NCBI RefSeq assembly: GCF_014854695.1
Contig: NZ_CP027557.1
Coordinates: forward strand, 930,001 to 994,000
Reading direction: 5' to 3'
Length of the DNA: 64,000 nucleotides
DNA from: Rhodococcus rhodochrous
GTDB taxonomy: Bacteria; Actinomycetota; Actinomycetes; Mycobacteriales; Mycobacteriaceae
Shown here piece by piece: positions 1 to 64,000 of the stretch. The position numbers and the translations under genes are program-made. The stretch's first letter is position 1. Every line of letters begins with the position of its first letter. A model generated the notes under the pieces. That model saw nothing but the letters and a program-made list of their open reading frames with translations. It searched no databases and had not been told where the DNA came from.

Positions 1-381
1 GTCGCGGCCGTGACCGTGCCGCGCTGGCTGCCGGAGAAGATCTGCTGGGCACTGTCGGACGCCTACCACGAGGTGGAGGGCGGGCACATCCGCATCTACA
101 AGGCCGACGAACTCGCCGCGAAACTCGCCGCCGCGGGTCTCACTGTCTCGGGCACCGACCACGCCCACGCGCTGCACGCGCCGTACTGGTGGCTCAAGTG
201 CGCCGTCGGCGTCGACAACGACGACAATCCGCTGACGAAGGCGTACCACCGGCTGCTGGTCTGGGATCTCATGAAGGCCCCGTGGATCACCCGCACGGCC
301 GAGAAGATCCTCGATCCCGTTATCGGGAAGAGTGTCGTGTTCTACCTTGAGAAGCCGGGAAACGCCGGTGCGGCGCGGTGA
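1..381 (+). CDS. Class I SAM-dependent methyltransferase, C-terminal part
   Basis: The frame is open from the first base, so the true start lies outside the window and the GTG at 10 is probably internal. The visible 126 codons resemble the C-terminal part of a class I methyltransferase: a strand-rich end with a YWWLKC stretch and a closing helix containing RLLVWDLMKAP. The SAM-binding glycine loop is off the edge, so the family call rests on the tail alone. It ends 10 bases before the likely start of the terpene-cyclase-fold gene, which suggests one operon. The substrate is unknown; the partner might imply an isoprenoid or glycolipid. Confidence 0.5.
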   Translation, partial: VAAVTVPRWLPEKICWALSDAYHEVEGGHIRIYKADELAAKLAAAGLTVSGTDHAHALHAPYWWLKCAVGVDNDDNPLTKAYHRLLVWDLMKAPWITRTAEKILDPVIGKSVVFYLEKPGNAGAAR

Positions 382-391
382 ATCCGCGCGC

Positions 392-1459
392 GTGACGGTG
401 CCGTCGGTGCCGGGTGTTCTGTCGCCGGAACAGAGCCTGGCGACGGGCCGGGCCATCGCGCGGATGCAGGAGCCCTCGGGAGCCGTCCCGTGGTTCCCCG
501 GTGGGCACATCGACCCGTGGGATCACATCGAATCCGCGATGGCGTTGACCGCCATCGGTTTACGTGAAGAGGCGGACGCCGCCTTCGAGTGGTCGCGGCG
601 GACACAGCGTGCCGACGGGTCGTGGCCCATCCAGTTCCGCGGCGACATCGTCGAGAACCACGACACCGACAGCAATTTCACCGCCTACATCGCCGTGGGC
701 GTATGGCACCACCATCTCGTGACGGGCGATCGCGGGTTCGCCGAGCACATGTGGCCGACGGTGCGGGCAGCGCTCGACCTTGTGGTCGACATGCAGTTGC
801 CGGGCGGCCAGATCTCCTGGGCGCGAGGCGACGGCGGAATGTTCGACGAAGCGCTGCTCACTGGTTGCTCGAGTATCCACCAGAGTCTGTGGTGCGGTCT
901 GCGGATCGCCGACCTGGTCGGTGAGGCGCAACCCGAATGGGAGGTCGCGCTGATCCGTCTCGGCCACGCTCTGCGTCGGCACCCCGAGGCGTTCACACCC
1001 AAGCCCGAGTACTCGATGGACTGGTACTACCCGATCCTCGGGGGAGCGGTGCGCGGCACCGACGCGCACGAACGGATCCGCGAGCGCTGGTCGGATTTCG
1101 TCGTCGACGGGCTCGGGATCCGTTGCGTCGACCATCGTCCGTGGGTCACCGGAGCCGAGACGTGTGAACTGGTCCTGGCGCTCGACGCACTCGGCCACGC
1201 CGGGCGTGCCCGCGAATTGTTCGCGGCCATGCAGCATCTGCGCGACCCGGACGGTTCGTACTGGACCGGTCTGGTCTACGCCGACGGCAAGCGGTGGCCG
1301 GTGGAGGTCAGTTCCTGGACCAGCGCAGCGGTGATCCTCGCCGCCGATGCGCTCTCGCGCACGACGGGAGGAAACGCGATCTTCCGGGATGCGGCGGCAC
1401 CCGCCGACCAGGTGGGCGCCGACCGCTGCACCGAACGTTGCCCGGTGCTCGTCCCGTAG
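392..1459 (+). CDS. Prenyltransferase / squalene-cyclase-fold (alpha-alpha barrel) protein
   Basis: About 355 residues, rich in helix pairs, with QW-like repeats such as QRADGSW and DPDGSYW, as in the squalene-hopene cyclase and prenyltransferase beta-subunit superfamily. The classic DXDD cyclase motif is not evident, so cyclase activity is not shown. An ATG at 332 is in frame but would overlap the upstream methyltransferase by 50 bases; GTG at 392 lies just after its stop and is preferred. Actinobacterial homologues commonly sit among methyltransferases and glycosyltransferases, as here. The gene converges on the methyltransferase ending at 1461, with a single base between the two stops. The reaction is unknown. 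Confidence 0.6.
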   Translation: MTVPSVPGVLSPEQSLATGRAIARMQEPSGAVPWFPGGHIDPWDHIESAMALTAIGLREEADAAFEWSRRTQRADGSWPIQFRGDIVENHDTDSNFTAYIAVGVWHHHLVTGDRGFAEHMWPTVRAALDLVVDMQLPGGQISWARGDGGMFDEALLTGCSSIHQSLWCGLRIADLVGEAQPEWEVALIRLGHALRRHPEAFTPKPEYSMDWYYPILGGAVRGTDAHERIRERWSDFVVDGLGIRCVDHRPWVTGAETCELVLALDALGHAGRARELFAAMQHLRDPDGSYWTGLVYADGKRWPVEVSSWTSAAVILAADALSRTTGGNAIFRDAAAPADQVGADRCTERCPVLVP

Positions 1460-1460
1460 T

Positions 1461-2405
<945 letters not shown>

Positions 2406-2409
<4 letters not shown>

Positions 2410-3012
2410 CGTGCGCTCCGGCCGGGGTTTGCGGGTAGAGGTGCGAAACGCTCGGGGTCGCGGGTCGTCCGCCACGCGGCGGCGACCGGGGCGAGCTCGG
2501 TGGGCTTGGCGCCGTTTCGGTGGGCGCCGCGTCGATCGGTCCGGAATGAGCACGGACCTGCGCGTCGTCCCTGAAACGGTGCAGTACCTGAGGATCCCAG
2601 CTGTTCGCACGCACGAGCACGTCACCACAGCCCTGCAGGTAGGTCGCGAGCCGTCCGGTCAGCTTCCGCGAACGAAAGATCCTCGGGCGTCGACTCGTCG
2701 ACGGTCGCGAGGACCGACCAGATGCGATCTGTCGACCGGGCTACGACGGGACACGCCGTGCCGCCGCCACCGGACTCGTTGTACGGGGGACTGACGGAGA
2801 TCACCGCGAATCTCCCACCTCGGCGAGCCAATGCGCGGTGATCGCTGTTTCATAGGCCATGACCACGGCTGTGGTCAGTGGATGTTCGGTATCCCGCGGT
2901 CGGCACAACGATTGGGGTCTCGGTTCAAGAACCGATTCCATCCGTTCCACAGTTCGTCGATGAGCTCGAGGAGCCGTTCACGAGAAGGCGTGAACTGGGT
3001 ACTGGTTGTCAT
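2406..3012 (-). pseudogene. Decayed gene of unknown family
   Basis: An ATG at 3012 opens a 45-codon stretch (MTTSTQFTPSRERLLELIDE onward) that stops at 2875. Coding-like peptides then continue in other frames: VMAYETAITAHWLAEVG near 2863-2810, DRIWSVLATVDESTPEDL near 2740-2680, YLQGCGDVLVRANSWDPQVL near 2640-2580, and finally TELAPVAAAWRTTRDPERFA ending at the TGA at 2406. The pieces are collinear and need at least three frameshifts or stops to be joined. I do not recognise the parent family. An alternative is that only the 45-codon ORF is real. Confidence 0.35.
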
Positions 3013-3104
3013 GGGCGGTGATCCTAGGAATGTGAACCGTCAGGTTCTGTGGGAGGAGGTTCTGCCCTGACCGGATGTGGCAAGACGATTTGTCGGCTGA
3101 TTCG

Positions 3105-3142
3105 ATCAGTGTCAATATTGATGGGTATCGATTCAAACTGAT
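3105..3142. promoter_or_regulatory. Putative ArsR operator upstream of the ars operon
   Basis: Outer arms ATCAGT (3105-3110) and ACTGAT (3137-3142) enclose a perfect 10-bp palindrome TCAATATTGA at 3112-3121. The block is AT-rich compared with its surroundings and lies directly upstream of arsR, where autorepressing ArsR/SmtB proteins bind. No ribosome site is evident between it and the gene. Confidence 0.5.
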
Positions 3143-3214
3143 AGTGGTGACCTCTGCTGCGCACCACTGGTACGGGAACCTCTGACGGAGGACTGGGCCG
3201 CAGACCTGGCCCGG

Positions 3215-3523
3215 ATGTTCAAGGCGATCGGAGACCCGGTACGCCTACGGCTGCTCAGCCTGATCGCCAGCCATGAGGGCGGCGAAAGCTGTGTCTGCGA
3301 CATCAGCCCGGCCTTCGACCTGTCCCAGCCGACCATCTCGCATCACCTCAAGGTGCTGCGCGAGGCCGGCCTGCTCGACTGCGAACGCCGTGGCACCTGG
3401 GTGTACTACCGGGTGATCCCCTCTGCCTTGGCCCAGCTGTCGGCCGTCCTGTCCCCGGAACGGGGAGTCGTGCCCGGCTCGGACTGCACCGTGGTCGACG
3501 ATGCCGCGGAGGCGACGCGATGA
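3215..3523 (+). CDS. arsR: ArsR-family metalloregulatory repressor (ars operon); N-terminus disturbed
   Basis: Winged-helix repressor that releases the ars promoter on binding arsenite. It has the recognition helix DLSQPTISHHLKVLREAG and a CVCD metal-site motif about 28 residues in. The open frame extends upstream of the first ATG through DSGDLCCAPLVREPLTED, the conserved N-terminus of actinobacterial ArsR with its CC ligand pair, but no ATG, GTG or TTG precedes it in that frame. The ATG at 3121 lies in the neighbouring frame, and removing one A from the AAA at 3135-3137 would join it to the CC motif. The ATG at 3215 is therefore the first usable start, though perhaps not the ancestral one. 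The stop overlaps arsB as ATGA. Confidence 0.85.
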   Translation: MFKAIGDPVRLRLLSLIASHEGGESCVCDISPAFDLSQPTISHHLKVLREAGLLDCERRGTWVYYRVIPSALAQLSAVLSPERGVVPGSDCTVVDDAAEATR

Positions 3524-4617
3524 CCGCGACGAACACCGAGCACCAGGCGGTCGTCGGGAAGATGTCGACCCTCGACCGGTTCCTGGCCGTGTGGATCGGC
3601 GCCGCCATCGTCGTCGGCCTGTTGCTCGGCCGGATGATTCCCGGCCTGGGTGAAGCGTTGAGTTTCATCGAGATCGACGGCATCTCCCTGCCGATCGCCC
3701 TCGGTCTGCTGATCATGATGTATCCAGTGCTGGCGAAGGTGCGCTACGACCGTCTCGACACCGTCACCGGCGACCGCAAGCTGTTGATCTCGTCGCTGAT
3801 CCTCAACTGGGTCCTCGGCCCGGCACTGATGTTCGCGCTCGCCTGGCTGATGCTGCCGGATCTGCCCGAATATCGCACCGGCCTGATCATTGTGGGTCTG
3901 GCTCGCTGCATCGCGATGGTGATCATATGGAACGACCTCGCGTGCGGTGACCGGGAAGCCGCGGCGGTGCTGGTGGCGATCAACTCGGTCTTCCAGGTGA
4001 TCATGTTCGCCGTGCTCGGCTGGTTCTACCTGTCGGTGCTTCCCGGCTGGCTGGGTCTCGAACAGGCCGCCCTGGATGTGTCGCCGTGGCAGATCGCCAA
4101 GTCGGTGCTGATCTTCCTCGGCATTCCCCTGGTCGCAGGGTTCCTCACCCGGCACTTCGGTGAGAAAGCCAAGGGCCGCACCTGGTACGAGGACACCTTC
4201 CTGCCGAAGATCGGGCCGTGGGCACTCTACGGGTTGCTGTTCACCATCGTGATCCTGTTCGCGTTGCAGGGCGAGCAGATCACCTCCCGACCGCTGGACG
4301 TCGTGCGGATCGCGCTGCCGCTGCTGGCGTACTTCGCGATCATGTGGGGCGGCGGATACCTGTTCGGCGCCGCGATCGGCCTCGGCTACGAACGCACCAC
4401 CACCCTCGCGTTCACCGCGGCCGGCAACAACTTCGAGCTGGCCATCGCGGTGGCGATCGGCACCTTCGGGGTGACCTCGGGTCAGGCTCTGGCCGGGGTG
4501 GTCGGACCGCTCATCGAGGTCCCGGTTCTTGTTGCGCTGGTCTATGTTTCGCTTGCCCTGCGCAACCGTTTCGCCCGCCGCGAGTCGCCACAGGTACCCA
4601 CATCGAGAGAGGGCTGA
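3520..4617 (+). CDS. arsB: ACR3-family arsenite efflux permease
   Basis: 365-residue membrane protein with about ten hydrophobic helices. It exports arsenite, using the proton motive force in characterised members. The family signature is visible: the conserved cysteine in GLARCIAMVIIWNDLACGD (near residues 127-145) and the glutamate in AAGNNFELAIAVAIG (near 304). Length is typical for ACR3 (about 350-400). It overlaps arsR by 4 bases and is followed 3 bases later by arsC, so regulator, pump and reductase should be co-transcribed. Many annotations call this family ArsB although it is unrelated to the E. coli ArsB antiporter. Confidence 0.93.
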   Translation: MTATNTEHQAVVGKMSTLDRFLAVWIGAAIVVGLLLGRMIPGLGEALSFIEIDGISLPIALGLLIMMYPVLAKVRYDRLDTVTGDRKLLISSLILNWVLGPALMFALAWLMLPDLPEYRTGLIIVGLARCIAMVIIWNDLACGDREAAAVLVAINSVFQVIMFAVLGWFYLSVLPGWLGLEQAALDVSPWQIAKSVLIFLGIPLVAGFLTRHFGEKAKGRTWYEDTFLPKIGPWALYGLLFTIVILFALQGEQITSRPLDVVRIALPLLAYFAIMWGGGYLFGAAIGLGYERTTTLAFTAAGNNFELAIAVAIGTFGVTSGQALAGVVGPLIEVPVLVALVYVSLALRNRFARRESPQVPTSREG

Positions 4618-4620
4618 TCC

Positions 4621-5034
4621 GTGAGCGCACCGAGTGTGTTGTTCGTCTGTGTCCACAACGCCGGCCGCTCCCAGATGGCTGCCGGGTTCCTCACCGCCCT
4701 GGCCGGGGACCGGATCGAAGTGCGCTCCGCCGGAAGCGCCCCGGCCGAGCAGGTCAATCCGGCCGCGGTCGCGGCGATGGCCGAGGTCGGCATCGACATC
4801 TCCACCGAGAATCCGAAGATCCTCACCACCGAGGCGGTGCAGGCATCGGATGTGGTGATCACGATGGGCTGCGGGGACACCTGCCCGGTGTTCCCCGGCA
4901 AGTCCTACCGCGACTGGGTGCTCGACGACCCGGCCGGGCAGGGCCTCGAAGCGGTGCGCTCGATCCGGGACGAGATCGAGGCCAAGGTCGAAGCCCTCAT
5001 CGCCGAGTTGACCGCCCCGTCTTCCCCGCGCTGA
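4621..5034 (+). CDS. arsC: Arsenate reductase, low-molecular-weight phosphatase fold
   Basis: 137 residues starting at GTG. The nucleophilic cysteine is C10 in FVCVHNAGRSQMA, the phosphatase P-loop. C84 and C88 lie in TMGCGDTCPVFPG, a motif shared with the mycothiol-coupled ArsC1/ArsC2 of Corynebacterium glutamicum, so I infer mycothiol and mycoredoxin as reductants rather than thioredoxin. It converts arsenate to arsenite for export by the adjacent ACR3 pump. It sits between arsB and the arsO-like flavoprotein with short gaps. Confidence 0.9.
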   Translation: MSAPSVLFVCVHNAGRSQMAAGFLTALAGDRIEVRSAGSAPAEQVNPAAVAAMAEVGIDISTENPKILTTEAVQASDVVITMGCGDTCPVFPGKSYRDWVLDDPAGQGLEAVRSIRDEIEAKVEALIAELTAPSSPR

Positions 5035-5048
5035 CAGGAGGCTCTTCG

Positions 5049-6113
5049 ATGACGACGAACGTCGATGTCGTGGTGGTCGGCGGTGGGCAGGCGGGTCTGG
5101 CTGCCGGCTACTACCTGCGGCGGGCCGGGCACCGCTTCGTGATCCTCGACGACCAGGAACGGCCGGGTGGGGCGTGGCCGCACATGTGGTCCTCGCTGCA
5201 TCTGTTCTCCCCGGCGGAATTCGCGTCCCTGCCCGGGTGGCCGATGCCCCGCTGGCCGGACGGATTCCCGCCTGCACGGCATGTCGTCGACTATCTCACC
5301 GCCTACGAAACCCGCTACGGCCTGCCGATCGAGCGGCCGGTGCGGGTGCAGGCGGTACGCCGCGACGGCCCTGATCTGCTGGTCGACACCGACCGCGGGC
5401 AGTGGCGGGCGCGGCGGGTGATCAGCGCCACCGGTACCTGGCAGCGACCGTTTCTGCCGAGCTATCCGGGCATGAATGTGTTCACCGGGCGGCAGTTGCA
5501 CACCGTCGACTACCGTAGCGCGGCCGAGTTTACCGGCTCGGACGTCGTAGTGGTCGGGGGTGGCAACTCCGCGGCTCAACTCGTCGCCGAGATCTCCACC
5601 ACCGCGAGAACCATCTGGGTCACCAACCGGCCCCCGCGGTTCCTGCCGGATGGCGTCGATGGCCGGGCCTTGTTCGAGCTCGCCTCCCGCCGTGCAGTGG
5701 CCCTGGCTGCCGGACGGACCGATCCCGGCGGCATCGCCGCCCTGGGGGACATCGTGATGGTCCCGGAGGTGCTTGCCGCCCGTGAGCGTGGCGTCATGAC
5801 CGCGCTGCCGATGTTCGATCGGCTCACCCGGGACGGCATCGCCTGGGGACAGCGCCACCGAACCGCCGATGTCGTGCTGTGGGCCACGGGATTTCGGCCC
5901 GCCCTCGCACATCTGCGGCCGTTGCGGTTGCGCGATCACACCGGCACGGTGCCGGTCGCCGGCACCCGCTCGCTCAAGGAATCGCGCCTGCATCTGCTCG
6001 GCTACGGCGACTGGACCGGTCCCGGTTCGGCCACCATCCTCGGCGTCGGCCGCACCGCCAAGGCCACCGTCGCCGACCTCGACCTCGACCTCGACCTCGA
6101 CCTCGACACCTGA
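5049..6113 (+). CDS. arsO: ArsO-type NAD(P)H-dependent flavin monooxygenase
   Basis: 354 residues. N-terminal FAD-binding VVVVGGGQAGLAAGYYLRRAG (first 26 residues), the segment WPHMWSSLHLFSPAEF typical of the ArsO/YpdA-like group in ars operons, and a second dinucleotide motif VVVVGGGNSAAQLV near residue 165, followed by ATGFRP near 285. Its enzymatic role in arsenic resistance is not firmly established. ATG at 5049 follows an AGGAGG ribosome site at 5036-5041. The C-terminus ends in a run of Asp-Leu dipeptides encoded by a hexanucleotide repeat. It lies between two arsC paralogues in the same operon. Confidence 0.8.
   Translation: MTTNVDVVVVGGGQAGLAAGYYLRRAGHRFVILDDQERPGGAWPHMWSSLHLFSPAEFASLPGWPMPRWPDGFPPARHVVDYLTAYETRYGLPIERPVRVQAVRRDGPDLLVDTDRGQWRARRVISATGTWQRPFLPSYPGMNVFTGRQLHTVDYRSAAEFTGSDVVVVGGGNSAAQLVAEISTTARTIWVTNRPPRFLPDGVDGRALFELASRRAVALAAGRTDPGGIAALGDIVMVPEVLAARERGVMTALPMFDRLTRDGIAWGQRHRTADVVLWATGFRPALAHLRPLRLRDHTGTVPVAGTRSLKESRLHLLGYGDWTGPGSATILGVGRTAKATVADLDLDLDLDLDT
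6075..6104 (+). repeat. Five exact tandem copies of GACCTC inside arsO
   Basis: The hexamer is repeated five times without a mismatch, then a variant GACACC and the stop. It encodes (Asp-Leu)5-Asp-Thr at the very C-terminus of the ArsO-like protein. Because the unit is 6 bases, copy-number changes lengthen or shorten the tail without shifting the frame. Confidence 0.9.
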
Positions 6114-6135
6114 TCTGCGTGAAAGGACCTCGACC

Positions 6136-6543
6136 GTGAGCACACCCTCGGTGCTGTTCGTCTGCGTGAAGAACGGCGGAAAGTCCCAGATGGCCGCCGG
6201 CCTGATGCGGGCCGCCGCCGGCGACACCGTTACGGTGCACTCCGCCGGTACGAAGCCCGGTGCCGGCATCAATGCCCTGGCGGCCGAAGTGCTCCTCGAG
6301 GTCGGCGTCGACATCACCGGCCAGACCCCGACACCGGTCGACCCCGACCTGGTCCGCGACGTCGATCTCGTGGTCACCCTCGGCCGCGAAGCCCACCTCG
6401 AGCCGGTGGCCGGGACACAGTTCGAGAACTGGGACACCGACGAGCCGTCCGAGCGCGGCATCGTCGGCATCGAACGGATGCGGCTGGTCCGCGACGACAT
6501 CGCCGCTCGTGTCACCGACCTTGCCGACCGGCTCCGTCGCTGA
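6136..6543 (+). CDS. Second ArsC-like low-molecular-weight phosphatase / arsenate reductase
   Basis: 135 residues from GTG at 6136, with an AAAGGAC ribosome site upstream. The P-loop is CVKNGGKSQMA, a variant of the CX5R loop in which Lys-Ser replaces the Arg-Ser of the first ArsC. The downstream GCGDTC cysteine motif is absent; the segment reads LVVTLGREAHLEP. This matches the second type of actinobacterial arsenate-mycothiol transferase, which relies on one cysteine. It is the last gene of the ars operon and ends before a strong hairpin. Whether it reduces arsenate or has another phosphatase-like role cannot be told from sequence. Confidence 0.78.
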   Translation: MSTPSVLFVCVKNGGKSQMAAGLMRAAAGDTVTVHSAGTKPGAGINALAAEVLLEVGVDITGQTPTPVDPDLVRDVDLVVTLGREAHLEPVAGTQFENWDTDEPSERGIVGIERMRLVRDDIAARVTDLADRLRR

Positions 6544-6550
6544 AGACACC

Positions 6551-6583
6551 GAGGTCGGCCACCCGAATCCGGTGGCCGACCTC
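6551..6583. terminator. Bidirectional hairpin between ars operon and cadI
   Basis: Perfect 13-bp stem GAGGTCGGCCACC / GGTGGCCGACCTC with a 7-base loop, placed between the convergent stops at 6543 and 6596. It lacks a clear U-tract, as is usual in high-GC actinobacteria. Confidence 0.75.
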
Positions 6584-6595
6584 GAGGGAAGCCGT

Positions 6596-7081
6596 TCAGC
6601 AGGACGGTGCGGCCGAAGCCTGCTGCGTGTCCTCGGCCGGGGCGGCGGTGCCGCAGCACATGCCACCCACGGCGGTGGCCGGATCGTCGAGATGCTGTGG
6701 GCTCGAGCCGAAGGTTTCCGAATCGGCGAGGACGGTGTAGACCTCCCACTTCTCCCCGGCCGGGCCGGTAACCCACACTTTGTCCTGGGTGGCGAAGCAG
6801 CAGGTGGTGCCGATCTCCTCCTCGGTGAACAGCCCTTCGTCGGTGAGGCGGGCGATTTCGGCGTGGACCTTCTCGCTCGATTCGACCTCCACGCCGAGGT
6901 GGTTGATGGTGCCGCCCTTGCCGGGGTTTTCGAGCAGGACCAGCTTCAGTGGCGGTTCGGCGATCGCGAAGTTCGCGTAGCCGGGCTCGAGCTTGGCCGG
7001 TTCGGTGCCGAACAGTTTCGTGTAGAAGGCGACCGCTTCTTGCAGGTCGTCGACGTTGAGGGCGAGTTGTGCGCGGGACAT
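6596..7081 (-). CDS. cadI: CadI/ArsI-family glyoxalase-fold metal resistance protein
   Basis: 161-residue VOC/glyoxalase-fold protein. It begins MSRAQLALNVDDL and contains NHLGVEV (H61), the vicinal pair C94-C95 in GTTCCFATQDKVWV, and KWEVYTV near the end, closely matching mycobacterial CadI, a cadmium-inducible protein. Related ArsI enzymes cleave the C-As bond of methylarsenite using the vicinal cysteines, but the ArsI N-terminal histidine ligand is replaced here, so lyase activity is uncertain. The C-terminal tail carries another CC pair (GGMCCG) and a final Cys, suggesting metal binding. It is divergent from an arsR paralogue with a shared operator. Confidence 0.85.
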   Translation of the reverse strand: MSRAQLALNVDDLQEAVAFYTKLFGTEPAKLEPGYANFAIAEPPLKLVLLENPGKGGTINHLGVEVESSEKVHAEIARLTDEGLFTEEEIGTTCCFATQDKVWVTGPAGEKWEVYTVLADSETFGSSPQHLDDPATAVGGMCCGTAAPAEDTQQASAAPSC

Positions 7082-7101
7082 GTCAGCCTCCACCTGTGTG
7101 G

Positions 7102-7153
7102 CATATGTCGAAATACTGGACAGGTACAGGATGCGCCACCTTTTCGACATATG
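7102..7153. promoter_or_regulatory. Inverted-repeat operator in the cadI/arsR2 divergent promoter
   Basis: CATATGTCGAAA at 7102-7113 and its exact reverse complement TTTCGACATATG at 7142-7153 form a 12-bp inverted repeat with a 28-base centre, one arm close to each divergent start. It is the probable binding site of the ArsR encoded at 7179. Confidence 0.7.
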
Positions 7154-7178
7154 TCAAGTAAGTGGATAAGCTCGAACC

Positions 7179-7538
7179 ATGCCGAAAGCCCTGCCCATGA
7201 TCGACGTCAGCACCCCGATCTGCTGCGAACCGGTCTCGGCCGCACCCATGAGCGACAACGCAGCTCTCGAACTCGCACTACGCCTGAAGGCCCTGGCGGA
7301 CCCGGTCCGCATCAAGCTCATGTCGATCCTGCTCACCGCCGACGGCGGTGAAGTGTGCACCTGCGATCTCGCCACCGACATCGGCTTGGCCGAATCCACT
7401 GTCAGTCACCACCTCGGGCAGCTGCGCAAGGCCGGCATGGTCGTATCCGAACGCCGCGGGATGAACGTCTTCTACCGTGCCCGCGCCGAGTCCCTCGAAG
7501 CCCTGCGGATGGTGCTGGACCCGAACTGTTGTCGCTGA
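7179..7538 (+). CDS. arsR: ArsR-family metal-sensing repressor next to cadI
   Basis: 119 residues. Winged-helix core LKALADPVRIKLMSILL followed by recognition helix AESTVSHHLGQLRKAG. Candidate metal-ligand cysteines are the N-terminal ICCEPV, the helix-3 site EVCTCDL and the C-terminal NCC pair. It lies back to back with cadI, as arsR and cadI neighbour each other in M. tuberculosis (Rv2641/Rv2642). It is not a close copy of the first ArsR and probably senses a different or broader set of metals. Its 3' end overlaps, on the other strand, an open extension of the truncated LLM gene. Confidence 0.88.
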   Translation: MPKALPMIDVSTPICCEPVSAAPMSDNAALELALRLKALADPVRIKLMSILLTADGGEVCTCDLATDIGLAESTVSHHLGQLRKAGMVVSERRGMNVFYRARAESLEALRMVLDPNCCR

Positions 7539-8229
7539 TCCCGACGTGGTGTCGATTACCTGCCATATGGCCCGGAAGGACGTACATCGAGCAGAAAATC
7601 GGGGGTTGGGCGCGCAGCGGCCTTGGTTGGGTCGCTGGTCCGGTGAAGACTGTGTGCAGGACGACGGCGTCGGCCACGCGTCCCGCCAGGTCGAGCGTGC
7701 GCTCGCCGAGCGCGACCATGAGGATCGGGATGCGGTCGACGTCCTCGGCGGTGCGTCGCAGATACGGGAAGTCGCCGGCTGGGCCGTGCCGGTCGACGAC
7801 TGCGTCACCGCGCCACAGCGTCCGGAGCAGATCGACGGTGTCCTCGAGCCGCGCCGACGTCACGCGAGGCAGACCCATGAGAGCGAACAGCACGTCGAAG
7901 CCGCGGCCGAGCCCGAGGGCGTAGCGGCCGCGGCTCAACCGGTGCAGTGTGGTCGCCATCGTCGCTGTGACGAGGGGATGGCGGGTGTGCGGATTGGTCG
8001 CTGCAGTGCCGATCCCGAGCGTGCGGCTCGTCGCGGCGGCCGCACCGGCCAGCGCTGCCGCGTCCTTGGTGTCGAACCGTTCCGACAGGAAGACCGAGCC
8101 GAGACCGATGCGTTCGGCGACGGCGATCTCGTCGAGCAGCGCCCTCGGGTCGTCGGCGTGCCCGGCGAGGCCGTAGAACCCGAGTTCCGGACAGTCCGGC
8201 TCCGGTACGGATCCGCCGGGGATGCTCAC
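7402..8229 (-). pseudogene. LLM-class flavin/F420 oxidoreductase, truncated at its C-terminus
   Basis: From GTG at 8229 the frame encodes a normal luciferase-like oxidoreductase of the MSMEG_3544-like F420 type: ELGFYGLAGH start, TLGIGTAATNPHTRHP, LSRGRYALGLGRGFDVL and LAGRVADAVVLHTVF. After about 7640 the family similarity stops and the frame continues through sequence belonging to the ars island, finally running antisense to arsR2. About the last third of the usual length of about 290 residues is missing. It is the last gene of the leftward aldehyde dehydrogenase operon; its GTG overlaps the previous stop as GTGA. A functional product is unlikely. Confidence 0.75.
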
Positions 8230-8594
8230 GAGCGGGCCGCCGCCTTCCGTCGCTGCAGCACGCTGCCCACTGCGTTGTCGAGCTTCGAGCCCAGCGGCCA
8301 GCCCACGTAGTGACACAGGAACAGGGCGATCTCGCGGAGCTGCTGCTCGTCGAGTTCCTCGTTCTTCAGCGCCGCTTCGATCTGGATCTCGGCGATGTCC
8401 GGGGCGCCCTGCGCGGTGAGTGCCCCGAGCAGCAGCAGTCGCCGATCACGAATGGTCAGCCCGGGCCGGGTCCAGATGTTCGCGAACAGGTGGTCGGCGG
8501 TGACGGCGAAGTGCTCACCGGGACCGTCCTGCATCTCCCAGCCGTAGACCTTGGACATCATCTCCAGGCCGCGGCGGCGGGTCTCGTCGGTCAT
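8226..8594 (-). CDS. Carboxymuconolactone decarboxylase (CMD)-like protein
   Basis: 122 residues with the AhpD/CMD helical fold: GLTIRDRRLLLLGALTAQG, then EIQIEAALKNEELDEQQLREIALFLCHYVGWP. The AhpD CXXC pair is absent (one Cys only), so peroxidase activity is not expected and the enzymatic role is open. It corresponds in position to Rv0771 of M. tuberculosis, next to the aldA-SDR-dehydrogenase set. It is embedded in an operon with 4-base overlaps on both sides. Confidence 0.8.
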   Translation of the reverse strand: MTDETRRRGLEMMSKVYGWEMQDGPGEHFAVTADHLFANIWTRPGLTIRDRRLLLLGALTAQGAPDIAEIQIEAALKNEELDEQQLREIALFLCHYVGWPLGSKLDNAVGSVLQRRKAAARS

Positions 8595-9490
8595 GCGTGC
8601 TCCTTCCGGGAACGGGTCCGTGCGATCTCTCCCGTGCCGACTCCGAGGCCGGGGCCGAGGTCGGACAGCGCCCGGGCTCCGAGCGGCAGATCGACTCCGA
8701 GGCGATCGCCGAGATCGAGTGCCAGCGCGAGATCCTTCTCACCCAGGGCGCGCACGCGCGAGAAGATCGGGAACCAGGAGTCGTCCTCCGCGAGAGGAGA
8801 TGTGGTGTCGCGCCACATGATCGAACCGGCGCCGCGGGTGATCGCGTCGGTGTGCCGGACGACCTTGCCGAGCTCGGTGATGTCGATGCCCGCGGTCTCG
8901 GCGAGTCGTTGTGCCTCCGTCGCCGCGGTGAACGCGATGAAGTGGAGCAGGTTGCGGGCGAGCTTCATCCGGGTTCCCGCCCCGACGGGACCCGCGTGCA
9001 CGACCAGCGACGCGAAGGTGCCGAACGGTTCCTCGATCTTGGCGAAGCCGTCGTCGGTCGCGCCGACCATCACGGCGAGAGTGCCGTTCTTCGCACCGCC
9101 GGCGCCGCCGCTGACCGGTGCATCGACGAAGTCGACTCCCTTCTCGGCACACTTCGCGGCGAGCTCGACGGCGGTGGTGTCGGAGATCGTCGAGTGCACC
9201 GCGACGACCGTGCCGGGCCGGGCCGTCGCGAGCAGTCCGTTCGGACCGGTGACGACGTCGCGGACCTGGGCGTCGTCGAGGACGGTCACGCACACGAGGT
9301 CGCAGTCGGCGGCCAGCTCCGCCGGGCTCGACGCCGCCGCGGCGCCCTTGTCGGTGAACGGGCTCATCGCCTCGGGCACCACGTCGAGCACGGTGAGGCC
9401 TCCGGGTCGGGTGAGCAACCGCTCGGCCATCGGTGCCCCCATGTTGCCCAGCCCGATGTAACCGACCCGGCCGATCATGGAGTCGGTCAC
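8591..9490 (-). CDS. 3-Hydroxyisobutyrate dehydrogenase-family NAD(P) oxidoreductase
   Basis: 299 residues from GTG at 9490, whose GTGA overlaps the SDR stop; ATG at 9478 is an alternative. N-terminal Rossmann motif VGYIGLGNMGAPMAERL, substrate-binding DAPVSGGAGGAKNGTLAVMVG near residue 125, and the helix MKLARNLLHFIAF holding the expected catalytic lysine. Length is typical of beta-hydroxyacid dehydrogenases. It matches the place of Rv0770 in the M. tuberculosis aldA locus. The substrate, possibly a hydroxylated side-chain fragment, is inferred from context only. Confidence 0.85.
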   Translation of the reverse strand: MTDSMIGRVGYIGLGNMGAPMAERLLTRPGGLTVLDVVPEAMSPFTDKGAAAASSPAELAADCDLVCVTVLDDAQVRDVVTGPNGLLATARPGTVVAVHSTISDTTAVELAAKCAEKGVDFVDAPVSGGAGGAKNGTLAVMVGATDDGFAKIEEPFGTFASLVVHAGPVGAGTRMKLARNLLHFIAFTAATEAQRLAETAGIDITELGKVVRHTDAITRGAGSIMWRDTTSPLAEDDSWFPIFSRVRALGEKDLALALDLGDRLGVDLPLGARALSDLGPGLGVGTGEIARTRSRKEHA

Positions 9491-10236
9491 GAGCGGATCA
9501 CCTGCCCGCCGTCGACGTTGAAGATCTGCCCTGTGACCCAGGCGGCCTCGTCGGAGAGCAGGAACAGGCACATGCCGACGAGATCGTCGGGAGTGCCCAT
9601 GCGCTTGAGCGGCAACTGCTTCACCATGTCGGCGACCATATTCGCGGGGGTGGTGGTGCGGGTCGCCTCGGTGTCGATGGGGCCGGGGGCGATCGCATTG
9701 ATGCGGATGTTCGACCCGCCGAGCTCGACGGCGAGTTGCTGTGTGAGACCGTTGATCCCGACCTTCGCGAGCCCGTAGAAACCCGAGTACAGCCAGGCCG
9801 CCGTCGACGACTGGTTGACGATCGACCCGCCGTTCTTGGTCATGTGCGGCCACACTGCGCGGGTGACGTTGAGGGCGCCGTCGAGGTTCACGCTCATGAA
9901 CTTCTTGTAGTAGTCCCACGGAACCGTCAGCAGCAGATCGAGTTTCATGCCGCCGTAGATGGCGGCATTGTTGACCACGTGGTCGATGCCGCCGTAGGTC
10001 TCGACGGTCGACACGGCGAGTGCCTCGGCGGAGGCGGGGTCGGAGACATCGACCGACGTGAAGCTCGCGATGCCGCCGTCGGCGACGATCTGTTTGGCGA
10101 CCTGCTCGCCGAGTTCGGCATCGATATCGGCGACCACCACGTTCGCGCCCTCGGCGGCGAGCGCACGCGCGTACGCCTCGCCGATCCCCTGGGCGGCGCC
10201 GGTGACGATCGCGGTGCGACCGGTGAAACGTGCCAT
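9487..10236 (-). CDS. Short-chain dehydrogenase/reductase
   Basis: 249 residues, classical SDR. Cofactor motif TGAAQGIGEAYARALAAEGA, NNAAIYG, catalytic Ser in NQSSTAAWLYSGFYGLAKVG with the YXXXK pair, and a C-terminal VTGQIFNVDGGQVIRS. An acidic residue at the end of strand 2 (VVVADIDAELG) favours NAD over NADP. It equals Rv0769 by position. It lies between the aldehyde dehydrogenase and the HIBADH-like enzyme and presumably feeds one alcohol/aldehyde/acid pathway with them. Confidence 0.88.
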   Translation of the reverse strand: MARFTGRTAIVTGAAQGIGEAYARALAAEGANVVVADIDAELGEQVAKQIVADGGIASFTSVDVSDPASAEALAVSTVETYGGIDHVVNNAAIYGGMKLDLLLTVPWDYYKKFMSVNLDGALNVTRAVWPHMTKNGGSIVNQSSTAAWLYSGFYGLAKVGINGLTQQLAVELGGSNIRINAIAPGPIDTEATRTTTPANMVADMVKQLPLKRMGTPDDLVGMCLFLLSDEAAWVTGQIFNVDGGQVIRS

Positions 10237-10262
10237 CGGAAAAGTCCTTTCGGAAGTTCGGG

Positions 10263-11732
10263 TCAGCTCGCGGGTTCGGCGACGAGCTTGGTCTCCAGGT
10301 ATTCCTCGAAACCGGCCACACCCATCTCGCGGCCGATCCCGGACTGCTTGTAGCCCCCGAACGGGGCGTCGGCGGCGTACCAGATGCCGCCGTTGACGCC
10401 GAGCGTGCCGGTCCGTACACCTGCGACGATCCGCGCGATGCGGTCCGGATCGGTGCCGTACACCGAACCCGAGAGGCCGTAGGGGGAGTCGTTGGCGATG
10501 CGGATCGCGTCGTCGTCGCCGTCGTGAGGGATGATCACGAGCACCGGGCCGAAGATCTCCTCCCGCGCTGTACGCGCGGAGTTGTCGAGGCCGGCGATGA
10601 GGGTGGGTTCGACGAAGAATCCCCGCTCGTGTTCGGCGGGACGTCCGCCGCCGGCGACGATCGTGCCGCCTTCCTCGACGGCGAGGCGGATGAAGCCCTC
10701 CACCCGCTGTCGCTGCTTCTCGGAGATGAGCGGCCCGCACACCGTGCCGGGATCGCGCGGGTCGCCGGGCCGGATGCCGCTCATGGACTTCGCGGTCAGG
10801 GCCACCGCTTCGTCGTACCGTTCGCGGGGAACGAGCAGACGCGTGGTGATCGCGCAGCCCTGGCCGGCATGCGTGCACACGGTGAAGGCCGCCATCGAGC
10901 AGGCGCCGCGCAGGTCGGCGTCGTCGAGGACGATGAACGCCGACTTGCCGCCGAGTTCGAGGAAGACCTTCTTGAGGTTCTCTGAGGCTGCGCGCATCAC
11001 GGCCCGGCCGGTCGCGGTGGAACCGGTGAACGAGATCAGGTCGACGCGCGGATCCTCGCTCAGCTGTGCGCCGAGCCTGTGGTCGCTCGAGGTGACGATG
11101 TTCAGCACTCCCGGCGGGATGTCGGTCTCCTCGGCCGCGATCCGCCCGACCAGGGCCGCACACCACGGGGTGTCCGGGGCGGGCTTGAGCACCACGGTGT
11201 TCCCGGCGGCGAGAGCGGGCCCGAGCTTGGCGAAGTTGATCTGGTGCGGGAAGTTCCACGGCGTGATCGCGCCGACGACCCCGACCGCTTCCTTGAGCAG
11301 ATAGCGGTGGGTGGGGATACCCATGGGGGAGGCGTTGCCGAGATCCTGCGTCCACGCGTAACTTTCGGCGAGGTCGGCGAAGTAGAGCAGATCGTCGATG
11401 GGGCCTTCGAGATGCGCGGCGCTCGTGAGGAATCGGGGAGCGCCGACCTCGGCGATGGTGATCTCCCGCAGTTCCTCGATGTGCTCGCGCAGAGCGTCGC
11501 GCAACTGACGGAGGCAGCGGGCCCGGAAGGCGTGGTCGCGTGACCAGTCGGTGTCGTCGAAGGCGCGACGCGCGGCCGCGATCGCGGCGTCCATGTCGGT
11601 GGCGGTGCCCTCGGCCGCGTGGCCGAGCAGTTCTTCGGTGCTCGGATCGGTGATCGCGAAGGTGCCTCCGCTGCCGGGTACGAGCTTGCCGTCGATCAGA
11701 AGGGCGGAGCTGTCGGTAGGGCGAAGTGTCAT
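10263..11732 (-). CDS. aldA: NAD(P)-dependent aldehyde dehydrogenase
   Basis: 489 residues. The Rossmann segment PWNFPHQINFAKLGPALAAG is followed by FTGSTATGRAVM, the catalytic glutamate region LELGGKSAF and catalytic cysteine in THAGQGCAITTRLLV, then EEIFGPVLVI and the C-terminal FGGYKQSGIGREMG. It is first in a five-gene leftward operon matching Rv0768-Rv0771 of M. tuberculosis (aldA there), divergent from the CYP51 operon. A promoter with an operator shared with the TetR gene at 14757 lies directly upstream. Likely substrate: an aldehyde made by the neighbouring P450s; this is inference. Confidence 0.9.
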   Translation of the reverse strand: MTLRPTDSSALLIDGKLVPGSGGTFAITDPSTEELLGHAAEGTATDMDAAIAAARRAFDDTDWSRDHAFRARCLRQLRDALREHIEELREITIAEVGAPRFLTSAAHLEGPIDDLLYFADLAESYAWTQDLGNASPMGIPTHRYLLKEAVGVVGAITPWNFPHQINFAKLGPALAAGNTVVLKPAPDTPWCAALVGRIAAEETDIPPGVLNIVTSSDHRLGAQLSEDPRVDLISFTGSTATGRAVMRAASENLKKVFLELGGKSAFIVLDDADLRGACSMAAFTVCTHAGQGCAITTRLLVPRERYDEAVALTAKSMSGIRPGDPRDPGTVCGPLISEKQRQRVEGFIRLAVEEGGTIVAGGGRPAEHERGFFVEPTLIAGLDNSARTAREEIFGPVLVIIPHDGDDDAIRIANDSPYGLSGSVYGTDPDRIARIVAGVRTGTLGVNGGIWYAADAPFGGYKQSGIGREMGVAGFEEYLETKLVAEPAS

Positions 11733-11748
11733 CAGACGTTCCCTCGGT

Positions 11749-11795
11749 TCTGGACAGGTGTCTGGACTATAGTTCGGCGACGCGATCGAATGCAA
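11749..11795 (-). promoter_or_regulatory. Promoter of the aldehyde dehydrogenase operon with TetR operator
   Basis: Read on the minus strand: -35 TTGCAT (11790-11795), 18-base spacer, -10 TATAGT (11766-11771), with the operator GTCCAGACACCTGTCCAGA at 11749-11767 starting inside the -10 box. The operator matches the one in front of the TetR gene at 14735-14753 at 18 of 19 positions and sits at the same place relative to its -10 box. Confidence 0.7.
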
Positions 11796-11798
11796 CGG

Positions 11799-11817
11799 TT
11801 CGTCCGAAACGGACGAA
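11799..11817. promoter_or_regulatory. Perfect palindrome upstream of the aldehyde dehydrogenase promoter
   Basis: TTCGTCCG-AAA-CGGACGAA, an 8-bp perfect inverted repeat just upstream of the -35 box. It may be a second regulator site or part of the transcript end of the MpaB-like gene. Confidence 0.35.
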
Positions 11818-11866
11818 ACCGGTGTCGTGTGCGAGGAATTCGACGAATCTCGCACACAACACCGGT
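11818..11866 (-). terminator. Hairpin after the MpaB-like gene
   Basis: An 18-bp stem ACCGGTGTCGTGTGCGAG / CTCGCACACAACACCGGT with one G-T wobble and a 13-base loop, 27 bases beyond the stop at 11893. It separates that gene from the aldehyde dehydrogenase promoter. Confidence 0.7.
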
Positions 11867-11892
11867 CTCGACGAGGGTCCGGTGGTCTCCGG

Positions 11893-12723
11893 TCAGAACA
11901 CGCGCAGTCCGAGGCGTCGCCGCGTGCGCAGATCGAGCAGATAGGACTTCCACAGCAACGGCCATACCCACGGCGTGACGCGGTGCAGGCGCCGGACCGC
12001 CACGAGATAGCGGTCGAAGCGTCGCTGGTCGTCGGCGGTCCACGGGTAGTGCATGAGGTCGCGGAACTCCGGCGGCAGTGCACCGCGGGTGATCAGTTCG
12101 AACGACCTGCCGAGCACCCGGTGGATCCCCCGGCCCAGACGCCCGAGACGCACCTCGAGGAACGCGAGATTGCAGAGTTCGGTGAGATACTCGCGCACCT
12201 GCGCGTTCATGGAGATGTCGGCGACGCCGGCCTTCCACAGTTCCTCGTACTCCTCGCGGGTCGTGGGCCACGACTCCGGCCGGACGTTCAGTGTCGTCGC
12301 GAGGGTCGCGCCGTCGCGGAGGATCCGGGCGTACTGCTCCTCGGTGAGCGGGCCATACAGGAACTCGTGCTGGTCGATGAAGTACTTGAGCAGGCAGACG
12401 GCGACCCACAACTGCAGGGCGGGGGAGTTGGCGCTGTAGCGGACCTCCGCGCCGGGTGACGACGTGACCCGGGCGTGGATCTTCCGTACCGACTCGCGGA
12501 CGAAATCGCGGTCGGCCTCGGTGCCGAACACTGCGACCGCCAGATAGGTGCCGGTCGTGCGGGCCCGCTTGACCGGATGGAGATCGGCGCGGCCGGAGTC
12601 GACCGTGCTGTCGACGACGCCCTGGCCGACGCGGGGATGGGCGAGCTGCATGATGACGTTGGCGGCGTTGATCGTGCCACCGAGCGGTGAGACGAGATCG
12701 CCGAGAGTGTCGATCGTCCGCAT
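11893..12723 (-). CDS. Oxygenase MpaB-family protein (DUF2236)
   Basis: 276 residues, largely helical, with NAANVIMQLAHPRVGQGV near the start, TGTYLAVAVFGTEADRDFV, HARVTSSPGAEVRYSANSPA and SPALQLWVAVCLLKYFID, as in DUF2236 proteins. The family includes fungal MpaB and rubber oxygenases, which use a b-type haem or another metal held by histidines. The substrate is unknown. It lies downstream of a TetR gene on the same strand (46-base gap), so that TetR is its likely regulator. The pair together with the P450 at 13454 appears inserted between the two halves of the CYP51 locus. Confidence 0.75.
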   Translation of the reverse strand: MRTIDTLGDLVSPLGGTINAANVIMQLAHPRVGQGVVDSTVDSGRADLHPVKRARTTGTYLAVAVFGTEADRDFVRESVRKIHARVTSSPGAEVRYSANSPALQLWVAVCLLKYFIDQHEFLYGPLTEEQYARILRDGATLATTLNVRPESWPTTREEYEELWKAGVADISMNAQVREYLTELCNLAFLEVRLGRLGRGIHRVLGRSFELITRGALPPEFRDLMHYPWTADDQRRFDRYLVAVRRLHRVTPWVWPLLWKSYLLDLRTRRRLGLRVF

Positions 12724-12734
12724 GACCCCTCCAT

Positions 12735-12754
12735 CTGAAGACGGACGTGTTCAG
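12735..12754. promoter_or_regulatory. Imperfect palindrome before the MpaB-like gene
   Basis: CTGAAGACGGACGTGTTCAG has arms CTGAAnAC / GTnTTCAG and sits 12 bases upstream of the start at 12723. It could be an operator for a separate promoter of that gene. Confidence 0.3.
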
Positions 12755-12769
12755 TTGATGCGTGCCACT

Positions 12770-13366
12770 CTAGCGCGTCTTCGTGGGGTCGAGGGATGCG
12801 CCGGCCAGAACTCCGCGCACGACCGTCTCGTAGATGTGGTCGAGATCGAGCTCGTCGCCCAGGAAGCCGCTGCTCTGGAGGACCGCGAAACCGTGCAGGG
12901 CCGCGAACATGCCGACCGCGGCCTCGAGCGTCTCCTCCTCCGGAACGCCGCAGGATGCGAGCATCGTGCGCAGAGCGACGTTGGCGTCCAGTGCGGCGGC
13001 GAGCAGACCGTCGCGGTCGACCGGTGCGGTGGTCAGTGCTTCGTAGCGGCGGGGATGTTCGACGGCCCAGGTGTGGTGGGCGTCGATCAGGGCGCGAAGC
13101 CCGTCGACGCCGCTGCGGCCCATCGCGACCTCGCGCAGATACGCCCCGAGATCGCTCATCGCGCGGATCTGCACGGTCGCCCGTACGTCGTCGAGATTGC
13201 GGACGTGGTTGTACAGCGAGGCCGTGACGATTCCCAATCGCGACGAGAGAGTGCTCATCGTGAGCTGTTCCCATCCCAGCTCGTCGACGATCCCGAGCGC
13301 TGCTGCGACGACCTTGTCGCGGGTCAGTGTCCGCCGACGCGCGGGTCGGGAATTGTCGTCTGCCAT
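12770..13366 (-). CDS. TetR/AcrR-family repressor
   Basis: 198 residues. The N-terminal helix-turn-helix spans RDKVVAAALGIVDELGWEQL and STLSSRLGIVTASLYNHVRN (residues about 15-60); the C-terminal ligand domain (HTWAVEHPRRYEALTTAPVD, AALHGFAVLQSSGFLGDEL) resembles TetR_C_33/WHG-type domains. It is divergent from the P450 at 13454 and upstream of the MpaB-like gene, so it probably controls both. A palindrome at 13417-13431 in the shared promoter is the likely site. Confidence 0.85.
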   Translation of the reverse strand: MADDNSRPARRRTLTRDKVVAAALGIVDELGWEQLTMSTLSSRLGIVTASLYNHVRNLDDVRATVQIRAMSDLGAYLREVAMGRSGVDGLRALIDAHHTWAVEHPRRYEALTTAPVDRDGLLAAALDANVALRTMLASCGVPEEETLEAAVGMFAALHGFAVLQSSGFLGDELDLDHIYETVVRGVLAGASLDPTKTR

Positions 13367-13416
13367 GGAAGCAGTCTAAGGGGCTTCCATTCCAAACGAA
13401 GGTGAGTAGTTTATAA

Positions 13417-13431
13417 ACGAATGCCATTCGT
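13417..13431. promoter_or_regulatory. Palindromic operator between TetR and P450
   Basis: ACGAATG-C-CATTCGT is a perfect 15-base palindrome in the TetR/P450 divergent promoter. It contains an ATG (13421) that could be mistaken for the P450 start, and an AT-rich TTTATAAA stretch lies just before it. Confidence 0.6.
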
Positions 13432-13453
13432 ACAATCCCACGAGAGCGGCTTC

Positions 13454-14680
13454 ATGACGACTTCACCCACAGATCTCAAGAACCCCGACGTCTTCGCCCA
13501 GGGGGTCCCGCACGATTACTTCTCCGAACTCCGGCGCACCTGTCCGGTCCACCGCCAACCCGAGGAGGGCGGCGCGGGCTTCTGGGCCGTCACCCGGCAC
13601 GCCGACGTCATCGCGGTCTCCCGCGACAGCGCGACCTTCTCCTCGGCGCTCGGAACCACCCAGATCGACGATTTCGACGAGGAGACACGCCTCAAGCAGG
13701 CGTCCATGCTGCTCAACCTCGACCCGCCGGAGCACACCCGCCTGCGGCAACTCGTGAGCCGAGGGTTCACCCCGCGCATGGTGAAGACGCTCGAGGAGCG
13801 CATCCGGCGAACGTGCGAACGCACCGTCGACGCGGCGATCGAGGCCGCGCGCGACGGCACGGTGATCGACATCGTCCCGGCGATCTCGGCACCACTGCCA
13901 CTGGAGGTGATCGCAGCGCTGCTCGGCGCACCGGCCGAGGACGTCGGGAAGCTGTACGACTGGTCGAACCGCATGATCGGTTGGGCCGACCCCGAATATG
14001 GCACCACTCAGGAGGACGGCGAGCTCGCCGCCGCCGAGATCTTCCTGTACGCCAACGAGATCGCTGCACAACGACGTTTCGAACCGCGCGACGACATCGT
14101 CTCGAAGCTGGTGTGTCCCGACGAGAACGGCGACACGCTGTCCGAGATGGAGTTCGACATGTTCTTCGTCCTGCTCGTCATCGCGGGCAACGAGACGACG
14201 CGCAACGCGATCTCGGGCGGGATGCAGGCGTTCGTCGACCATCCCGAGCAATGGCGCCGGTTGCAGGACGATCCCGGTCTGATCGACAACGCCGTGGAGG
14301 AGATCCTGCGCTGGGTCACCCCCGTGGTGGGCTTCCGCCGCACGCCCACCTGTCCGGCGTCGATCGGCGACCAGCACGTCGAACGGGGCGACAAGGTGAT
14401 CATGTACTACCCGAGCGCGAACCGCGACGAGGAGGTCTTCGACGACGCGCACGTCTTCGACATCGGGCGCGAGCACAATCCGCACGTCGCCTTCGGGGGG
14501 ACGGGTGTGCACTTCTGTCTCGGGGCACATCTGGCGCGGCTCGAACTGCGGATCGTGTTCGAGACCCTCGTTGCCCGTATCGACCGGGTCGAACCTGCCG
14601 GCGAACCGCGGCGGTTGCGGTCGAACTTCATCAACGGCGTCAAGTCCATGCCCGTCCGTATCCACCCACGAGAGCGCTGA
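13454..14680 (+). CDS. Cytochrome P450 (CYP125/CYP124-like group)
   Basis: 408 residues from ATG at 13454 (MTTSPTDLKNPDVFAQG). Helix-I motif AGNETTRNAI near 238-247, ExxR in EEILRW, and haem-binding FGGTGVHFCLGAHLARLEL with the thiolate C355. The stretches LNLDPPEHTRLRQLVSRGFT and LRSNFINGVKSM resemble the steroid/terpenoid hydroxylases CYP124, CYP125 and CYP142, but the subfamily cannot be fixed by eye. An upstream ATG at 13421 lies within a palindromic operator and is rejected. No redox partner is adjacent; the ferredoxin at 18751 could serve. Confidence 0.88.
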   Translation: MTTSPTDLKNPDVFAQGVPHDYFSELRRTCPVHRQPEEGGAGFWAVTRHADVIAVSRDSATFSSALGTTQIDDFDEETRLKQASMLLNLDPPEHTRLRQLVSRGFTPRMVKTLEERIRRTCERTVDAAIEAARDGTVIDIVPAISAPLPLEVIAALLGAPAEDVGKLYDWSNRMIGWADPEYGTTQEDGELAAAEIFLYANEIAAQRRFEPRDDIVSKLVCPDENGDTLSEMEFDMFFVLLVIAGNETTRNAISGGMQAFVDHPEQWRRLQDDPGLIDNAVEEILRWVTPVVGFRRTPTCPASIGDQHVERGDKVIMYYPSANRDEEVFDDAHVFDIGREHNPHVAFGGTGVHFCLGAHLARLELRIVFETLVARIDRVEPAGEPRRLRSNFINGVKSMPVRIHPRER

Positions 14681-14707
14681 ATTCGCCGAATGAACGCGCT
14701 GCGGGCA

Positions 14708-14753
14708 TTGCCGACCCCCTCCAACCGTAGTAATGTCCAGACACGTGTCCAGA
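14708..14753 (+). promoter_or_regulatory. Promoter and operator of the TetR-CYP123-CYP51 operon
   Basis: -35 TTGCCG (14708-14713), 17-base spacer, -10 TAATGT (14731-14736), and operator GTCCAGACACGTGTCCAGA at 14735-14753 whose core GACACGTGTC is a perfect palindrome. It differs from the aldehyde dehydrogenase operator by one base and overlaps its -10 box in the same way. Confidence 0.7.
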
Positions 14754-14756
14754 AAC

Positions 14757-15317
14757 GTGAATCTCGAATCGACCCGTCGCCGCCTGACCGAGAAGCAGGC
14801 CGACACGGTTGCGAGGCTCACGCAGGCCGCGGTCGAGGTGCTCCGCGAGGAGGGATTCACGGGGTTGACGGTGCGTATGGTCGCCGCCCGTGCCGGTGTC
14901 GCCCCGGCCACCGCCTACACCTACTTCTCGTCCAAGGAACACCTCGTCGCCGAGGTGTTCTGGCGTCGCTTGGCCAACGCTCCCACGGCCGACGCCGAGA
15001 GCACGAGCCGTGCCGATCGGGTGGTCGCGGTGCTGAGGGGAATCGCGCTGCTGTTGGCCGACGAACCCGAACTCGCGGCCGCCGTCACCAGTGCACTGCT
15101 CGGTCACGACCCCGATGTCGAACACCTGCGTGCGCGCATCGGACTCGACATCCGTCACCGGATCTCGGCAGCGCTCGGCACCGACTCCGATCCCGACGAA
15201 CTCGAAGCACTCGAACTGCTCTACGCCGGCGCGCTGGTCCGGGCCGGTATGGGCTACGGCACCTACGAGAAACTCGCCGACAGGCTGGAGACATCCGCCC
15301 GACTTCTATTGGAGTGA
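14757..15317 (+). CDS. TetR-family repressor of the CYP51 operon (Rv0767c-like)
   Basis: 186 residues from GTG at 14757. N-terminal helix-turn-helix: LTEKQADTVARLTQAAVEVL, then VRMVAARAGVAPATAYTYFS. An ATG at 14733 is in frame, but it lies within the predicted -10/operator region and before the expected transcription start, so the GTG downstream of the operator is preferred. It heads the rightward operon; its stop is followed 3 bases later by the CYP123-like gene with a GGAG site. I infer autoregulation and control of the divergent aldehyde dehydrogenase operon through the matching 19-bp sites. Confidence 0.85.
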   Translation: MNLESTRRRLTEKQADTVARLTQAAVEVLREEGFTGLTVRMVAARAGVAPATAYTYFSSKEHLVAEVFWRRLANAPTADAESTSRADRVVAVLRGIALLLADEPELAAAVTSALLGHDPDVEHLRARIGLDIRHRISAALGTDSDPDELEALELLYAGALVRAGMGYGTYEKLADRLETSARLLLE

Positions 15318-15320
15318 TCC

Positions 15321-16580
15321 ATGATCCAGGCATCCCCGGGCTCCGCGTCGCACGCAGGGCCCGCTTCGCCCGATCCACCGACGCTCGCCCCCGTGATCTT
15401 CAACCCGTACGACTACGCCTTCCACGAAGACCCGTATCCCACCTACCGCCGCCTCCGTGAAGAGGAACCGGCCTACCACAACCCCGACCTCGGGTTCTGG
15501 GCCCTGTCCCGCCACGCCGACGTCGTCGCGGCCTTCCGCGACAACACCCGGCTCTCGAGCGCCAACGGTGTCTCGCTCGATCCGTCCGCCTACGGGCCCA
15601 ACGCCCACAAGGTGATGTCCTTCCTCGCGATGGACGACCCGCGCCACATGCGCATGCGTCGGCTCGTCTCCAAAGGATTCACTCCGCGGCGCGTCGCCGA
15701 CCTCGAGGAACGCATCCTCGAACTGACCCTGCGCTATCTCGAACCCGCGGTGGAGGCAGGGGAATTCGACTGGATCTCGGAGTTCGCGGGCAAGCTGCCC
15801 ATGGACGTGATCTCCGAACTCATGGGCGTACCCGAATCCGACCGCAGTGAGATCCGCCGCCTCGCCGACCTCGTCGTCCACCGCGAGGAGGGCGTGCTCG
15901 ACGTGCCGGTCGCCGCGATGGAGGCATCGCTGCACCTCGTCGGCTACTACGCCGACATGCTCGCCGAACGCCGGAAGAAGGACACCTCCGACCTCACGTC
16001 GGCGTTGCTGGCCGCCGAGATCGACGGCGACCGGCTCACCGACGACGAGATCATCGGCTTCATGTTCCTCATGGTGGTCGCAGGCAACGAGACCACCACG
16101 AAACTCCTCGGCAACGCCCTCTACTGGGGAGCGCACAACAAATCCGAGGTGGCGCAGGTACTCCGCGATCCCGCTCGCGCACCGCAGTGGGTGGAGGAGA
16201 CCCTCCGCTACGACACTTCGAGCCAGATCGTCGCCCGCACCGCCGTCGCCGACATCGAACTGCACGGCGCCACCATCCGGTCCGGCGACAAGGTACTGCT
16301 GCTCATCGGATCCGCCAACCGCGATTCCGACGTCTTCGACACCGCCGACGACTTCCGCATCGGACGCGACAGCTCCCAGAAGATCGCCAGTTTCGGTGGG
16401 GGAGTGCACTTCTGTCTCGGCGCACATCTCGCCCGCCTCGAGGCGAACATCGCGCTGGAACAGTTCGCCCGGCGCGTCGCCGACTACGAGATCGACGAGG
16501 ACCGCTGTGAACGTGTCCATTCCACCAATGTCCGAGGCTTCGCGGCCCTTCCTGTAGAGGTCACCGAACGACATGCCTAG
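15321..16580 (+). CDS. Cytochrome P450, CYP123-like
   Basis: 419 residues. Helix-I AGNETTTKLLGNAL near residue 254, ExxR in EETLRYD, and haem loop FGGGVHFCLGAHLARLE with thiolate C365. Its place between a TetR and an SDR upstream of CYP51 is that of cyp123 (Rv0766c) in M. tuberculosis, which supports the name; sequence identity was not measured. The substrate of CYP123 is unknown. It overlaps the next gene by 8 bases, so translation is likely coupled. Confidence 0.88.
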   Translation: MIQASPGSASHAGPASPDPPTLAPVIFNPYDYAFHEDPYPTYRRLREEEPAYHNPDLGFWALSRHADVVAAFRDNTRLSSANGVSLDPSAYGPNAHKVMSFLAMDDPRHMRMRRLVSKGFTPRRVADLEERILELTLRYLEPAVEAGEFDWISEFAGKLPMDVISELMGVPESDRSEIRRLADLVVHREEGVLDVPVAAMEASLHLVGYYADMLAERRKKDTSDLTSALLAAEIDGDRLTDDEIIGFMFLMVVAGNETTTKLLGNALYWGAHNKSEVAQVLRDPARAPQWVEETLRYDTSSQIVARTAVADIELHGATIRSGDKVLLLIGSANRDSDVFDTADDFRIGRDSSQKIASFGGGVHFCLGAHLARLEANIALEQFARRVADYEIDEDRCERVHSTNVRGFAALPVEVTERHA

Positions 16581-17358
16581 ATTCGAACCCCATCCCGAAC
16601 GCCGTCCCGCGCTGGTCGCCGGAGCCTCCTCCGGAATCGGTACCGCCACCGCCTACGCGCTCGCCGAGGCCGGGCACCCCGTCGCGCTCGGGGCGCGCCG
16701 CGTGGAGGAGTGCGCGGCGATCGCGGAGAAGATCCGCGGCGAGGGCGGCGAGGCCTTCGCCCACTTCCTCGACGTGTCGTCCACCGAATCCGTCGGCGAG
16801 TTCGTCGCCGCGGCCGAGGAGGCCCTCGGCCCCGCCGAGATCGTCGTCTCGGGAGCGGGCGACATGGATTTCGCGTTGCCGCACGAGATGGATCCCGACC
16901 GGTTCGCCTTCCAGGTGAACGTGCACCTGATGGGCACGCAACGTCTGGCCCATCGTGTGCTGCCCGGCATGATCGACCGGAAACGCGGCGACTTCGTCGT
17001 GATCGGATCCGACTGTGCCGTGCTTCCCCGGCCCTGGATGGGTGCCTACAACGCCGCCAAGACCGGCCTCGAAGCGCTCGTCCGCGAGATGCGGATGGAA
17101 CTCGAGGGTACGGGTGTCCGCGCATCGGTCGTGCGCCCAGGGCCGACGCAGACCGGTGCCGGCATGACCGCGCCGGCGGAGGTCCTCGAACCGATGCTCG
17201 AGGACTGGGGCACATGGGGTTTCGCCCGACACCCCTACTTCCTTCGTGCATCCGACATCGCCGCGGCCGCGCTCTCGGTCGTCTCGGCCCCCCGCGGCGC
17301 CCACATCGTGCTCATCGAGGTTCAACCCGAAGCGCCCCTGCGGAAGGACAATCCATGA
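16573..17358 (+). CDS. Short-chain dehydrogenase/reductase (Rv0765c-like)
   Basis: 261 residues. Cofactor motif AGASSGIGTATAYALAEAG, VVSGAGDMDFALPHEM in place of the usual NNAG, catalytic YNAAKTGLEALVREMRMEL with YXXXK, and Ser in VVIGSDCAVLPRPWMG. It lies between CYP123-like and CYP51 exactly as Rv0765c does. It may oxidise or reduce a carbonyl/alcohol produced by one of the P450s. Its TGA overlaps the CYP51 ATG. Confidence 0.88.
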   Translation: MPRFEPHPERRPALVAGASSGIGTATAYALAEAGHPVALGARRVEECAAIAEKIRGEGGEAFAHFLDVSSTESVGEFVAAAEEALGPAEIVVSGAGDMDFALPHEMDPDRFAFQVNVHLMGTQRLAHRVLPGMIDRKRGDFVVIGSDCAVLPRPWMGAYNAAKTGLEALVREMRMELEGTGVRASVVRPGPTQTGAGMTAPAEVLEPMLEDWGTWGFARHPYFLRASDIAAAALSVVSAPRGAHIVLIEVQPEAPLRKDNP

Positions 17359-18743
17359 CCACACTCGTCGAGCCCCGGCGTGTGTCCGGCGGCGAACACG
17401 AACACGGCCACCTCGAGGAACTGCGCACCGATCCCATCGCGCTCATGCGCCGGGTACGTGAGGAGTGCGGCGACGTCGGGGTCTTCCAGCTCGCCGACAA
17501 GAAGGTCGTACTACTCTCCGGTGCGGAGGCCAACGAGTTCTTCTTCCGTGCCGCGGACGAGGATCTCGACCAGCAGGCCGCCTATCCGTTCATGAAGCCG
17601 GTCTTCGGTGAGGGCGTCGTCTTCGACGCCAGCCCCGAACGCCGCAAGGAGATGCTGCACAACTCGGCGCTGCGTGGCGAACAGATGCGGGGCCACGCGG
17701 CGACCATCGACCGCGAGGTGCAGGACATGGTCGCCGGCTGGGGCGACGAAGGCGAGATCGACCTGCTCGAATTCTTCGCCGAAATGACGATCTACACGTC
17801 GTCGGCCTGCCTGATCGGCAAGAAGTTCCGCGACCAGCTCGACGGACGATTCGCCCACCTCTACCACGACCTCGAGAAGGGCACCGACGCACTGGCCTTC
17901 GTCGATCCCTACGCGCCGATCGAGAGTTTCCGGCGACGCGACGAGGCCCGCCGCGGACTCGTGGCACTCGTGCAGGAGATCATGGACGGACGCATCGCGA
18001 ACCCGCCGCAGGGCAAGGAGGACCGCGACATGCTCGACGTCCTCGTCTCCATCAAGGACGAGGACGGCAAGGAACGGTTCAGTGCCGACGAGATCACCGG
18101 CATCTTCATCTCGATGATGTTCGCCGGCCACCACACCACCTCCGGCACGGCGGCCTGGGCGCTCATCGAACTGCTGCGCAACCCCGAGTACATGCAGCAG
18201 GTCACGGCAGAACTCGACGTCCTGTACTCCGACGGTGAGAGCGTGAGCTTCCATGCACTGCGGCAGATCCCGGTGCTCGAAGCGGTGCTCAAGGAGACAC
18301 TACGCCTGCACCCGCCGCTGATCCTGCTTCTTCGGGTCGCGCGCGATGACTTCGAGGTCGCCGGATACCGGATCTCGGAGGGCGATCTCGTGGGTGCGAC
18401 ACCGGCGATCTCCAACCGGATCCCGGAGGACTTCCCGGATCCCGATGCCTTCGATCCCGGCCGCTACATCGACCCCAATCAGGAGGACATCGTCAACCGG
18501 TGGACCTGGATTCCGTTCGGGGCGGGTCGGCACCGCTGTGTGGGAGCGGCGTTCGCGCTCATGCAGCTGAAGGCGATATTCTCGGTTCTGCTGCGCGACT
18601 TCGAGTTCGAACTGTCCCAGCCGCCCGAGACCTACCGCAACGACCACTCGAAGATGGTGGTCCAGCTCGAACAGCCGTGTGCTGTGCGGTACCGACGTCG
18701 CACCCGGGCGGCGTCCGGCACCGGCACAGCGACGCAGGAGTGA
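17355..18743 (+). CDS. cyp51: CYP51 sterol 14-alpha-demethylase
   Basis: 462 residues. CYP51 hallmarks: helix-I AGHHTTSGTAAWALIEL starting at residue 257, the ExxR KETLRLHPP, and haem motif FGAGRHRCVGAAFALMQLK with thiolate C395. It is followed 7 bases later by a small ferredoxin, the conserved redox partner arrangement of mycobacterial cyp51 (Rv0764c-Rv0763c). Known CYP51 enzymes remove the 14-alpha methyl of lanosterol-type sterols in three oxidations, yet nothing else here suggests sterol synthesis; a catabolic or modifying role on environmental sterols is more plausible given the downstream cholesterol oxidase. Confidence 0.95.
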   Translation: MTTLVEPRRVSGGEHEHGHLEELRTDPIALMRRVREECGDVGVFQLADKKVVLLSGAEANEFFFRAADEDLDQQAAYPFMKPVFGEGVVFDASPERRKEMLHNSALRGEQMRGHAATIDREVQDMVAGWGDEGEIDLLEFFAEMTIYTSSACLIGKKFRDQLDGRFAHLYHDLEKGTDALAFVDPYAPIESFRRRDEARRGLVALVQEIMDGRIANPPQGKEDRDMLDVLVSIKDEDGKERFSADEITGIFISMMFAGHHTTSGTAAWALIELLRNPEYMQQVTAELDVLYSDGESVSFHALRQIPVLEAVLKETLRLHPPLILLLRVARDDFEVAGYRISEGDLVGATPAISNRIPEDFPDPDAFDPGRYIDPNQEDIVNRWTWIPFGAGRHRCVGAAFALMQLKAIFSVLLRDFEFELSQPPETYRNDHSKMVVQLEQPCAVRYRRRTRAASGTGTATQE

Positions 18744-18750
18744 GGTTCGG

Positions 18751-18945
18751 ATGAGGATCGAAGCAGATCTCGATCTGTGTCAAGGACACGCGATGTGCTC
18801 GATGGAAGCCCCGGACGTCTTCGCCGTCGCCAAACGGGGTGAGGTGGAGGTCCTCCTCGATCCCGTGCCGGAGGAGATGCATGCCGACGTACGAGCAGCT
18901 GTGAAGTACTGCCCCACCCAAGCCCTTCGCATCGTCGAAGACTGA
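18751..18945 (+). CDS. Small [3Fe-4S]-type ferredoxin, CYP51 partner
   Basis: 64 residues. Cysteines C10 and C16 in DLCQGHAMCSMEAPDVF and C54 in KYCPTQALRI fit the CxxHxxC...CP pattern of actinobacterial 3Fe-4S ferredoxins, where histidine or another residue stands in place of one Cys. It most likely passes electrons to CYP51 and perhaps the other P450s. No ferredoxin reductase is encoded nearby. It matches Rv0763c by position and size. Confidence 0.92.
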   Translation: MRIEADLDLCQGHAMCSMEAPDVFAVAKRGEVEVLLDPVPEEMHADVRAAVKYCPTQALRIVED

Positions 18946-18960
18946 GGACCAGGAGACAGG

Positions 18961-19512
18961 ATGGCCACGTTCGATCGTGCCGAGCTCGACGAGATGATCA
19001 CCCGCTGGGTCGACGCCAACAAGCGCGCCGAGGCCGAAGGCGACTGGAAGCCTTTGGCCGACATGTACACCGAGGACGCCACCTACGGCTGGAACTACGG
19101 CCCGAAGGACGAGTTCATGGCCGTGGGACGCGAGGAGATCCGCGACCTCGCGCTGGGCCAGGAGATGGACGGGCTCGAAGGCTGGCAGTATCCCTACCAG
19201 CAGTTCGTCGTCGACGACCGCTCCGGCGACGTGATCGGCTTCTGGAAGCAGATCGCCGACAGGACCCGCGAGAACGGCGAGCACTACGCGGTGCACGGTA
19301 TCGGCGGGAGCTGGTTCCGGTACGGCGGCAACTTCCAGTGGTCGTGGCAGCGCGACTTCTTCGACTTCGGCAACGTCTCGCACCTGTTCCTCGAGATGAT
19401 CACGGCGAACGCGCTCTCCGACGGCATGCAGAAGCGGATCGAACGGTCTACGGGGAAGAAGCGGCTCCCCGGTTGGTACCGGGTCGGCGAGTCGCCGGTT
19501 CCGTTGTGGTGA
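18961..19512 (+). CDS. NTF2/SnoaL-like protein (Rv0762c-like)
   Basis: 183 residues with a SnoaL/NTF2-type cone fold: WVDANKRAEAEGDWKPLADM, YTEDATYGWNYGPKDEFMAVG, REEIRDLALGQEM and a beta-rich YPYQQFVVDDRSGDVIGFW. Such folds bind or isomerise steroid- and polyketide-like ligands, but no ketosteroid isomerase active site could be assigned. It follows the ferredoxin by 15 bases, with an AGGAGACAGG ribosome site, and its TGA overlaps the next GTG. Confidence 0.72.
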   Translation: MATFDRAELDEMITRWVDANKRAEAEGDWKPLADMYTEDATYGWNYGPKDEFMAVGREEIRDLALGQEMDGLEGWQYPYQQFVVDDRSGDVIGFWKQIADRTRENGEHYAVHGIGGSWFRYGGNFQWSWQRDFFDFGNVSHLFLEMITANALSDGMQKRIERSTGKKRLPGWYRVGESPVPLW

Positions 19513-20762
19513 CCGGCGTGGACACCGGCGGATCGTTCGCCGCGCTCTCCCGCACCGCTCTCGCTGTGCTCGTCCCCGAACTGTTGCTGTGCGGTCAGCT
19601 CATCGACCGTTCGGGGATGGCGCATCTGATCTCGGCATTCGGTCGGGAGGGCATGGCGGAGGTGGCCATCGAGGAATGGCAGGCGTCCTCACCGTGGTAC
19701 ACGCGCCGCATGCAGCGTGCCCTGAAGTTCGAAGGCGACGACGTCGTCACGATCTTCAAGGGCATGCAGCTCGACATCGGGGCGCCCCCGCAGTTCATGG
19801 ACTTCCGTTATCGCGTCCACGACCGCGACCACGGCGAGTTCTGGCTCGACCACTGCGGGGCGCTGATGGACGTCGAGCCGCTCGGCGACGCCTACGTGAC
19901 CGCGATGTGCCACGACATCGAGGACCCGACCTTCGACGCCACCGCGCTCGCCACCAATCCGCACGCCCGGGTCCGGCCGATCCATCGGCCGCCCCGTGCG
20001 CCGGCCGACCGGCACCCGCACTGCGCGTGGACGGTCACGATCGACTCCTCGTACGACCCACCGGCTGTCGAACCGCACACCGAAGCGCTCGGCCGGACCG
20101 CGGCCGTGGCACTCGAGCTGAGCCCGATCGACCACGATGGAGAGGGGAGACACGACTATTCGGGTCCCCTCCTCGCAGACCTCCGGTTCGACGAGTTCTC
20201 GAAGCCGGCCCTGGTACGCATCGCCGAGGAGGTGTGCCTGCAGCATCACCTGCTCGCTCTCGGCTTCCTCATGAGTGTGCGCAAACGAACCGACGAGCAG
20301 TCTGCGATCGAGCTGACCCGCAAGCAACTCACGGGTATCGCCGGCATCACGTCCGAGCGCATCCGTACCGCGCTGGGATTGCCGCGCTCGTTCGCCGGCC
20401 TGTCGGTGGTGCTCGATGTACACCCGATGCTGGCACCGGACCGGTATGTCGATCGGGTGATCTGTTTCGACGACGCGCTGGGTCTCCGGATCAATCGGCG
20501 AGGTGGCGCCTTCGACGACGGGTCCTGGCCCACCTTGATCGACGCCGAACACCTCGGCCCGCTCGACGCCCTGGTGCGCGGTGTGGACCCGCACTTCACC
20601 ACCCGCCTGGTCTCTGCGACCGACGAGGCTCTCGTCGTCGAGGTGTTCCGTGACGAATCCCCGGCGAAGGAGTGCGACGAGGTCGCCATCACGCGCTTCA
20701 GTACGGGTTCGTCCTTCGTCTTCGAAGATCGGGGAATCCCCCTCCCGCTCACCGTTGTCTGA
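19509..20762 (+). CDS. Conserved protein of unknown function in the CYP51 operon
   Basis: 417 residues from GTG at 19509 (GTGA overlap with the previous stop). I do not recognise a catalytic motif. Notable parts are FKGMQLDIGAPPQFMDFRYRV, GEFWLDHCGALMDVEPLG and HDIEDPTFDATA, an H-rich central block (PIHRPPRAPADRHPHCAW), and a C-terminal half that seems to repeat the fold of the first. No signal peptide or membrane helix is visible. It lies between the NTF2-like protein and cholesterol oxidase and presumably acts on sterols or their products. Confidence 0.65.
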   Translation: MTGVDTGGSFAALSRTALAVLVPELLLCGQLIDRSGMAHLISAFGREGMAEVAIEEWQASSPWYTRRMQRALKFEGDDVVTIFKGMQLDIGAPPQFMDFRYRVHDRDHGEFWLDHCGALMDVEPLGDAYVTAMCHDIEDPTFDATALATNPHARVRPIHRPPRAPADRHPHCAWTVTIDSSYDPPAVEPHTEALGRTAAVALELSPIDHDGEGRHDYSGPLLADLRFDEFSKPALVRIAEEVCLQHHLLALGFLMSVRKRTDEQSAIELTRKQLTGIAGITSERIRTALGLPRSFAGLSVVLDVHPMLAPDRYVDRVICFDDALGLRINRRGGAFDDGSWPTLIDAEHLGPLDALVRGVDPHFTTRLVSATDEALVVEVFRDESPAKECDEVAITRFSTGSSFVFEDRGIPLPLTVV

Positions 20763-20784
20763 CCACGCTCCAGGAGAGCCCTTC

Positions 20785-22362
20785 GTGAATAGTGCGCTGT
20801 CCCGCCGTACCTTCCTGCGGGGAACCGTCGTCGGCGGTGCGGCCGTTGCCGCGTTGTCGTTGTCCCCGATCCCACGCGCACGCGCCGAGGTCACCGAGGA
20901 GCGCCATCGGGCGGTCGTCGTGGGCAGCGGATTCGGCGGTGCGATCACCGCGCTGCATCTCGGCCGGGCCGGTGTGCAGACGCTCGTCCTCGAACGTGGG
21001 ATCCGCTGGCCCACCGGGCCGAACGCCGAGACGTTCCCTCACATGCTGCAACCGGACCGGCGGATGTCGTGGTTGTCGCCCGCCCCGGTGATGACCGGTA
21101 CTCCGCCGATCCCGACCGAACCGTTCACCGGGCTCATCGAACGGGTTCCGGGGAACGGTATGGACGTCATGTGCGGCGCGGGGGTCGGCGGGAGTTCGCT
21201 GGCCTATCACGGCATGACCGTGCAACCCGACGGGCAGCGATTCTCCGATTCGGTGTCCTCGCGTATCGACTACGACCTGCTGGCCTCCGACCACTATCGG
21301 CGGGTGGCACGGGTGCTGAGGGTCGCGACCATTCCGGACGATCTGCTCGACCACGATCGGTACCGGTCCTCACGCCAGTTCCTGGACCGTGCAGGTTCGC
21401 AGGGCTACGACACCTTCAGAGTGCCGATGTGCATCGACTGGGACTTCGCGCGACGGGAGCTGACCGGGGAACTGAAACCGTCCTACACGACGGGCGACGT
21501 CATCTACGGAGTCAACAACGGCGGTAAGTTCTCGGTCGACGTCACCTATCTCGCCGAGGCGGAACGCACGGGGCACGTCACGGTCGCGCCGCTGCACCGG
21601 GTCGGCGACATCGAGCGTGCTCCGGACGGCACCTGGATCGTGCACGTGGACCGGATCCACACGGACGGAATGGTTCTCGAACGCAAGCGGATCCTCGCAC
21701 AGTCGCTGTTCCTCGGTGCCGGATCGGCCGGCACGACCCGTCTCCTCGTGAAGGCGAAGGCGAAGGGGCTCGTCCCCGATCTTCCCGACGGCGTCGGAAC
21801 GGGATGGGGCAACAACGGCGACCGGGTGTTCGCCGTGACGAGCCCGCTCGTCAGTCCCGGCGACCATCAGGGCGGGCCCGCCTGTGTGGGTATGCGCGAC
21901 TACACCGATCCCGCCGGCCCGTTGATGATCGTCACCGGCCCGGTGCCGTTCCCCGTCGATGTGGGAACGACCACGATGATCGGTCTGGGGATCGTCGACG
22001 GCCGAGGAGTCTGGCACTACGACGCCGGCCGCGACGATGCGGTCCTGAACTGGGATCAGGCCTACGACCGGGAACTCACCCGCGCCATCGAGGCCCGCAT
22101 CCGGCGGATCGCGGGACCGGCCTCGATCGTCGTCGACGTCAACGCCGTCGACATCAACACCTTCCATCCGCTCGGTGGTGCGCCGTTCGGGACGGTGTGC
22201 GACGACGCCGGTCGCGTGCACGACCAGCCCGGCCTGTATGTGGTGGACGGCGCGAAGATTCCGGGATCGACCGGGGCGTGCAATCCGTCGATGACGATCG
22301 CGGCGCTCGCCGAGTACGGCGCCGATCGGATCGTCTCTCGCGACCTGGATCGCGTGTTCTGA
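20785..22362 (+). CDS. Tat-exported cholesterol oxidase (GMC flavoprotein)
   Basis: 525 residues from GTG at 20785. The N-terminus LSRRTFLRGTVVGGAAVAAL is a twin-arginine signal with an ARA-type cleavage site near 34. FAD-binding VVGSGFGGAITALHLGRAG follows near residue 45, GAGVGGSSLAYHGM near 132, and the C-terminal active-site blocks FHPLGGAPFG (catalytic His) and GSTGACNPSMTIAALAE (catalytic Asn) match the GMC cholesterol oxidases of Streptomyces and Rhodococcus. It oxidises 3-beta-hydroxysterols to 3-keto-4-ene steroids with H2O2 formation, outside the membrane. It is the last gene of the CYP51 operon (22-base gap), followed by a hairpin. Confidence 0.9.
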   Translation: MNSALSRRTFLRGTVVGGAAVAALSLSPIPRARAEVTEERHRAVVVGSGFGGAITALHLGRAGVQTLVLERGIRWPTGPNAETFPHMLQPDRRMSWLSPAPVMTGTPPIPTEPFTGLIERVPGNGMDVMCGAGVGGSSLAYHGMTVQPDGQRFSDSVSSRIDYDLLASDHYRRVARVLRVATIPDDLLDHDRYRSSRQFLDRAGSQGYDTFRVPMCIDWDFARRELTGELKPSYTTGDVIYGVNNGGKFSVDVTYLAEAERTGHVTVAPLHRVGDIERAPDGTWIVHVDRIHTDGMVLERKRILAQSLFLGAGSAGTTRLLVKAKAKGLVPDLPDGVGTGWGNNGDRVFAVTSPLVSPGDHQGGPACVGMRDYTDPAGPLMIVTGPVPFPVDVGTTTMIGLGIVDGRGVWHYDAGRDDAVLNWDQAYDRELTRAIEARIRRIAGPASIVVDVNAVDINTFHPLGGAPFGTVCDDAGRVHDQPGLYVVDGAKIPGSTGACNPSMTIAALAEYGADRIVSRDLDRVF

Positions 22363-22363
22363 C

Positions 22364-22407
22364 CCGATGGGTGGTTCCGGTGGCCCCGATGGGTGGTTCC
22401 GGTGGCC
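22364..22407 (+). repeat. Exact 22-bp tandem duplication
   Basis: CCGATGGGTGGTTCCGGTGG plus CC occurs at 22364-22385 and again, identically, at 22386-22407. The second copy forms the left arm of the terminator hairpin that follows, so the duplication copied half of the hairpin. Confidence 0.9.
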
Positions 22408-22421
22408 GGGCCACCGGAACC
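22395..22421. terminator. Hairpin between convergent cholesterol oxidase and flavoprotein genes
   Basis: GGTTCCGGTGGCC / GGCCACCGGAACC, a perfect 13-bp inverted repeat around one base (effectively about 11 pairs with a small loop). It lies between stops at 22362 and 22432. Confidence 0.75.
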
Positions 22422-22431
22422 GTTCCGGCTG

Positions 22432-23895
22432 TCAGCCTTTCGCAGCCGACAGGCCGGCGCGACGCCCGAAGAAGCTTCCGTCGCCCAGCGACGTGCCGCT
22501 CGCATACCCCCACGCGCACACACCCGACGTGCAGCGACCCGCAGCGAACAGGCCGGGGATCGGATCGCCGGACACGTGCAGCACCTCCGAGTTCACCGAG
22601 GTGCGCAGACCGCCGAGCGTGAAACCTGCTGTGCAGTTGCGCAGATCGAGCGCCGCGATCGGGCTGCCGATGGGCTTGACCCACTCGCTCTTCTTGCCCA
22701 GCACCGGATCGCTGCCGTTCTCGGCGTGCCTGTTGTAGACCTCGACGGTCGCCTGCAACGTCCCCACCGGCAGCTCCATGTCGGATTCGAGTTCGGCGAC
22801 GGTCTCTGCGACCCACTTCGGACGGAACCGGAAGAAGGGCGTCGAACTCGTTGCCGCACAACCCTCCTCGTACGCCTGTTCGTCGATGATCAGATAGGCC
22901 TGGTTGTCGTTCTTCAGCAGCGTGAGCTGACCGATACGGCCCGGATAGGTGTCCTCGGGGACGTACCGCTGACCGCGGCCGTTGACGAGGATGCCGCGGG
23001 CCATCAATTGCGGGTCGCCGAAGAAGGCGACCTCGGTGGCGTCCATGTGCGCGAGATCGGCGCCGAGTGCCTGCGCCATGCGGATCGCGCGGCCGTCGTG
23101 CTCCTCGATCGCCGCACCCGGGCGACCGCTGAGTTGCGGCGCGTACGACTCGACCATCTCCTTGTTGTACGCGAAACTGCCGGTCGCGAGGACGACGCCG
23201 CGGCGGGCCCGGATGTGGACGTCCTTGCCGTACTGCTTGGCCGTCAGGCCCACGACACGTCCGTCGCCGTCGACGATCAATCGCTGCACCCGCACGTCGT
23301 ATTCGGCTCGTACACCGAGGCTTTCGGCGACCTGCGAGAGCGGCTGCATGAGCATGTACCCGCCGCCCTTCTCTCCGGTGCGCTTGTCGGTCATCTGCGG
23401 GACGTGCCCGCGCGGGGCGGGCGTGGCGATCTCGTTGAAGGGCGCGGAGTTCTCACCGCCGGAGTACATCAGGCCGTCGTCACCGGGGATCTCCCACCCG
23501 GGTTCGCCCCAGAAGCTCTCCTTGAACACCACACCGTTGTCCACGAGCCACTCGTAGTGTTCGACGCTGCCCTCGCAGTACTCGGTGATCTTCGCTTCAT
23601 CGGCGCCCGGCCCGAGCGCGGCGAGCATGAACGCCTTCATGTTCTCGGGCGAGTCGTCGAATCCGAGGGCCTTCTGCAGCGGGGTGCCGCCGCCGAGGTA
23701 GACGATGCCGCCCGACAGCGAGGCCGCACCGCCCCAACCGCCGGTCCGTTCGAGCACGAGCACGTCGGCACCGGCGCGGGCGGCCTCGATGGACGCCGAG
23801 ACACCGGCGATGCCGTAACCGGCGACGACGACGTCGGCTTCGTGGTCCCAGGTGGAGACGCTGTCGGCGGGAAGGGGATGGAGATCGGTGCTCAT
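22432..23895 (-). CDS. FAD-dependent oxidoreductase, fumarate reductase/ketosteroid dehydrogenase superfamily
   Basis: 487 residues. N-terminal ADVVVAGYGIAGVSASIEAARAG binds FAD; WGGAASLSGGIVYLGGGTPL and a C-terminal GLFAAGRCTSGVCAWGYASG complete the flavin site of the fumarate reductase flavoprotein family, which includes 3-ketosteroid dehydrogenases. Length equals the M. tuberculosis flavoprotein Rv1817. Whether it is a 3-ketosteroid delta-dehydrogenase is not proven: I cannot place the full Tyr/Tyr/Gly set of KstD. It follows an LLM oxidoreductase gene by 22 bases under a KstR-type palindrome, which supports a steroid role. Confidence 0.78.
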   Translation of the reverse strand: MSTDLHPLPADSVSTWDHEADVVVAGYGIAGVSASIEAARAGADVLVLERTGGWGGAASLSGGIVYLGGGTPLQKALGFDDSPENMKAFMLAALGPGADEAKITEYCEGSVEHYEWLVDNGVVFKESFWGEPGWEIPGDDGLMYSGGENSAPFNEIATPAPRGHVPQMTDKRTGEKGGGYMLMQPLSQVAESLGVRAEYDVRVQRLIVDGDGRVVGLTAKQYGKDVHIRARRGVVLATGSFAYNKEMVESYAPQLSGRPGAAIEEHDGRAIRMAQALGADLAHMDATEVAFFGDPQLMARGILVNGRGQRYVPEDTYPGRIGQLTLLKNDNQAYLIIDEQAYEEGCAATSSTPFFRFRPKWVAETVAELESDMELPVGTLQATVEVYNRHAENGSDPVLGKKSEWVKPIGSPIAALDLRNCTAGFTLGGLRTSVNSEVLHVSGDPIPGLFAAGRCTSGVCAWGYASGTSLGDGSFFGRRAGLSAAKG

Positions 23896-23917
23896 CGGGG
23901 TCCGTTCGGGTCGGTGA

Positions 23918-24763
23918 TCAGTGGTCGAGTTTCGAGGCGAGTCGGTCGATGTACGCGACGACGTCGTCCTGGGGACGGTCGGGCAGGCCGAAGATCACCT
24001 CGGTGACCCCGGAGTCCTCCCAGATCCTCAGTTGCTCGGCGTCGTGACGGCCTGCCAGGGCGAGGATCTCGGGAGTCCCTGCACGGCCGGCATCGGCCCA
24101 GGCCTTGTGGAGGCGCGCGACGTTGTCGACGACGTTGTTCTCCGTGGGTGTGGTGATCCACCCGTCGGTGTGGCGGACGATCCAGTCGAAGTTGCGGTCG
24201 GTGGAACCGGCGCCGAGGAAGATCGGGGGCCGTGGCTGCTGCACAGGTTTCGGCCACGCCCAGCTCGGCCCGAACGCGACGAAGTCTCCCTCGTAGGAGG
24301 CCTCTTCCTCGGTCCACAGCGCCTGCATCGCTTCGAGATACTGGCGCATCGCGGTGCGCTTCTTCTTCGGCGGTACGCCGTGGTCGGCGAGTTCCTCGGC
24401 GTTCCAACCGAATCCGACACCGAAGTTCACCCGGCCGCCGGAAAGGTGATCGAGGCTCGCGATGGTCTTGGCGAGCGTGATGGGGTCGTGCTCGAGGGGC
24501 AGTGCGACGGAGGTGCCCAACTTGATCGTCGACGTCACCGCGGCTGCGAGTCCGAGCGCCACCCACGGATCGAGGGTGCGCATGTAGCGGTCGTCGGGAA
24601 GGGTCTCGTTGCCCGTTCCCGGATGCGCGGATTCGCGACGGATCGGGATGTGAGTGTGTTCGGGCACATAGAAACTGTCGAAACCGCGACTCTCCGCGGT
24701 CGAGGCAGCGACTTCGGGCCGGATTCCCCGGTCGCTCGTGAACAGGGTGATTCCGTGGCGCAC
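23918..24763 (-). CDS. LLM-class F420-dependent oxidoreductase
   Basis: 281 residues from GTG at 24763 (VRHGITLFTSDRG). TIM-barrel luciferase-like family: FYVPEHTHIPIRRES, KLGTSVALPLEHDPITLAKT, LSGGRVNFGVGFGWNAEEL and PPIFLGAGSTDRNF are the standard blocks of the TIGR03619-type F420 group. The longer reading to 25063 runs through the divergent promoter and is rejected. It probably performs an F420-linked hydride transfer; the substrate is unknown. It is first in a two-gene operon with the flavoprotein at 22432. Confidence 0.83.
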   Translation of the reverse strand: MRHGITLFTSDRGIRPEVAASTAESRGFDSFYVPEHTHIPIRRESAHPGTGNETLPDDRYMRTLDPWVALGLAAAVTSTIKLGTSVALPLEHDPITLAKTIASLDHLSGGRVNFGVGFGWNAEELADHGVPPKKKRTAMRQYLEAMQALWTEEEASYEGDFVAFGPSWAWPKPVQQPRPPIFLGAGSTDRNFDWIVRHTDGWITTPTENNVVDNVARLHKAWADAGRAGTPEILALAGRHDAEQLRIWEDSGVTEVIFGLPDRPQDDVVAYIDRLASKLDH

Positions 24764-24795
24764 AGCAGCCCCTCTCCAGACGGTGACGGAGAAAA

Positions 24796-24809
24796 TGTAA
24801 CGCGTTCTA
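24796..24809. promoter_or_regulatory. KstR-type operator palindrome
   Basis: TGTAACGCGTTCTA fits the KstR consensus TnnAACnnGTTnnA at every fixed position and lies in the divergent promoter between the LLM gene and a KstR-like TetR gene. Confidence 0.65.
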
Positions 24810-24827
24810 CATCCGGAGGGAAGAGAT

Positions 24828-24846
24828 TTCCGGACACCTGTCTGAT
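24828..24846. promoter_or_regulatory. Weaker match to the TetR operator of the CYP51 locus
   Basis: TTCCGGACACCTGTCTGAT shares the exact core GACACCTGTC with the aldehyde dehydrogenase operator at 11749-11767, with degenerate flanks. It sits 19 bases from the KstR-type palindrome in the same promoter. Confidence 0.35.
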
Positions 24847-24923
24847 TGTGGCCGGTCGGCGGTACGAAAAGGCAGGCGCACCACGCTGAACTATCCTCGA
24901 AACGGGCATGAACGGAAGGTGGC

Positions 24924-25610
24924 GTGATGACGGAGCAGTCGACGACGGAGACCGCGGGCGAGGAGTCGGCGTCGACGCAGACCTCGCGACCGGCCCTCGG
25001 GTCCACCCGGTCGCCCGGTGCGGGCCTGCGGCCGGCGCAGCGGGCGCGGTACATGCGGATCATCGCCTCCGCCGAGGAGCTCGCCTCGGAGGGCGGTTAC
25101 GACGCCGTGCAGATGCGGGCTGTCGCAGACCGATCCGGTGTCGCTCTCGGTACGGTCTACCGCTACTTCCCGTCGAAGAACCACCTGCTCGTCGTGGCGC
25201 TCGTACTCGAATTCGAGACCGCCGCCGAAGCCGTGACCACCGCGGAGATCCCGGGCGGCAGTGCCGCCGAGCGCCTCATGGGCGTGCTGCGCGGGGTGAT
25301 GCCGCGGCTGTCCGAGAACCCGCTGCGCTACGACGCGCTCATCCGGGCGGCGATGTTCGCCGACGCGTCCTCGGCGCCCGAACTCGACCGTCTCGGTGAG
25401 GTGCTCACGCGCCTGTTCGCGCAGGCGGCGGGCATCGACATCGTCACCGAAGAAGTACTCAACGCCGTGCGGATCATCGCCGACGTGTGGATGTCGGCGC
25501 TGGTCGCGTGGGTGGCCGGCCGGCAGTCGGTCGACGATGTGCTCGCACACATGGACACCGCCGTCACACTCGTGTTCGACCGGCTGAACCGACTGCAGCG
25601 GGCGAGCTGA
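24924..25610 (+). CDS. KstR-like TetR-family regulator
   Basis: About 227 residues (GTG 24924 or ATG 24927; GGAAGG at 24914-24919). The DNA-binding part GGYDAVQMRAVADRSGVALG followed by TVYRYFPSKNHLLVVALVLEF is strikingly like KstR (Rv3574), the repressor of cholesterol catabolism, and the C-terminal part (AAMFADASSAPEL, VRIIADVWMSALVAWVAGRQ) also follows KstR. A longer disordered N-terminus of about 35 residues sets it apart. It is divergent from the LLM gene across a KstR-type palindrome, so it is likely autoregulated and may respond to a steroid CoA thioester. It is probably a paralogue rather than KstR itself, since the classic cholesterol genes are absent here. Confidence 0.8.
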   Translation: MMTEQSTTETAGEESASTQTSRPALGSTRSPGAGLRPAQRARYMRIIASAEELASEGGYDAVQMRAVADRSGVALGTVYRYFPSKNHLLVVALVLEFETAAEAVTTAEIPGGSAAERLMGVLRGVMPRLSENPLRYDALIRAAMFADASSAPELDRLGEVLTRLFAQAAGIDIVTEEVLNAVRIIADVWMSALVAWVAGRQSVDDVLAHMDTAVTLVFDRLNRLQRAS

Positions 25611-25644
25611 CGCCCACCCGCCGCAGTTCGAGTTCGGGGTTCGA

Positions 25645-26472
25645 TCAGGCCGGCACGTCCACGATGCCGATCGTGGGCAGGAAGAAGCACTGTGCGTCAC
25701 CGTTCCGGACGTTGCCGAAAACGGCTGCCAGCACGGTTCCCGAGCCGGTCTCGACCGGCGCGACCCGCACGCCGCCCAGTGGCAGCGTGTCGGCGATGAA
25801 GGTCGTGATCGCCTGCTCGACGATGCCGCGGGCCTGCGCGGGGACTCCGGCCGGGACGGCGCCTGCGGCAGCCTCCTCCGGCGTGCCCATCGGTACGAAG
25901 CCGCCCTGGAATGTGTTGACGTTGAACCACGCGAGCTGGATGCCCGAGGTGTCGGCGTCCTCCTCGAGGCCGACCGGGACGAACGCGAAGAGCGTCTCGG
26001 CGGGGGCGACGACGTTCAGGTTCTCCGACACCCACGGAAGGTCGGAGTCGGGCCACGGTCCGGGCAGGGCCCCCGCAACCGCAGGCACGGTGCCCAGCGG
26101 CAGGTCGCCGTCGGCCGTGCAGAACGGCGCGACCGTGGGGTAGAGGAACGGTTCGACGCCGAGGCGGCGCAGGAACTCCATGCCGTCCTCGTAGGCGCCG
26201 AGCGGTGTCGCTTCGGCCGCGTCGACAGCGCTTCCGCGTGCGTTCGCGATCGCTTCGGCAGCAGCGAGAGCGGTTCGATCGACGCCGGGCAGCGCGCGGA
26301 GGGCCTCGAGCGAGCTCACGAGCGGACTCGTGGCGGGCGCTTCCGCCGGTGCTGCCGGCTCCGCGGGTGCGGGCTCGGCGACGGCGACGGCGGGAAGCGC
26401 CAGGCCTGCGGCGACGGTCAGGGCTGCGGCGGCCGAGATGCGACGCATCCGATTGCGGTGTCTGCGGCTCAT
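25645..26472 (-). CDS. Secreted protein of unknown function
   Basis: 275 residues starting at ATG 26472 behind a very strong AGGAGGAGAA ribosome site. It has a signal peptide: basic RRHRNRMRRIS, hydrophobic AAAALTVAAGLALPAVAVA, cleavage near AVA-EP around residue 33, then an Ala/Pro-rich linker. The mature part has two cysteines (in PFCTADG and AQCFFLP) that could form a disulphide. No catalytic motif was recognised; the family looks restricted to mycolic-acid bacteria. It converges with the KstR-like gene. A palindrome lies upstream. Confidence 0.7.
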   Translation of the reverse strand: MSRRHRNRMRRISAAAALTVAAGLALPAVAVAEPAPAEPAAPAEAPATSPLVSSLEALRALPGVDRTALAAAEAIANARGSAVDAAEATPLGAYEDGMEFLRRLGVEPFLYPTVAPFCTADGDLPLGTVPAVAGALPGPWPDSDLPWVSENLNVVAPAETLFAFVPVGLEEDADTSGIQLAWFNVNTFQGGFVPMGTPEEAAAGAVPAGVPAQARGIVEQAITTFIADTLPLGGVRVAPVETGSGTVLAAVFGNVRNGDAQCFFLPTIGIVDVPA

Positions 26473-26520
26473 GTGGGGTTCTCCTCCTGTGGGTCGTGAC
26501 ACCCGGACGGGCTCTACCTA

Positions 26521-26543
26521 ACTCTAAAGTAGAGGTTTAGAGT
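26521..26543. promoter_or_regulatory. Palindrome upstream of the secreted protein gene
   Basis: ACTCTAAA (26521-26528) and TTTAGAGT (26536-26543) form a perfect 8-bp inverted repeat with a 7-base spacer, about 50 bases before the start at 26472. Its AT-rich composition in this GC-rich window suggests a promoter operator. Confidence 0.55.
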
Positions 26544-26566
26544 ACGACCGTTCCAGGAGACCACAA

Positions 26567-26594
26567 GGGCGGCGCTCCGGCCAGAGCGCCGCCC
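26567..26594. terminator. Hairpin downstream of the metPS-type operon
   Basis: GGGCGGCGCT / AGCGCCGCCC, a perfect 10-bp stem with an 8-base loop, 48 bases past the stop of the small transporter subunit. A second hairpin (AACCGAC...GTCGGTT with CCCA/TGGG inside) lies between them at about 26608-26631. Confidence 0.65.
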
Positions 26595-26641
26595 CGTGGT
26601 GTTACCGAACCGACACCCATGTGGGTCGGTTGTGCAGCTGA

Positions 26642-26749
26642 TCAGTCCGGATCGTCCGGATGCTTTCGCAGATGCAGGATGCTCAGCAGGAGACCGCCCC
26701 ACAGCGTGACGAGGGCGAGAATCATCATGGCGACTGCCGCTGTGCTCAT
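26642..26749 (-). CDS. metS: MetS-type small subunit of NSS transporter
   Basis: 35-residue peptide with one transmembrane helix (AAVAMMILALVTLWGGLLLS) and a short charged tail (HLRKHPDDPD). Its ATG overlaps the stop of the large transporter gene as ATGA. This is the arrangement of MetP/MetS in Corynebacterium glutamicum, where the small subunit is needed for methionine and alanine uptake. At 35 codons it is easily missed by gene finders. Confidence 0.82.
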   Translation of the reverse strand: MSTAAVAMMILALVTLWGGLLLSILHLRKHPDDPD

Positions 26750-28350
26750 CGGGTACCTCCGGTGGACGAGTCGGGTCCGGGCGAGGGATCGCCGGACGAA
26801 GCAGGCGCCTGGGCGGACGCGAGCGGACGGTTTTCGTCCAGCTCGTATTCCTCGTCGATTCCCCTGCGCCACGGGATGAACGTCAGGAGGACGGCGAGGA
26901 TGATCACGCCGGCCTGCACGCTCCACCCGAAGGCCGTGACCAGGCTGTCGGGAAGACCGCCGTAGCCGTCGCGGACACGGTCGCGGATCTCGCTGAACAG
27001 CATGTAGCCGAGGACGAGCGGGGTGATGATGCCCGTGAACACCATCCAGCCCGTGCCGACCTTGAACGACGACACCGAGTTGAGGTGGTCGCGGAGTTCG
27101 GGCAGACGACGATAGATCCACGCGACCACCACGAGCGCCACGAAGGCGACACCCACGATGCCGAACTGGTTCGCGAAGCGGTCCACCACGTCGAGGGTGT
27201 TCAGGCCGGTGGTGGTGGGGAAGAGCAGCAGCGACACGATCGCCGACACACCACCGATGGCGAGAACGGCAGGCACCCGGCCGAGGCCCGTCTTGTCCTG
27301 GAAGGCCGAAACGGTCACCTGGATGATGCTGATCATCGACGTGAATCCGGCGAAGACCAGCGAGCCGAAGAACAGCACACCGAAGAGCGGGCCGCCGGGC
27401 ATCTCCGAGACGATCGTCGGGAAGGCGATGAAGGCGAGACCGATACCGCCGGCGACCACCTCACCGACCTCGACGCCTTGCGCCTGGGCCATGAAGCCGA
27501 GAGCGGAGAAGACACCGATGCCGGCGAGCACCTCGAAGCTCGAGTTCGAGAACCCGACCACGAGACCCGAACCGGTGAGGTTCGTCTTGCGCTTGAGGTA
27601 CGACGCGTAGGTCACCATGATGCCGAAGGCGACGGACAGCGAGAAGAAGATCTGCGCGTACGCCGCGATCCACACCCCGGTGTCGGTCAACGCCGACCAG
27701 TTCGGGGTGAAGAACGCATCGAGACCGGTGGTCGCGCCGTCGAGGGTCAGCGACCGGACGACGAGCGCACCGAACAGCAGGACCAGCAACGGCACGAAGA
27801 ACCGGTTGGCGTTGCCGATACCGCGCTGGACGCCGAGAGCGAGCACCGCGAGCGTCGCGATCCAGACCAGCAGCAGCGTCCACGCGACGCCCGGCACGAA
27901 GCTCAGGCCGAAGGTCGCATCGGTGTCCTGGTTCAGGAACGAACTCATGAAGAAGCCTTCGGGATCGTCGCCCCAGGCCTCGGTGATCGAGAAGAAGGTG
28001 TACCGCGCGGCCCAAGCCACGATCACCGCGTAGTACACGCCGATGACGAAGCACACCAGCACCTGCCACCAGCCGATGAACTCGGCGCCGCGGCGCAGTC
28101 TGCGGAAGGCCAGCGGCGGCGAGCCGCGGAACTTGTGCCCGATCGCGTAGTCGACCAGGAGAAGGGGGATACCCGCGGTCAGCAGCGCGACCAGATACGG
28201 GATCAGGAATGCGCCACCACCGTTCTCGTAAGCGATGTACGGGAAGCGCCAGATGTTGCCGAGTCCGACCGCCGAGCCGATTGCGGCCATGATGAACACC
28301 GACCGGCCCGACCAGACCTCCCGTTTACGTGTGACCTCGTGCTGTGCCAC
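26746..28350 (-). CDS. metP: Sodium-dependent NSS-family amino acid transporter (MetP-like)
   Basis: 534 residues from GTG 28350, preceded by GGAGG. ATGs at 28371 and 28386 are alternatives. N-terminal GSAVGLGNIWRFPYIAYENG is the sodium-binding first helix of the neurotransmitter:sodium symporter family; about 11-12 hydrophobic helices follow. The coupled 35-residue MetS-like peptide points to MetP-type methionine/alanine uptake. The C-terminal tail is acidic and Ser/Pro-rich. Confidence 0.88.
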   Translation of the reverse strand: MAQHEVTRKREVWSGRSVFIMAAIGSAVGLGNIWRFPYIAYENGGGAFLIPYLVALLTAGIPLLLVDYAIGHKFRGSPPLAFRRLRRGAEFIGWWQVLVCFVIGVYYAVIVAWAARYTFFSITEAWGDDPEGFFMSSFLNQDTDATFGLSFVPGVAWTLLLVWIATLAVLALGVQRGIGNANRFFVPLLVLLFGALVVRSLTLDGATTGLDAFFTPNWSALTDTGVWIAAYAQIFFSLSVAFGIMVTYASYLKRKTNLTGSGLVVGFSNSSFEVLAGIGVFSALGFMAQAQGVEVGEVVAGGIGLAFIAFPTIVSEMPGGPLFGVLFFGSLVFAGFTSMISIIQVTVSAFQDKTGLGRVPAVLAIGGVSAIVSLLLFPTTTGLNTLDVVDRFANQFGIVGVAFVALVVVAWIYRRLPELRDHLNSVSSFKVGTGWMVFTGIITPLVLGYMLFSEIRDRVRDGYGGLPDSLVTAFGWSVQAGVIILAVLLTFIPWRRGIDEEYELDENRPLASAQAPASSGDPSPGPDSSTGGTR

Positions 28351-28434
28351 GGACCTCGTCCCTCCATTCATTCGGATGGAGGACAACGCTAGCGCCCCGA
28401 CCGGCGCGCGGGCGATCTTTTCGGGTCGGCGCCT

Positions 28435-29556
28435 TCAGTCGTCGTCCCAGAGCCGCAGGTCCGGGGGAGTCTCGTCCTCGTCCTCCTCCTCGCCGACGTT
28501 CCGATAGCGGAATGCGAAAACGATCCAGCCGATCGCAGCGACGAGCACGAAACTGATCAACCGGTAGACGACCACCGCCGACAGGGCCTGCGCGCCGGTC
28601 ATGCCGGAGGCGGTGAGCGCCGGGACCAGCACGGCGTCCATGACACCCAGACCGGCGGGGAGTAGCGGGATGGCACGGCTGGTGGCGGTCCCGGCCGCGT
28701 AGGCCACCGCGATCCCTGCCAGGCTCGGCGCGCCACCGACGGCGTACGCGGCGAACGCCAGGCACGCACCGTCGCACACCCAGTTGCTCACCGACCACCC
28801 GAACGCACGGGCCGCATGCGGACGGTCGAGTTGCACCGCGCTCAACTGGCCGACGATCTTCCGCCACGCCCGCGCCCCCGCTTGTTCGGGCTTCTTCCGC
28901 AGCCGATTCAGGCTCCTCAGGGCGATCAGTCCGATCGATTCGAACGAACCCGGATTGCCCGCCGCGTACTGGATGAGCACGACCAGCAGCAACAGGCCGC
29001 CGATCGAGAAGATCAGTGAGAACGGGTTGTTGCTGGCGCCGACGAGCAGAGCGCCGACGAGGCCCAGCAGGGCGAGTCCGGCAGCCTGCAGGAGACCGGC
29101 CATGACCAGCTGCCAGGTCGACACCACCGGCGAGGCACCCCAGTGACGCATCTGCCGGTAGGTGAAGGTCGTCCCGACCACCGGTCCGCCCGGGAGGGTC
29201 ACGCTCATGGAGTTCGCCGCGAGTGCCACCGAAAGCGATTGCCGTTGTGAGACCTTCACACCCGCCGCGGACAGCAGCGCCCGCTGCACCCGTGCGAAGG
29301 TCGACATCTCCGCCATCGACGCGCACACCGCCGCGAGGACCCACCACCAGTACAGGTGTCCGAGGCCGCGGACGCTGTCGGACAGCTCCGGCCACACGAG
29401 CACGATCTCGACGGTGAGCACCACGACGAGCAGCGCGCCGACGATCCATTTGAGATACCGGCGTCGCTTCGGGGTGAGCGGCCCGTTCTCACCGTTCGGG
29501 CTCTCGTCGGCTCCGTCGTCGTCCGGCTCCTCGGGTGTCACGGTCTCGTTCGTCAT
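28435..29556 (-). CDS. Lysylphosphatidylglycerol synthase-like membrane protein (UPF0104)
   Basis: 373 residues with an acidic N-terminal tail, about eight membrane helices and conserved blocks LPGGPVVGTTFTYRQMRHWG and LLPAGLGVMDAVLVPALTASG typical of the UPF0104/LPG_synthase_TM family (flippase-like part of MprF). There is no soluble aminoacyltransferase domain, so it is not a complete LPG synthase; lipid translocation is more likely. Its ATG directly follows the stop of the PlsC-type gene, consistent with one phospholipid operon plsB-plsC-this gene. Confidence 0.8.
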   Translation of the reverse strand: MTNETVTPEEPDDDGADESPNGENGPLTPKRRRYLKWIVGALLVVVLTVEIVLVWPELSDSVRGLGHLYWWWVLAAVCASMAEMSTFARVQRALLSAAGVKVSQRQSLSVALAANSMSVTLPGGPVVGTTFTYRQMRHWGASPVVSTWQLVMAGLLQAAGLALLGLVGALLVGASNNPFSLIFSIGGLLLLVVLIQYAAGNPGSFESIGLIALRSLNRLRKKPEQAGARAWRKIVGQLSAVQLDRPHAARAFGWSVSNWVCDGACLAFAAYAVGGAPSLAGIAVAYAAGTATSRAIPLLPAGLGVMDAVLVPALTASGMTGAQALSAVVVYRLISFVLVAAIGWIVFAFRYRNVGEEEDEDETPPDLRLWDDD

Positions 29557-30987
29557 CTATTCGGTGGGCCAGCTCGACAGCGTGCGGCGGTAGAGGTCCT
29601 CGACCTCGGCGATGTGCTCGCCGAGGTTCTCCCGTGACCAGCCGCTCACGTCGATCGGTTCGAGCACCGCCACGTCGACGGTGCCCGACCGCAGCAGAGT
29701 CGAGTGCTTCCACAGGATCTCGCCGGCGTTGCGGATCACGACCGGCACGATCGGCACACCGGCCTGCATCGCGATGTGGAAGGCACCCTTCTTGAACCTG
29801 CCGATCGCCGGGGTCAGCGAGCGCGTGCCTTCGGGGGCGATGACGATCGACGTCCCCTCGCGGAGGGTGTCGACGACGGGTCCGAGCGCCGCTACCGCCC
29901 GTTCGGTGTTCGTGCGGTCGACGAAAGTGGCGCCGACGAACCGCAGGAGCGGCCCGAACAGCGGGTCGTTGGCCATCTCCTTCTTCGTCACACCCGTGAA
30001 GTCCTGCCTCAGGACCTTGGCCAGCACCACCGGGTCGAGCTGACTCTGGTGGTTGAAGATGAACACCGCCGGCCGGGCGGCCCACGCATTCGCTTCCCCG
30101 ACGATGCGTACGTCCACTCCGGCCAGGGCCAGGGAAACCTCGGTGCCGATGCTGATGATCGAGTCCAGCGCGGTCTTGCGGCTGCGGTTGATCAGGCCGA
30201 GTCCGAGACCCGTCCACACCGAGCCGAACATTCCGCCGTAGGCGGCGGCGGTGCGGACGAGTTCGCGGGCGCCCGGCGTGCCGCGCGGCCGGAACCGCAT
30301 GATCGGCCAGTCGCGTTCGATGGCGACGCGGGTGAGAGTGCGATCGGGATTCGTGGCGGTGGGGTTGCCGGCGAAGGCCAGGAAATCCACGTCCTCACCA
30401 CCGTTGGAATAGGTGTAGCTGGCCTCGGCGTCGATGCCGTGTGTCTCGACGAAATTGCGTGCCGCCTCCGCTTTGCCGCTGCGCCACAACGATTTCCCGT
30501 CAACCCGACCGGTGAGCACACCGTTCTCGACCTCGAGCGGGGTGAACAGGATGTGCTCGACGCCCAGCGCGTCCCCGGCGGCCTGGATCTGGTAGCGGGA
30601 CGCCGACGAGGCGATCACCACCGTGTGGCCCGCGTTCTGGTGTGCGCCGATGAGTTGCCACGCCTCCGGATACAGGTGTCCCGCGATCGTCGTCATGAAC
30701 AACCGGCGGCCGATCTCGTAGAGCTCGTCCTCGGTGTGACCGCGCCACGCCTTGAAGGCGATCGCGACGAAGCGTTCGAAGTCCTCCTCGGTCTCCGTCC
30801 CGCGGATCCCGTTGATCATCGTCGCGGCCAGTTCGGATGCGGAGACCTTCCCGGCCAGCACCCGGTCGCGGAAGAAGTGGACACCGGAGAAGCCGTGCAC
30901 GATGGTGCCGTCGAAATCGAAGAAGGCCGCCACTTCGGGTCCCTGTGGACCCGTGCGCACCCGTTCGAGGGCCTGCTCGAGGTTCAC
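29557..30987 (-). CDS. plsC: HAD-IB hydrolase fused to 1-acylglycerol-3-phosphate acyltransferase
   Basis: 476 residues from GTG 30987. Residues about 20-240 form a HAD-IB phosphatase (FFDFDGTIVHGFSG nucleophile motif, IASSASRYQI, YTYSNGGEDVDFL). The rest is a PlsC acyltransferase with NHQSQLDPVV (the HX4D motif) and EGTRS. It resembles the bifunctional PlsC of M. tuberculosis (Rv2483c), which also lies next to plsB2. It adds the second acyl chain to make phosphatidic acid; the HAD part may remove phosphate from phosphoserine, a lipid or another small molecule. GTGA overlap with plsB. Confidence 0.9.
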   Translation of the reverse strand: MNLEQALERVRTGPQGPEVAAFFDFDGTIVHGFSGVHFFRDRVLAGKVSASELAATMINGIRGTETEEDFERFVAIAFKAWRGHTEDELYEIGRRLFMTTIAGHLYPEAWQLIGAHQNAGHTVVIASSASRYQIQAAGDALGVEHILFTPLEVENGVLTGRVDGKSLWRSGKAEAARNFVETHGIDAEASYTYSNGGEDVDFLAFAGNPTATNPDRTLTRVAIERDWPIMRFRPRGTPGARELVRTAAAYGGMFGSVWTGLGLGLINRSRKTALDSIISIGTEVSLALAGVDVRIVGEANAWAARPAVFIFNHQSQLDPVVLAKVLRQDFTGVTKKEMANDPLFGPLLRFVGATFVDRTNTERAVAALGPVVDTLREGTSIVIAPEGTRSLTPAIGRFKKGAFHIAMQAGVPIVPVVIRNAGEILWKHSTLLRSGTVDVAVLEPIDVSGWSRENLGEHIAEVEDLYRRTLSSWPTE

Positions 30988-33386
30988 CGTTCCACCTTTC
31001 TGTTCGACACGTCGAGCGACTCGGCCAGCGCGACCCGCTGGGCCAACTCCGACAGCTCCGTTGCGAAGGCCTTCCTGCGCTCGCGGACGATCTCGGGGTC
31101 CTCGTCGTGGTCGAGCAGTCCTCGATTGCGCGCCAAGTCGAGCGCGGACGCGAACAACTCCGACGACACCGATTCCGGCCCGTACAGGCGCCGCTGCAGC
31201 AGCATCTGCCGGCCCACCGCGACACACTCCGACAGGAAGGCGGCGCGGTCGACCTCGAGCTCCGGGTCCCGGACGGCGAGGCGCTCGGCGACGACGAGCT
31301 GCGCGTCGAAGAACGACCGCAGCGTGCGGTGCGACATGAAGAAGCCGGTCTCGACGAGACCGGTCAGAGCTTCGTCCTTCGTCGGCAGCGTGTCGCCCCA
31401 GGACGGGACGAGCCAGGCCAGCTCGTCGCGCATCTGGGCCTCGAAGGTGTCGCGGTCGGGGAAGAAGAACTCGAACTTCAGCAGGTCGCGCAGGTTCTTC
31501 GCCTCCTCCCACGCCACCCGCGCAGGATCGTCGCCGGGATTGGCGTGCGCGTAGAGGATGGCCAGCTCCATGATCGACCGGTTGACGAACCAGTGCACAC
31601 CGCTGTTGCGGTAGAACGCCGCGACGAGATGCTGACCCGGCTGGATCGAGTAGACCGGTTCCTCCCCGCCGGCGTAGGTGGTCACCACGCCCGCGTGGGT
31701 GAGCGACGAGAGCACGTCCTCGAGGCCACCCTCGACGTCGAGGATGTGGAGGCCGCCCTGCGGGACACCGCGGCGATCGAGATAGCGGCGGACAGGTGCG
31801 ATCACGGCCCGCACCTCCTCGAGCGTCAGCGAGCGGTCGCGCACACCGAGCAGGGCCAGGGTGACCAGGCAGTTCACCGTCACCGGAGTGTTGCAGTTGA
31901 TGCGGACCGCGACTTCGAAGGCGACCTTCTGCAGCGCCTTGCGGCGCAGCGCCCGTGTCTCCTCGGAATCCGTCGGCGCCGCGGACGGGTCGGCTGCCAG
32001 CGCCGGTGCGGTCAGGTCCGGATCCCCGCCGGTGACCAGCAGTTCGCGCATCGACACGGGATCGCCGAACCGCACGTACACGTTCCCGGCCCGCTTGCGC
32101 TGATTGCGGGCGTAGCGCACCAGCCACCCCAGGCCTTCGGGTTTCTTCGTCGCGCCGGTCTGTTCGGCGGCGACCGCCGCGACCTCGGCGAGCCCTTCGT
32201 AGGTGATCGAGACCGGCACCAGCATCGCGTCCTCGACCCGTCCGCCGCGGATCGCGTTGGCCACGTAGCTGAGCAGCCCGTAGCGCGGGGCCCGGAGCTT
32301 GCCGGTCCGGGTCCGGCCACCCTCGAAATACCACTCGAGGTTGAACCGCTTGCTCAGCAGGAACGCGAAGTACTCCTCGAGCGCGGCCTTGTAGACGTCG
32401 TCGTCTGAGAAGCTGCGCCGGATGAACACCGTGCCGGTGCGGCGGGCGACGGGACCGATCGGCCAGAAGGTGAGGTTGGCTCCGCCCATGATGTGGTTGC
32501 CGGGAAAGTCGTTCGCCGCCAGGATATCGCCCAGCACGAAGGCATCGGCGTAGGACCGGTGCGAGGGGAGGAAGACCAGGGAGTACCGGCGGTTGGACTC
32601 GCGCAGTGCGCGCAGACCGGCCTCGTCGGCGTGCACGGTCCATGCCGACGAGTGCAGCGGCCGCATCGCCTGCGTGAACAGGTCGGTGACCAGTCGTGAC
32701 TGCACGGCCACGAGTTCGTCGAGCGAACTGCGTGCCCGCGCCTCGACCTCGGCACGCGAGAGGCCGTGCTCGGCGGCGATCTCGTCGAGACGGCGCCGGA
32801 AGATCGGCGAGTCCATGATCTGGGCGGCGACGAGCCGCGGGACCTTGTAGCGGTCGCCGATCACCGCTCGCTCGGCGCGTTCGAGCGCGACGACGGCGCG
32901 ACGGGTCACGTACCGCGCGAGTGCCCCGTCGTCGCCGTCACCGCCCTCCACCCTGAGCGCATCACGCAGTTCGGACAGGCGGGCCGGTTGCGCGACGACG
33001 ATCCGGTAGCGGTCGGCGCCCTTGCGCACGAGCCATTTCTGCAGCAACAGATTCGGATTGCGTGGGTTCGTGAGGGCGAGGACGTCGGAGAACCGGACAC
33101 GCCGCGCACCGTCGCGCTCTGCCGGGAGCCACACGACCCGCACGGGCAGGATCAGCGGATCGTCGGTGCGGGTCACGAGCTCCTCGGTGAGCACCCGTGA
33201 GTCGAGGTCGAGCGACTCGGGGTGGGTCGGCGTGCGGTACTCGGCGGGAAGCTCGTCCGAGCGCAGCCACTCCTCGATCATCGTCCGCTCGAGAGCCGTC
33301 GTGTACGCGACAACCGCCACCGTGGGTCCGTCGTCCGCCCGCACGGTGTCGTCTCCTCGTACCCGGCTCGGTTGATCGTTCCTCAT
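30984..33386 (-). CDS. plsB: Glycerol-3-phosphate 1-O-acyltransferase
   Basis: 800 residues from ATG 33386; an earlier frame to 33611 runs through tandem repeats and is rejected. Acyltransferase motifs: FLPSHRSYADAFVLGDIL (HX4D), GTVFIRRSFSDDDVY, and YFEGGRTRTGKLRAPRYGLL, with LVPVSITYEG as block IV. Length matches the membrane-associated bacterial PlsB family (about 800). It performs the first acylation of glycerol-3-phosphate. It starts an operon with plsC and an LPG-synthase-like flippase candidate. Confidence 0.92.
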   Translation of the reverse strand: MRNDQPSRVRGDDTVRADDGPTVAVVAYTTALERTMIEEWLRSDELPAEYRTPTHPESLDLDSRVLTEELVTRTDDPLILPVRVVWLPAERDGARRVRFSDVLALTNPRNPNLLLQKWLVRKGADRYRIVVAQPARLSELRDALRVEGGDGDDGALARYVTRRAVVALERAERAVIGDRYKVPRLVAAQIMDSPIFRRRLDEIAAEHGLSRAEVEARARSSLDELVAVQSRLVTDLFTQAMRPLHSSAWTVHADEAGLRALRESNRRYSLVFLPSHRSYADAFVLGDILAANDFPGNHIMGGANLTFWPIGPVARRTGTVFIRRSFSDDDVYKAALEEYFAFLLSKRFNLEWYFEGGRTRTGKLRAPRYGLLSYVANAIRGGRVEDAMLVPVSITYEGLAEVAAVAAEQTGATKKPEGLGWLVRYARNQRKRAGNVYVRFGDPVSMRELLVTGGDPDLTAPALAADPSAAPTDSEETRALRRKALQKVAFEVAVRINCNTPVTVNCLVTLALLGVRDRSLTLEEVRAVIAPVRRYLDRRGVPQGGLHILDVEGGLEDVLSSLTHAGVVTTYAGGEEPVYSIQPGQHLVAAFYRNSGVHWFVNRSIMELAILYAHANPGDDPARVAWEEAKNLRDLLKFEFFFPDRDTFEAQMRDELAWLVPSWGDTLPTKDEALTGLVETGFFMSHRTLRSFFDAQLVVAERLAVRDPELEVDRAAFLSECVAVGRQMLLQRRLYGPESVSSELFASALDLARNRGLLDHDEDPEIVRERRKAFATELSELAQRVALAESLDVSNRKVER

Positions 33387-33470
33387 CTCACCCCGTCCAG
33401 AAGTCGCCCCGGTGTGAAAGCTACCTGTCGCGGACGGTTCGTTCGGGCGATCCGGACGAGAACGCGCACA

Positions 33471-33538
33471 CTGTGCGGATGCACCGGTGGGCGCTGTGCG
33501 GATGCACCGGTCGGCGCTGTGCGGATGCACCGGGGGAG
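33471..33538. repeat. Three tandem 23-bp repeats in the plsB/kinase divergent promoter
   Basis: Units start at 33471, 33494 and 33517. Each begins CTGTGCGGATGCACCGG; units one and two differ by one base, and the third is cut short by one base. Inside each unit GTGC-GGAT-GCAC is a short inverted repeat. The 23-bp period, about two helical turns, is what a cooperative regulator array would show. Confidence 0.85.
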
Positions 33539-33603
33539 TGTCTGAACGACAATGTGGTGGACGAGACGACTCGGTGGGATCCGCCGACGGCAGGGAGGGC
33601 GCA

Positions 33604-35085
33604 GTGACCACAGGTGCCGGACCGGAGGGTGTCGGCTACGCGGGGGTGAGGGAGACGCATTCGTCGGTGGTCTTCTTCGTCGGCAACCGCGTGCACAAGC
33701 TGAAGAAGCCGCTCGACCTGGGTTTCCTCGACAACCGCACGCGTGAGGCCCGCGAACGGATCTGCCACCGGGAGGTGGAGCTCAACCGGCGTCTCGCACC
33801 GGACGTCTACCTGGGTGTCGCGGACGTCCACGGCCCGGACGGACAGCTGTGCGAGCACCTCGTCGAGATGGTGAGGCTGCCCGACGACCGGCGCCTGGCC
33901 GCGGCGGTCCGTCGAGGTGAGGACGTGTCGGCGGTGATCGACGAGGTGGCACGGCAGGTCGCCGCACTGCACGCCTCCTCGCCGCACGGTCCCGAGATCG
34001 ACCGGTGTGCCTCCGCGGATTTCGTCGCCGAGTTGTGGGATCTCAGTCTCGACCATCTCGGCCGGCTGGAGGTGGGGGCGGATCGTGCCGGGGCGTTGAC
34101 GCGGATCCGGGAGTCCGTGCACCGTTACCTCGCCGGTCGGACGGTGCTGTTCGACGAACGCATCGCGGCGGGCCGGGCCGTGGACGGACACGGCGACCTG
34201 CTCGCCGACGACATCTTCTGTCTCGACGACGGTCCGCGCATCATCGACTGCCTCGAGTTCGACGACGAGTTGCGCTACGGCGACGCAGTACTCGATCTTG
34301 CCTTCCTCGCAATGGATCTCGAACGTCTCGGTGCCGAGTCCGCGGCACGGCGGTTGCTCGAACAGTACGGCGAGGTCTCGGGCGATCACCCGCCCTCCTC
34401 GCTCGTGCACCACTACATCGCCTATCGAGCGTTGGTGCGCGCGAAGGTGACCGCTCTGCGCTACGAGCAGGGTGATGCAGCGGCGCGGGAGACGGCGACC
34501 GGTTTCGTCGAGCTGCTCGAGGGACATCTCGACCGGGGACGTGTGCGCATGGTGCTCGTCGGTGGTGTCTCCGCGACCGGCAAGACGACACTGTCGCGCA
34601 CGGTCGGTGCGTATCTCGGAGCGGATGTACTGCGCAGCGACGTCGTCCGCAAGGAGTTGGCGGGTCTGCAACCCACCGACCGCACCGGCGACGGTACGGA
34701 TGCCGGTCTGTACGCACCGGCGCATTCGGAGGCGACCTACGGGGAACTGCTGCGCCGCGCCGAGACCGCTCTTGCCCGCGGGCGATCCGTCGTGCTGGAC
34801 GCGACCTGGTTGTCGTCCGGGCAGCGCGACGCGGCCCGTAAGGTCGCGGACGGCGCCGCAGTGGACGTGATCGAGATCGAGTGCCGTGCGGACAAGGGAA
34901 TCCTGTTGCAGCGGATGGCATCCCGCGCCGATCGCGGCGACGATGCCTCCGATGCGACCCCTGCTGTGCTCGAACAGCAACTCCGTCGGCGGGATCCGTG
35001 GCCGGAGGCGGTGGCGATCGATACGGGTGTCGAGACCGTCGACGCGGCGCGGCTGGAGAGCATGCTCGGTCCGGCGCCCTGGTGA
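33604..35085 (+). CDS. Bifunctional APH-like kinase / AAA ATPase (Rv2004c-like)
   Basis: 493 residues from GTG 33604. The N-terminal 320 residues resemble aminoglycoside phosphotransferases (VDGHGDLLADDIFCLDDGPR and IIDCLEFDDELRYGDAVLDL hold catalytic Asp and DFG-like residues). The C-terminal part carries a P-loop VGGVSATGKTTLSRTVG near 320 and LDATWLSSGQRDAARKVA, as in Zeta-toxin/AAA_33-type kinases. The same fusion is encoded by Rv2004c in the M. tuberculosis dormancy regulon, beside a universal stress protein gene as here. Substrate unknown. It converges on the USP gene across a strong hairpin. Confidence 0.82.
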   Translation: MTTGAGPEGVGYAGVRETHSSVVFFVGNRVHKLKKPLDLGFLDNRTREARERICHREVELNRRLAPDVYLGVADVHGPDGQLCEHLVEMVRLPDDRRLAAAVRRGEDVSAVIDEVARQVAALHASSPHGPEIDRCASADFVAELWDLSLDHLGRLEVGADRAGALTRIRESVHRYLAGRTVLFDERIAAGRAVDGHGDLLADDIFCLDDGPRIIDCLEFDDELRYGDAVLDLAFLAMDLERLGAESAARRLLEQYGEVSGDHPPSSLVHHYIAYRALVRAKVTALRYEQGDAAARETATGFVELLEGHLDRGRVRMVLVGGVSATGKTTLSRTVGAYLGADVLRSDVVRKELAGLQPTDRTGDGTDAGLYAPAHSEATYGELLRRAETALARGRSVVLDATWLSSGQRDAARKVADGAAVDVIEIECRADKGILLQRMASRADRGDDASDATPAVLEQQLRRRDPWPEAVAIDTGVETVDAARLESMLGPAPW

Positions 35086-35105
35086 TCGCGCCCCGGGAAC
35101 AGCGA

Positions 35106-35136
35106 ACGGGGATCGCTTCGTCGAAGCGATCCCCGT
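35106..35136. terminator. Bidirectional hairpin between kinase and USP genes
   Basis: ACGGGGATCGCTTC / GAAGCGATCCCCGT, a perfect 14-bp stem with a 3-base loop, between the convergent stops at 35085 and 35156. Confidence 0.85.
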
Positions 35137-35155
35137 CGGCCCGGAACGGTCGGTT

Positions 35156-36049
35156 CTAGACCTTGCGGGCGATGAGTACCGGGCACGGAGCCTTGTGCAG
35201 CAGGTTCTGGCTCGTGGATCCGAGCAGGGCGGCGCGGAACTGGCCACGCCCGTGGCTTCCGACCGCGACGAGCTGGGCGTCGTCGAGGTGCGCGAGCAGG
35301 ACCTTCGAGGCCGGGCCCCGGTCGATCACACGCTCGACGGTGACCTCGGGATGGCGATCGCTCCAGCCGGCCAGCGTCTCGGCGAGAACCGCGGTCTCCG
35401 AGGTCTCCACGGCATCCCAGTCGACCAGTGCGGCCGTGGCGCCGACACCGAGCGCGGCGTCACCGAGCCAGGAGTGCACTGCCCGGAGCGGAACCCCGAG
35501 GGCCGACGCGAGATCGAACGCGTGTGTGACTGCGGCAGCGGACAATTCGCTGCCGTCCACACCGACGACGATCGGCCGGGAATCGGGCAGCGGAGAATCG
35601 GTGTTGCCGCGCCACACGACCACCGGGCAGGGGGAATGGTTCGCGACGCGCAGAACGGTGGAGCCGAGCAGGAAGTTCTCCAGCGCACCCGCGCCGGTGG
35701 CGCCCATGACGACCAGGCGTGCGTCCTCGGCGGCCTCGAGCAGCGACTTGGCTGCGGGTCCGGGACCGATGAACCTGCTGATCTCGAGATCGGGGTGATC
35801 TGCGCGGACTCGTTCGGCGGCGTCGGCGAGGAGCTTCTTGCCGTCCTCCTCGAGCTGCTGGATCATCTGCGACTGCACCAGCACCGCGGCCTCGCTGTAG
35901 AAGATGCCTTCCGGGGGCATCGAGTGCACGAGGTGGAGGGGTGCTCCGATACGCGACGCGACGGCTCCGGCCCACCGCGCTGCCGCTACAGCCGTTTCGG
36001 AGCCGTCGACGCCTGCGACGACTGCCTTGCGGGTGCTCGGTGTGCTCAT
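35156..36049 (-). CDS. Universal stress protein with two USP domains
   Basis: 297 residues: two tandem USP domains. Domain 1 starts KAVVAGVDGSETAVAAARWA and ends with GATGAGALENFLLGST; domain 2 starts IVVGVDGSELSAAAVTHAF and ends GSHGRGQFRAALLGSTS. Both contain the G-X2-G-X9-G-S/T ATP-binding loop, so ATP binding is expected. It resembles Rv2005c and other DosR-regulated tandem USPs. It lies downstream of the CYTH-CHAD gene on the same strand, with a 148-base gap that may hold its own promoter. Confidence 0.92.
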   Translation of the reverse strand: MSTPSTRKAVVAGVDGSETAVAAARWAGAVASRIGAPLHLVHSMPPEGIFYSEAAVLVQSQMIQQLEEDGKKLLADAAERVRADHPDLEISRFIGPGPAAKSLLEAAEDARLVVMGATGAGALENFLLGSTVLRVANHSPCPVVVWRGNTDSPLPDSRPIVVGVDGSELSAAAVTHAFDLASALGVPLRAVHSWLGDAALGVGATAALVDWDAVETSETAVLAETLAGWSDRHPEVTVERVIDRGPASKVLLAHLDDAQLVAVGSHGRGQFRAALLGSTSQNLLHKAPCPVLIARKV

Positions 36050-36197
36050 CGATATCTCCTTCTCGTTGCGGCGCGCGGCTTCCCGTGCGCCGGTCGGCTC
36101 GAGGCCACGTTACCGCCACGACGCGGCTGTGGCCCGGTGTCGACGATCTTCATGATCTCCGATCCGGGGTGCCCGGGCCAGGGCCTTCGGACCTCGA

Positions 36198-37730
36198 TCA
36201 GGTCCACAATCGACGGGCGGAGCGGAAGGCCTTCTTCCAGCCGCCGTCCAGATGCGCGGCCTGCGCGTCGCCGAGCTCGGTCTCGATGCGGAACAGGATC
36301 CCGAGCCCGAAACTGGTCTCGGCGGTGTGCCCCTGCTCGGAGAGCATGTCCAGGAGATGTTCCCGCGCCACGACGGAGTCCTGGAATTCACCGAGCAGAT
36401 CCTGGAAGTCGTCGAACCGGTCGAGGATCCGTCCGGAACGCTTCGGATGCAGCGGCGCGATCACCTCGATGGCGTACCGCATCCGTTTGGCGCCCTTGCG
36501 TGCCCGGTGCATCAGCGCGTCGCGCTCCGCCGGGTCCTCGGCGTCGCCGACCCTGTCGACGCGGCGCGAGACCTTCTTCGACAGCGCTGCGACCGCGCGC
36601 AACAGTTCCTTCCGTGCCACCTTCGGCCGTGCCCCCGCCGCTTCGGTGGCGGGCGCGAGGTCGATGATCGCCGCGTCGAGGCGGGTGAGCAGCCCGACGT
36701 ACCGATCCGAGTCCAGGGTGTCGACGGCTTCGAGGCGGGCGGCCTCCGACCGTGCCGAGAAGTACTCGTCGATACGGGCTCTCGTCGCTTCCCGGTGCGA
36801 GTCCACGGGGATCTCGGCCACGCGATCCGCGAGCCGCTCCCATTGGACCTCGAGATCGCGTGAGGGGCTGAGACGTCTTCCGAGCCAACGGAGTTCGTCG
36901 ACGAGATCGTGATCGACGACGATCTCGTCGGAATAGGTCTGCAGTGCGCTGCGCAGACGCCGCGCGGCCTTGCGCATGCTGTGCACCGCGTCGGGCGTGT
37001 CGCGACGGACCGCGATGTCCGACAGCTCCAGGGTGTGCAGTTCGCTCGAGAGATAGTCGCGTACCGGGAGCAACCCCTTCGCGATCGACGGGCGGGTGGG
37101 GATCAGGTCGCCGAGCACGCGGTGGAGCTTCGACGGGCTCTCCGAACGGGTGATGCCGACGGCCGCGAAGCGTTCCTCGAGCGCCGTGAGGAATCGGCCG
37201 ACCGCCTTGTCGCCGAGGGTGGAATTCCACTCGACCTCGATCTCCTTCCAGCGGATCTCCGATCCGTCGGCTCCGCGCACGGCGTCGACATCGTCGACCA
37301 CCACCTCCGCGACGAGGCCGCCGTCGGACGACCGGAGTCGGTGCCGATGTCGTCGGGTCACGAGCAGAGCGGCCAGGCTCAGCGGGGCGCCGCGCCGGAT
37401 GCCGCGCAACAAGGACTCGAGGTCTGCGGGAACGTCCTCGGCCGAGTCGTCACCGAGAGGGAAGTGCAGTTCGGTGCGGGTGTCGATACCGGACGGCAGT
37501 TTGAGATGCCATCCCGCGTCGTCGCCGCCCTCGCGCCTCCGGAGCGTGATCTTCGAGCGCAGCAGGCTCAGCTCGGCGGTGTCGTAGTACTGGGCCGACA
37601 GTTCGAACCGGTCGACGTCGATCGCATCGACGGACGGCAGTCCCGTCAAGTCCGGAAGCGGCCGGTCGCCGGGGGCGGAATACTTGCGTTCCGCCTCCTC
37701 CGCGACGGTCGCCGGCGATGTGCTGGGCAT
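36198..37730 (-). CDS. CYTH and CHAD domain protein
   Basis: 510 residues from ATG 37730 (AAGGAG ribosome site). The N-terminal CYTH triphosphatase-type tunnel domain (EAERKYSAPGD, KITLRRREGGDDAGWHLKLP, RWKEIEVEW) covers about residues 1-200. A C-terminal CHAD helical domain rich in conserved His/Arg/Lys (VHSMRKAARRLRSALQTY, RKGAKRMRYAIEVI) follows. CHAD domains bind polyphosphate, and CYTH enzymes hydrolyse triphosphates, so the protein likely binds or cleaves inorganic polyphosphate. Neighbouring stress genes fit a role in starvation or dormancy. Confidence 0.88.
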   Translation of the reverse strand: MPSTSPATVAEEAERKYSAPGDRPLPDLTGLPSVDAIDVDRFELSAQYYDTAELSLLRSKITLRRREGGDDAGWHLKLPSGIDTRTELHFPLGDDSAEDVPADLESLLRGIRRGAPLSLAALLVTRRHRHRLRSSDGGLVAEVVVDDVDAVRGADGSEIRWKEIEVEWNSTLGDKAVGRFLTALEERFAAVGITRSESPSKLHRVLGDLIPTRPSIAKGLLPVRDYLSSELHTLELSDIAVRRDTPDAVHSMRKAARRLRSALQTYSDEIVVDHDLVDELRWLGRRLSPSRDLEVQWERLADRVAEIPVDSHREATRARIDEYFSARSEAARLEAVDTLDSDRYVGLLTRLDAAIIDLAPATEAAGARPKVARKELLRAVAALSKKVSRRVDRVGDAEDPAERDALMHRARKGAKRMRYAIEVIAPLHPKRSGRILDRFDDFQDLLGEFQDSVVAREHLLDMLSEQGHTAETSFGLGILFRIETELGDAQAAHLDGGWKKAFRSARRLWT

Positions 37731-37824
37731 GCATCTACTCCTTCTCCGTCTATGTCGAGTCCACCTTGCCACGCGGTCCGATATGAGGGGGTTCGTCCGA
37801 CTGTGATCTGCCGATACCGGGCAA

Positions 37825-37840
37825 AGGGCACTTCGGCCCT
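37825..37840. promoter_or_regulatory. DosR-like palindrome in the CHAD/flavodoxin divergent promoter
   Basis: AGGGC-ACTTCG-GCCCT. The right half ACTTCGGCCCT looks like the DosR-box half seen in M. tuberculosis, while the left half deviates. It lies 55 bases before the flavodoxin start. Confidence 0.3.
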
Positions 37841-37894
37841 GGTCAAGGCCCGGTTCCGGGGTGATCATGGTTCGACGCGGGTCCGGAGGTAGTG

Positions 37895-38440
37895 ATGAAG
37901 GTTCTTGTTTCGGTGGCCAGTCGGCACGGTTCGACCGCGGAGATCGCGACAGCGCTGGCCGCGTCGATGCGCCACCACGGCGCGCAGGTCGACGTGAACG
38001 CGCCCGAGCACGTCGACGAGGTCGACGCGTACGACGTCGTGGTGCTCGGCAGTGCCGTCTACCGCAGTCGCTGGCTGCGCAGCGCGCGGGAGTTCTCCGA
38101 CCGGCACGCGGCCGAACTGCGCGAACGCGACGTCTACCTGTTCTCGTCGGGTCCCGTCGCCTCGGGCGGGAGGTCGGTGAACACGTGCTACGACGCGTGC
38201 GCCGTCGCCGAACGCGTCGAGGCCGTCGAACATCGCACCTTCCCGGGGAAGTTGGATCCGGCGGTGCTCGGCACCGGCGAACGGATGGTTGTCAGGATGG
38301 TCGGTGCCCCTTCCGGTGACTTCCGGGACTGGGACGCGATCGGTGCCTGGGGTGCGCGCATCGTGGCGCGCACGACCGCCCGGGAACACGATCTCGACGG
38401 CGTCGGTTCGGCTCCTGCGCGACGTGGGGCGCGCCGCTAG
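37895..38440 (+). CDS. Flavodoxin-domain protein
   Basis: 181 residues from ATG 37895 (GGAGG at 37885-37889; a GTG at 37892 is too close to it). MKVLVSVASRHGSTAEIATA is the FMN phosphate-binding loop, then DAYDVVVLGSAVYRSRWLRSA and VYLFSSGPVASGG complete a flavodoxin/protoporphyrinogen oxidase (HemG)-like fold. The C-terminal tail beyond residue 165 is basic and probably disordered. It is divergent from the CYTH-CHAD gene. Reaction partner unknown. Confidence 0.8.
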   Translation: MKVLVSVASRHGSTAEIATALAASMRHHGAQVDVNAPEHVDEVDAYDVVVLGSAVYRSRWLRSAREFSDRHAAELRERDVYLFSSGPVASGGRSVNTCYDACAVAERVEAVEHRTFPGKLDPAVLGTGERMVVRMVGAPSGDFRDWDAIGAWGARIVARTTAREHDLDGVGSAPARRGARR

Positions 38441-38464
38441 GCGGATATTCCACCCGGGCGGTCG

Positions 38465-38484
38465 GCCCGGATCCCGAGCCGGGC
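38465..38484. terminator. Small hairpin between flavodoxin and SRPBCC genes
   Basis: GCCCGG / CCGGGC with an 8-base loop, lying between the convergent stops at 38440 and 38487. The stem is short, so the call is weak. Confidence 0.4.
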
Positions 38485-38486
38485 GA

Positions 38487-38993
38487 TCAGCCCGAGCTTC
38501 CCTGATAGTGCGTGCTCAGTTCGGCTGCGCGGTCCCAGATCGACCAGTCGACCGGACGTTCCTCCAACTGGGCCTCGACCACCTCGAATCCGGCGTGCCA
38601 GGCGGCGCCGTGTGCGAGGGCGTCCTCCTCGTCGTCGGTGGTGTGGGTGAGGGTGAGCCAGCACCCGCCGGAGCCGTCCGGAGTGAGTTCCCAGTGCAGA
38701 ACGTCGGTGTCCCAGAGGTATTCCAGGATCCGTGCGGGCCGCACCGTGAGGACACTGCCCATGGTGGTGTGCCCTTCCGGCAGGCCGAAACGTCGGGTCT
38801 GTTCCTGCGTCGAGCGGAATTCGAGTGTGGCGCCGGGTGTGAGCTCGAACTCGACGTCGGCAGGGAACCAGGCGCGGAGATGGTGCGGATCGGTCAGGAC
38901 CCGCCACACTCTCTCCGGCGAGTGGGGGAACGAGCGTTCGAACCGCAGGGCCACCCGCCCGTCATAGGTACGCGAGATGCTGCCGATTTCCAT
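38487..38993 (-). CDS. SRPBCC (AHSA1-like) family protein
   Basis: 168 residues from ATG 38993, preceded by GGAGG. Starts MEIGSISRTYDGRVALRFER then SFPHSPERVWRVLTDPHHLRAWFPADVEF, the entry of the Activator of Hsp90 ATPase homologue/START-like fold, and GGCWLTLTHTTDDEE in the last strand. Ligand unknown; such proteins bind hydrophobic molecules. It follows the pseudouridine synthase in the opposite orientation to the flavodoxin. Confidence 0.82.
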   Translation of the reverse strand: MEIGSISRTYDGRVALRFERSFPHSPERVWRVLTDPHHLRAWFPADVEFELTPGATLEFRSTQEQTRRFGLPEGHTTMGSVLTVRPARILEYLWDTDVLHWELTPDGSGGCWLTLTHTTDDEEDALAHGAAWHAGFEVVEAQLEERPVDWSIWDRAAELSTHYQGSSG

Positions 38994-39021
38994 GGAAACC
39001 TCCAAGACGAGAACTCGCCGG

Positions 39022-39942
39022 TCAGCGGGGTCCTGGTGTGCTGTTACTCCATGCTGCCAGGTTTCGTCGGCTTACGAAGCGGGTCGGCCGACCTGTGATC
39101 GGATCGTGGAACGACAGGGACCTGGCCAGAAGCTGCAGCGGATTCGAATAGTCCTGCGGCCCAACCTCGTACACCTCCGGATAGAGGTTGTCGCCGAGGA
39201 TGGGGATTCCCAGGGAGTTCATGTGTACCCGGAGTTGGTGCGTCCGGCCGGTCTCGGGACGCAATCGGTAACGCGCACGGCCGCCGGCCGTGCCTGTGAC
39301 GTCGATCCGGGTGACGGCGTTGACGGGACCGTCGACCTCGCGTGCCTGCAGCACTCCGCGTTCCTTGACGATGCGGCTGCGGACCTCGCGAGGGAAGTCG
39401 AGATGCGGCGCCGCCGGGGCGATCGCCTCGTACTCCTTCTCGACGAGACGCCGGTCGAACAACATCTGGTACGCGCGTCGTGCCTCGCGCCGGACGGTGA
39501 ACACCAGAACGCCCGCCGTGAGCCGATCGAGACGATGGACGGGGGACAGCTCGGGCAGATCCAGTTCCTTGCGCAACCGGACGACGGCGGTCTCCGTCAC
39601 CCACGAGCCGCGCGGGGTGGTCGCCAGGAAGTGCGGTTTGTCCACTACGAGCAGGTTCTCGTCGCGGTGGAGGACGTCGATCTCGAAGGGGACGCGCTGT
39701 TCGGCGGGCGGATCACGGTAGAGATACACGAATTCGCGCGGGACGTACGGGGTCGAATGTGTGATCGCTGTGCCGTCCTGTACGACCACTTCGCCGCATT
39801 CGATCTTCTCCGCGATGCGCGTCGCATCGCTCGGGAAGCGCGCGAGCAGGAACTCCGCTATGGTCTCCCAACTGGGGTTTTCCGGCAGTCGCAGGCGGGT
39901 GGGGTTCAGGCCGTCGCGAACGGGGAGGGGAGCTTCGGGCAC
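39022..39942 (-). CDS. RluA-family RNA pseudouridine synthase
   Basis: 306 residues. Catalytic motif SPVHRLDRLTAGVLVFTVRR (catalytic Asp in HRLDR), N-terminal S4-like segment, LHRDENLLVVDKPHFLATTP and C-terminal PETGRTHQLRVHMNSLGIPI, as in RluA/TruC enzymes. It isomerises uridines in rRNA or tRNA; the exact target cannot be read. It lies upstream of SRPBCC on the same strand and is divergent from the mycolyltransferase, with 169 bases between. Confidence 0.9.
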   Translation of the reverse strand: MPEAPLPVRDGLNPTRLRLPENPSWETIAEFLLARFPSDATRIAEKIECGEVVVQDGTAITHSTPYVPREFVYLYRDPPAEQRVPFEIDVLHRDENLLVVDKPHFLATTPRGSWVTETAVVRLRKELDLPELSPVHRLDRLTAGVLVFTVRREARRAYQMLFDRRLVEKEYEAIAPAAPHLDFPREVRSRIVKERGVLQAREVDGPVNAVTRIDVTGTAGGRARYRLRPETGRTHQLRVHMNSLGIPILGDNLYPEVYEVGPQDYSNPLQLLARSLSFHDPITGRPTRFVSRRNLAAWSNSTPGPR

Positions 39943-40111
39943 GGATTGTCAGGCTAGCGGTGCGAACGGAATGCGAATGCCGAGGGCCCGACGATAACGC
40001 TGCCGGACTTTCCACGATAACGATTGTGTGCAAGCCTGCTTAAGGTTTCTGCACCGTCGATACCCTGGGACGGAAGTGAAGAATGTTACTGGAGTGCAAG
40101 GGGAGCTTGTT

Positions 40112-41107
40112 GTGACGATTTCGGCGAAGACCGGAACCCGTCGGCGGGGGGGACGCGCTCTCGTACGGCTGCTGGTGGCGGCACTGGTGCTTCCGCTGGC
40201 ACTCGCGTTCAGCGGGCTCGGTGCCGGCACGGCTGCGGCCGACCCGTACGAACGCTTCCACGAGGACATGGTCGCCGCACCGGGTGGGGTCGGGGCGATC
40301 AAGGTGCGCATCTGGCGAGCGAACAACGGCAGCAACAAGGCCGTCTATCTGCTCGACGGTCTGCGCGCCACCGACGACGTGAGCGGCTGGGAACACGAGA
40401 CCAACGCGGCGTGGCTCGCCGATCACGGCGTCAACGTGATCATGCCGGTGGGTGGACAGTCGAGCTTCTACGCCGACTGGTACGCGCCGAGCAATTTCAA
40501 CGGCCAGCCCTACACCTACAAGTGGGAGTCCTTCCTCACCCAGAACCTCCCCGACCATCTCGCGAACGCCTACGGCATCGACCGCAACAACAACGCGGTG
40601 GTCGGCCTGTCGATGGGCGGTAACGCGGCGCTGATCCTGGCCGCCTACCACCGCGACCAGTTCAAGTTCGCCGGCTCGCTCTCGGGTTACCTCAACCTCT
40701 CGGCTCCGGGTATGCGCGAAGCCATCCGTCTCGCCATGCTCGACGCCGGCGGATACAACGCCGACGCGATGTGGGGACCGCCCTGGAACCCGGCGTGGCT
40801 GCGTCACGACCCGTTCGTCGCGGCGCCGCAGCTGCGCGGCCTGCCGATGTGGATCTCCGCGGCGAGCGGCCTGCCCGGCCAGTACGACCGGCCGAGCTCG
40901 CTGGTGGGCAGCTTCAACACGACCAACGCCATGGGTCTCGAAGCGCTCGCCCGCACGCAGAACCGTGCCTTCCAGGTGCGCCTGCTGACCTTGGGGATCG
41001 ACACCGCACACTTCTCGTTCCCGATCGTCGGTACCCACTCGTGGGGCTACTGGCAGGACGAGCTGTGGGCGATGCTCCCGATGCTCAAGTCCTCGATTGG
41101 CGCCTGA
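40112..41107 (+). CDS. Secreted mycolyltransferase, antigen 85 family
   Basis: 331 residues from GTG 40112 (GGGGAGC site). A signal peptide (RALVRLLVAALVLPLALAFS, cleavage near TAAA-DP) precedes an alpha/beta hydrolase domain with the esterase elbow GLSMGGNAAL, YKWESFLTQNLPDHLANAYG and a terminal AHFSFPIVGTHSWGYW that supplies the catalytic histidine. Antigen 85 enzymes transfer mycolic acids to arabinogalactan or trehalose in the cell envelope. Its presence places the organism among mycolic-acid-containing Mycobacteriales. The next gene's TTG start overlaps its end by 11 bases. Confidence 0.9.
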   Translation: MTISAKTGTRRRGGRALVRLLVAALVLPLALAFSGLGAGTAAADPYERFHEDMVAAPGGVGAIKVRIWRANNGSNKAVYLLDGLRATDDVSGWEHETNAAWLADHGVNVIMPVGGQSSFYADWYAPSNFNGQPYTYKWESFLTQNLPDHLANAYGIDRNNNAVVGLSMGGNAALILAAYHRDQFKFAGSLSGYLNLSAPGMREAIRLAMLDAGGYNADAMWGPPWNPAWLRHDPFVAAPQLRGLPMWISAASGLPGQYDRPSSLVGSFNTTNAMGLEALARTQNRAFQVRLLTLGIDTAHFSFPIVGTHSWGYWQDELWAMLPMLKSSIGA

Positions 41108-41963
41108 CGCCACCACATCGCTGGTCGGCCGCACCGTCGTCGTGACGGGGGCCACCAGCGGGGTGGGTGAAGCGACGGCCCGGGCCCTCGGGGCTGCCGG
41201 TGCCACCGTCGTCCTCACCGGTCGCAACGTCGACCGGGGCAAGCGCATCGCCGACGAGATCGGCCCCCGGGCCGAGATGATGTCGCTCGATCTCGCCGAC
41301 CTCTCGGCGATCCGTGCCTTCGCGGACGCCTTCGCCGATCGGCGGATCGACATCCTGGTCAACAACGCCGGGGTCATGGCGGTGCCGCTGCGTCGCACCG
41401 CCGACGGGTTCGAGATGCAGATGGGAACGAACCATCTCGGACACTTCGCCCTGACCGGACTGCTGTTGCCGCGCATCACCGGTCGCGTCGTCACGGTGTC
41501 GAGTGCCGCCCATCTGATCGGCCGGATCGATCTCGACGACCTCAACTGGGAACGCCGCCCGTACAACCGCGCCGCGGCGTACGCACAGTCGAAGCTCGCG
41601 AACCTGCTGTTCGCGCTCGAGCTCGAACGACGACTCGCCGCGGTCCGCTCACCGCTGCGCGCCGTCGCGGCCCATCCGGGCTACGCGGCGACCGAGGTGG
41701 GCAGTCACACGGGGACGTGGTTCGACCGGTTGTTCGGTTTCGGCAAGACGATCCTGCAGCGCACCCCGGACCAGGGAGCCGAATCGGTCGTGCTCGCCGC
41801 TTCCGATCCGGGCATCGCGGGCGGCTACATCGGTCCGCGTTTCCTGCTCTACGGAGCGCCCGGTGTCGCCGGCGTGGGGCGTCGCGCCCGCGACCGCGAG
41901 ACCGCGACGCGGCTGTGGGAGTTGTCGGAGAAACTCACCGGAGTCCATGTCGAGATCGGCTGA
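41097..41963 (+). CDS. Short-chain dehydrogenase/reductase (retinol-dehydrogenase-like)
   Basis: 288 residues from TTG 41097, overlapping the mycolyltransferase. TGATSGVGEATARALGAAGA, LVNNAGVMAVPLRRTADGFE, YAQSKLANLLFALELERRL with YXXXK. It is a close paralogue of the SDR at 47035 in this window: both share NNAGVMAVPLRRTADGFEMQ and a DLNWERR/DINWERR stretch. Substrate unknown; possibly a lipid carbonyl. An ATG alternative is lacking before the cofactor motif, which supports the TTG. Confidence 0.85.
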   Translation: MAPDATTSLVGRTVVVTGATSGVGEATARALGAAGATVVLTGRNVDRGKRIADEIGPRAEMMSLDLADLSAIRAFADAFADRRIDILVNNAGVMAVPLRRTADGFEMQMGTNHLGHFALTGLLLPRITGRVVTVSSAAHLIGRIDLDDLNWERRPYNRAAAYAQSKLANLLFALELERRLAAVRSPLRAVAAHPGYAATEVGSHTGTWFDRLFGFGKTILQRTPDQGAESVVLAASDPGIAGGYIGPRFLLYGAPGVAGVGRRARDRETATRLWELSEKLTGVHVEIG

Positions 41964-41977
41964 TACGCGTCGTCGCC

Positions 41978-42026
41978 CGCACCCCGTGACCGCAGCCCGA
42001 CGGGCGCCGTGTGGTCACGGGGTGCG
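41978..42026. terminator. Hairpin between convergent SDR and GNAT genes
   Basis: CGCACCCCGTGACC / GGTCACGGGGTGCG, a perfect 14-bp stem with a 21-base loop. The right arm overlaps the last codons of the GNAT gene. Confidence 0.7.
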
Positions 42027-42449
42027 GCGCATCGGCACGTGGTCGATCCCGGCCTCGAGGTAGTTCGCTCCGGTGCGCACGAACCCGAATCGCGCGTACC
42101 AGTGCTCCAGGTACGCCTGCGCCGAGATGTCGACCACCCCCGGACAGGTCCCGAGCGCCACCTCGATCAGCTCCGCGGCGAGGCCGCGCCCGCGTGCGTG
42201 CCGGGCGGTGGCGACACGGCCGATGTGGGCGATGTCCCCGTCGTCGTGGAGCACGCGCAGCGTCGCGAGAACGTCGTCCCCCTCCCGCGTCCAGAACAGT
42301 TCGGTGGTCGGGTCGAGATCGCGGCCGTCGAGTTCCGGTTCGCTGGTGATGCCCTGCTCGAAAACGAACACGTCGGTCCGCAGAGCGACGATCCGGTACA
42401 GGCTCTCGGGATCGGTCTTCCTCAGCGGGGCATGATGGATGGATGGCAC
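42015..42449 (-). CDS. GNAT-family N-acetyltransferase (ElaA-like)
   Basis: 144 residues. LYRIVALRTDVFVFEQGI is the ElaA-type N-terminus and IGRVATARHARGRGLAAELIE contains the acetyl-CoA binding R/Q-X-X-G-X-G/A loop. ISAQAYLEHWYARFGFVRTG is the last core helix and strand. Substrate unknown. It stands alone between the SDR and the racemase operon. Confidence 0.85.
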   Translation of the reverse strand: MPSIHHAPLRKTDPESLYRIVALRTDVFVFEQGITSEPELDGRDLDPTTELFWTREGDDVLATLRVLHDDGDIAHIGRVATARHARGRGLAAELIEVALGTCPGVVDISAQAYLEHWYARFGFVRTGANYLEAGIDHVPMRRTP

Positions 42450-42473
42450 GTCCCGATCGTAGGGGGCGGGGCT

Positions 42474-43208
42474 TCACCCGCCCGTCGTGAACCCCTCGAG
42501 GAGTCCCGCATAGCGCTTCGGCGGGGGAGTCGCGAACTCTTCTCGCTTGCCGGTCGCCAGCCCCATCGTGACCAGCGACTGTACGGTCAGCGTCGCGGCC
42601 GCGACACCGTCCACCACCGGCACGCCGATCTCCGCGGAGATGTGCGCACACAGGTCGGCCATCCCGGCGCAGCCGAGCACGATGGCGTCGGAACCGTCCT
42701 CGTACAGGGCGTCGAGGCACGCCTCGGTGACGATCTTGCGTGCGTCGGGATCGCTGTCGAGGGCGAGCACCGGCAGGTCGCACGCGTGCACGCCCCGGCA
42801 CGCGTCGCGCATGCCGTAGCGGTGCGCGAGGTCCCACGCGCGTCCGGTCGTGCGGGCCAGCGTCGTGACGACGGAGAATCCGCGCCCCAGGACCGCAGCG
42901 GTGTGCATGGCGGCCTCGGCGATGCCGACGACGGGCCCGGCGGCGAGCTCGCGCGCCGCGTCCAGCCCGGGATCGCCGAAGCACGCGATGACGTAGCCGT
43001 CGACGCCGTCGCGTTCACCCCTCTCGATCTCGGTGAGGATGCCCGGCACGGCGAGCGCCTCGTCGTAGTGGCTCTCGATCGACGGAGGTCCCATCGTGGG
43101 GCTGACCGCCTCGACGCGTGTGCCCGGACCTGCGACGGCCCGGGCACACGCCTCGATCCTGGCGGTCATCGACCACGTGGTATTCGGGTTGACGACCTTG
43201 ATGAACAT
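42474..43208 (-). CDS. Aspartate/glutamate/hydantoin racemase-family protein
   Basis: 244 residues, cofactor-independent racemase fold with two catalytic cysteines in GYVIACFGDPGLDAAREL and AIVLGCAGMADLCAHI. N-terminal IKVVNPNTTWSMT is characteristic of hydantoin racemases (HyuA/HyuE). It lies 6 bases after an NCS1 permease of hydantoin/allantoin type, so it probably racemises 5-substituted hydantoins or allantoin taken up by it. No hydantoinase or carbamoylase is encoded in the window. Confidence 0.85.
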   Translation of the reverse strand: MFIKVVNPNTTWSMTARIEACARAVAGPGTRVEAVSPTMGPPSIESHYDEALAVPGILTEIERGERDGVDGYVIACFGDPGLDAARELAAGPVVGIAEAAMHTAAVLGRGFSVVTTLARTTGRAWDLAHRYGMRDACRGVHACDLPVLALDSDPDARKIVTEACLDALYEDGSDAIVLGCAGMADLCAHISAEIGVPVVDGVAAATLTVQSLVTMGLATGKREEFATPPPKRYAGLLEGFTTGG

Positions 43209-43214
43209 GGAGGA

Positions 43215-44732
43215 TCAGACTGCTTCCTGTGCGACCCGGTCGGGGAGACGGACTGCGAGGCGGGTGCGGGTCGCGAGCAGGTGGTAGACGACGAAGCCGA
43301 GACCGCAGCCGATGAACCAGCTGTACTGGGCGGCGGTTCCCATGCCGGGAGCATCGTTGAACAGCACGGGGATCATCGCTACCACGGCCCCGACGACGGT
43401 CGCGATCACCGCGGCCGGGTTGTAGCCCTTGCGGTAGAAGTACGCACCCTTCTCGGACATCGTGAACAGGTCGTCGACGATCACCTTCTGCTTGCGCACG
43501 AGGTAGTAGTCGGCGATGAGGATGCCGAACAGCGGACCGATGAACGCGCCCAGGGTTTCCAGGGTGTAGTGGATGACCTCGGGGTTGTTGTACAGATTCC
43601 ACGGGGTGATGAGCACCGAGCCCACCGCGGCGATCATGCCGCCGGCGCGCCAGCTGATCTTCTGCGGGCTGACGTTCGAGAAGTCGAAGGCCGGGGAGAT
43701 GAAGTTCGCGACGATGTTGATGCCGATCGTGGCGATGGCGAAGGTCAGTGCGCCGAGCACGATCGCGAAGGTCGAATCGATGCGGGCGACGGTCTCGACG
43801 GGGTCGGTGATCAATTCGCCGTAGACGGGCAGCGTGAGCGACGCGGTGATCACCACGAGCAACGAGAAGACCAGGAAGTTCACCGGCAGACCGAGGAAGT
43901 TGCCCTTCTTGACGGCGGCGTAGGACTTCCCGTACCGGGAGAAGTCGCCGAAGTTGAGCATCGGGCCGGAGAAGTACGAGACCACCAGGGAGATCGCGCC
44001 GAGCATGACCGGCACCGACGACCATCCGGTGTGCGTGACCTCGCCGAGGGTCAGATCGATCGCGCTCCAACCGGCCTGGGAGATCAGGTAACCGCACAGC
44101 AGGAACATCACGACGTAGACGGCAGGGCCGCAGAAGTCGATGAACCGTCGGATCGACTCCATGCCACGCCAGAACACGCAGGCCTGCAGCACCCAGAGCG
44201 TCAGGAAGCTGACCCATCCGAGTGCGGACAGGCCGGCGAATCCGTAGTCCTCGACCACCGCGTACGGCGCGAGCGAGGGGAACAGCTTGATCAGCACCAC
44301 GTCGAGTGCTGCCGAGGCGAGGAAGGTCTGGATCCCGTACCACGCCACCGCGATCAGGCCGCGGATGATCGCCGGGATGTTCGCGCCGAGGACGCCGAAG
44401 ACGCTGCGGCAGATCACCGGATAGGGCACACCCGTGACCTGGCTGGGCTTGGCGACGAGATTGCAGAAGAAGTAGACGATCGTGATGCCTACGAGCAGGG
44501 CCACGAGGACCTGCCAGCTGGCCAGACCGAGAGCGAACAGGCTGCCGGCGGTGACGTACCCGCCCACGCTGTGGACGTCGGACATCCAGAACGCGAAGAT
44601 GTTGTACGAACCCCACCGCTGGTTCTTCAACGGGGCGAGGTCGTCGTTGGTCAACCGCGGGTCGTATCCGGTCGCGGGCGGCGGGGGTGCGGTGGGGACG
44701 CTACCGGCGCTCGGTGTCAGCACTTCGGTCAT
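43215..44732 (-). CDS. NCS1-family nucleobase/hydantoin permease
   Basis: 505 residues with about 12 membrane helices. The N-terminal NQRWGSYNIFAFWMSDVHSV and GGYVTAGSLFALGLASWQVL are the NCS1 helix-1 signatures seen in Mhp1 (sodium-hydantoin), and FGDFSRYGKSY is a conserved cytoplasmic stretch. Paired with the racemase and a GntR gene, the likely substrate is a hydantoin, allantoin or a related cyclic ureide. A cytosine/uracil substrate cannot be excluded. Confidence 0.88.
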   Translation of the reverse strand: MTEVLTPSAGSVPTAPPPPATGYDPRLTNDDLAPLKNQRWGSYNIFAFWMSDVHSVGGYVTAGSLFALGLASWQVLVALLVGITIVYFFCNLVAKPSQVTGVPYPVICRSVFGVLGANIPAIIRGLIAVAWYGIQTFLASAALDVVLIKLFPSLAPYAVVEDYGFAGLSALGWVSFLTLWVLQACVFWRGMESIRRFIDFCGPAVYVVMFLLCGYLISQAGWSAIDLTLGEVTHTGWSSVPVMLGAISLVVSYFSGPMLNFGDFSRYGKSYAAVKKGNFLGLPVNFLVFSLLVVITASLTLPVYGELITDPVETVARIDSTFAIVLGALTFAIATIGINIVANFISPAFDFSNVSPQKISWRAGGMIAAVGSVLITPWNLYNNPEVIHYTLETLGAFIGPLFGILIADYYLVRKQKVIVDDLFTMSEKGAYFYRKGYNPAAVIATVVGAVVAMIPVLFNDAPGMGTAAQYSWFIGCGLGFVVYHLLATRTRLAVRLPDRVAQEAV

Positions 44733-44868
44733 GCCTGCTCCTGTGCGAGGGGGAGCCGCCCGTGCCCCGGTGCGAGGCCGGTGGGCGGAGTCGAATCGAT
44801 CGACGGAACATCAACGGCGGTGGTGAATTCCGATGTGCAGACCGTAACGGGGCGATATTGCCGGAGAG

Positions 44869-45591
44869 TTACCCGAACTGTATATCTTCCGCGGGAAGCA
44901 GGCCGGATTCGGCGGTGAGGCCGGAGATGGCGACGTCGAGATGCCGGTTGTGGTGTTCGGACGCCGCGAGCAGCGCGTCGGTGTCGCGCGCCAGGAAAGC
45001 GGTGAGCATCGCCTCGTGCTCGCGATGGAGTTCGGCGCGCTCGGAATCGCTCACGTGCACCATCGGTTGCACGGGTTCGGTGATGTTCCAGGCGTATTCG
45101 AGCATGTGCAACAGGCGGTGCATGCGGGACGGCCGGGTGAGGGCCATGTGGAAGACGCGGCTCTCGCGGTGATAGCCGCGCGGGTCGCCTTCCTGCACAG
45201 CGCGTTCGAGAAGACGGTGCGACTCCTCGACGCGCCGGTCGTCCTCCTCGGTGGCGTTGCGCACGGCCGCCGCGAGTGACGCCGATTCGAGAGTCTCACG
45301 GACGAGATACATTTCGCGCAGTTCCGCGATCGTCAGCTGGGCGACGATGTATCCGTGGTTCTGCCGGTGGGTCACGAGACCTTCGCCGATGAGGGTCTTG
45401 AGTGCTTCCCGGACCGGGATGCGGCTCACCCCGAACAACTCCGCGACCTCCCCGACGGGGATCGGTGTGCCCGGGGGTGCGGCTCCGGAGAGGAAGGCGC
45501 GGCGCAGCTCCTCGAGGATCACGTCCTGCGGGCGGCCCGGTACGTCGACGCGGAGCTCGTCCAGCAACGCGGATCTACGGCGTGGTGCCAC
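44869..45591 (-). CDS. GntR-family (FCD) regulator
   Basis: 240 residues from GTG 45591, chosen because GGAGGA lies 7 bases upstream; another GTG at 45612 would add 7 residues. Winged helix VGEVAELFGVSRIPVREALKTL followed by an all-helical FCD ligand domain with metal-binding type residues (HRESRVFHMAL, LHREHEAML, EHHNRHLDVAI). It is upstream of and on the same strand as the NCS1 permease-racemase pair and likely controls them; 136 bases with a probable promoter separate them. Confidence 0.86.
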   Translation of the reverse strand: MAPRRRSALLDELRVDVPGRPQDVILEELRRAFLSGAAPPGTPIPVGEVAELFGVSRIPVREALKTLIGEGLVTHRQNHGYIVAQLTIAELREMYLVRETLESASLAAAVRNATEEDDRRVEESHRLLERAVQEGDPRGYHRESRVFHMALTRPSRMHRLLHMLEYAWNITEPVQPMVHVSDSERAELHREHEAMLTAFLARDTDALLAASEHHNRHLDVAISGLTAESGLLPAEDIQFG

Positions 45592-45693
45592 GACCGGGTC
45601 CTCCTTCGTCACCGGAATGCGAGTGCTCGACTCCGCGAAGGTAGTCCCGTCGTGTTACGTCCTCGTCTCCGCTGTGTGACGGGGATGCACACC

Positions 45694-46869
45694 TCACGCG
45701 CCGCCGCGCGGAGGGAAGGTCGGCAGCGTCGGCATCGGCCGCGGTGTGGTGGGCGTACCCGTGGTGGGGCGAGGCGTCCCGGTGTTCGGCGCGTCGCTCT
45801 CCTCGATGTCCCGGCGGGGGCGGTCCTCGTCCGGCTCGGTGTCGCGTCCCGGCCCGCCGCGCCTGGTGAAGCCACCGGCGGTCGACGTCGCCGTGGTGGT
45901 GGGGGCGGCGGTGGTTTCCGCAGCGGGCTCGGCGGTCGGTGCCGAGGTGGTGGTCACCACCGATGCTTCGACCTCGGGTTCCTCCGTCGTCGTCTCCGCG
46001 GGCTCGGGGGTCGTGGTCTCGGTCGTCGCTGCGGTCGTGGTCGTCGCGACCGGCGACCCGATGTCGAGCGTCGGCTCGGCAGCAGGACGCAGGACCTGCC
46101 GCTCGACGGGCTCGGCCTGCGGGAACACGAAAAGCGCACCGACGCCCAGCACCGCGAACACCGCCACCGATGCCGCGATGACGGGAACGGTGCGCCTCGC
46201 CCGGCGATCGCGACGGGGGAAGCCCTCCCGGTCCAGCGGTTCGAGCCGACGCCCGAGATCGAGCAGTTCCGCCTCCGAGGGCTGCACCGCGAGCAGCCGT
46301 CCCCGCAGGTGCGCGGGCAGAGGGGTGAAGGGGAGAAGCGAGAACGTTCCGAGAGCGTTCGGCACCCGGGGCACCGCACGGTCGACGAAGTCCTGCGCAT
46401 GGGCGAGGACACGTCCGTCGCCGGCGGAGCCGAGCATCGCCTCGATCTCGTGGGACGAGAAGTGATGCCGGACCGTGAGGTCGACGACCTCGCGGGCGGT
46501 GCCGTCGAGCAGGTGGACCGCCTCGCGGACGTCGAGCACGTCGGAGGCGGCCTGATAGGCGGGGTCGGCCGCGGGGAGATATTCGAGGGCGGAGCCGGTG
46601 CGCTCGAGCACGCGGATGCATTCGGCGCGGACCACGGCGTAGAGCCAGGCCCGCAGGAGACTCTCGTCGCGCAGCGAGCGGATCCGCGCGGTCGCCGTCC
46701 AGACCGCGTCGTACACCACGTCCGAGGCCGACGACACGGCGACGAAGCCGCACGCGTACGCGTACAGGCCGGGGGCGAAACGGTCGAAGACCGCTGCCGT
46801 GGCGTCCGGCTCCCCGTTCCGCAACGCTGCGGCGAGTTCGCGGTCCGGACGTCCGGGGTGGTGCCCCAT
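45694..46869 (-). CDS. Sigma-70-like factor fused to a transmembrane, Thr/Pro-rich tail
   Basis: 391 residues from ATG 46869 (GGGAGG, 8-base spacing). Residues about 10-150 look like an ECF-type sigma region 2 and region 4 remnant (AAVFDRFAPGLYAYACGFVA, LLRAWLYAVVRAECIRVLER, LLDGTAREVVDLTVRHHFSS). After a linker comes one membrane helix, VPVIAASVAVFAVLGVGALF (about 229-248), then roughly 140 residues of Thr-, Pro- and Glu-rich sequence that would lie outside the membrane. It looks like a sigma/anti-sigma fusion whose core binding may be regulated by membrane anchoring. No separate anti-sigma gene is nearby. Confidence 0.72.
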   Translation of the reverse strand: MGHHPGRPDRELAAALRNGEPDATAAVFDRFAPGLYAYACGFVAVSSASDVVYDAVWTATARIRSLRDESLLRAWLYAVVRAECIRVLERTGSALEYLPAADPAYQAASDVLDVREAVHLLDGTAREVVDLTVRHHFSSHEIEAMLGSAGDGRVLAHAQDFVDRAVPRVPNALGTFSLLPFTPLPAHLRGRLLAVQPSEAELLDLGRRLEPLDREGFPRRDRRARRTVPVIAASVAVFAVLGVGALFVFPQAEPVERQVLRPAAEPTLDIGSPVATTTTAATTETTTPEPAETTTEEPEVEASVVTTTSAPTAEPAAETTAAPTTTATSTAGGFTRRGGPGRDTEPDEDRPRRDIEESDAPNTGTPRPTTGTPTTPRPMPTLPTFPPRGGA

Positions 46870-47034
46870 CGATGGAACCTCCCTGTCGTGCATGCGCCCC
46901 CGCGCGCCTGCGGTCGTGAGTTCCGGGGAAGTCTACGAGCAGGTGCGCCCCACGGCGAGGATGCGATCCATCGGGCCCGTCGACGCCGGAAACAGGGGTG
47001 TCGCCACGCGGCGCGCGTCCGTAGGGTGGCGGGC

Positions 47035-47922
47035 ATGGGGTGGACCACGAACGATATTCCGGATCTGTCGGGACGCACGATGGTCGTGACGGGGGCCAAC
47101 AGCGGACTCGGTGCGGAGACCGCCCGGGCGCTGGCCCGGGCCGGTGCCGAGGTGGTGCTCGCCTGCCGCGATGTCGGCAAGGGTGAGTCGGTCGCGGCCG
47201 ACCTCGGCGACCGCGCGACGGTGCGTCGTCTGGACCTGGCGGATCTCTCGTCGATCCGTGCGTTCGCCGACGAGGTGCGTGCCCGGCACGAGCGCATCGA
47301 CGTCCTGGTCAACAACGCAGGCGTCATGGCGGTGCCGTTGCGGCGGACGGCCGACGGTTTCGAGATGCAGATCGGGACCAATCACTTCGGCCACTTCGCC
47401 CTCACCGGGTTGCTGCTCGATCGCATCACCGACCGGGTGGTGACGGTCAGCAGCACGATGCACCGCATCGGCAGCATCGATCTCGACGACATCAACTGGG
47501 AACGCCGCCGCTACGAGCGCTGGCTCGCCTACGGGCAGTCGAAGCTGGCGAACCTGCTGTTCGCGTACGAACTGCAGCGGCGCCTCAGCGCCGCCGGATC
47601 GAGCGTGAGTTCGCTTGCTGCACATCCGGGTTATTCGTCGACGAATCTGCAGTACCGCAGCGAGTCCTGGCACGGGAAGATCGTCGAACTCGTCACCCCC
47701 ATCATCGGGCAGTCCCCGCAGCAGGGCGCACTCCCGACTCTTTACGCGGCGACCTCGCCGGAGGCGGAACCGGGCGGCTACTACGGGCCGGATTCCTTCT
47801 TCGAGATGCGCGGCCGGCCGAAGCGGGTGCAGTCCACCTCGCGGTCACGCGACGAGATCCTGGCGCGGAGGTTGTGGGAACTGTCCGAGCGGCTGTGCTC
47901 CGTCGAGTACTCGATGCCCTAG
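47035..47922 (+). CDS. Short-chain dehydrogenase/reductase, paralogue of the one at 41097
   Basis: 295 residues. TGANSGLGAETARALARAGA, NNAGVMAVPLRRTADGFEMQ, YGQSKLANLLFAYELQRRL with YXXXK and a C-terminal PGGYYGPDSFFEMRGRPKRV typical of the retinol/protochlorophyllide-like SDR branch. It is divergent from the sigma-like gene (165-base gap) and may be regulated with it. Substrate unknown. Confidence 0.87.
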   Translation: MGWTTNDIPDLSGRTMVVTGANSGLGAETARALARAGAEVVLACRDVGKGESVAADLGDRATVRRLDLADLSSIRAFADEVRARHERIDVLVNNAGVMAVPLRRTADGFEMQIGTNHFGHFALTGLLLDRITDRVVTVSSTMHRIGSIDLDDINWERRRYERWLAYGQSKLANLLFAYELQRRLSAAGSSVSSLAAHPGYSSTNLQYRSESWHGKIVELVTPIIGQSPQQGALPTLYAATSPEAEPGGYYGPDSFFEMRGRPKRVQSTSRSRDEILARRLWELSERLCSVEYSMP

Positions 47923-47940
47923 AGCGTCGATGCCGTAGCT

Positions 47941-47972
47941 CCTGCAGGGCTGCAGTCCTGCAGGGCTGCAGT
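47941..47972 (+). repeat. Exact 16-bp tandem repeat
   Basis: CCTGCAGGGCTGCAGT occurs twice in succession between the SDR stop and the helicase stop. The nested CTGCAG palindromes could form alternative hairpins and act as a bidirectional transcription end. Confidence 0.8.
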
Positions 47973-47974
47973 TC

Positions 47975-50275
47975 TCAGGTCAGGGTGAACGAGACCGGCG
48001 GCAGATCGTCGCGCCGGCACAGTCCGGTCTGATCCACGAGGTCGAGGGTGCGCAGATAACGCCGGACCAGATCGCCTGCCGAGAGCCCCGCATCCGATGC
48101 GGTGCGCAGGGCGGCGGCGAGTCCGTCCCCGCGTGCCCAGCGGTGGATCGCGGCGACGGCGATCGGATCCGGATCCGGCCCCACTTCCAGGCCGAGACGC
48201 TCTTCGCGTCCGGCGAGTTCGCTCCACAGCCGTGAGGTGGCGCGCAGCGCCTCGTCGATCGCCGGGGTGGTGCGTCCCGGGACTCCGACGGTGCGGCGCC
48301 GGGTCTCGCCCAGAGCGCTCGAGGCGACGGCGGCGAGTTCGGCCGGTGTCAGCCCCGACCACGCGCCCGTCCGCACGCATTCGGCGACGAGAAGGTCGTT
48401 CGCACAGTAGATCCGGCCCAGGCGACGACCGTCGTCGGTGACGTAGGCCGACCCGCCCATCGGGTCGCGGAGCAGATAACCCCGCTCCTCGAGCAGATCC
48501 AGTGTGCGATCGAAGGTCTCGACGAGGCGGCCGGTGACCGTGTCGATCTGCGACCGCATCCGTTCGGTGTCGCCGTACACCGCGGCGCGTCGTGTCGAGA
48601 GAGCGAGAAGGCGCTCCCTGTCGCCGCGTCGATGCGCGGGATGCGACCGCACCGCCCGTGCCAGCGACGTCACCAGCTCGGCCGAACCGGAGCGCCGTGC
48701 CTCGGCGAGCCGGTCGCACAGGTGCCGGTACTCGGTGAAGCCCTCGACGTCCCCGAGTTCGGTGTCGAGATCACGCAGCGCCGTCGTGTTCGCGCGGACG
48801 GCGTCGGTGAGCGCCGCGACGGATCGTTCGGCCTGGAACTGGGCGAACGAGCGTCGCAGGAACTCGCGGGAGCCGGGGATGCCGCGGCCGGCGACCAGAT
48901 TGACCGCGGTGTTGTAGCCGACGCGCAGCGAACTGTGCAGCGGGTACGAGCGTGCGCCGGCGAGACCGGCGACGGTCGCGGGGGCGGCCTCGGGACTCCA
49001 CAGCACGACGGCGTGGCCTTCGACATCGATGCCGCGGCGGCCGGCGCGACCGGTGAGCTGGGTGTACTCGCCGGGAGAGAGGCGCACCGGGCCGTCGGCG
49101 GTGGGTTTGACGAGGCGTTCGAGGACGACGGTGCGCGCCGGCATGTTCACCCCCACGGCGAGGGTCTCGGTGGCGAACACGACCCGCACGAGACCGCGGG
49201 CGAACAACTCCTCGACGGTGTGACGGAAGGCCGGGATCAGGCCGGCGTGGTGCGCGGCGAAACCGCGTTCGAGTCCTTCGAGCCACTCTGTGTGACCGAC
49301 GGCGTCGAGATCGGCAGGCGGCAGGGCGGCGGTGTGCCGGTCGGCGACCGCACGGATCTCGGCGACGTCGGCCGCCTCGGTGAGACGGACCGACGATTCG
49401 AGGCATTCGGTGACGGCGTCGTCGCAGCCGTTGCGGCTGAACCGGAACCAGATGGCCGGCAACAGTTGTTCGGCCTCGAGCCGGGCGACGACCTCGGGCA
49501 GGTCGGCACCGGCCGGTCCGGGTGCTCCGCGTGCACGTCGCCGTCGTTGTCCACGGCCGGTCGCGGGGCCGGGCGCGGCCTCGACGAGCTGACGGTGGGC
49601 GATGTACCGCTCGAGGGTCTCGTCGACGGTGCCGGACGGGGACAGCAGGTCGAACAGCCGCCCGCCGGCGAGCATGTGCTGGGTGAGCGGGACTGGCCGT
49701 GTCTCCTCGACGACGACCGCGAGGTCGCCGCGGACGCCGCGCAGCCAGCCGCCGAACTCCTCGGCGTTGCTGACCGTGGCCGACAGGCTGGTCAGCCGCA
49801 CGTCGTCGGGGAGCGAGAGGATCGCTTCCTCCCACACCGCGCCGCGTTCGCGGTCGGCGAGATAGTGCACCTCGTCCATGACGACGTGGGTGAGTCCGTG
49901 CAGGAGCGGGGAGCCGCCGTGCAGCATGCTGCGCAGCACTTCGGTGGTCATGACGACCACGGGCGCATGAGGGTCCAGCGAGATGTCGCCGGTGAGCAGA
50001 CCGACACGGTCGTCGCCGAACCGGCGCGACAGGTCGAGATACTTCTGGTTGCTCAGCGCCTTGATGGGGGTGGTGTAGAAGCAGCGTCCGCCCGCTGAGA
50101 GTGCGAGACGGGCGGCGAATTCACCGACGACGGTCTTGCCCGCCCCGGTGGGAGCGCACACCAGCACGTCGCGGTCGTCCTCGAGGGCGCGGCAGGCCTC
50201 GACCTGGAAGTCGTCGAGGGGAAAATCGAGTTCGGTCGCGAACAGCGAGAGCTGCGACCGGTCCTGCGTGCGCAC
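47975..50275 (-). CDS. HelY-like Ski2-family DEAD/DEAH-box helicase
   Basis: 766 residues. Motif I CAPTGAGKTVVGEFAARLAL (near 40), DEVHYLADRERG as DEVH box, SATVSN as motif III, and QLTGRAGRRGIDVEGHAV as motif VI. The C-terminal third resembles the accessory domain of HelY/Mtr4 helicases (RSGSAELVTSLARAVRSHPA). Mycobacterial HelY is about 900 residues, so this is a shorter paralogue or a lineage variant. It may act in RNA turnover or repair; the evidence is motif-based. Confidence 0.85.
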   Translation of the reverse strand: MRTQDRSQLSLFATELDFPLDDFQVEACRALEDDRDVLVCAPTGAGKTVVGEFAARLALSAGGRCFYTTPIKALSNQKYLDLSRRFGDDRVGLLTGDISLDPHAPVVVMTTEVLRSMLHGGSPLLHGLTHVVMDEVHYLADRERGAVWEEAILSLPDDVRLTSLSATVSNAEEFGGWLRGVRGDLAVVVEETRPVPLTQHMLAGGRLFDLLSPSGTVDETLERYIAHRQLVEAAPGPATGRGQRRRRARGAPGPAGADLPEVVARLEAEQLLPAIWFRFSRNGCDDAVTECLESSVRLTEAADVAEIRAVADRHTAALPPADLDAVGHTEWLEGLERGFAAHHAGLIPAFRHTVEELFARGLVRVVFATETLAVGVNMPARTVVLERLVKPTADGPVRLSPGEYTQLTGRAGRRGIDVEGHAVVLWSPEAAPATVAGLAGARSYPLHSSLRVGYNTAVNLVAGRGIPGSREFLRRSFAQFQAERSVAALTDAVRANTTALRDLDTELGDVEGFTEYRHLCDRLAEARRSGSAELVTSLARAVRSHPAHRRGDRERLLALSTRRAAVYGDTERMRSQIDTVTGRLVETFDRTLDLLEERGYLLRDPMGGSAYVTDDGRRLGRIYCANDLLVAECVRTGAWSGLTPAELAAVASSALGETRRRTVGVPGRTTPAIDEALRATSRLWSELAGREERLGLEVGPDPDPIAVAAIHRWARGDGLAAALRTASDAGLSAGDLVRRYLRTLDLVDQTGLCRRDDLPPVSFTLT

Positions 50276-50335
50276 ATGTCCACGCTACGGGTCGGCGCGG
50301 ACACGTGCGCAACGCAGGGGGGACGTCAGTCGCTC

Positions 50336-50354
50336 GTCACCCCTCGGGGGTGAC
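50336..50354 (-). terminator. Hairpin directly after ohr
   Basis: GTCACCCC-TCG-GGGGTGAC, a perfect 8-bp stem with a 3-base loop abutting the ohr stop at 50355 and upstream of the helicase start. Confidence 0.65.
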
Positions 50355-50777
50355 TCAGTCGTCCGTCACCTCGAGGGTGACGTCGATGTTGCCGCGGGTC
50401 GCGTTGGAGTACGGGCACACCTGGTGGGCCTTCTCGGTGAGCTCGAGCGCCTGCTCGCGGGGGAGGTTCGGCAGGGTCACCTCGAGGGTGACGGCAAGAC
50501 CGAATCCGCCGCCGTCGGTCGGGCCGATGCCGACGCGGGCGCCGACCGCGGAGTCGCTGACGTCCGCCTTCTCCTGCCGGGCGATCATCTGCAGTGCCGA
50601 GTGGAAGCACGCGGCGTATCCGGCGGCGAAGAGCTGTTCGGGGTTGGTGCCCTTGCCGCTGCCGCCCATCTCGGTGGGGATGGACAGGTCGACGTCGAGC
50701 TTGCCGTCGCTGGTGCGGGCGTGGCCGTCGCGGCCTGCTCCGGTGGCGAGTGCTTCGGCGGTGTAGATGATGTTCAC
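50355..50777 (-). CDS. ohr: Organic hydroperoxide resistance protein (Ohr/OsmC family)
   Basis: 140 residues from GTG 50777. The two reactive cysteines are C57 (AAGYAACFHSAL) and C121 (AHQVCPYSNATRGNI), the Ohr arrangement. It reduces fatty-acid and other organic hydroperoxides using lipoylated proteins in characterised members. Its GTG overlaps the ohrR stop, so repressor and enzyme are one transcript. Confidence 0.93.
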   Translation of the reverse strand: MNIIYTAEALATGAGRDGHARTSDGKLDVDLSIPTEMGGSGKGTNPEQLFAAGYAACFHSALQMIARQEKADVSDSAVGARVGIGPTDGGGFGLAVTLEVTLPNLPREQALELTEKAHQVCPYSNATRGNIDVTLEVTDD

Positions 50778-51238
50778 GATGTCCTGCCTTTCTTCGAGAG
50801 TGCGCCGGGTGCTTCCTGCAACGCGGCGGTCAGGCGGTGGAGCGTCTCGCGCAGCGCGACCAGTTCGTCGACGTCGAACCGGCTGTCCCGCGTCACGCAG
50901 CCGGGGATGTCCGCGGCCTCTGTCCGGAGTGCATCTCCCGCTTCGGTGAGGTGGACGACGACACGACGTTCGTCGGTCTGCTGCCGGCGTCGTTCGACGT
51001 ATCCGGCGGCCTCGAGCCGTTTGAGCAGGGGGGACAGTGTGCCCGTGTCGAGATCGAGCGAGTCGCACAGATCCTGCACGCCTCGCGCGTCGCGTTCCCA
51101 CAGTGCCAGGAGCACGAGGTACTGCGGGTAGGTGATGCCCAGCCGATCGAGATGCGGCCGATAGGCGGCCGTGATGGTGCGGGAGGCGCGGTAGAGCGCG
51201 AAGCACACCTGCTGGTCGAGTTCGAGTGGAGACGGCAC
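50774..51238 (-). CDS. ohrR: MarR-family organic peroxide sensor
   Basis: 154 residues from GTG 51238. The peroxide-sensing cysteine is in LDQQVCFALYRASR, ITYPQYLVLLALWERDA leads into a winged helix, and RLEAAGYVERRRQQTDERRV is the wing. An in-frame extension to 51289 crosses a palindromic operator and is rejected. It represses itself and ohr until peroxides oxidise the cysteine. Confidence 0.9.
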   Translation of the reverse strand: MPSPLELDQQVCFALYRASRTITAAYRPHLDRLGITYPQYLVLLALWERDARGVQDLCDSLDLDTGTLSPLLKRLEAAGYVERRRQQTDERRVVVHLTEAGDALRTEAADIPGCVTRDSRFDVDELVALRETLHRLTAALQEAPGALSKKGRTS

Positions 51239-51262
51239 GGGAATGAATGTAGCGCCCCGTTT

Positions 51263-51276
51263 TGTTGTACACAACA
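51263..51276. promoter_or_regulatory. Putative OhrR operator
   Basis: TGTTGT-AC-ACAACA, perfect 6-bp arms with a 2-base centre, 25 bases upstream of the ohrR start and in an AT-rich spot. Confidence 0.65.
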
Positions 51277-51347
51277 TTAATGGCCACAACTCGATACGTG
51301 TTCCAGATCACTTCCATGTGGGAATTGAGAGAACTCTGGGCACGTTA

Positions 51348-51368
51348 GTTGAGTGAGAATGGCTCAAG
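51348..51368 (+). promoter_or_regulatory. HAIR element (HspR-binding site) upstream of the Clp gene
   Basis: GTTGAGT-N7-GCTCAAG matches the HAIR consensus CTTGAGT-N7-ACTCAAG at all but one position in each arm. It ends 20 bases before the chosen ATG, so heat-shock repression by HspR is expected. Confidence 0.8.
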
Positions 51369-51388
51369 TTCGACAGAAAGGCTTCGGA

Positions 51389-53818
<2,430 letters not shown>

Positions 53819-53830
53819 CTTGCACGACGA

Positions 53831-53866
53831 GGAAGGGGAGAGATGCCACGGCATCTCTCCCCTTCC
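53831..53866. terminator. Strong hairpin between clp and maltokinase genes
   Basis: GGAAGGGGAGAGATGCC / GGCATCTCTCCCCTTCC, a perfect 17-bp stem with a 2-base loop between the convergent stops at 53818 and 53883. Confidence 0.88.
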
Positions 53867-53882
53867 CGCGTTCGGGCTGTGG

Positions 53883-55277
53883 TCAGCGGGCGGTGAGACG
53901 ACGGATCGCCTCGAGCGGCAGGTGCAGCCACGAGGGCCGGTGCCGTGCCTCGTAGACCACCTCGTAGACCGCCTTGTCGAGCTCGTAACCGCGCAGCAGG
54001 ACGTCGGAGTCCCGCGGATCCGTGCCCGAGGCAGCTGCGTAGCCGTCGCAGAAGGCGGCACAGTTGCGTTCGGCCCACTCCCGGGCCCGGAACTCCCGCT
54101 GCGACTCCACCGCCGTGCCCTGTTCGGATTCACGGATCGAGTGATGCGCGGCGTAGTCGAACGACCGCAGCATTCCCGCCACGTCCCGGAACGGACTGTC
54201 GGGTTTGCGGCGCTCCTCGAGTGACTTCGCGGGTTCGCCCTCGAAGTCGATGAGCAACCAGCGCTCGGGGGTACGCAGCACCTGTCCGAGATGAAGGTCT
54301 CCGTGGATGCGGTGCACCGGAACCTGACCCAGCGCCGCGACCTCCTCGAACCGCGCCCGGACCGCGTCGGTGAGTCCGGCGAGCTCGGGGACCTCGGCCG
54401 CTGCACCCTCGAGCCGGCGGATCATGCCCTCGGCCAGTTCGGCGGCGGCGCGTTCGTCGGTGCCGAGCGCGGAGCCGAGATGGGCGTGCACATCCGCCAC
54501 GGCCGCACCGATGCGATGGGATTCCCCGGCGAAGTCGGTGCCCACCTCGTCGGCGCGCAGGTCTCCTTCGAGGAGCAGGTCCCGGACACTGCCGAGCGCC
54601 ATCGACCAGCCGTCGGCCGAGTTCGCCGCGAAGTCCTGCACCATCGCCAGCGTGGTGCGGACCCCGTCGACCTCCGCTTCGATCCACGCCCGGATCGGGG
54701 CGATCGACCGGCATCCGTCCTCACCGAGCGCGAGCGGCAGCTCGACGTCCGGATTGATGCCGAGCGTGAGCCGACGGAACATCTTGAGCAGCAACTTCTC
54801 TCCGAGGACCACGGAGGTGTTGGACTGCTCCGCGCTCAGCGCACGCCCACGCAGGCCCGGTTCGATGACCGCGCCCGGCACGGTGTGGAGATCCACCGGG
54901 CCGGCGGGGGTGCCGCTCGCCAGATTGCGCGAATACCGGTCGAGGATCTCCTGGTCGCGGAGGCCGTCGTAGACGTGCAGGCCGTGGTCGTGGGAGTCGT
55001 CGGGGCCGACCACGCTCCAGGACTGCAGTTCCTCGGGGAGATGGGAACGGAAACCGAGGGGCACCTGATAGATCTGGTCCGCGGTCGAGTCGAACGAGAC
55101 CTTCACGATCAGATGGTCGGCCCCGAAACCGGACTCCTCCACGAGCGGATGACGCAGGACGACACCGATCCCGGTGATGGTGTGGCCCTTGGCCGCGAAC
55201 CATCGCTGGTGCGGCATCCATTCGCGCAGATCCTCGACGAGCCGTTCGTCCGGATAGAGCTCGCTGTTGGTCGTCAC
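53883..55277 (-). CDS. mak: Maltokinase
   Basis: 464 residues from GTG 55277, overlapping the treS stop as GTGA. The kinase core has [20 protein letters not shown] and [18 protein letters not shown], with the catalytic Asp and a DFE metal motif, and WFAAKGH near the start, typical of Mak/Pep2 proteins. It phosphorylates maltose to maltose-1-phosphate for the GlgE pathway of alpha-glucan synthesis. The treS-mak order is the conserved actinobacterial arrangement linking trehalose to glycogen. Confidence 0.92.
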
Positions 55278-57097
55278 GGCTGCACCGCCGCTTCCGCTTC
55301 GCTGCTCACCGGGTGCTCGCCCGGTCCCTCCTTCGACGGATCGGGTTGCAGCGCGAACCAGAAGAATCCGTGACCGGGCAGGGTGATCATGTAACCCTCC
55401 TCCGTGATCGTCGGGAACGGGACGGACCCGGTCAGCTCCACCGGGATCCACCCGGCGAAGCGCGACAGATCGAGGACGACCGCCTGCGGATAGCGCGACA
55501 GGTTGTTCACGCACAGGATGACGTCGCTGTAATTGCGTTCCGGGCCGGGCGACATCTCGCGCAGATAGGACAGGATCGCGGGATTCGCGCTGCCGAGTTC
55601 GGTGAACGAGGCCTTACCGAAGGCCGGATGCTGCTTGCGGACCTGGATCATCCGCCGCGTCCAGTGCAACAGCGAGTTCGTCGAGTTCATCTGCGATTCG
55701 ACGTTCACCGCCTGGTACCCGTAGGTGGGATCCATGATCACCGGCAGGTACAGCCGGCCCGGGTCGGCGCGGGAGAAGCCCGCGTTGCGGTCGGGGGTCC
55801 ACTGCATCGGGGTCCGCACCGCGTCGCGGTCGCCGAGCCAGATGTTGTCGCCCATGCCGATCTCGTCGCCGTAATACAGGACGGGGGAGCCCGGTAGGCT
55901 CAGCAACAGGGCGGTGAAGAGCTCGAGCTGGTTGCGGTCGTTCTCCAGCAACGGCGCCAGACGACGGCGGATGCCGATGTTGGCGCGCATCCGCGGGTCG
56001 GTGACGTACTCGGCGTACATGTAGTCGCGTTCCTCGTCCGTCACCATCTCGAGGGTCAGCTCGTCGTGGTTGCGGAGGAAGATGCCCCACTGGGCGGTCT
56101 TCGGGATCGGCGGGGTCTGGGCGAGGATCTCCGAGATCGGGAAACGGTTCTGCCGCCGCACCGCCATGAAGATGCGCGGCATCAGCGGGAAGTGGAAGGC
56201 CATGTGGCACTCGTCGCCGATCTCGGGTTCGCCGAAGTACTCGACGACGTCGGTGGGCCACTGGTTCGCCTCCGCCAGCATCACCCGGCCGGGATATTCG
56301 GCATCCATCACCGCACGGCACTTCTTGAGGAAGGCGTGCGTCTCGGGGAGGTTCTCGCAGTTGGTCCCCTCACGCTCGAACAGATAGGGGACCGCGTCGA
56401 GGCGGAACCCGTCGATGCCGAGATCGAGCCAGAAGCGCAGGACGTCGAGCATCGCGTCCTGTACTTCGGGGTTGTCGTAGTTCAGGTCGGGCTGGTGCGA
56501 GAAGAACCGGTGCCAGTAGTACTGCTTGCGCACCGGATCCCACGTCCAGTTGGACGTCTCGGTGTCGACGAAGATGATGCGGGCTTCCTGGTATCGGTCG
56601 TCGACATCCGACCACACGTAGAAGTCGCCGTACGGCCCGTCGGGGTCGCTCCGCGATTCCTGGAACCACGCGTGCGTGTCGGACGTGTGGTTCATGACGA
56701 GGTCGGTGATGACGCGGATACCGCGTTTGTGCGCCTCGTCGAGGAAGGTCACGAAATCCTCGACCGTGCCGAACTCCGGTAGCACGGCACGGAAGTCGCG
56801 GATGTCGTAACCGCCGTCTCGGAGCGGTGAATCGTAGAAGGGCGGCAGCCAGATGCAGTCGGCGCCGAGCCACGCGATGTAGTCGAGTTTCTCGGTCAGT
56901 CCACGCAGGTCGCCGGTGCCGTCGTTGTTCGAGTCGTTGAAAGCGCGGGCGAGGACCTCGTAGAACACCGCGGTCTTGAACCAGTCCGGGTCGACGGGCA
57001 GGCTGCGCGCATGGGCGAAGTCCTCGGCCCGGCTCTCGACGAGATGACCGTCTTCGGTGTGTTCGTATTCGGGTACTCGGTCGGACGGATCCGGCAT
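55274..57097 (-). CDS. treS: Trehalose synthase (maltose alpha-D-glucosyltransferase)
   Basis: 607 residues, GH13 fold. [34 protein letters not shown], the nucleophile in [13 protein letters not shown], the acid in MLAEANQWP and [12 protein letters not shown] are the GH13 conserved regions of TreS. It interconverts trehalose and maltose; the maltose is then phosphorylated by the overlapping mak gene. Length (about 600) is that of single-domain TreS, not a TreS-Mak fusion. Confidence 0.95.
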
Positions 57098-57222
57098 GGC
57101 ACCTCCGTGCTCGTCGCGTCGCAGGATGGACTCGCCCCAGAATGCCCCGGCGGACGGATTTCCACACCCGGACCGGACGGAACGCTATGTGAGTGCACGT
57201 GTGCGCCGATAGATTGGCGGGC

Positions 57223-58407
57223 ATGACTGCGAACCGGCCCGAAGGGCGGGTGGCCGAGCTGTGCACCCGCATGCGTTCGTTCATCGACGACGAGGTGATT
57301 CCTCTCGAACCCGTCCTGAGCCGCCACGACGACAAGGCCGCCGAGGCACTCGCCGGGCTGAAGGCCAGGGCGAAGGAACTCGGGTTGTGGGCACTGGGGC
57401 ATCCCGAGGAGATGGGCGGGGGCGGGGTTCCCTTCCTCGACTTCGTCTACCTCAACGAGATCATCGGCCGCTCCGAGTACGGTCAGCTCGCGGTGGGATC
57501 GGTGTCCATGCAGGACGCCCTGATGATCCAGCGTCACGGCACCGCCGAACAACGCGAGCGCTGGATCCCGGGGCTCGTCTCCGGCGACATCCTGCCCTCC
57601 GTCGGCATGACCGAGCCGGAAGTGGCGGGATCCGACCCCGTGCTCGTGCAGACCACCGCCCGGCTCGAGAACGGCGAATGGGTGATCGACGGGCACAAGT
57701 GGTTCACCACCGGCGCCGCGCAGGCCGGCTACTGCACGGTCTTCGCCCGGACCGAACCCGAGTCGACTCCGCTGCACCGCAGCATCAGCGCGATCATCGT
57801 GCCCATCGACACCCCCGGACTCGAGATCGTGCGGGCGATCCCCACGATGGGGCACGACCCGAGCGATCACTACGAGGTGCGGTACGACGGTGTGCGGGTT
57901 CCCGAGGAGAACGTGCTCGGTGAACGCGGCAACGGCTTCGTCGTCGCACAGGACCGGCTCGGACCGGGACGGATCTTCCACTGCATGCGATGGCTCGGCC
58001 AGGCCCAACGGGCCTTCGAACTCATGTGTGCCCGCGCCAACTCGCGCTTCGCGCACGGTTCGCTGCTCGCCGAGAAGGGCGAGATCCAGCGCTACATCGC
58101 CGAATCCGCCGCCGACATCCAGGCCGCACGTCTGATGACCCTGGACGCCGCGCGGGTGATGGACGCGGGGGAGGACGCCCGGGTCCGGATCGGGCTCATC
58201 AAGTTCCGAGGCGCGCAGATGCTGCACGACGTCGTCGACCGCGCGATCCAGGTGCACGGGGCGCTCGGTCTCACCGCCGACACGCCGCTCGAGGGGATGT
58301 ACCGGCGGGCGCGCTACGCCCGTATCTACGACGGCCCCGACGAGGTGCACCGGATGTCCACGGCACGGCGGATGCTGCGCGACCCGGAACGCGTGCCGTG
58401 GCGGTAG
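57223..58407 (+). CDS. Acyl-CoA dehydrogenase
   Basis: 394 residues from ATG 57223. ELGLWALGHPEEMGGGGVPF, VGMTEPEVAGSDP (flavin contact), GHKWFTTGAAQAGYCTVFAR and the C-terminal QVHGALGLTADTPLEGMYRR give the FAD-containing acyl-CoA dehydrogenase fold. The usual catalytic glutamate position near residue 370-380 reads RIYDGPDEVHRMS, so Glu is present. It is divergent from treS. It oxidises a CoA thioester; chain length unknown. Confidence 0.88.
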   Translation: MTANRPEGRVAELCTRMRSFIDDEVIPLEPVLSRHDDKAAEALAGLKARAKELGLWALGHPEEMGGGGVPFLDFVYLNEIIGRSEYGQLAVGSVSMQDALMIQRHGTAEQRERWIPGLVSGDILPSVGMTEPEVAGSDPVLVQTTARLENGEWVIDGHKWFTTGAAQAGYCTVFARTEPESTPLHRSISAIIVPIDTPGLEIVRAIPTMGHDPSDHYEVRYDGVRVPEENVLGERGNGFVVAQDRLGPGRIFHCMRWLGQAQRAFELMCARANSRFAHGSLLAEKGEIQRYIAESAADIQAARLMTLDAARVMDAGEDARVRIGLIKFRGAQMLHDVVDRAIQVHGALGLTADTPLEGMYRRARYARIYDGPDEVHRMSTARRMLRDPERVPWR

Positions 58408-58476
58408 ACCGCCGGCCGCTCGTGACCGGTACGACCGACTCTTCGCACTAGGGTCTTTCGGCACGCCGGGAGGCCG

Positions 58477-59211
58477 ATGCAAGTATGTGGCGTGACATCG
58501 GGGGAGGTCGGTAACAGGGAGCGGTCGAGCGGCGCACGGCCCGAAGGGCGATGGCGCTGTTCGATCGACGAGGTGGCGCGCAGGATGCGCGCCGAATCCG
58601 CATGTCTCGACGACACCCTGCGCCTGATCACCTCGGCGGCCGTCGAGCTGATCCCGGGCGCCGAGCAGGCCGGCATCGCGGTGCGTACGTCCGGCCTGCG
58701 CTTCGAATCCCGCGCCGCGACCGGGCCGCTGCCGAGTGCGGTCGACGCAGTGCAGCAGGAAGCGGGCGACGGCCCCTGCGTGGAGTCGATGCGGGAGCGG
58801 AGTGCGGTTCTCGTCACCGATATGAGGTGTGAGAGTCGTTGGCCCGCTGTAACTTCCGAATCTGCGGCTGCCGGTGTCGGATCGACGCTGGTGCTGTGCC
58901 TGTACACCGACGAGGTCCACGGAGCGCTGCACGTACACAGTTCTCGTGCGGAAGCGTTCGACGAGCACAGCATCGATGTGGGCACGAGCCTGGCGACCCA
59001 CGCGGCGATCGCGCTGGTCGCCTCCCGTCAAGAGGAACAGTTGCGCGACGCACTCGCGTCCCGCGATGTCATCGGGCAGGCGAAGGGCATGCTCATGGAA
59101 CGCTTCGCGGTGGGTGCCGACGATGCGTTCGTCCTGCTCCGGAGACTGTCCCAGGAGCGCAACGTGCCCCTGCGACGGATCGCGGGGCACGTGGTCGAGG
59201 CGGGGCGGTGA
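58477..59211 (+). CDS. GAF and ANTAR domain regulator
   Basis: 244 residues from ATG 58477 (GGGAGG close upstream; GTG 58492 is an alternative). The central GAF domain covers about residues 40-175 (AVELIPGAEQAGIAVRT, AVDAVQQEAGDGPCVESMRE). A C-terminal ANTAR domain follows: LRDALASRDVIGQAKGMLME and DDAFVLLRRLSQERNVPLRR, with the conserved alanines of the RNA-binding bundle. ANTAR proteins act as antiterminators or RNA binders controlled by a sensory domain. The target RNA is not visible nearby. Confidence 0.87.
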   Translation: MQVCGVTSGEVGNRERSSGARPEGRWRCSIDEVARRMRAESACLDDTLRLITSAAVELIPGAEQAGIAVRTSGLRFESRAATGPLPSAVDAVQQEAGDGPCVESMRERSAVLVTDMRCESRWPAVTSESAAAGVGSTLVLCLYTDEVHGALHVHSSRAEAFDEHSIDVGTSLATHAAIALVASRQEEQLRDALASRDVIGQAKGMLMERFAVGADDAFVLLRRLSQERNVPLRRIAGHVVEAGR

Positions 59212-59238
59212 ACCGGACGGCCGCCTGCTCCGTCCGGT
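59212..59238. terminator. Hairpin between ANTAR regulator and FAD dehydrogenase genes
   Basis: ACCGGACG / CGTCCGGT, perfect 8-bp stem with an 11-base loop just after the regulator stop and before the convergent stop at 59251. Confidence 0.55.
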
Positions 59239-59250
59239 CCACCTGCGAGA

Positions 59251-60735
59251 TCAGACCGCCGCTGTCTGCTCCGCGGCGTGGGAACCCGCGATCCGCCCGA
59301 AGACCGAACCGTTCGTCAGACCCGAGCCACCGGGGTAGTTGAAGTAGAAGATGCCACCGACGAGCTCACCTGCGGCGTAGAGCCCGGAGATCGGGTTCAT
59401 GTCGGTGTCGAGCACCTGGGCGTTCGAGTTGATGCGGACACCGCCGAAGGTGAAGGTGATACCGCACGTGACCTGGTAGGCCTCGAACGGGCCCTCGTCG
59501 AGCGTGTTCGCCCAGTTCGTCTTGTTCACGGGCAGTCCGCTCGTTCCGCGACCGTCCTTGACGTTCGGGTTGAATTCGACCGAGGTGTCCACGGCCGCGT
59601 TGTACGCCCGGACCTCCTCGAGGAAACCGTCGGGATCCACACCCTCCAGCTTCTGGGCCAGGGCCTCGAGCGTGGGAGCGGTGACCTTGGTGACCTGCCG
59701 GATCTTGTACTCGTCGCGCAGGAGGTGGGTGACCTTCTGGTCGAAGACCTGCCATGCGAACTGGTTCGGCTGTTCGAGGATGCGGCGGCCGTACTTCGCG
59801 TAGGTGTAGTTGCGGAAGTCGGCGCCCTCGTCGACGAAGCGCTTGCCATGGGCGTTGACCAGGATGCCGAACGGGTAGCTGTGCTTCTGGAAGCCGTCGC
59901 CGACCGCGAGGTCGCCGAACTCGGGGGCGTTGCGCTCCCAGCCGACGGCGTGGCAACCCGACCAGTTGCCCGTCGGGCTCGCGCCGATGTCGAGAGCCAT
60001 CTTGTGGCCGTCACCGGTGTTGAACATCGTGCCGCGAACCTTCGCAAGATCCCACGACGGGCCGAGGTAGCGGGTGCGCCACTCGGTGTTGGCCTGGAAA
60101 CCACCGCTCGCGAGGACGACGGCGTCGGCGAGTTCGTCGCGGGTCTGACCGTTCTGCTTCACACGCACACCGGTGACACTGTCGTCGCCGTGGATGAGGG
60201 ACACCACGCGGGCGCCGTACTCGATCTTCACACCCTCGCGCTCGGCCGCCTTGCACAGGTAGTCGACCAGGCCCGGGCCGCCGCCGTTGACCTCGACGGT
60301 CAGGCCGCCCCAGAACTTGAACTTCCCGTCGACCTTGAACGCCTGGCGTCCGTAGATCGGCATGAACTTCACCCCCTTGTCCCGCATCCAGGACAGGGTC
60401 GGGTAGCTCTGTTCGACGAGGATGCCGGCCAGATCGGGGTCGGTACGGTACTCGGTGACGCGAGCGAGGTCGTCGAGGAAATCCTCCGAGGTGTACGAAC
60501 CGAAGTCGGTGTTGGCGACTTCTTCGTCCGTCAGATCGGGCATCAGGCGACGCAGGTCGTCGACGCCGTCGTAGGCGACACGCATCGCGCCGGCGGTGAA
60601 CGCGGTGTTCCCGCCTCGACGGTCCTGATCGGCCCGCTCGAGGACGAGAACCTCCGCGCCCTTCTCGCGAGCGGCCAGCGCCGCGCAGAGTGCGGCGTTA
60701 CCGGCTCCGACGACGATCACGCGGCTTGTAGTCAT
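59251..60735 (-). CDS. TcuA-like FAD-dependent dehydrogenase
   Basis: 494 residues from ATG 60735. FAD motif VIVVGAGNAALCAALAAREK, GGNTAFTAGAMRVAY, and the C-terminal GLYAAGELVGGIFYFNYPGG and GSGLTNGSVFGRIAG are those of the tricarballylate dehydrogenase/fumarate reductase flavoprotein family. It is third in a leftward operon after an extradiol dioxygenase and an HsaA-like monooxygenase. In this context it probably introduces a double bond into, or desaturates, a ring or acyl intermediate; tricarballylate itself is an unlikely substrate. Confidence 0.83.
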   Translation of the reverse strand: MTTSRVIVVGAGNAALCAALAAREKGAEVLVLERADQDRRGGNTAFTAGAMRVAYDGVDDLRRLMPDLTDEEVANTDFGSYTSEDFLDDLARVTEYRTDPDLAGILVEQSYPTLSWMRDKGVKFMPIYGRQAFKVDGKFKFWGGLTVEVNGGGPGLVDYLCKAAEREGVKIEYGARVVSLIHGDDSVTGVRVKQNGQTRDELADAVVLASGGFQANTEWRTRYLGPSWDLAKVRGTMFNTGDGHKMALDIGASPTGNWSGCHAVGWERNAPEFGDLAVGDGFQKHSYPFGILVNAHGKRFVDEGADFRNYTYAKYGRRILEQPNQFAWQVFDQKVTHLLRDEYKIRQVTKVTAPTLEALAQKLEGVDPDGFLEEVRAYNAAVDTSVEFNPNVKDGRGTSGLPVNKTNWANTLDEGPFEAYQVTCGITFTFGGVRINSNAQVLDTDMNPISGLYAAGELVGGIFYFNYPGGSGLTNGSVFGRIAGSHAAEQTAAV

Positions 60736-60849
60736 GGGTCGATACCTCTCGTTACTGCGAAAACAGGGGTGGATGAGGGCAGCCTCGGATCGCCCTGCCG
60801 CTCGCACTCGGTGGTGCGGCAGGGTCGAGGCAGAATTCGTGGGGTTCGG

Positions 60850-62019
60850 TCAGTACCGCGCGGTAGGCGGCAGTTCGTGGCCGAACAGATTGAGCCCGTA
60901 CTGCACGTAGACCGGTGCGGTCGTGTTCATCATGTGGTTCATCGCGGCGTGCGCGTCGCGCCACATGCGCTGGATCGGGTGGGAGGTGTGCAGTGCGGCG
61001 CCGCCCGTGTCGACGAACAGGCGATCGGCGGCGCGCACCGCGCGAGCACTGGCGTTGACCTGGTTGCGGCGGACCTCGATCCGCAGGTCCTTGGAGATCG
61101 TCTCGCCACTGGCCGCGACGTCGTAGACCCGGTCGATGTCCCAGAGGAAGTGCTGGACCGAGGCCTGGATATCGGCGGCGGCCTCACCGAGCAGTGCGAG
61201 GCTGTTCGGGTCCTGGCTGACGTTGCCGGACAGTCGCGAGATCCGGGCACGGCTGTGGTCGATGTAGGCCTGCAGCACGCCGTTGCAGATCGCCAGCGTG
61301 CTGGCGGTGATGGCTCCGGAGAACATGATCTGACGCGGAATCGAGTAGAGCGGATTGTCCAGACCGACCGCACGACCGGCGGTGCCGTCGACGATGCGGT
61401 TCTGATCGATCACCCTATGGGCGGGGACGAAGGCGTCGCGCACAATGAGATCCTTCGATCCCGTGCCGCGCAGACCCATGACGTTCCACGAGTCCTCGAC
61501 GATCTCGTAATCCCCTCGGGGAAGGCAGAAATGGTAGGTGCCCTTGCCGTCCGGCTGACCGTCGGGCCCGAGGATCAGGCCACCGATCATCACCCACTGA
61601 CACTGGTCGGTACCCGAGGAGAAGGACCATCGGCCGTTGAAGATGTAGCCGCCCTCGACAGGCTTCGCCCGGCCCATCGGCGCGTACGGCGAAGCGACCC
61701 AGGTGTCCTCGTTCTCGCCCCACACCTCCTCCTGCAGTCGCTGGTCGGTCTGGGCGAGTTCGTGGGCGTGCACCCCGACGACTCCCGCGACCCAGCCGGT
61801 CGATGCGCAGCGGGTGCCGAGCTCGAACAGCGTCTCGAAGTAGTCGCGAGGATGGCATTCGTACCCTCCGAACTGCTTGGGCTGCAACATGCGCATCACC
61901 CCTGCAGATCGCAGGGCGGCTGCCACCTCGTCGGTGATCTGTCCGGCTGCCTCGTTGTCGGCTGCATGGTCGCGCCAGAAATCGGACAGTTCCAGCACGC
62001 GGGCCTTCACCTCGAACAT
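60850..62019 (-). CDS. HsaA-like flavin-dependent monooxygenase (acyl-CoA dehydrogenase fold)
   Basis: 389 residues. ELSDFWRDHAADNEAAGQIT, GYECHPRDYFETLFELGTRC, WVAGVVGVHAHELAQTD and FNGRWSFSSGTDQCQWVMIG match HsaA and other class D two-component flavin monooxygenases that hydroxylate phenols with reduced flavin supplied by a separate reductase. HsaA makes the catechol 3,4-DHSA in steroid ring degradation. The dedicated reductase (HsaB-like) is not in the window. It lies 26 bases downstream of the extradiol dioxygenase. Confidence 0.85.
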   Translation of the reverse strand: MFEVKARVLELSDFWRDHAADNEAAGQITDEVAAALRSAGVMRMLQPKQFGGYECHPRDYFETLFELGTRCASTGWVAGVVGVHAHELAQTDQRLQEEVWGENEDTWVASPYAPMGRAKPVEGGYIFNGRWSFSSGTDQCQWVMIGGLILGPDGQPDGKGTYHFCLPRGDYEIVEDSWNVMGLRGTGSKDLIVRDAFVPAHRVIDQNRIVDGTAGRAVGLDNPLYSIPRQIMFSGAITASTLAICNGVLQAYIDHSRARISRLSGNVSQDPNSLALLGEAAADIQASVQHFLWDIDRVYDVAASGETISKDLRIEVRRNQVNASARAVRAADRLFVDTGGAALHTSHPIQRMWRDAHAAMNHMMNTTAPVYVQYGLNLFGHELPPTARY

Positions 62020-62045
62020 GGGATCCCTTTCGATCGGAGAGTATG

Positions 62046-62951
62046 TCAGTCGACGTCGGCTGCGGGGAGCAGCGATAGCTGTGTCTCGCCTCGCCGATGT
62101 CCCCAGTAATGGGCGTCCTCGTACCGTGCGGGGCGCCAGTCGTCGTCCACGAGAAGACCTCCGGTGCCGAACTCCAGGCCGAAGCCCGACGGCGTGCGCA
62201 CGTAGAACGAGAGCATCTCGTCGTTGGTGTGCTTACCGAACGTCGTGATGAGGGAGGCCTCCCCGTCGAGAACCTTGTCGTACGCGCGTCCGACGGCGTC
62301 GAGATCGGACACCTCGAGCATCATGTGCCCGACACCCGGTTCGACGCCGTCGATCTCGGCGAAGGCGAACGAGTGGTGGCGCGCGTTGCAGTGGAAGAAC
62401 AGCAGATCAGCCTGTCGCTTCGGGGAATTCACCAGATCGGTGAACTTCATCCCCAATACGTCGACGTACAGCTTCCAGTACGCTTCGCGGTCGCTCACGA
62501 CCTGCAGGACGTGCCCGAGTCCGTGCTCGCCGGCGACGAAGGTGTTGCCGACGGGAGAAGCGAAGCGTTCCAACGATTCCGTGAGACCGTAGTAGAGCTC
62601 GATGGAGGCGAGTCCATCGGGATCCGCGAACGAGACCAGTTCGATGACGCCGCGTTCGGCGGCCTTCTCGGGTGTCTCCCGTCGCGTGGGATGGCCGGCT
62701 GCGTCCAGTCGTTCCTGCAGTGCCCGCAACTCGGCCGGACCCGAGACCTCCCAGCCGATCACAGCGATGCGGTCGCGATCGGCACGGCGCACCTCGACCC
62801 GGTAGAGCTTCTCGTCGACACGGAAACGCACCACATCATCGGACTCGTCGGCGATCTGCATGCCGCAGAGAAACGTTCCGAAACGCTTCCACTGCTCGAA
62901 CTGCGTCGTCTCGATGACGAGGTAACCCAGTGCCTTCACGCTCGGGTCCAT
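62046..62951 (-). CDS. Extradiol ring-cleavage dioxygenase (HsaC/BphC type)
   Basis: 301 residues from ATG 62951. It is a two-domain VOC protein; the Fe(II) ligands sit at H147 (EHGLGHVLQVV), H209 (EPGVGHMMLEV) and E260 (GFGLEFGT), nearly the numbering of BphC (H146, H210, E260). H192/H193 and Y250 fill the catalytic positions. It cleaves a catechol next to the hydroxyls. Being followed by an HsaA-like monooxygenase and facing an HsaD-like hydrolase, it forms a hydroxylation/cleavage/hydrolysis set as in hsa or bph clusters. Confidence 0.9.
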   Translation of the reverse strand: MDPSVKALGYLVIETTQFEQWKRFGTFLCGMQIADESDDVVRFRVDEKLYRVEVRRADRDRIAVIGWEVSGPAELRALQERLDAAGHPTRRETPEKAAERGVIELVSFADPDGLASIELYYGLTESLERFASPVGNTFVAGEHGLGHVLQVVSDREAYWKLYVDVLGMKFTDLVNSPKRQADLLFFHCNARHHSFAFAEIDGVEPGVGHMMLEVSDLDAVGRAYDKVLDGEASLITTFGKHTNDEMLSFYVRTPSGFGLEFGTGGLLVDDDWRPARYEDAHYWGHRRGETQLSLLPAADVD

Positions 62952-63138
62952 GATGGTTTCCTCCTGGATGATGGTGCCGGCCCGGTCGCAGCCGGGCATC
63001 GGCGTGACGTCCCGGGAAGGGGCCGTGGGTCGGTCGGTGCGTTCCCTGCTCCGACCGGGACTGTGACCATCGTGGAGCGGGTCACGTCGGGGCGCCAGAG
63101 TGATGTTCCAAAGCCTGAAACTTCGATGTGACCGGGAT

Positions 63139-63162
63139 TTCGTTCCAACTCTCGGAAACGAA
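63139..63162. promoter_or_regulatory. Inverted repeat in the dioxygenase/hydrolase divergent promoter
   Basis: TTCGTT (63139-63144) and AACGAA (63157-63162), each flanked by CC/GG, form an operator-like repeat in the 284-base gap between the divergent starts. No regulator gene is adjacent within the window. Confidence 0.4.
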
Positions 63163-63235
63163 GGATGGCGCAGGGGTGGCACGGTCCGGCACGCTGCGGC
63201 CCATCAGCACTGTCTGCGGATCCGAGGAGGAGCCC

Positions 63236-64000
63236 ATGATTCCGTTCACCGAGGAAGCGACCGCCAAGGTTGTGGACACACCCAGCGGCAAGATCCGCTA
63301 CCACGAATACGGGGAGGGTCATCCGGTCGTCTTCCTCCACGGCTCAGGTCCCGGTGCCACCGGGTGGAGCAATTTCGCGGCCAACATGAAAGCGCTCGGC
63401 ACCGAATACCGGTGCCTCGCGGTCGATATGCCCGGCTGGGGCGGTTCTGCTCCGGTCACACCCGCCGAGCGGGTCCATCACCGCACCGCGGTCGAACTCC
63501 TCGACGCCCTGCAGATCGACGCCGCGGCCTTCATCGGCAACTCCATGGGAGGCGCGACCTGCCTGAAGGTCGCCGCCAGCGCACCCGAACGCGTCACTCA
63601 TCTCGTGACCATGGGAGCGGGTGCCGGTGGGGCCAAGTTCTTCGGAGCCGCCGACGGCCCCACCGAGGGCCTGAAAGTGCTGCAGCGCGCGTACCGGGAC
63701 CCGTCGCCCGAAACGATGCGGGAACTCGTCGAGATCATGACCTTCGATCCTGCGTTCGCTACCGACGCCCTCGCGGAGGAGCGCTCCCGGAACGCCACCG
63801 CTAATCCGGAGCACCTGGCCAACTTCATCTCGGGCATCGGCAAGGACCGTCCGCACCGGGCCACCGATGCCGAACTGGCCGCAATCTCGGTGCCGACCAT
63901 GATCATCCACGGTCGTGACGACCGGGTCGTGCACTTCGAGAACGGTCTGAAGCTGTGCACGCTCATTCCGAACTCCCGGCTGGTCCTGCTCAACCGGTGC
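63236..64000 (+). CDS. HsaD/BphD-like meta-cleavage product hydrolase (runs off the window)
   Basis: The first 255 codons of an alpha/beta hydrolase, starting at ATG 63236 behind GAGGAGG. Oxyanion-hole region VVFLHGSGPGATGWSNFAAN, nucleophile S103 in FIGNSMGGATCLKVA, and the acid Asp in IIHGRDDRVVHFENG near 228. The catalytic histidine expected about 10 residues beyond LVLLNRC is outside the window. It hydrolyses the ring-opened product of the divergent extradiol dioxygenase, splitting a C-C bond. The frame remains open at the edge. Confidence 0.88.
   Translation, partial: MIPFTEEATAKVVDTPSGKIRYHEYGEGHPVVFLHGSGPGATGWSNFAANMKALGTEYRCLAVDMPGWGGSAPVTPAERVHHRTAVELLDALQIDAAAFIGNSMGGATCLKVAASAPERVTHLVTMGAGAGGAKFFGAADGPTEGLKVLQRAYRDPSPETMRELVEIMTFDPAFATDALAEERSRNATANPEHLANFISGIGKDRPHRATDAELAAISVPTMIIHGRDDRVVHFENGLKLCTLIPNSRLVLLNRC

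Follow-up and report, generated by a model that had tools for sequence, protein, structure and literature searches.

Conserved 19-bp candidate operators connect a TetR/CYP51 operon and an aldehyde dehydrogenase operon in Rhodococcus rhodochrous

Background

The sterol 14-alpha-demethylase CYP51 is retained by actinobacteria that are not known to synthesise sterols, and its native function there is not well understood. In Mycobacterium tuberculosis, we take Rv0764c to encode CYP51, Rv0766c CYP123 and Rv0768 an aldehyde dehydrogenase (ALDH). For Rv0767c, interaction sites are described as enriched in GAC and GTC (PMC10312376), and a motif with an E-value of 1.2e-14 is placed in a less significant class in Table 2 of another report (PMC4482099). 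In Mycobacterium sp. VKM Ac-1817D, the Rv0767c orthologue G155_05115 was associated in 2019 with motif X, which lies near the start codon of that gene; 14 operons are described as having the motif, and phytosterol raised 12 of them more than 3-fold (PMC6593523). A similar circuit has, according to the text of that report, already been predicted in mycobacteria (PMC6593523). AcuR of Rhodobacter sphaeroides is described as an autorepressing TetR-family regulator, encoded by the first gene of its operon on a leaderless mRNA (PMC3017554).

The present analysis deals with a window of 64,000 nucleotides from Rhodococcus rhodochrous, containing a CYP51 operon headed by a TetR gene and an ALDH operon. 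The locus resembles the motif X regulon in its TetR-family regulator, in its palindromic motif and in the presence of a site near the regulator's own start codon; the targets are also similar, those of motif X being given as P450s, alcohol/aldehyde dehydrogenases, SDRs and a putative steroid isomerase (PMC6593523). This likeness rests on the text description, the motif being published as a figure (PMC6593523). Whereas 14 operons were predicted for motif X, three strong sites are found here within about 13 kb, with a weaker candidate further upstream. Two features of this locus, its Rhodococcus gene order and an operator centred on the predicted start codon, do not figure in the description of motif X as far as the accessible text goes (PMC6593523).

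As reported for Rv0767c of M. tuberculosis, the sites are rich in GAC and GTC (PMC10312376), and by gene numbers the neighbourhood is the same: the TetR gene lies near CYP123, SDR and CYP51 genes and near an Rv0768-type ALDH gene, an order kept in many of the regions compared. A one-to-one equation with Rv0767c is nevertheless not secure, because the mycobacterial TetR at the syntenic locus is about 50% identical and falls in a long-branch clade, and a closer relative, about 70% identical, adjoins a glycosyltransferase (GT) operon; the tree covers 50 hand-chosen sequences out of 113 distinct ones, was built by a quick method with no bootstrap, and does not include Rv0767c itself. With AcuR the locus shares a TetR-family regulator heading its own operon, autorepression and a leaderless mRNA being, in our case, predictions; the described AcuR operator lies upstream of the ATG, instead of being centred on the start codon, and the pathway is unrelated (PMC3017554).

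Results

Two 19-mers, read directly from the sequence, agree at 18 of 19 bases, as the first-pass annotation had noted: the putative operator O1 (GTCCAGACACCTGTCCAGA, 11749..11767, minus strand), preceding the ALDH operon, and O2 (GTCCAGACACGTGTCCAGA, 14735..14753, plus strand), at the start of the TetR gene. Their single difference falls on a base of the most likely TetR start codon. They are the only matches with up to 3 mismatches in the 64-kb window; shuffled windows contained 0.03 matches on average, and no shuffle contained two. A counterpart of O1 is present at all 17 ALDH loci of the genus.

Both sites overlap predicted promoters in the manner proposed by the first-pass annotation, the first two bases of each operator being the last two of a -10 box. 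The -10 box of the ALDH promoter (TATAGT, 11766..11771, minus strand; GAACTATAGTCCAGACA in 17/17 genus loci) follows a -35 box (TTGCAT, 11790..11795, minus strand; TTGC at the same spot in 17/17 loci) after an 18 bp spacer. For the TetR/CYP promoter, the -10 box is TAATGT (14731..14736, plus strand) and the -35 box TTGCCG (14708..14713, plus strand), with a 17 bp spacer; the former is found in all 14 distinct rows of the genus, and TGCC of the latter is kept in the same number. Promoter conservation is thus genus-wide on both sides, at 17/17 ALDH loci and in 14/14 distinct TetR rows. As a protein sitting on O1 or O2, each of which overlaps a -10 box and extends into the bases that follow, would be well placed for steric repression, and TetR proteins are described as being often repressors (PMC4482099), activation of the ALDH operon by the TetR protein seems a very unlikely alternative to its repression.

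The first gene behind O1 encodes an ALDH (10263..11732, minus strand; TIGR04284, aldehy_Rv0768, 921.7 bits, cut-off 775), with GAGGG upstream of its start. It is followed on the same strand by genes for a short-chain dehydrogenase (9487..10236; PF13561), a 3-hydroxyisobutyrate-dehydrogenase (HIBADH)-like protein (8591..9490; PF03446 and PF14833) and a carboxymuconolactone-decarboxylase (CMD)-family protein (8226..8594; PF02627).

Behind O2, all on the plus strand, the TetR gene is followed by a cytochrome P450 (15321..16580), an SDR oxidoreductase (16573..17358; PRK07775, 433.2 bits, cut-off 260) and CYP51 (17355..18743), whose earlier identification is confirmed by PDB 1e9x (Rv0764c) at an E-value of 8e-240. 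The P450 at 15321 had been called CYP123: it does match P450 families, with scores below the curated cut-offs, and the CYP123 label derives from gene order only. Next come a ferredoxin ORF (18679..18945; PF13459), the true start of which is probably further in, a weak SnoaL-like protein (18961..19512; PF12680, 24 bits against a cut-off of 27), for which a PDB search gave zero matches up to an E-value of 0.01, and a conserved protein of 418 aa (19506..20762), without match in a Pfam search, unassigned to any family and having 23 labelled relatives in the 38 regions described below. The last gene encodes a GMC oxidoreductase (20785..22362). Its annotation as cholesterol oxidase stands in part: it is similar to PDB 4u2l (E-value 3e-85), but reaches 77 of the 850 bits required by the NCBIfam cholesterol oxidase model.

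Conservation was evaluated in other genomes, keeping in mind that the sequences compared are related, and so not independent. In 84,980 species genomes the exact 19-mer occurs 116 times; 107 occurrences lie at the starts of relatives of the TetR, ALDH or P450 genes or of the GT operon, while 8 of the remaining 9 belong to unrelated taxa and the ninth is truncated at the edge of its locus. Among 151 genomes of the family, a strict site is present in 94 of the 98 with a close TetR and in 2 of the 53 without, leaving 4 and 2 exceptions, respectively. Within the genus, one genome out of 10 (G098) is devoid of the TetR; it has no Rv0768-type ALDH above the cut-off, and the scan found no site in it.

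A matrix scan was performed on 38 regions, hand-picked to spread over genera and not at random (in two of them, L082 and L098, genes were predicted with the window's model). A site was found at 26 of 28 ALDH starts and at 35 of 37 TetR starts, the TetR count, not the ALDH one, being partly circular because the matrix was built from sites near TetR starts. At 14 bits, two ALDH and two TetR genes lack a site; one of these ALDH genes (L071) lies at its region's edge. In the same scan, genes inside the ALDH operon had no site (0/26, 0/25 and 0/27). Sixty permuted matrices matched, on average, 0.13 ALDH and 0.2 TetR starts; the highest, a single permutation, matched 7 and 12. Where gene order is altered, other genes have a site of their own: CYP123 in 4 of 26 cases, SDR2 in 3 of 25 and CYP51 in 3 of 27.

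These data bear on the idea that the 19-mers are alike by chance or by coding constraint, O2 partly overlapping a coding sequence. The shuffles, the permuted matrices, the co-occurrence with the TetR and the placement of the 19-mer across species all oppose chance, and O1, which is just as well conserved, is not part of the ALDH gene; this explanation can be regarded as refuted. A lack of conservation in related genomes, named beforehand as an outcome that would disprove the proposal, is excluded, and comparative genomics supports a single TetR regulon joining both operons, with a site that tracks the TetR and is absent inside the ALDH operon.

The first-pass annotation had also reported a third copy of the operator core, at 24833-24842. 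It is present, within a longer 18-mer, O3 (TCCGGACACCTGTCTGAT, 24829..24846, plus strand), which scores 21.4 bits on the matrix from TetR-start sites and is conserved in all 9 genus genomes looked at. Behind O3 lie, in a putative operon on the minus strand, genes for an F420-dependent LLM oxidoreductase (23918..24763; TIGR03619, 248.4 bits, cut-off 166.9) and a FAD-binding protein (22432..23895; NF005512, 947.2 bits, cut-off 812). In a strict scan of 18 genomes, three (G151, G153 and G156) gave only two matches each, O3 not being seen in them, for which contig ends may be the reason. O3 adjoins a KstR-type box (TGTAACGCGTTCTA, 24796..24809, plus strand), kept in the same 9 genomes, which is the window's only match to TNNAACNNGTTNNA, which we take to be the KstR consensus.

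The sites could in principle belong to another regulator, that is, a second TetR (12770-13366), a KstR-like TetR (24927-25610) or KstR, the first two being encoded nearby and O3 adjoining a KstR-type box. We consider this highly improbable. Only 5 of the 38 regions have a gene labelled as the second TetR, while the sites are nearly universal in them all, and across the 151 genomes it is the TetR at 14745 that the site tracks. The KstR regulon is similar in that sterol genes are under TetR-family control, and differs in its operator: in a search across the window, neither O1 nor O2 had a KstR box. With 196.7 bits on the NCBIfam KstR model (cut-off 280), the TetR at 24927 was not accepted as KstR; the protein that does exceed the curated cut-off is encoded outside the window at C1:588532 (332.9 bits), and a KstR box of its own lies about 110 bp upstream.

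The 6.09 Mb genome contains one more match with 3 mismatches, on contig 2 (L003), which was discarded as an operator as it reads as coding sequence. A strict fourth site, C1:3108782, was set aside, lying about 230 bp upstream of a 16S rRNA gene recognised by eye. The letters of the latter site recur once away from the TetR locus in each of two other genomes (G135 and G152). Within the window, a 12.0-bit match at 7142 was left out as too weak. Looser patterns produced 41 and 156 strand-hits, fewer than the 46 and 290 obtained with the reversed control, and no regulon members are claimed beyond the strict sites because of this lack of excess. Ahead of the GT operon, a site at C1:928365-928382 has a score of 11 bits, a level attained or exceeded in 5 of 9 genus genomes; it is regarded as a possible member only, although in mycobacteria the same operon has strong sites.

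The TetR-family regulator (14745..15317, plus strand) carries the TetR_N DNA-binding domain (PF00440, 56.2 bits, cut-off 24), and the residues A55 T56 A57 Y58 T59 Y60 F61 of its HTH are invariant among 40 TetRs. The gene had been assigned a start at 14757, which is probably wrong: most likely it starts at GTG 14745-14747, the centre of O2. In all 57 distinct rows having a site there (6 TetR matches have none at 14 bits near the start) the operator centre is RTG and in frame with the TetR; its distance from the conserved part of the protein varies by whole codons, the frame being kept throughout, and 31 rows are devoid of any later start codon. In ALDH operators of the genus the centre is CTG in 14 of 17; outside the genus, the best pre-ALDH site (n=30, several sites being common to the TetR too) is centred on CTG in 11 cases, GTG in 11, ATG in 4 and TTG in 2, and 2 have no site.

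With the same operators and repressor, translation might start at GTG 14757, or at ATG 14733, on a short-leader mRNA, and it would then be an accident that the operator centre coincides with a possible start codon. All 14 genus rows, that of the window among them, have GTG 14757 in frame; ATG 14733 is an in-frame codon as well. This is an unlikely reading, given the 31 rows without a later start and the frame kept in spite of whole-codon changes in distance; ATG 14733, moreover, sits within the -10 box, and several relatives (e.g. L070) have a different codon in its place. With GTG 14745 as the start, the gap from the -10 box is 8 nt, and the tetR mRNA is for this reason predicted to be probably leaderless, and self-repressed.

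Discussion

From the computed sites, promoters, conservation, TetR co-occurrence and reading frame we infer, with considerable confidence, that the 19-mers are bound by the TetR encoded at 14745-15317 as operators on its own/CYP51, the ALDH and the LLM/flavoprotein promoters, and that this protein is a ligand-released repressor with a leaderless mRNA of its own. Two promoters would have their -10 box and start region covered by a TetR dimer: the promoter of the TetR gene itself, driving the TetR, P450, SDR, CYP51, ferredoxin, SnoaL-like, unassigned and cholesterol-oxidase-like genes, and that of the ALDH/SDR/HIBADH-like/CMD operon. The third operator would act in the LLM/flavoprotein promoter, which also has the KstR-type box. 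At its own gene, repression would hide -10 box, transcription start and start codon together. Release would be by a ligand; the likeliest candidates are alcohols, aldehydes or acids of sterol or isoprenoid type that these enzymes process.

Conclusions

The probable start codon at the operator centre corrects the start of the TetR gene. It also offers a clean case, open to experiment, in which a reading frame and a regulatory palindrome are locked together. A broader reading may be advanced tentatively, though we would not give it even chances: the repressor's start codon would be the dyad of its own operator, so that the bound protein masks three elements of a leaderless mRNA's promoter and start at once, namely -10 box, transcription start and initiation codon; frame and palindrome would constrain each other throughout the family; and the switch would be the dedicated regulator of actinobacterial CYP51, sharing a promoter with a KstR-type circuit. 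With its well-defined operator, its identified regulator gene and its small regulon, the system provides a direct handle, as the releasing ligand points to the pathway; if the reading is true, the substrate that bacterial CYP51 naturally acts on should become apparent from the inducer.

Operators, promoters and genes of the two operons

The two 19-mers proposed in the first-pass annotation as nearly identical operators, O1 (11749-11767, minus strand, aldehyde dehydrogenase (ALDH) operon) and O2 (14735-14753, plus strand, TetR start), were found where they had been placed, and differ by one base. They are the only matches in the window at up to 3 mismatches, where 0.03 would be expected; one other match, with 3 mismatches and apparently within coding sequence, is present in the 6,088,302 bases of the genome. 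The promoters picked out by eye also stood: TTGCAT and TATAGT, spaced by 18 bases, for ALDH, and TTGCCG and TAATGT, spaced by 17, for TetR, the last two bases of each -10 box falling inside the operator (O1 and O2, respectively). Both are conserved in the genus, as GAACTATAGTCCAGACA with TTGC at -35 in 17/17 ALDH loci and as TGCC with GTAGTAATGTCCAGACAC in 14/14 distinct TetR rows. A site-like palindrome upstream of an apparent 16S rRNA gene (fetched region L065, 8781-8798; G000:C1:3108781-3108798) may be an rRNA leader element; its letters recur at one place in each of two relatives.

The minus-strand operon encodes an aldehyde dehydrogenase, assigned to the Rv0768 family at 921.7 bits (cut-off 775), with SDR, HIBADH-like and CMD proteins. 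The plus-strand operon comprises TetR, a P450, an SDR, CYP51 (PDB 1e9x, E 8e-240), a ferredoxin, a SnoaL-like protein (a weak assignment) and a cholesterol-oxidase-like GMC protein. A 418-aa protein encoded at 19506-20762 on the plus strand, for which a Pfam match was sought and none found, is conserved across many genera as part of the CYP51 operon. O1 and O2 are separated by three genes (11893-14680), for an MPAB/Lcp protein, a second protein of TetR type and a further P450. Many other genera lack these genes between the ALDH and TetR operons, which are then direct back-to-back neighbours, and the TetR2-P450 pair is located elsewhere in region L080.

Conservation and specificity of the site

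Among 41 TetR hits, 35 sites close to the start of TetR were used to build a scoring matrix, and sites of at least 14 bits were counted at gene starts in 38 regions of our own choice. They were found at 35/37 TetR and 26/28 ALDH starts, and at none of the starts of SDR1 (0/26), HIBADH (0/25), CMD (0/27), SnoaL (0/25) and the 418-aa protein (0/23). The remaining counts were 4/26 for CYP123, 3/25 for SDR2, 3/27 for CYP51, 3/12 for LLM, 1/5 for glycosyltransferase (GT), 2/11 for the methyltransferase at 1461 and 16/360 for unlabelled genes. The CYP123, SDR2 and CYP51 sites belong to rearranged regions (L073, L080, L084, L088, L094, L095, L096); in L094 and L095 the P450 directly follows TetR, yet has its own site. 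Sixty permuted matrices gave on average 0.2 TetR and 0.13 ALDH matches, one of them reaching 12 and 7. Each of the 17 ALDH loci of Rv0768 type retrieved for the genus has a site.

In Gordonia and Williamsia loci (for example L091, L100, L101) one operator is common to both divergent genes, and what seems to be the remainder of a half-site, including the start codon (ATGTCCAGT), persists at the TetR start. A locus recorded under Kitasatospora arboriphila (L245), whose TetR and ALDH are 64 and 75% identical to those of the window, has a shared operator spaced as in the Williamsia loci, and represents either transfer or contamination.

The exact 19-mer occurs at 116 sites in 111 stretches among 84,980 species genomes, a collection from which the record of the window itself, or very close ones, may be absent. 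Forty-one sites are placed at ALDH plus TetR, 27 at the GT operon, 20 at ALDH, 16 at TetR and 3 at ALDH plus CYP123. Of the 9 unplaced, one (L270) is truncated at the end of its locus and eight fall in unrelated taxa, versus about 7 expected by chance by our own arithmetic (257 billion bases, two strands, 18 fixed bases). Among 151 family genomes, a strict site is present in 94/98 with a close TetR versus 2/53 without. A strict scan of 18 genus genomes gave 56 forward matches versus 11 for the reversed control. One genome, G098, is the sole TetR-less one of the 10 in the genus examined for it, and its scan returned neither a site nor an Rv0768-type ALDH over cut-off. The 19-mer is conserved, is placed at TetR and ALDH starts and tracks TetR; site conservation and TetR co-occurrence support the proposed interpretation that a single TetR regulon joins the ALDH and CYP51 operons.

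A probable start codon inside the operator

TetR rows with identical surroundings were counted once; an operator lies near the TetR start in 105 rows, and none was found for 6 hits. In 57 of the 105 it lies within about twelve codons, and its central triplet, GTG in 49 and ATG in 8, is in frame in 57/57, with no intervening stop and always a whole number of codons (2 to 12) from the conserved part of TetR. Thirty-one of these rows have no later start codon. The operator is further off in the other 48 rows, 10 of them in frame. The first-pass annotation had placed the TetR start at 14757; because the central triplet is RTG and in frame in all 57 rows, 31 of them devoid of a later start, the most probable start of the gene is GTG 14745, which follows the -10 box by 8 nt, with no Shine-Dalgarno-like stretch.

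Since the T and G of the triplet belong to the conserved TGTC, its free base is the first one, and this is the single base by which O1 and O2 differ. ALDH operators of the genus have CTG at this triplet in 14/17 cases and GTG in 3/17. The best ALDH-side sites outside the genus (n=30) have CTG in 11, GTG in 11, ATG in 4 and TTG in 2, 2 being without site; several of the 30 are common to ALDH and TetR. The start codon would explain the one-base difference in this genus, with no general rule outside it.

A third site beside a KstR-type box

The third core site suggested by the first-pass annotation was confirmed as O3 (24829-24846, 21.4 bits), in the promoter that serves the genes for an F420-type LLM protein and a FAD protein. 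It is kept in 9/9 genus genomes examined, beside an equally conserved KstR-type box about 20 bp away (24796-24846 for the pair). Three other genomes of the genus (G151, G153, G156) have only two sites each in the strict scan. The gene at 24927-25610, transcribed divergently from LLM, encodes a TetR protein related to KstR that scores 196.7 bits against a cut-off of 280; its identification as KstR itself was rejected on this score, and the protein over the cut-off is encoded elsewhere, at G000:C1:588532. We infer that the LLM/FAD promoter is under two TetR proteins.

Related regulators and published motifs

A weak site (G000:C1:928365-928382) lies 1.6 kb upstream of the window, at a glycosyltransferase-methyltransferase-hydrolase-like operon whose genes extend to 1459. 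Mycobacterial counterparts of this operon have strong sites, often with a related TetR adjoining. Five genomes of one genus, g29 (G029, G052, G099, G112, G147), have two such TetRs each: the copy at the CYP51 locus is about 50% identical to the TetR of the window, and the copy next to the GT-methyltransferase operon, which has strong sites, about 70%. Equating the TetR of the window with Rv0767c is therefore premature.

One paper (PMC6593523) proposes a palindromic motif for a mycobacterial orthologue of Rv0767c; a copy lies close to the start codon of the regulator itself, and of the 14 operons with the motif, 12 were raised more than 3-fold by phytosterol. A Rv0767c motif is listed in a less significant class in another (PMC4482099), and a third (PMC10312376) describes GAC and GTC as overrepresented at Rv0767c interaction sites. 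The matches listed, from a library with few subscription journals, included no paper on this regulon in Rhodococcus. Beyond this known type of regulon, the sequence comparisons add a probable correction of the TetR start, a confirmed third site, O3, and a reason, at the level of the genus, for the one-base difference between the two operators.
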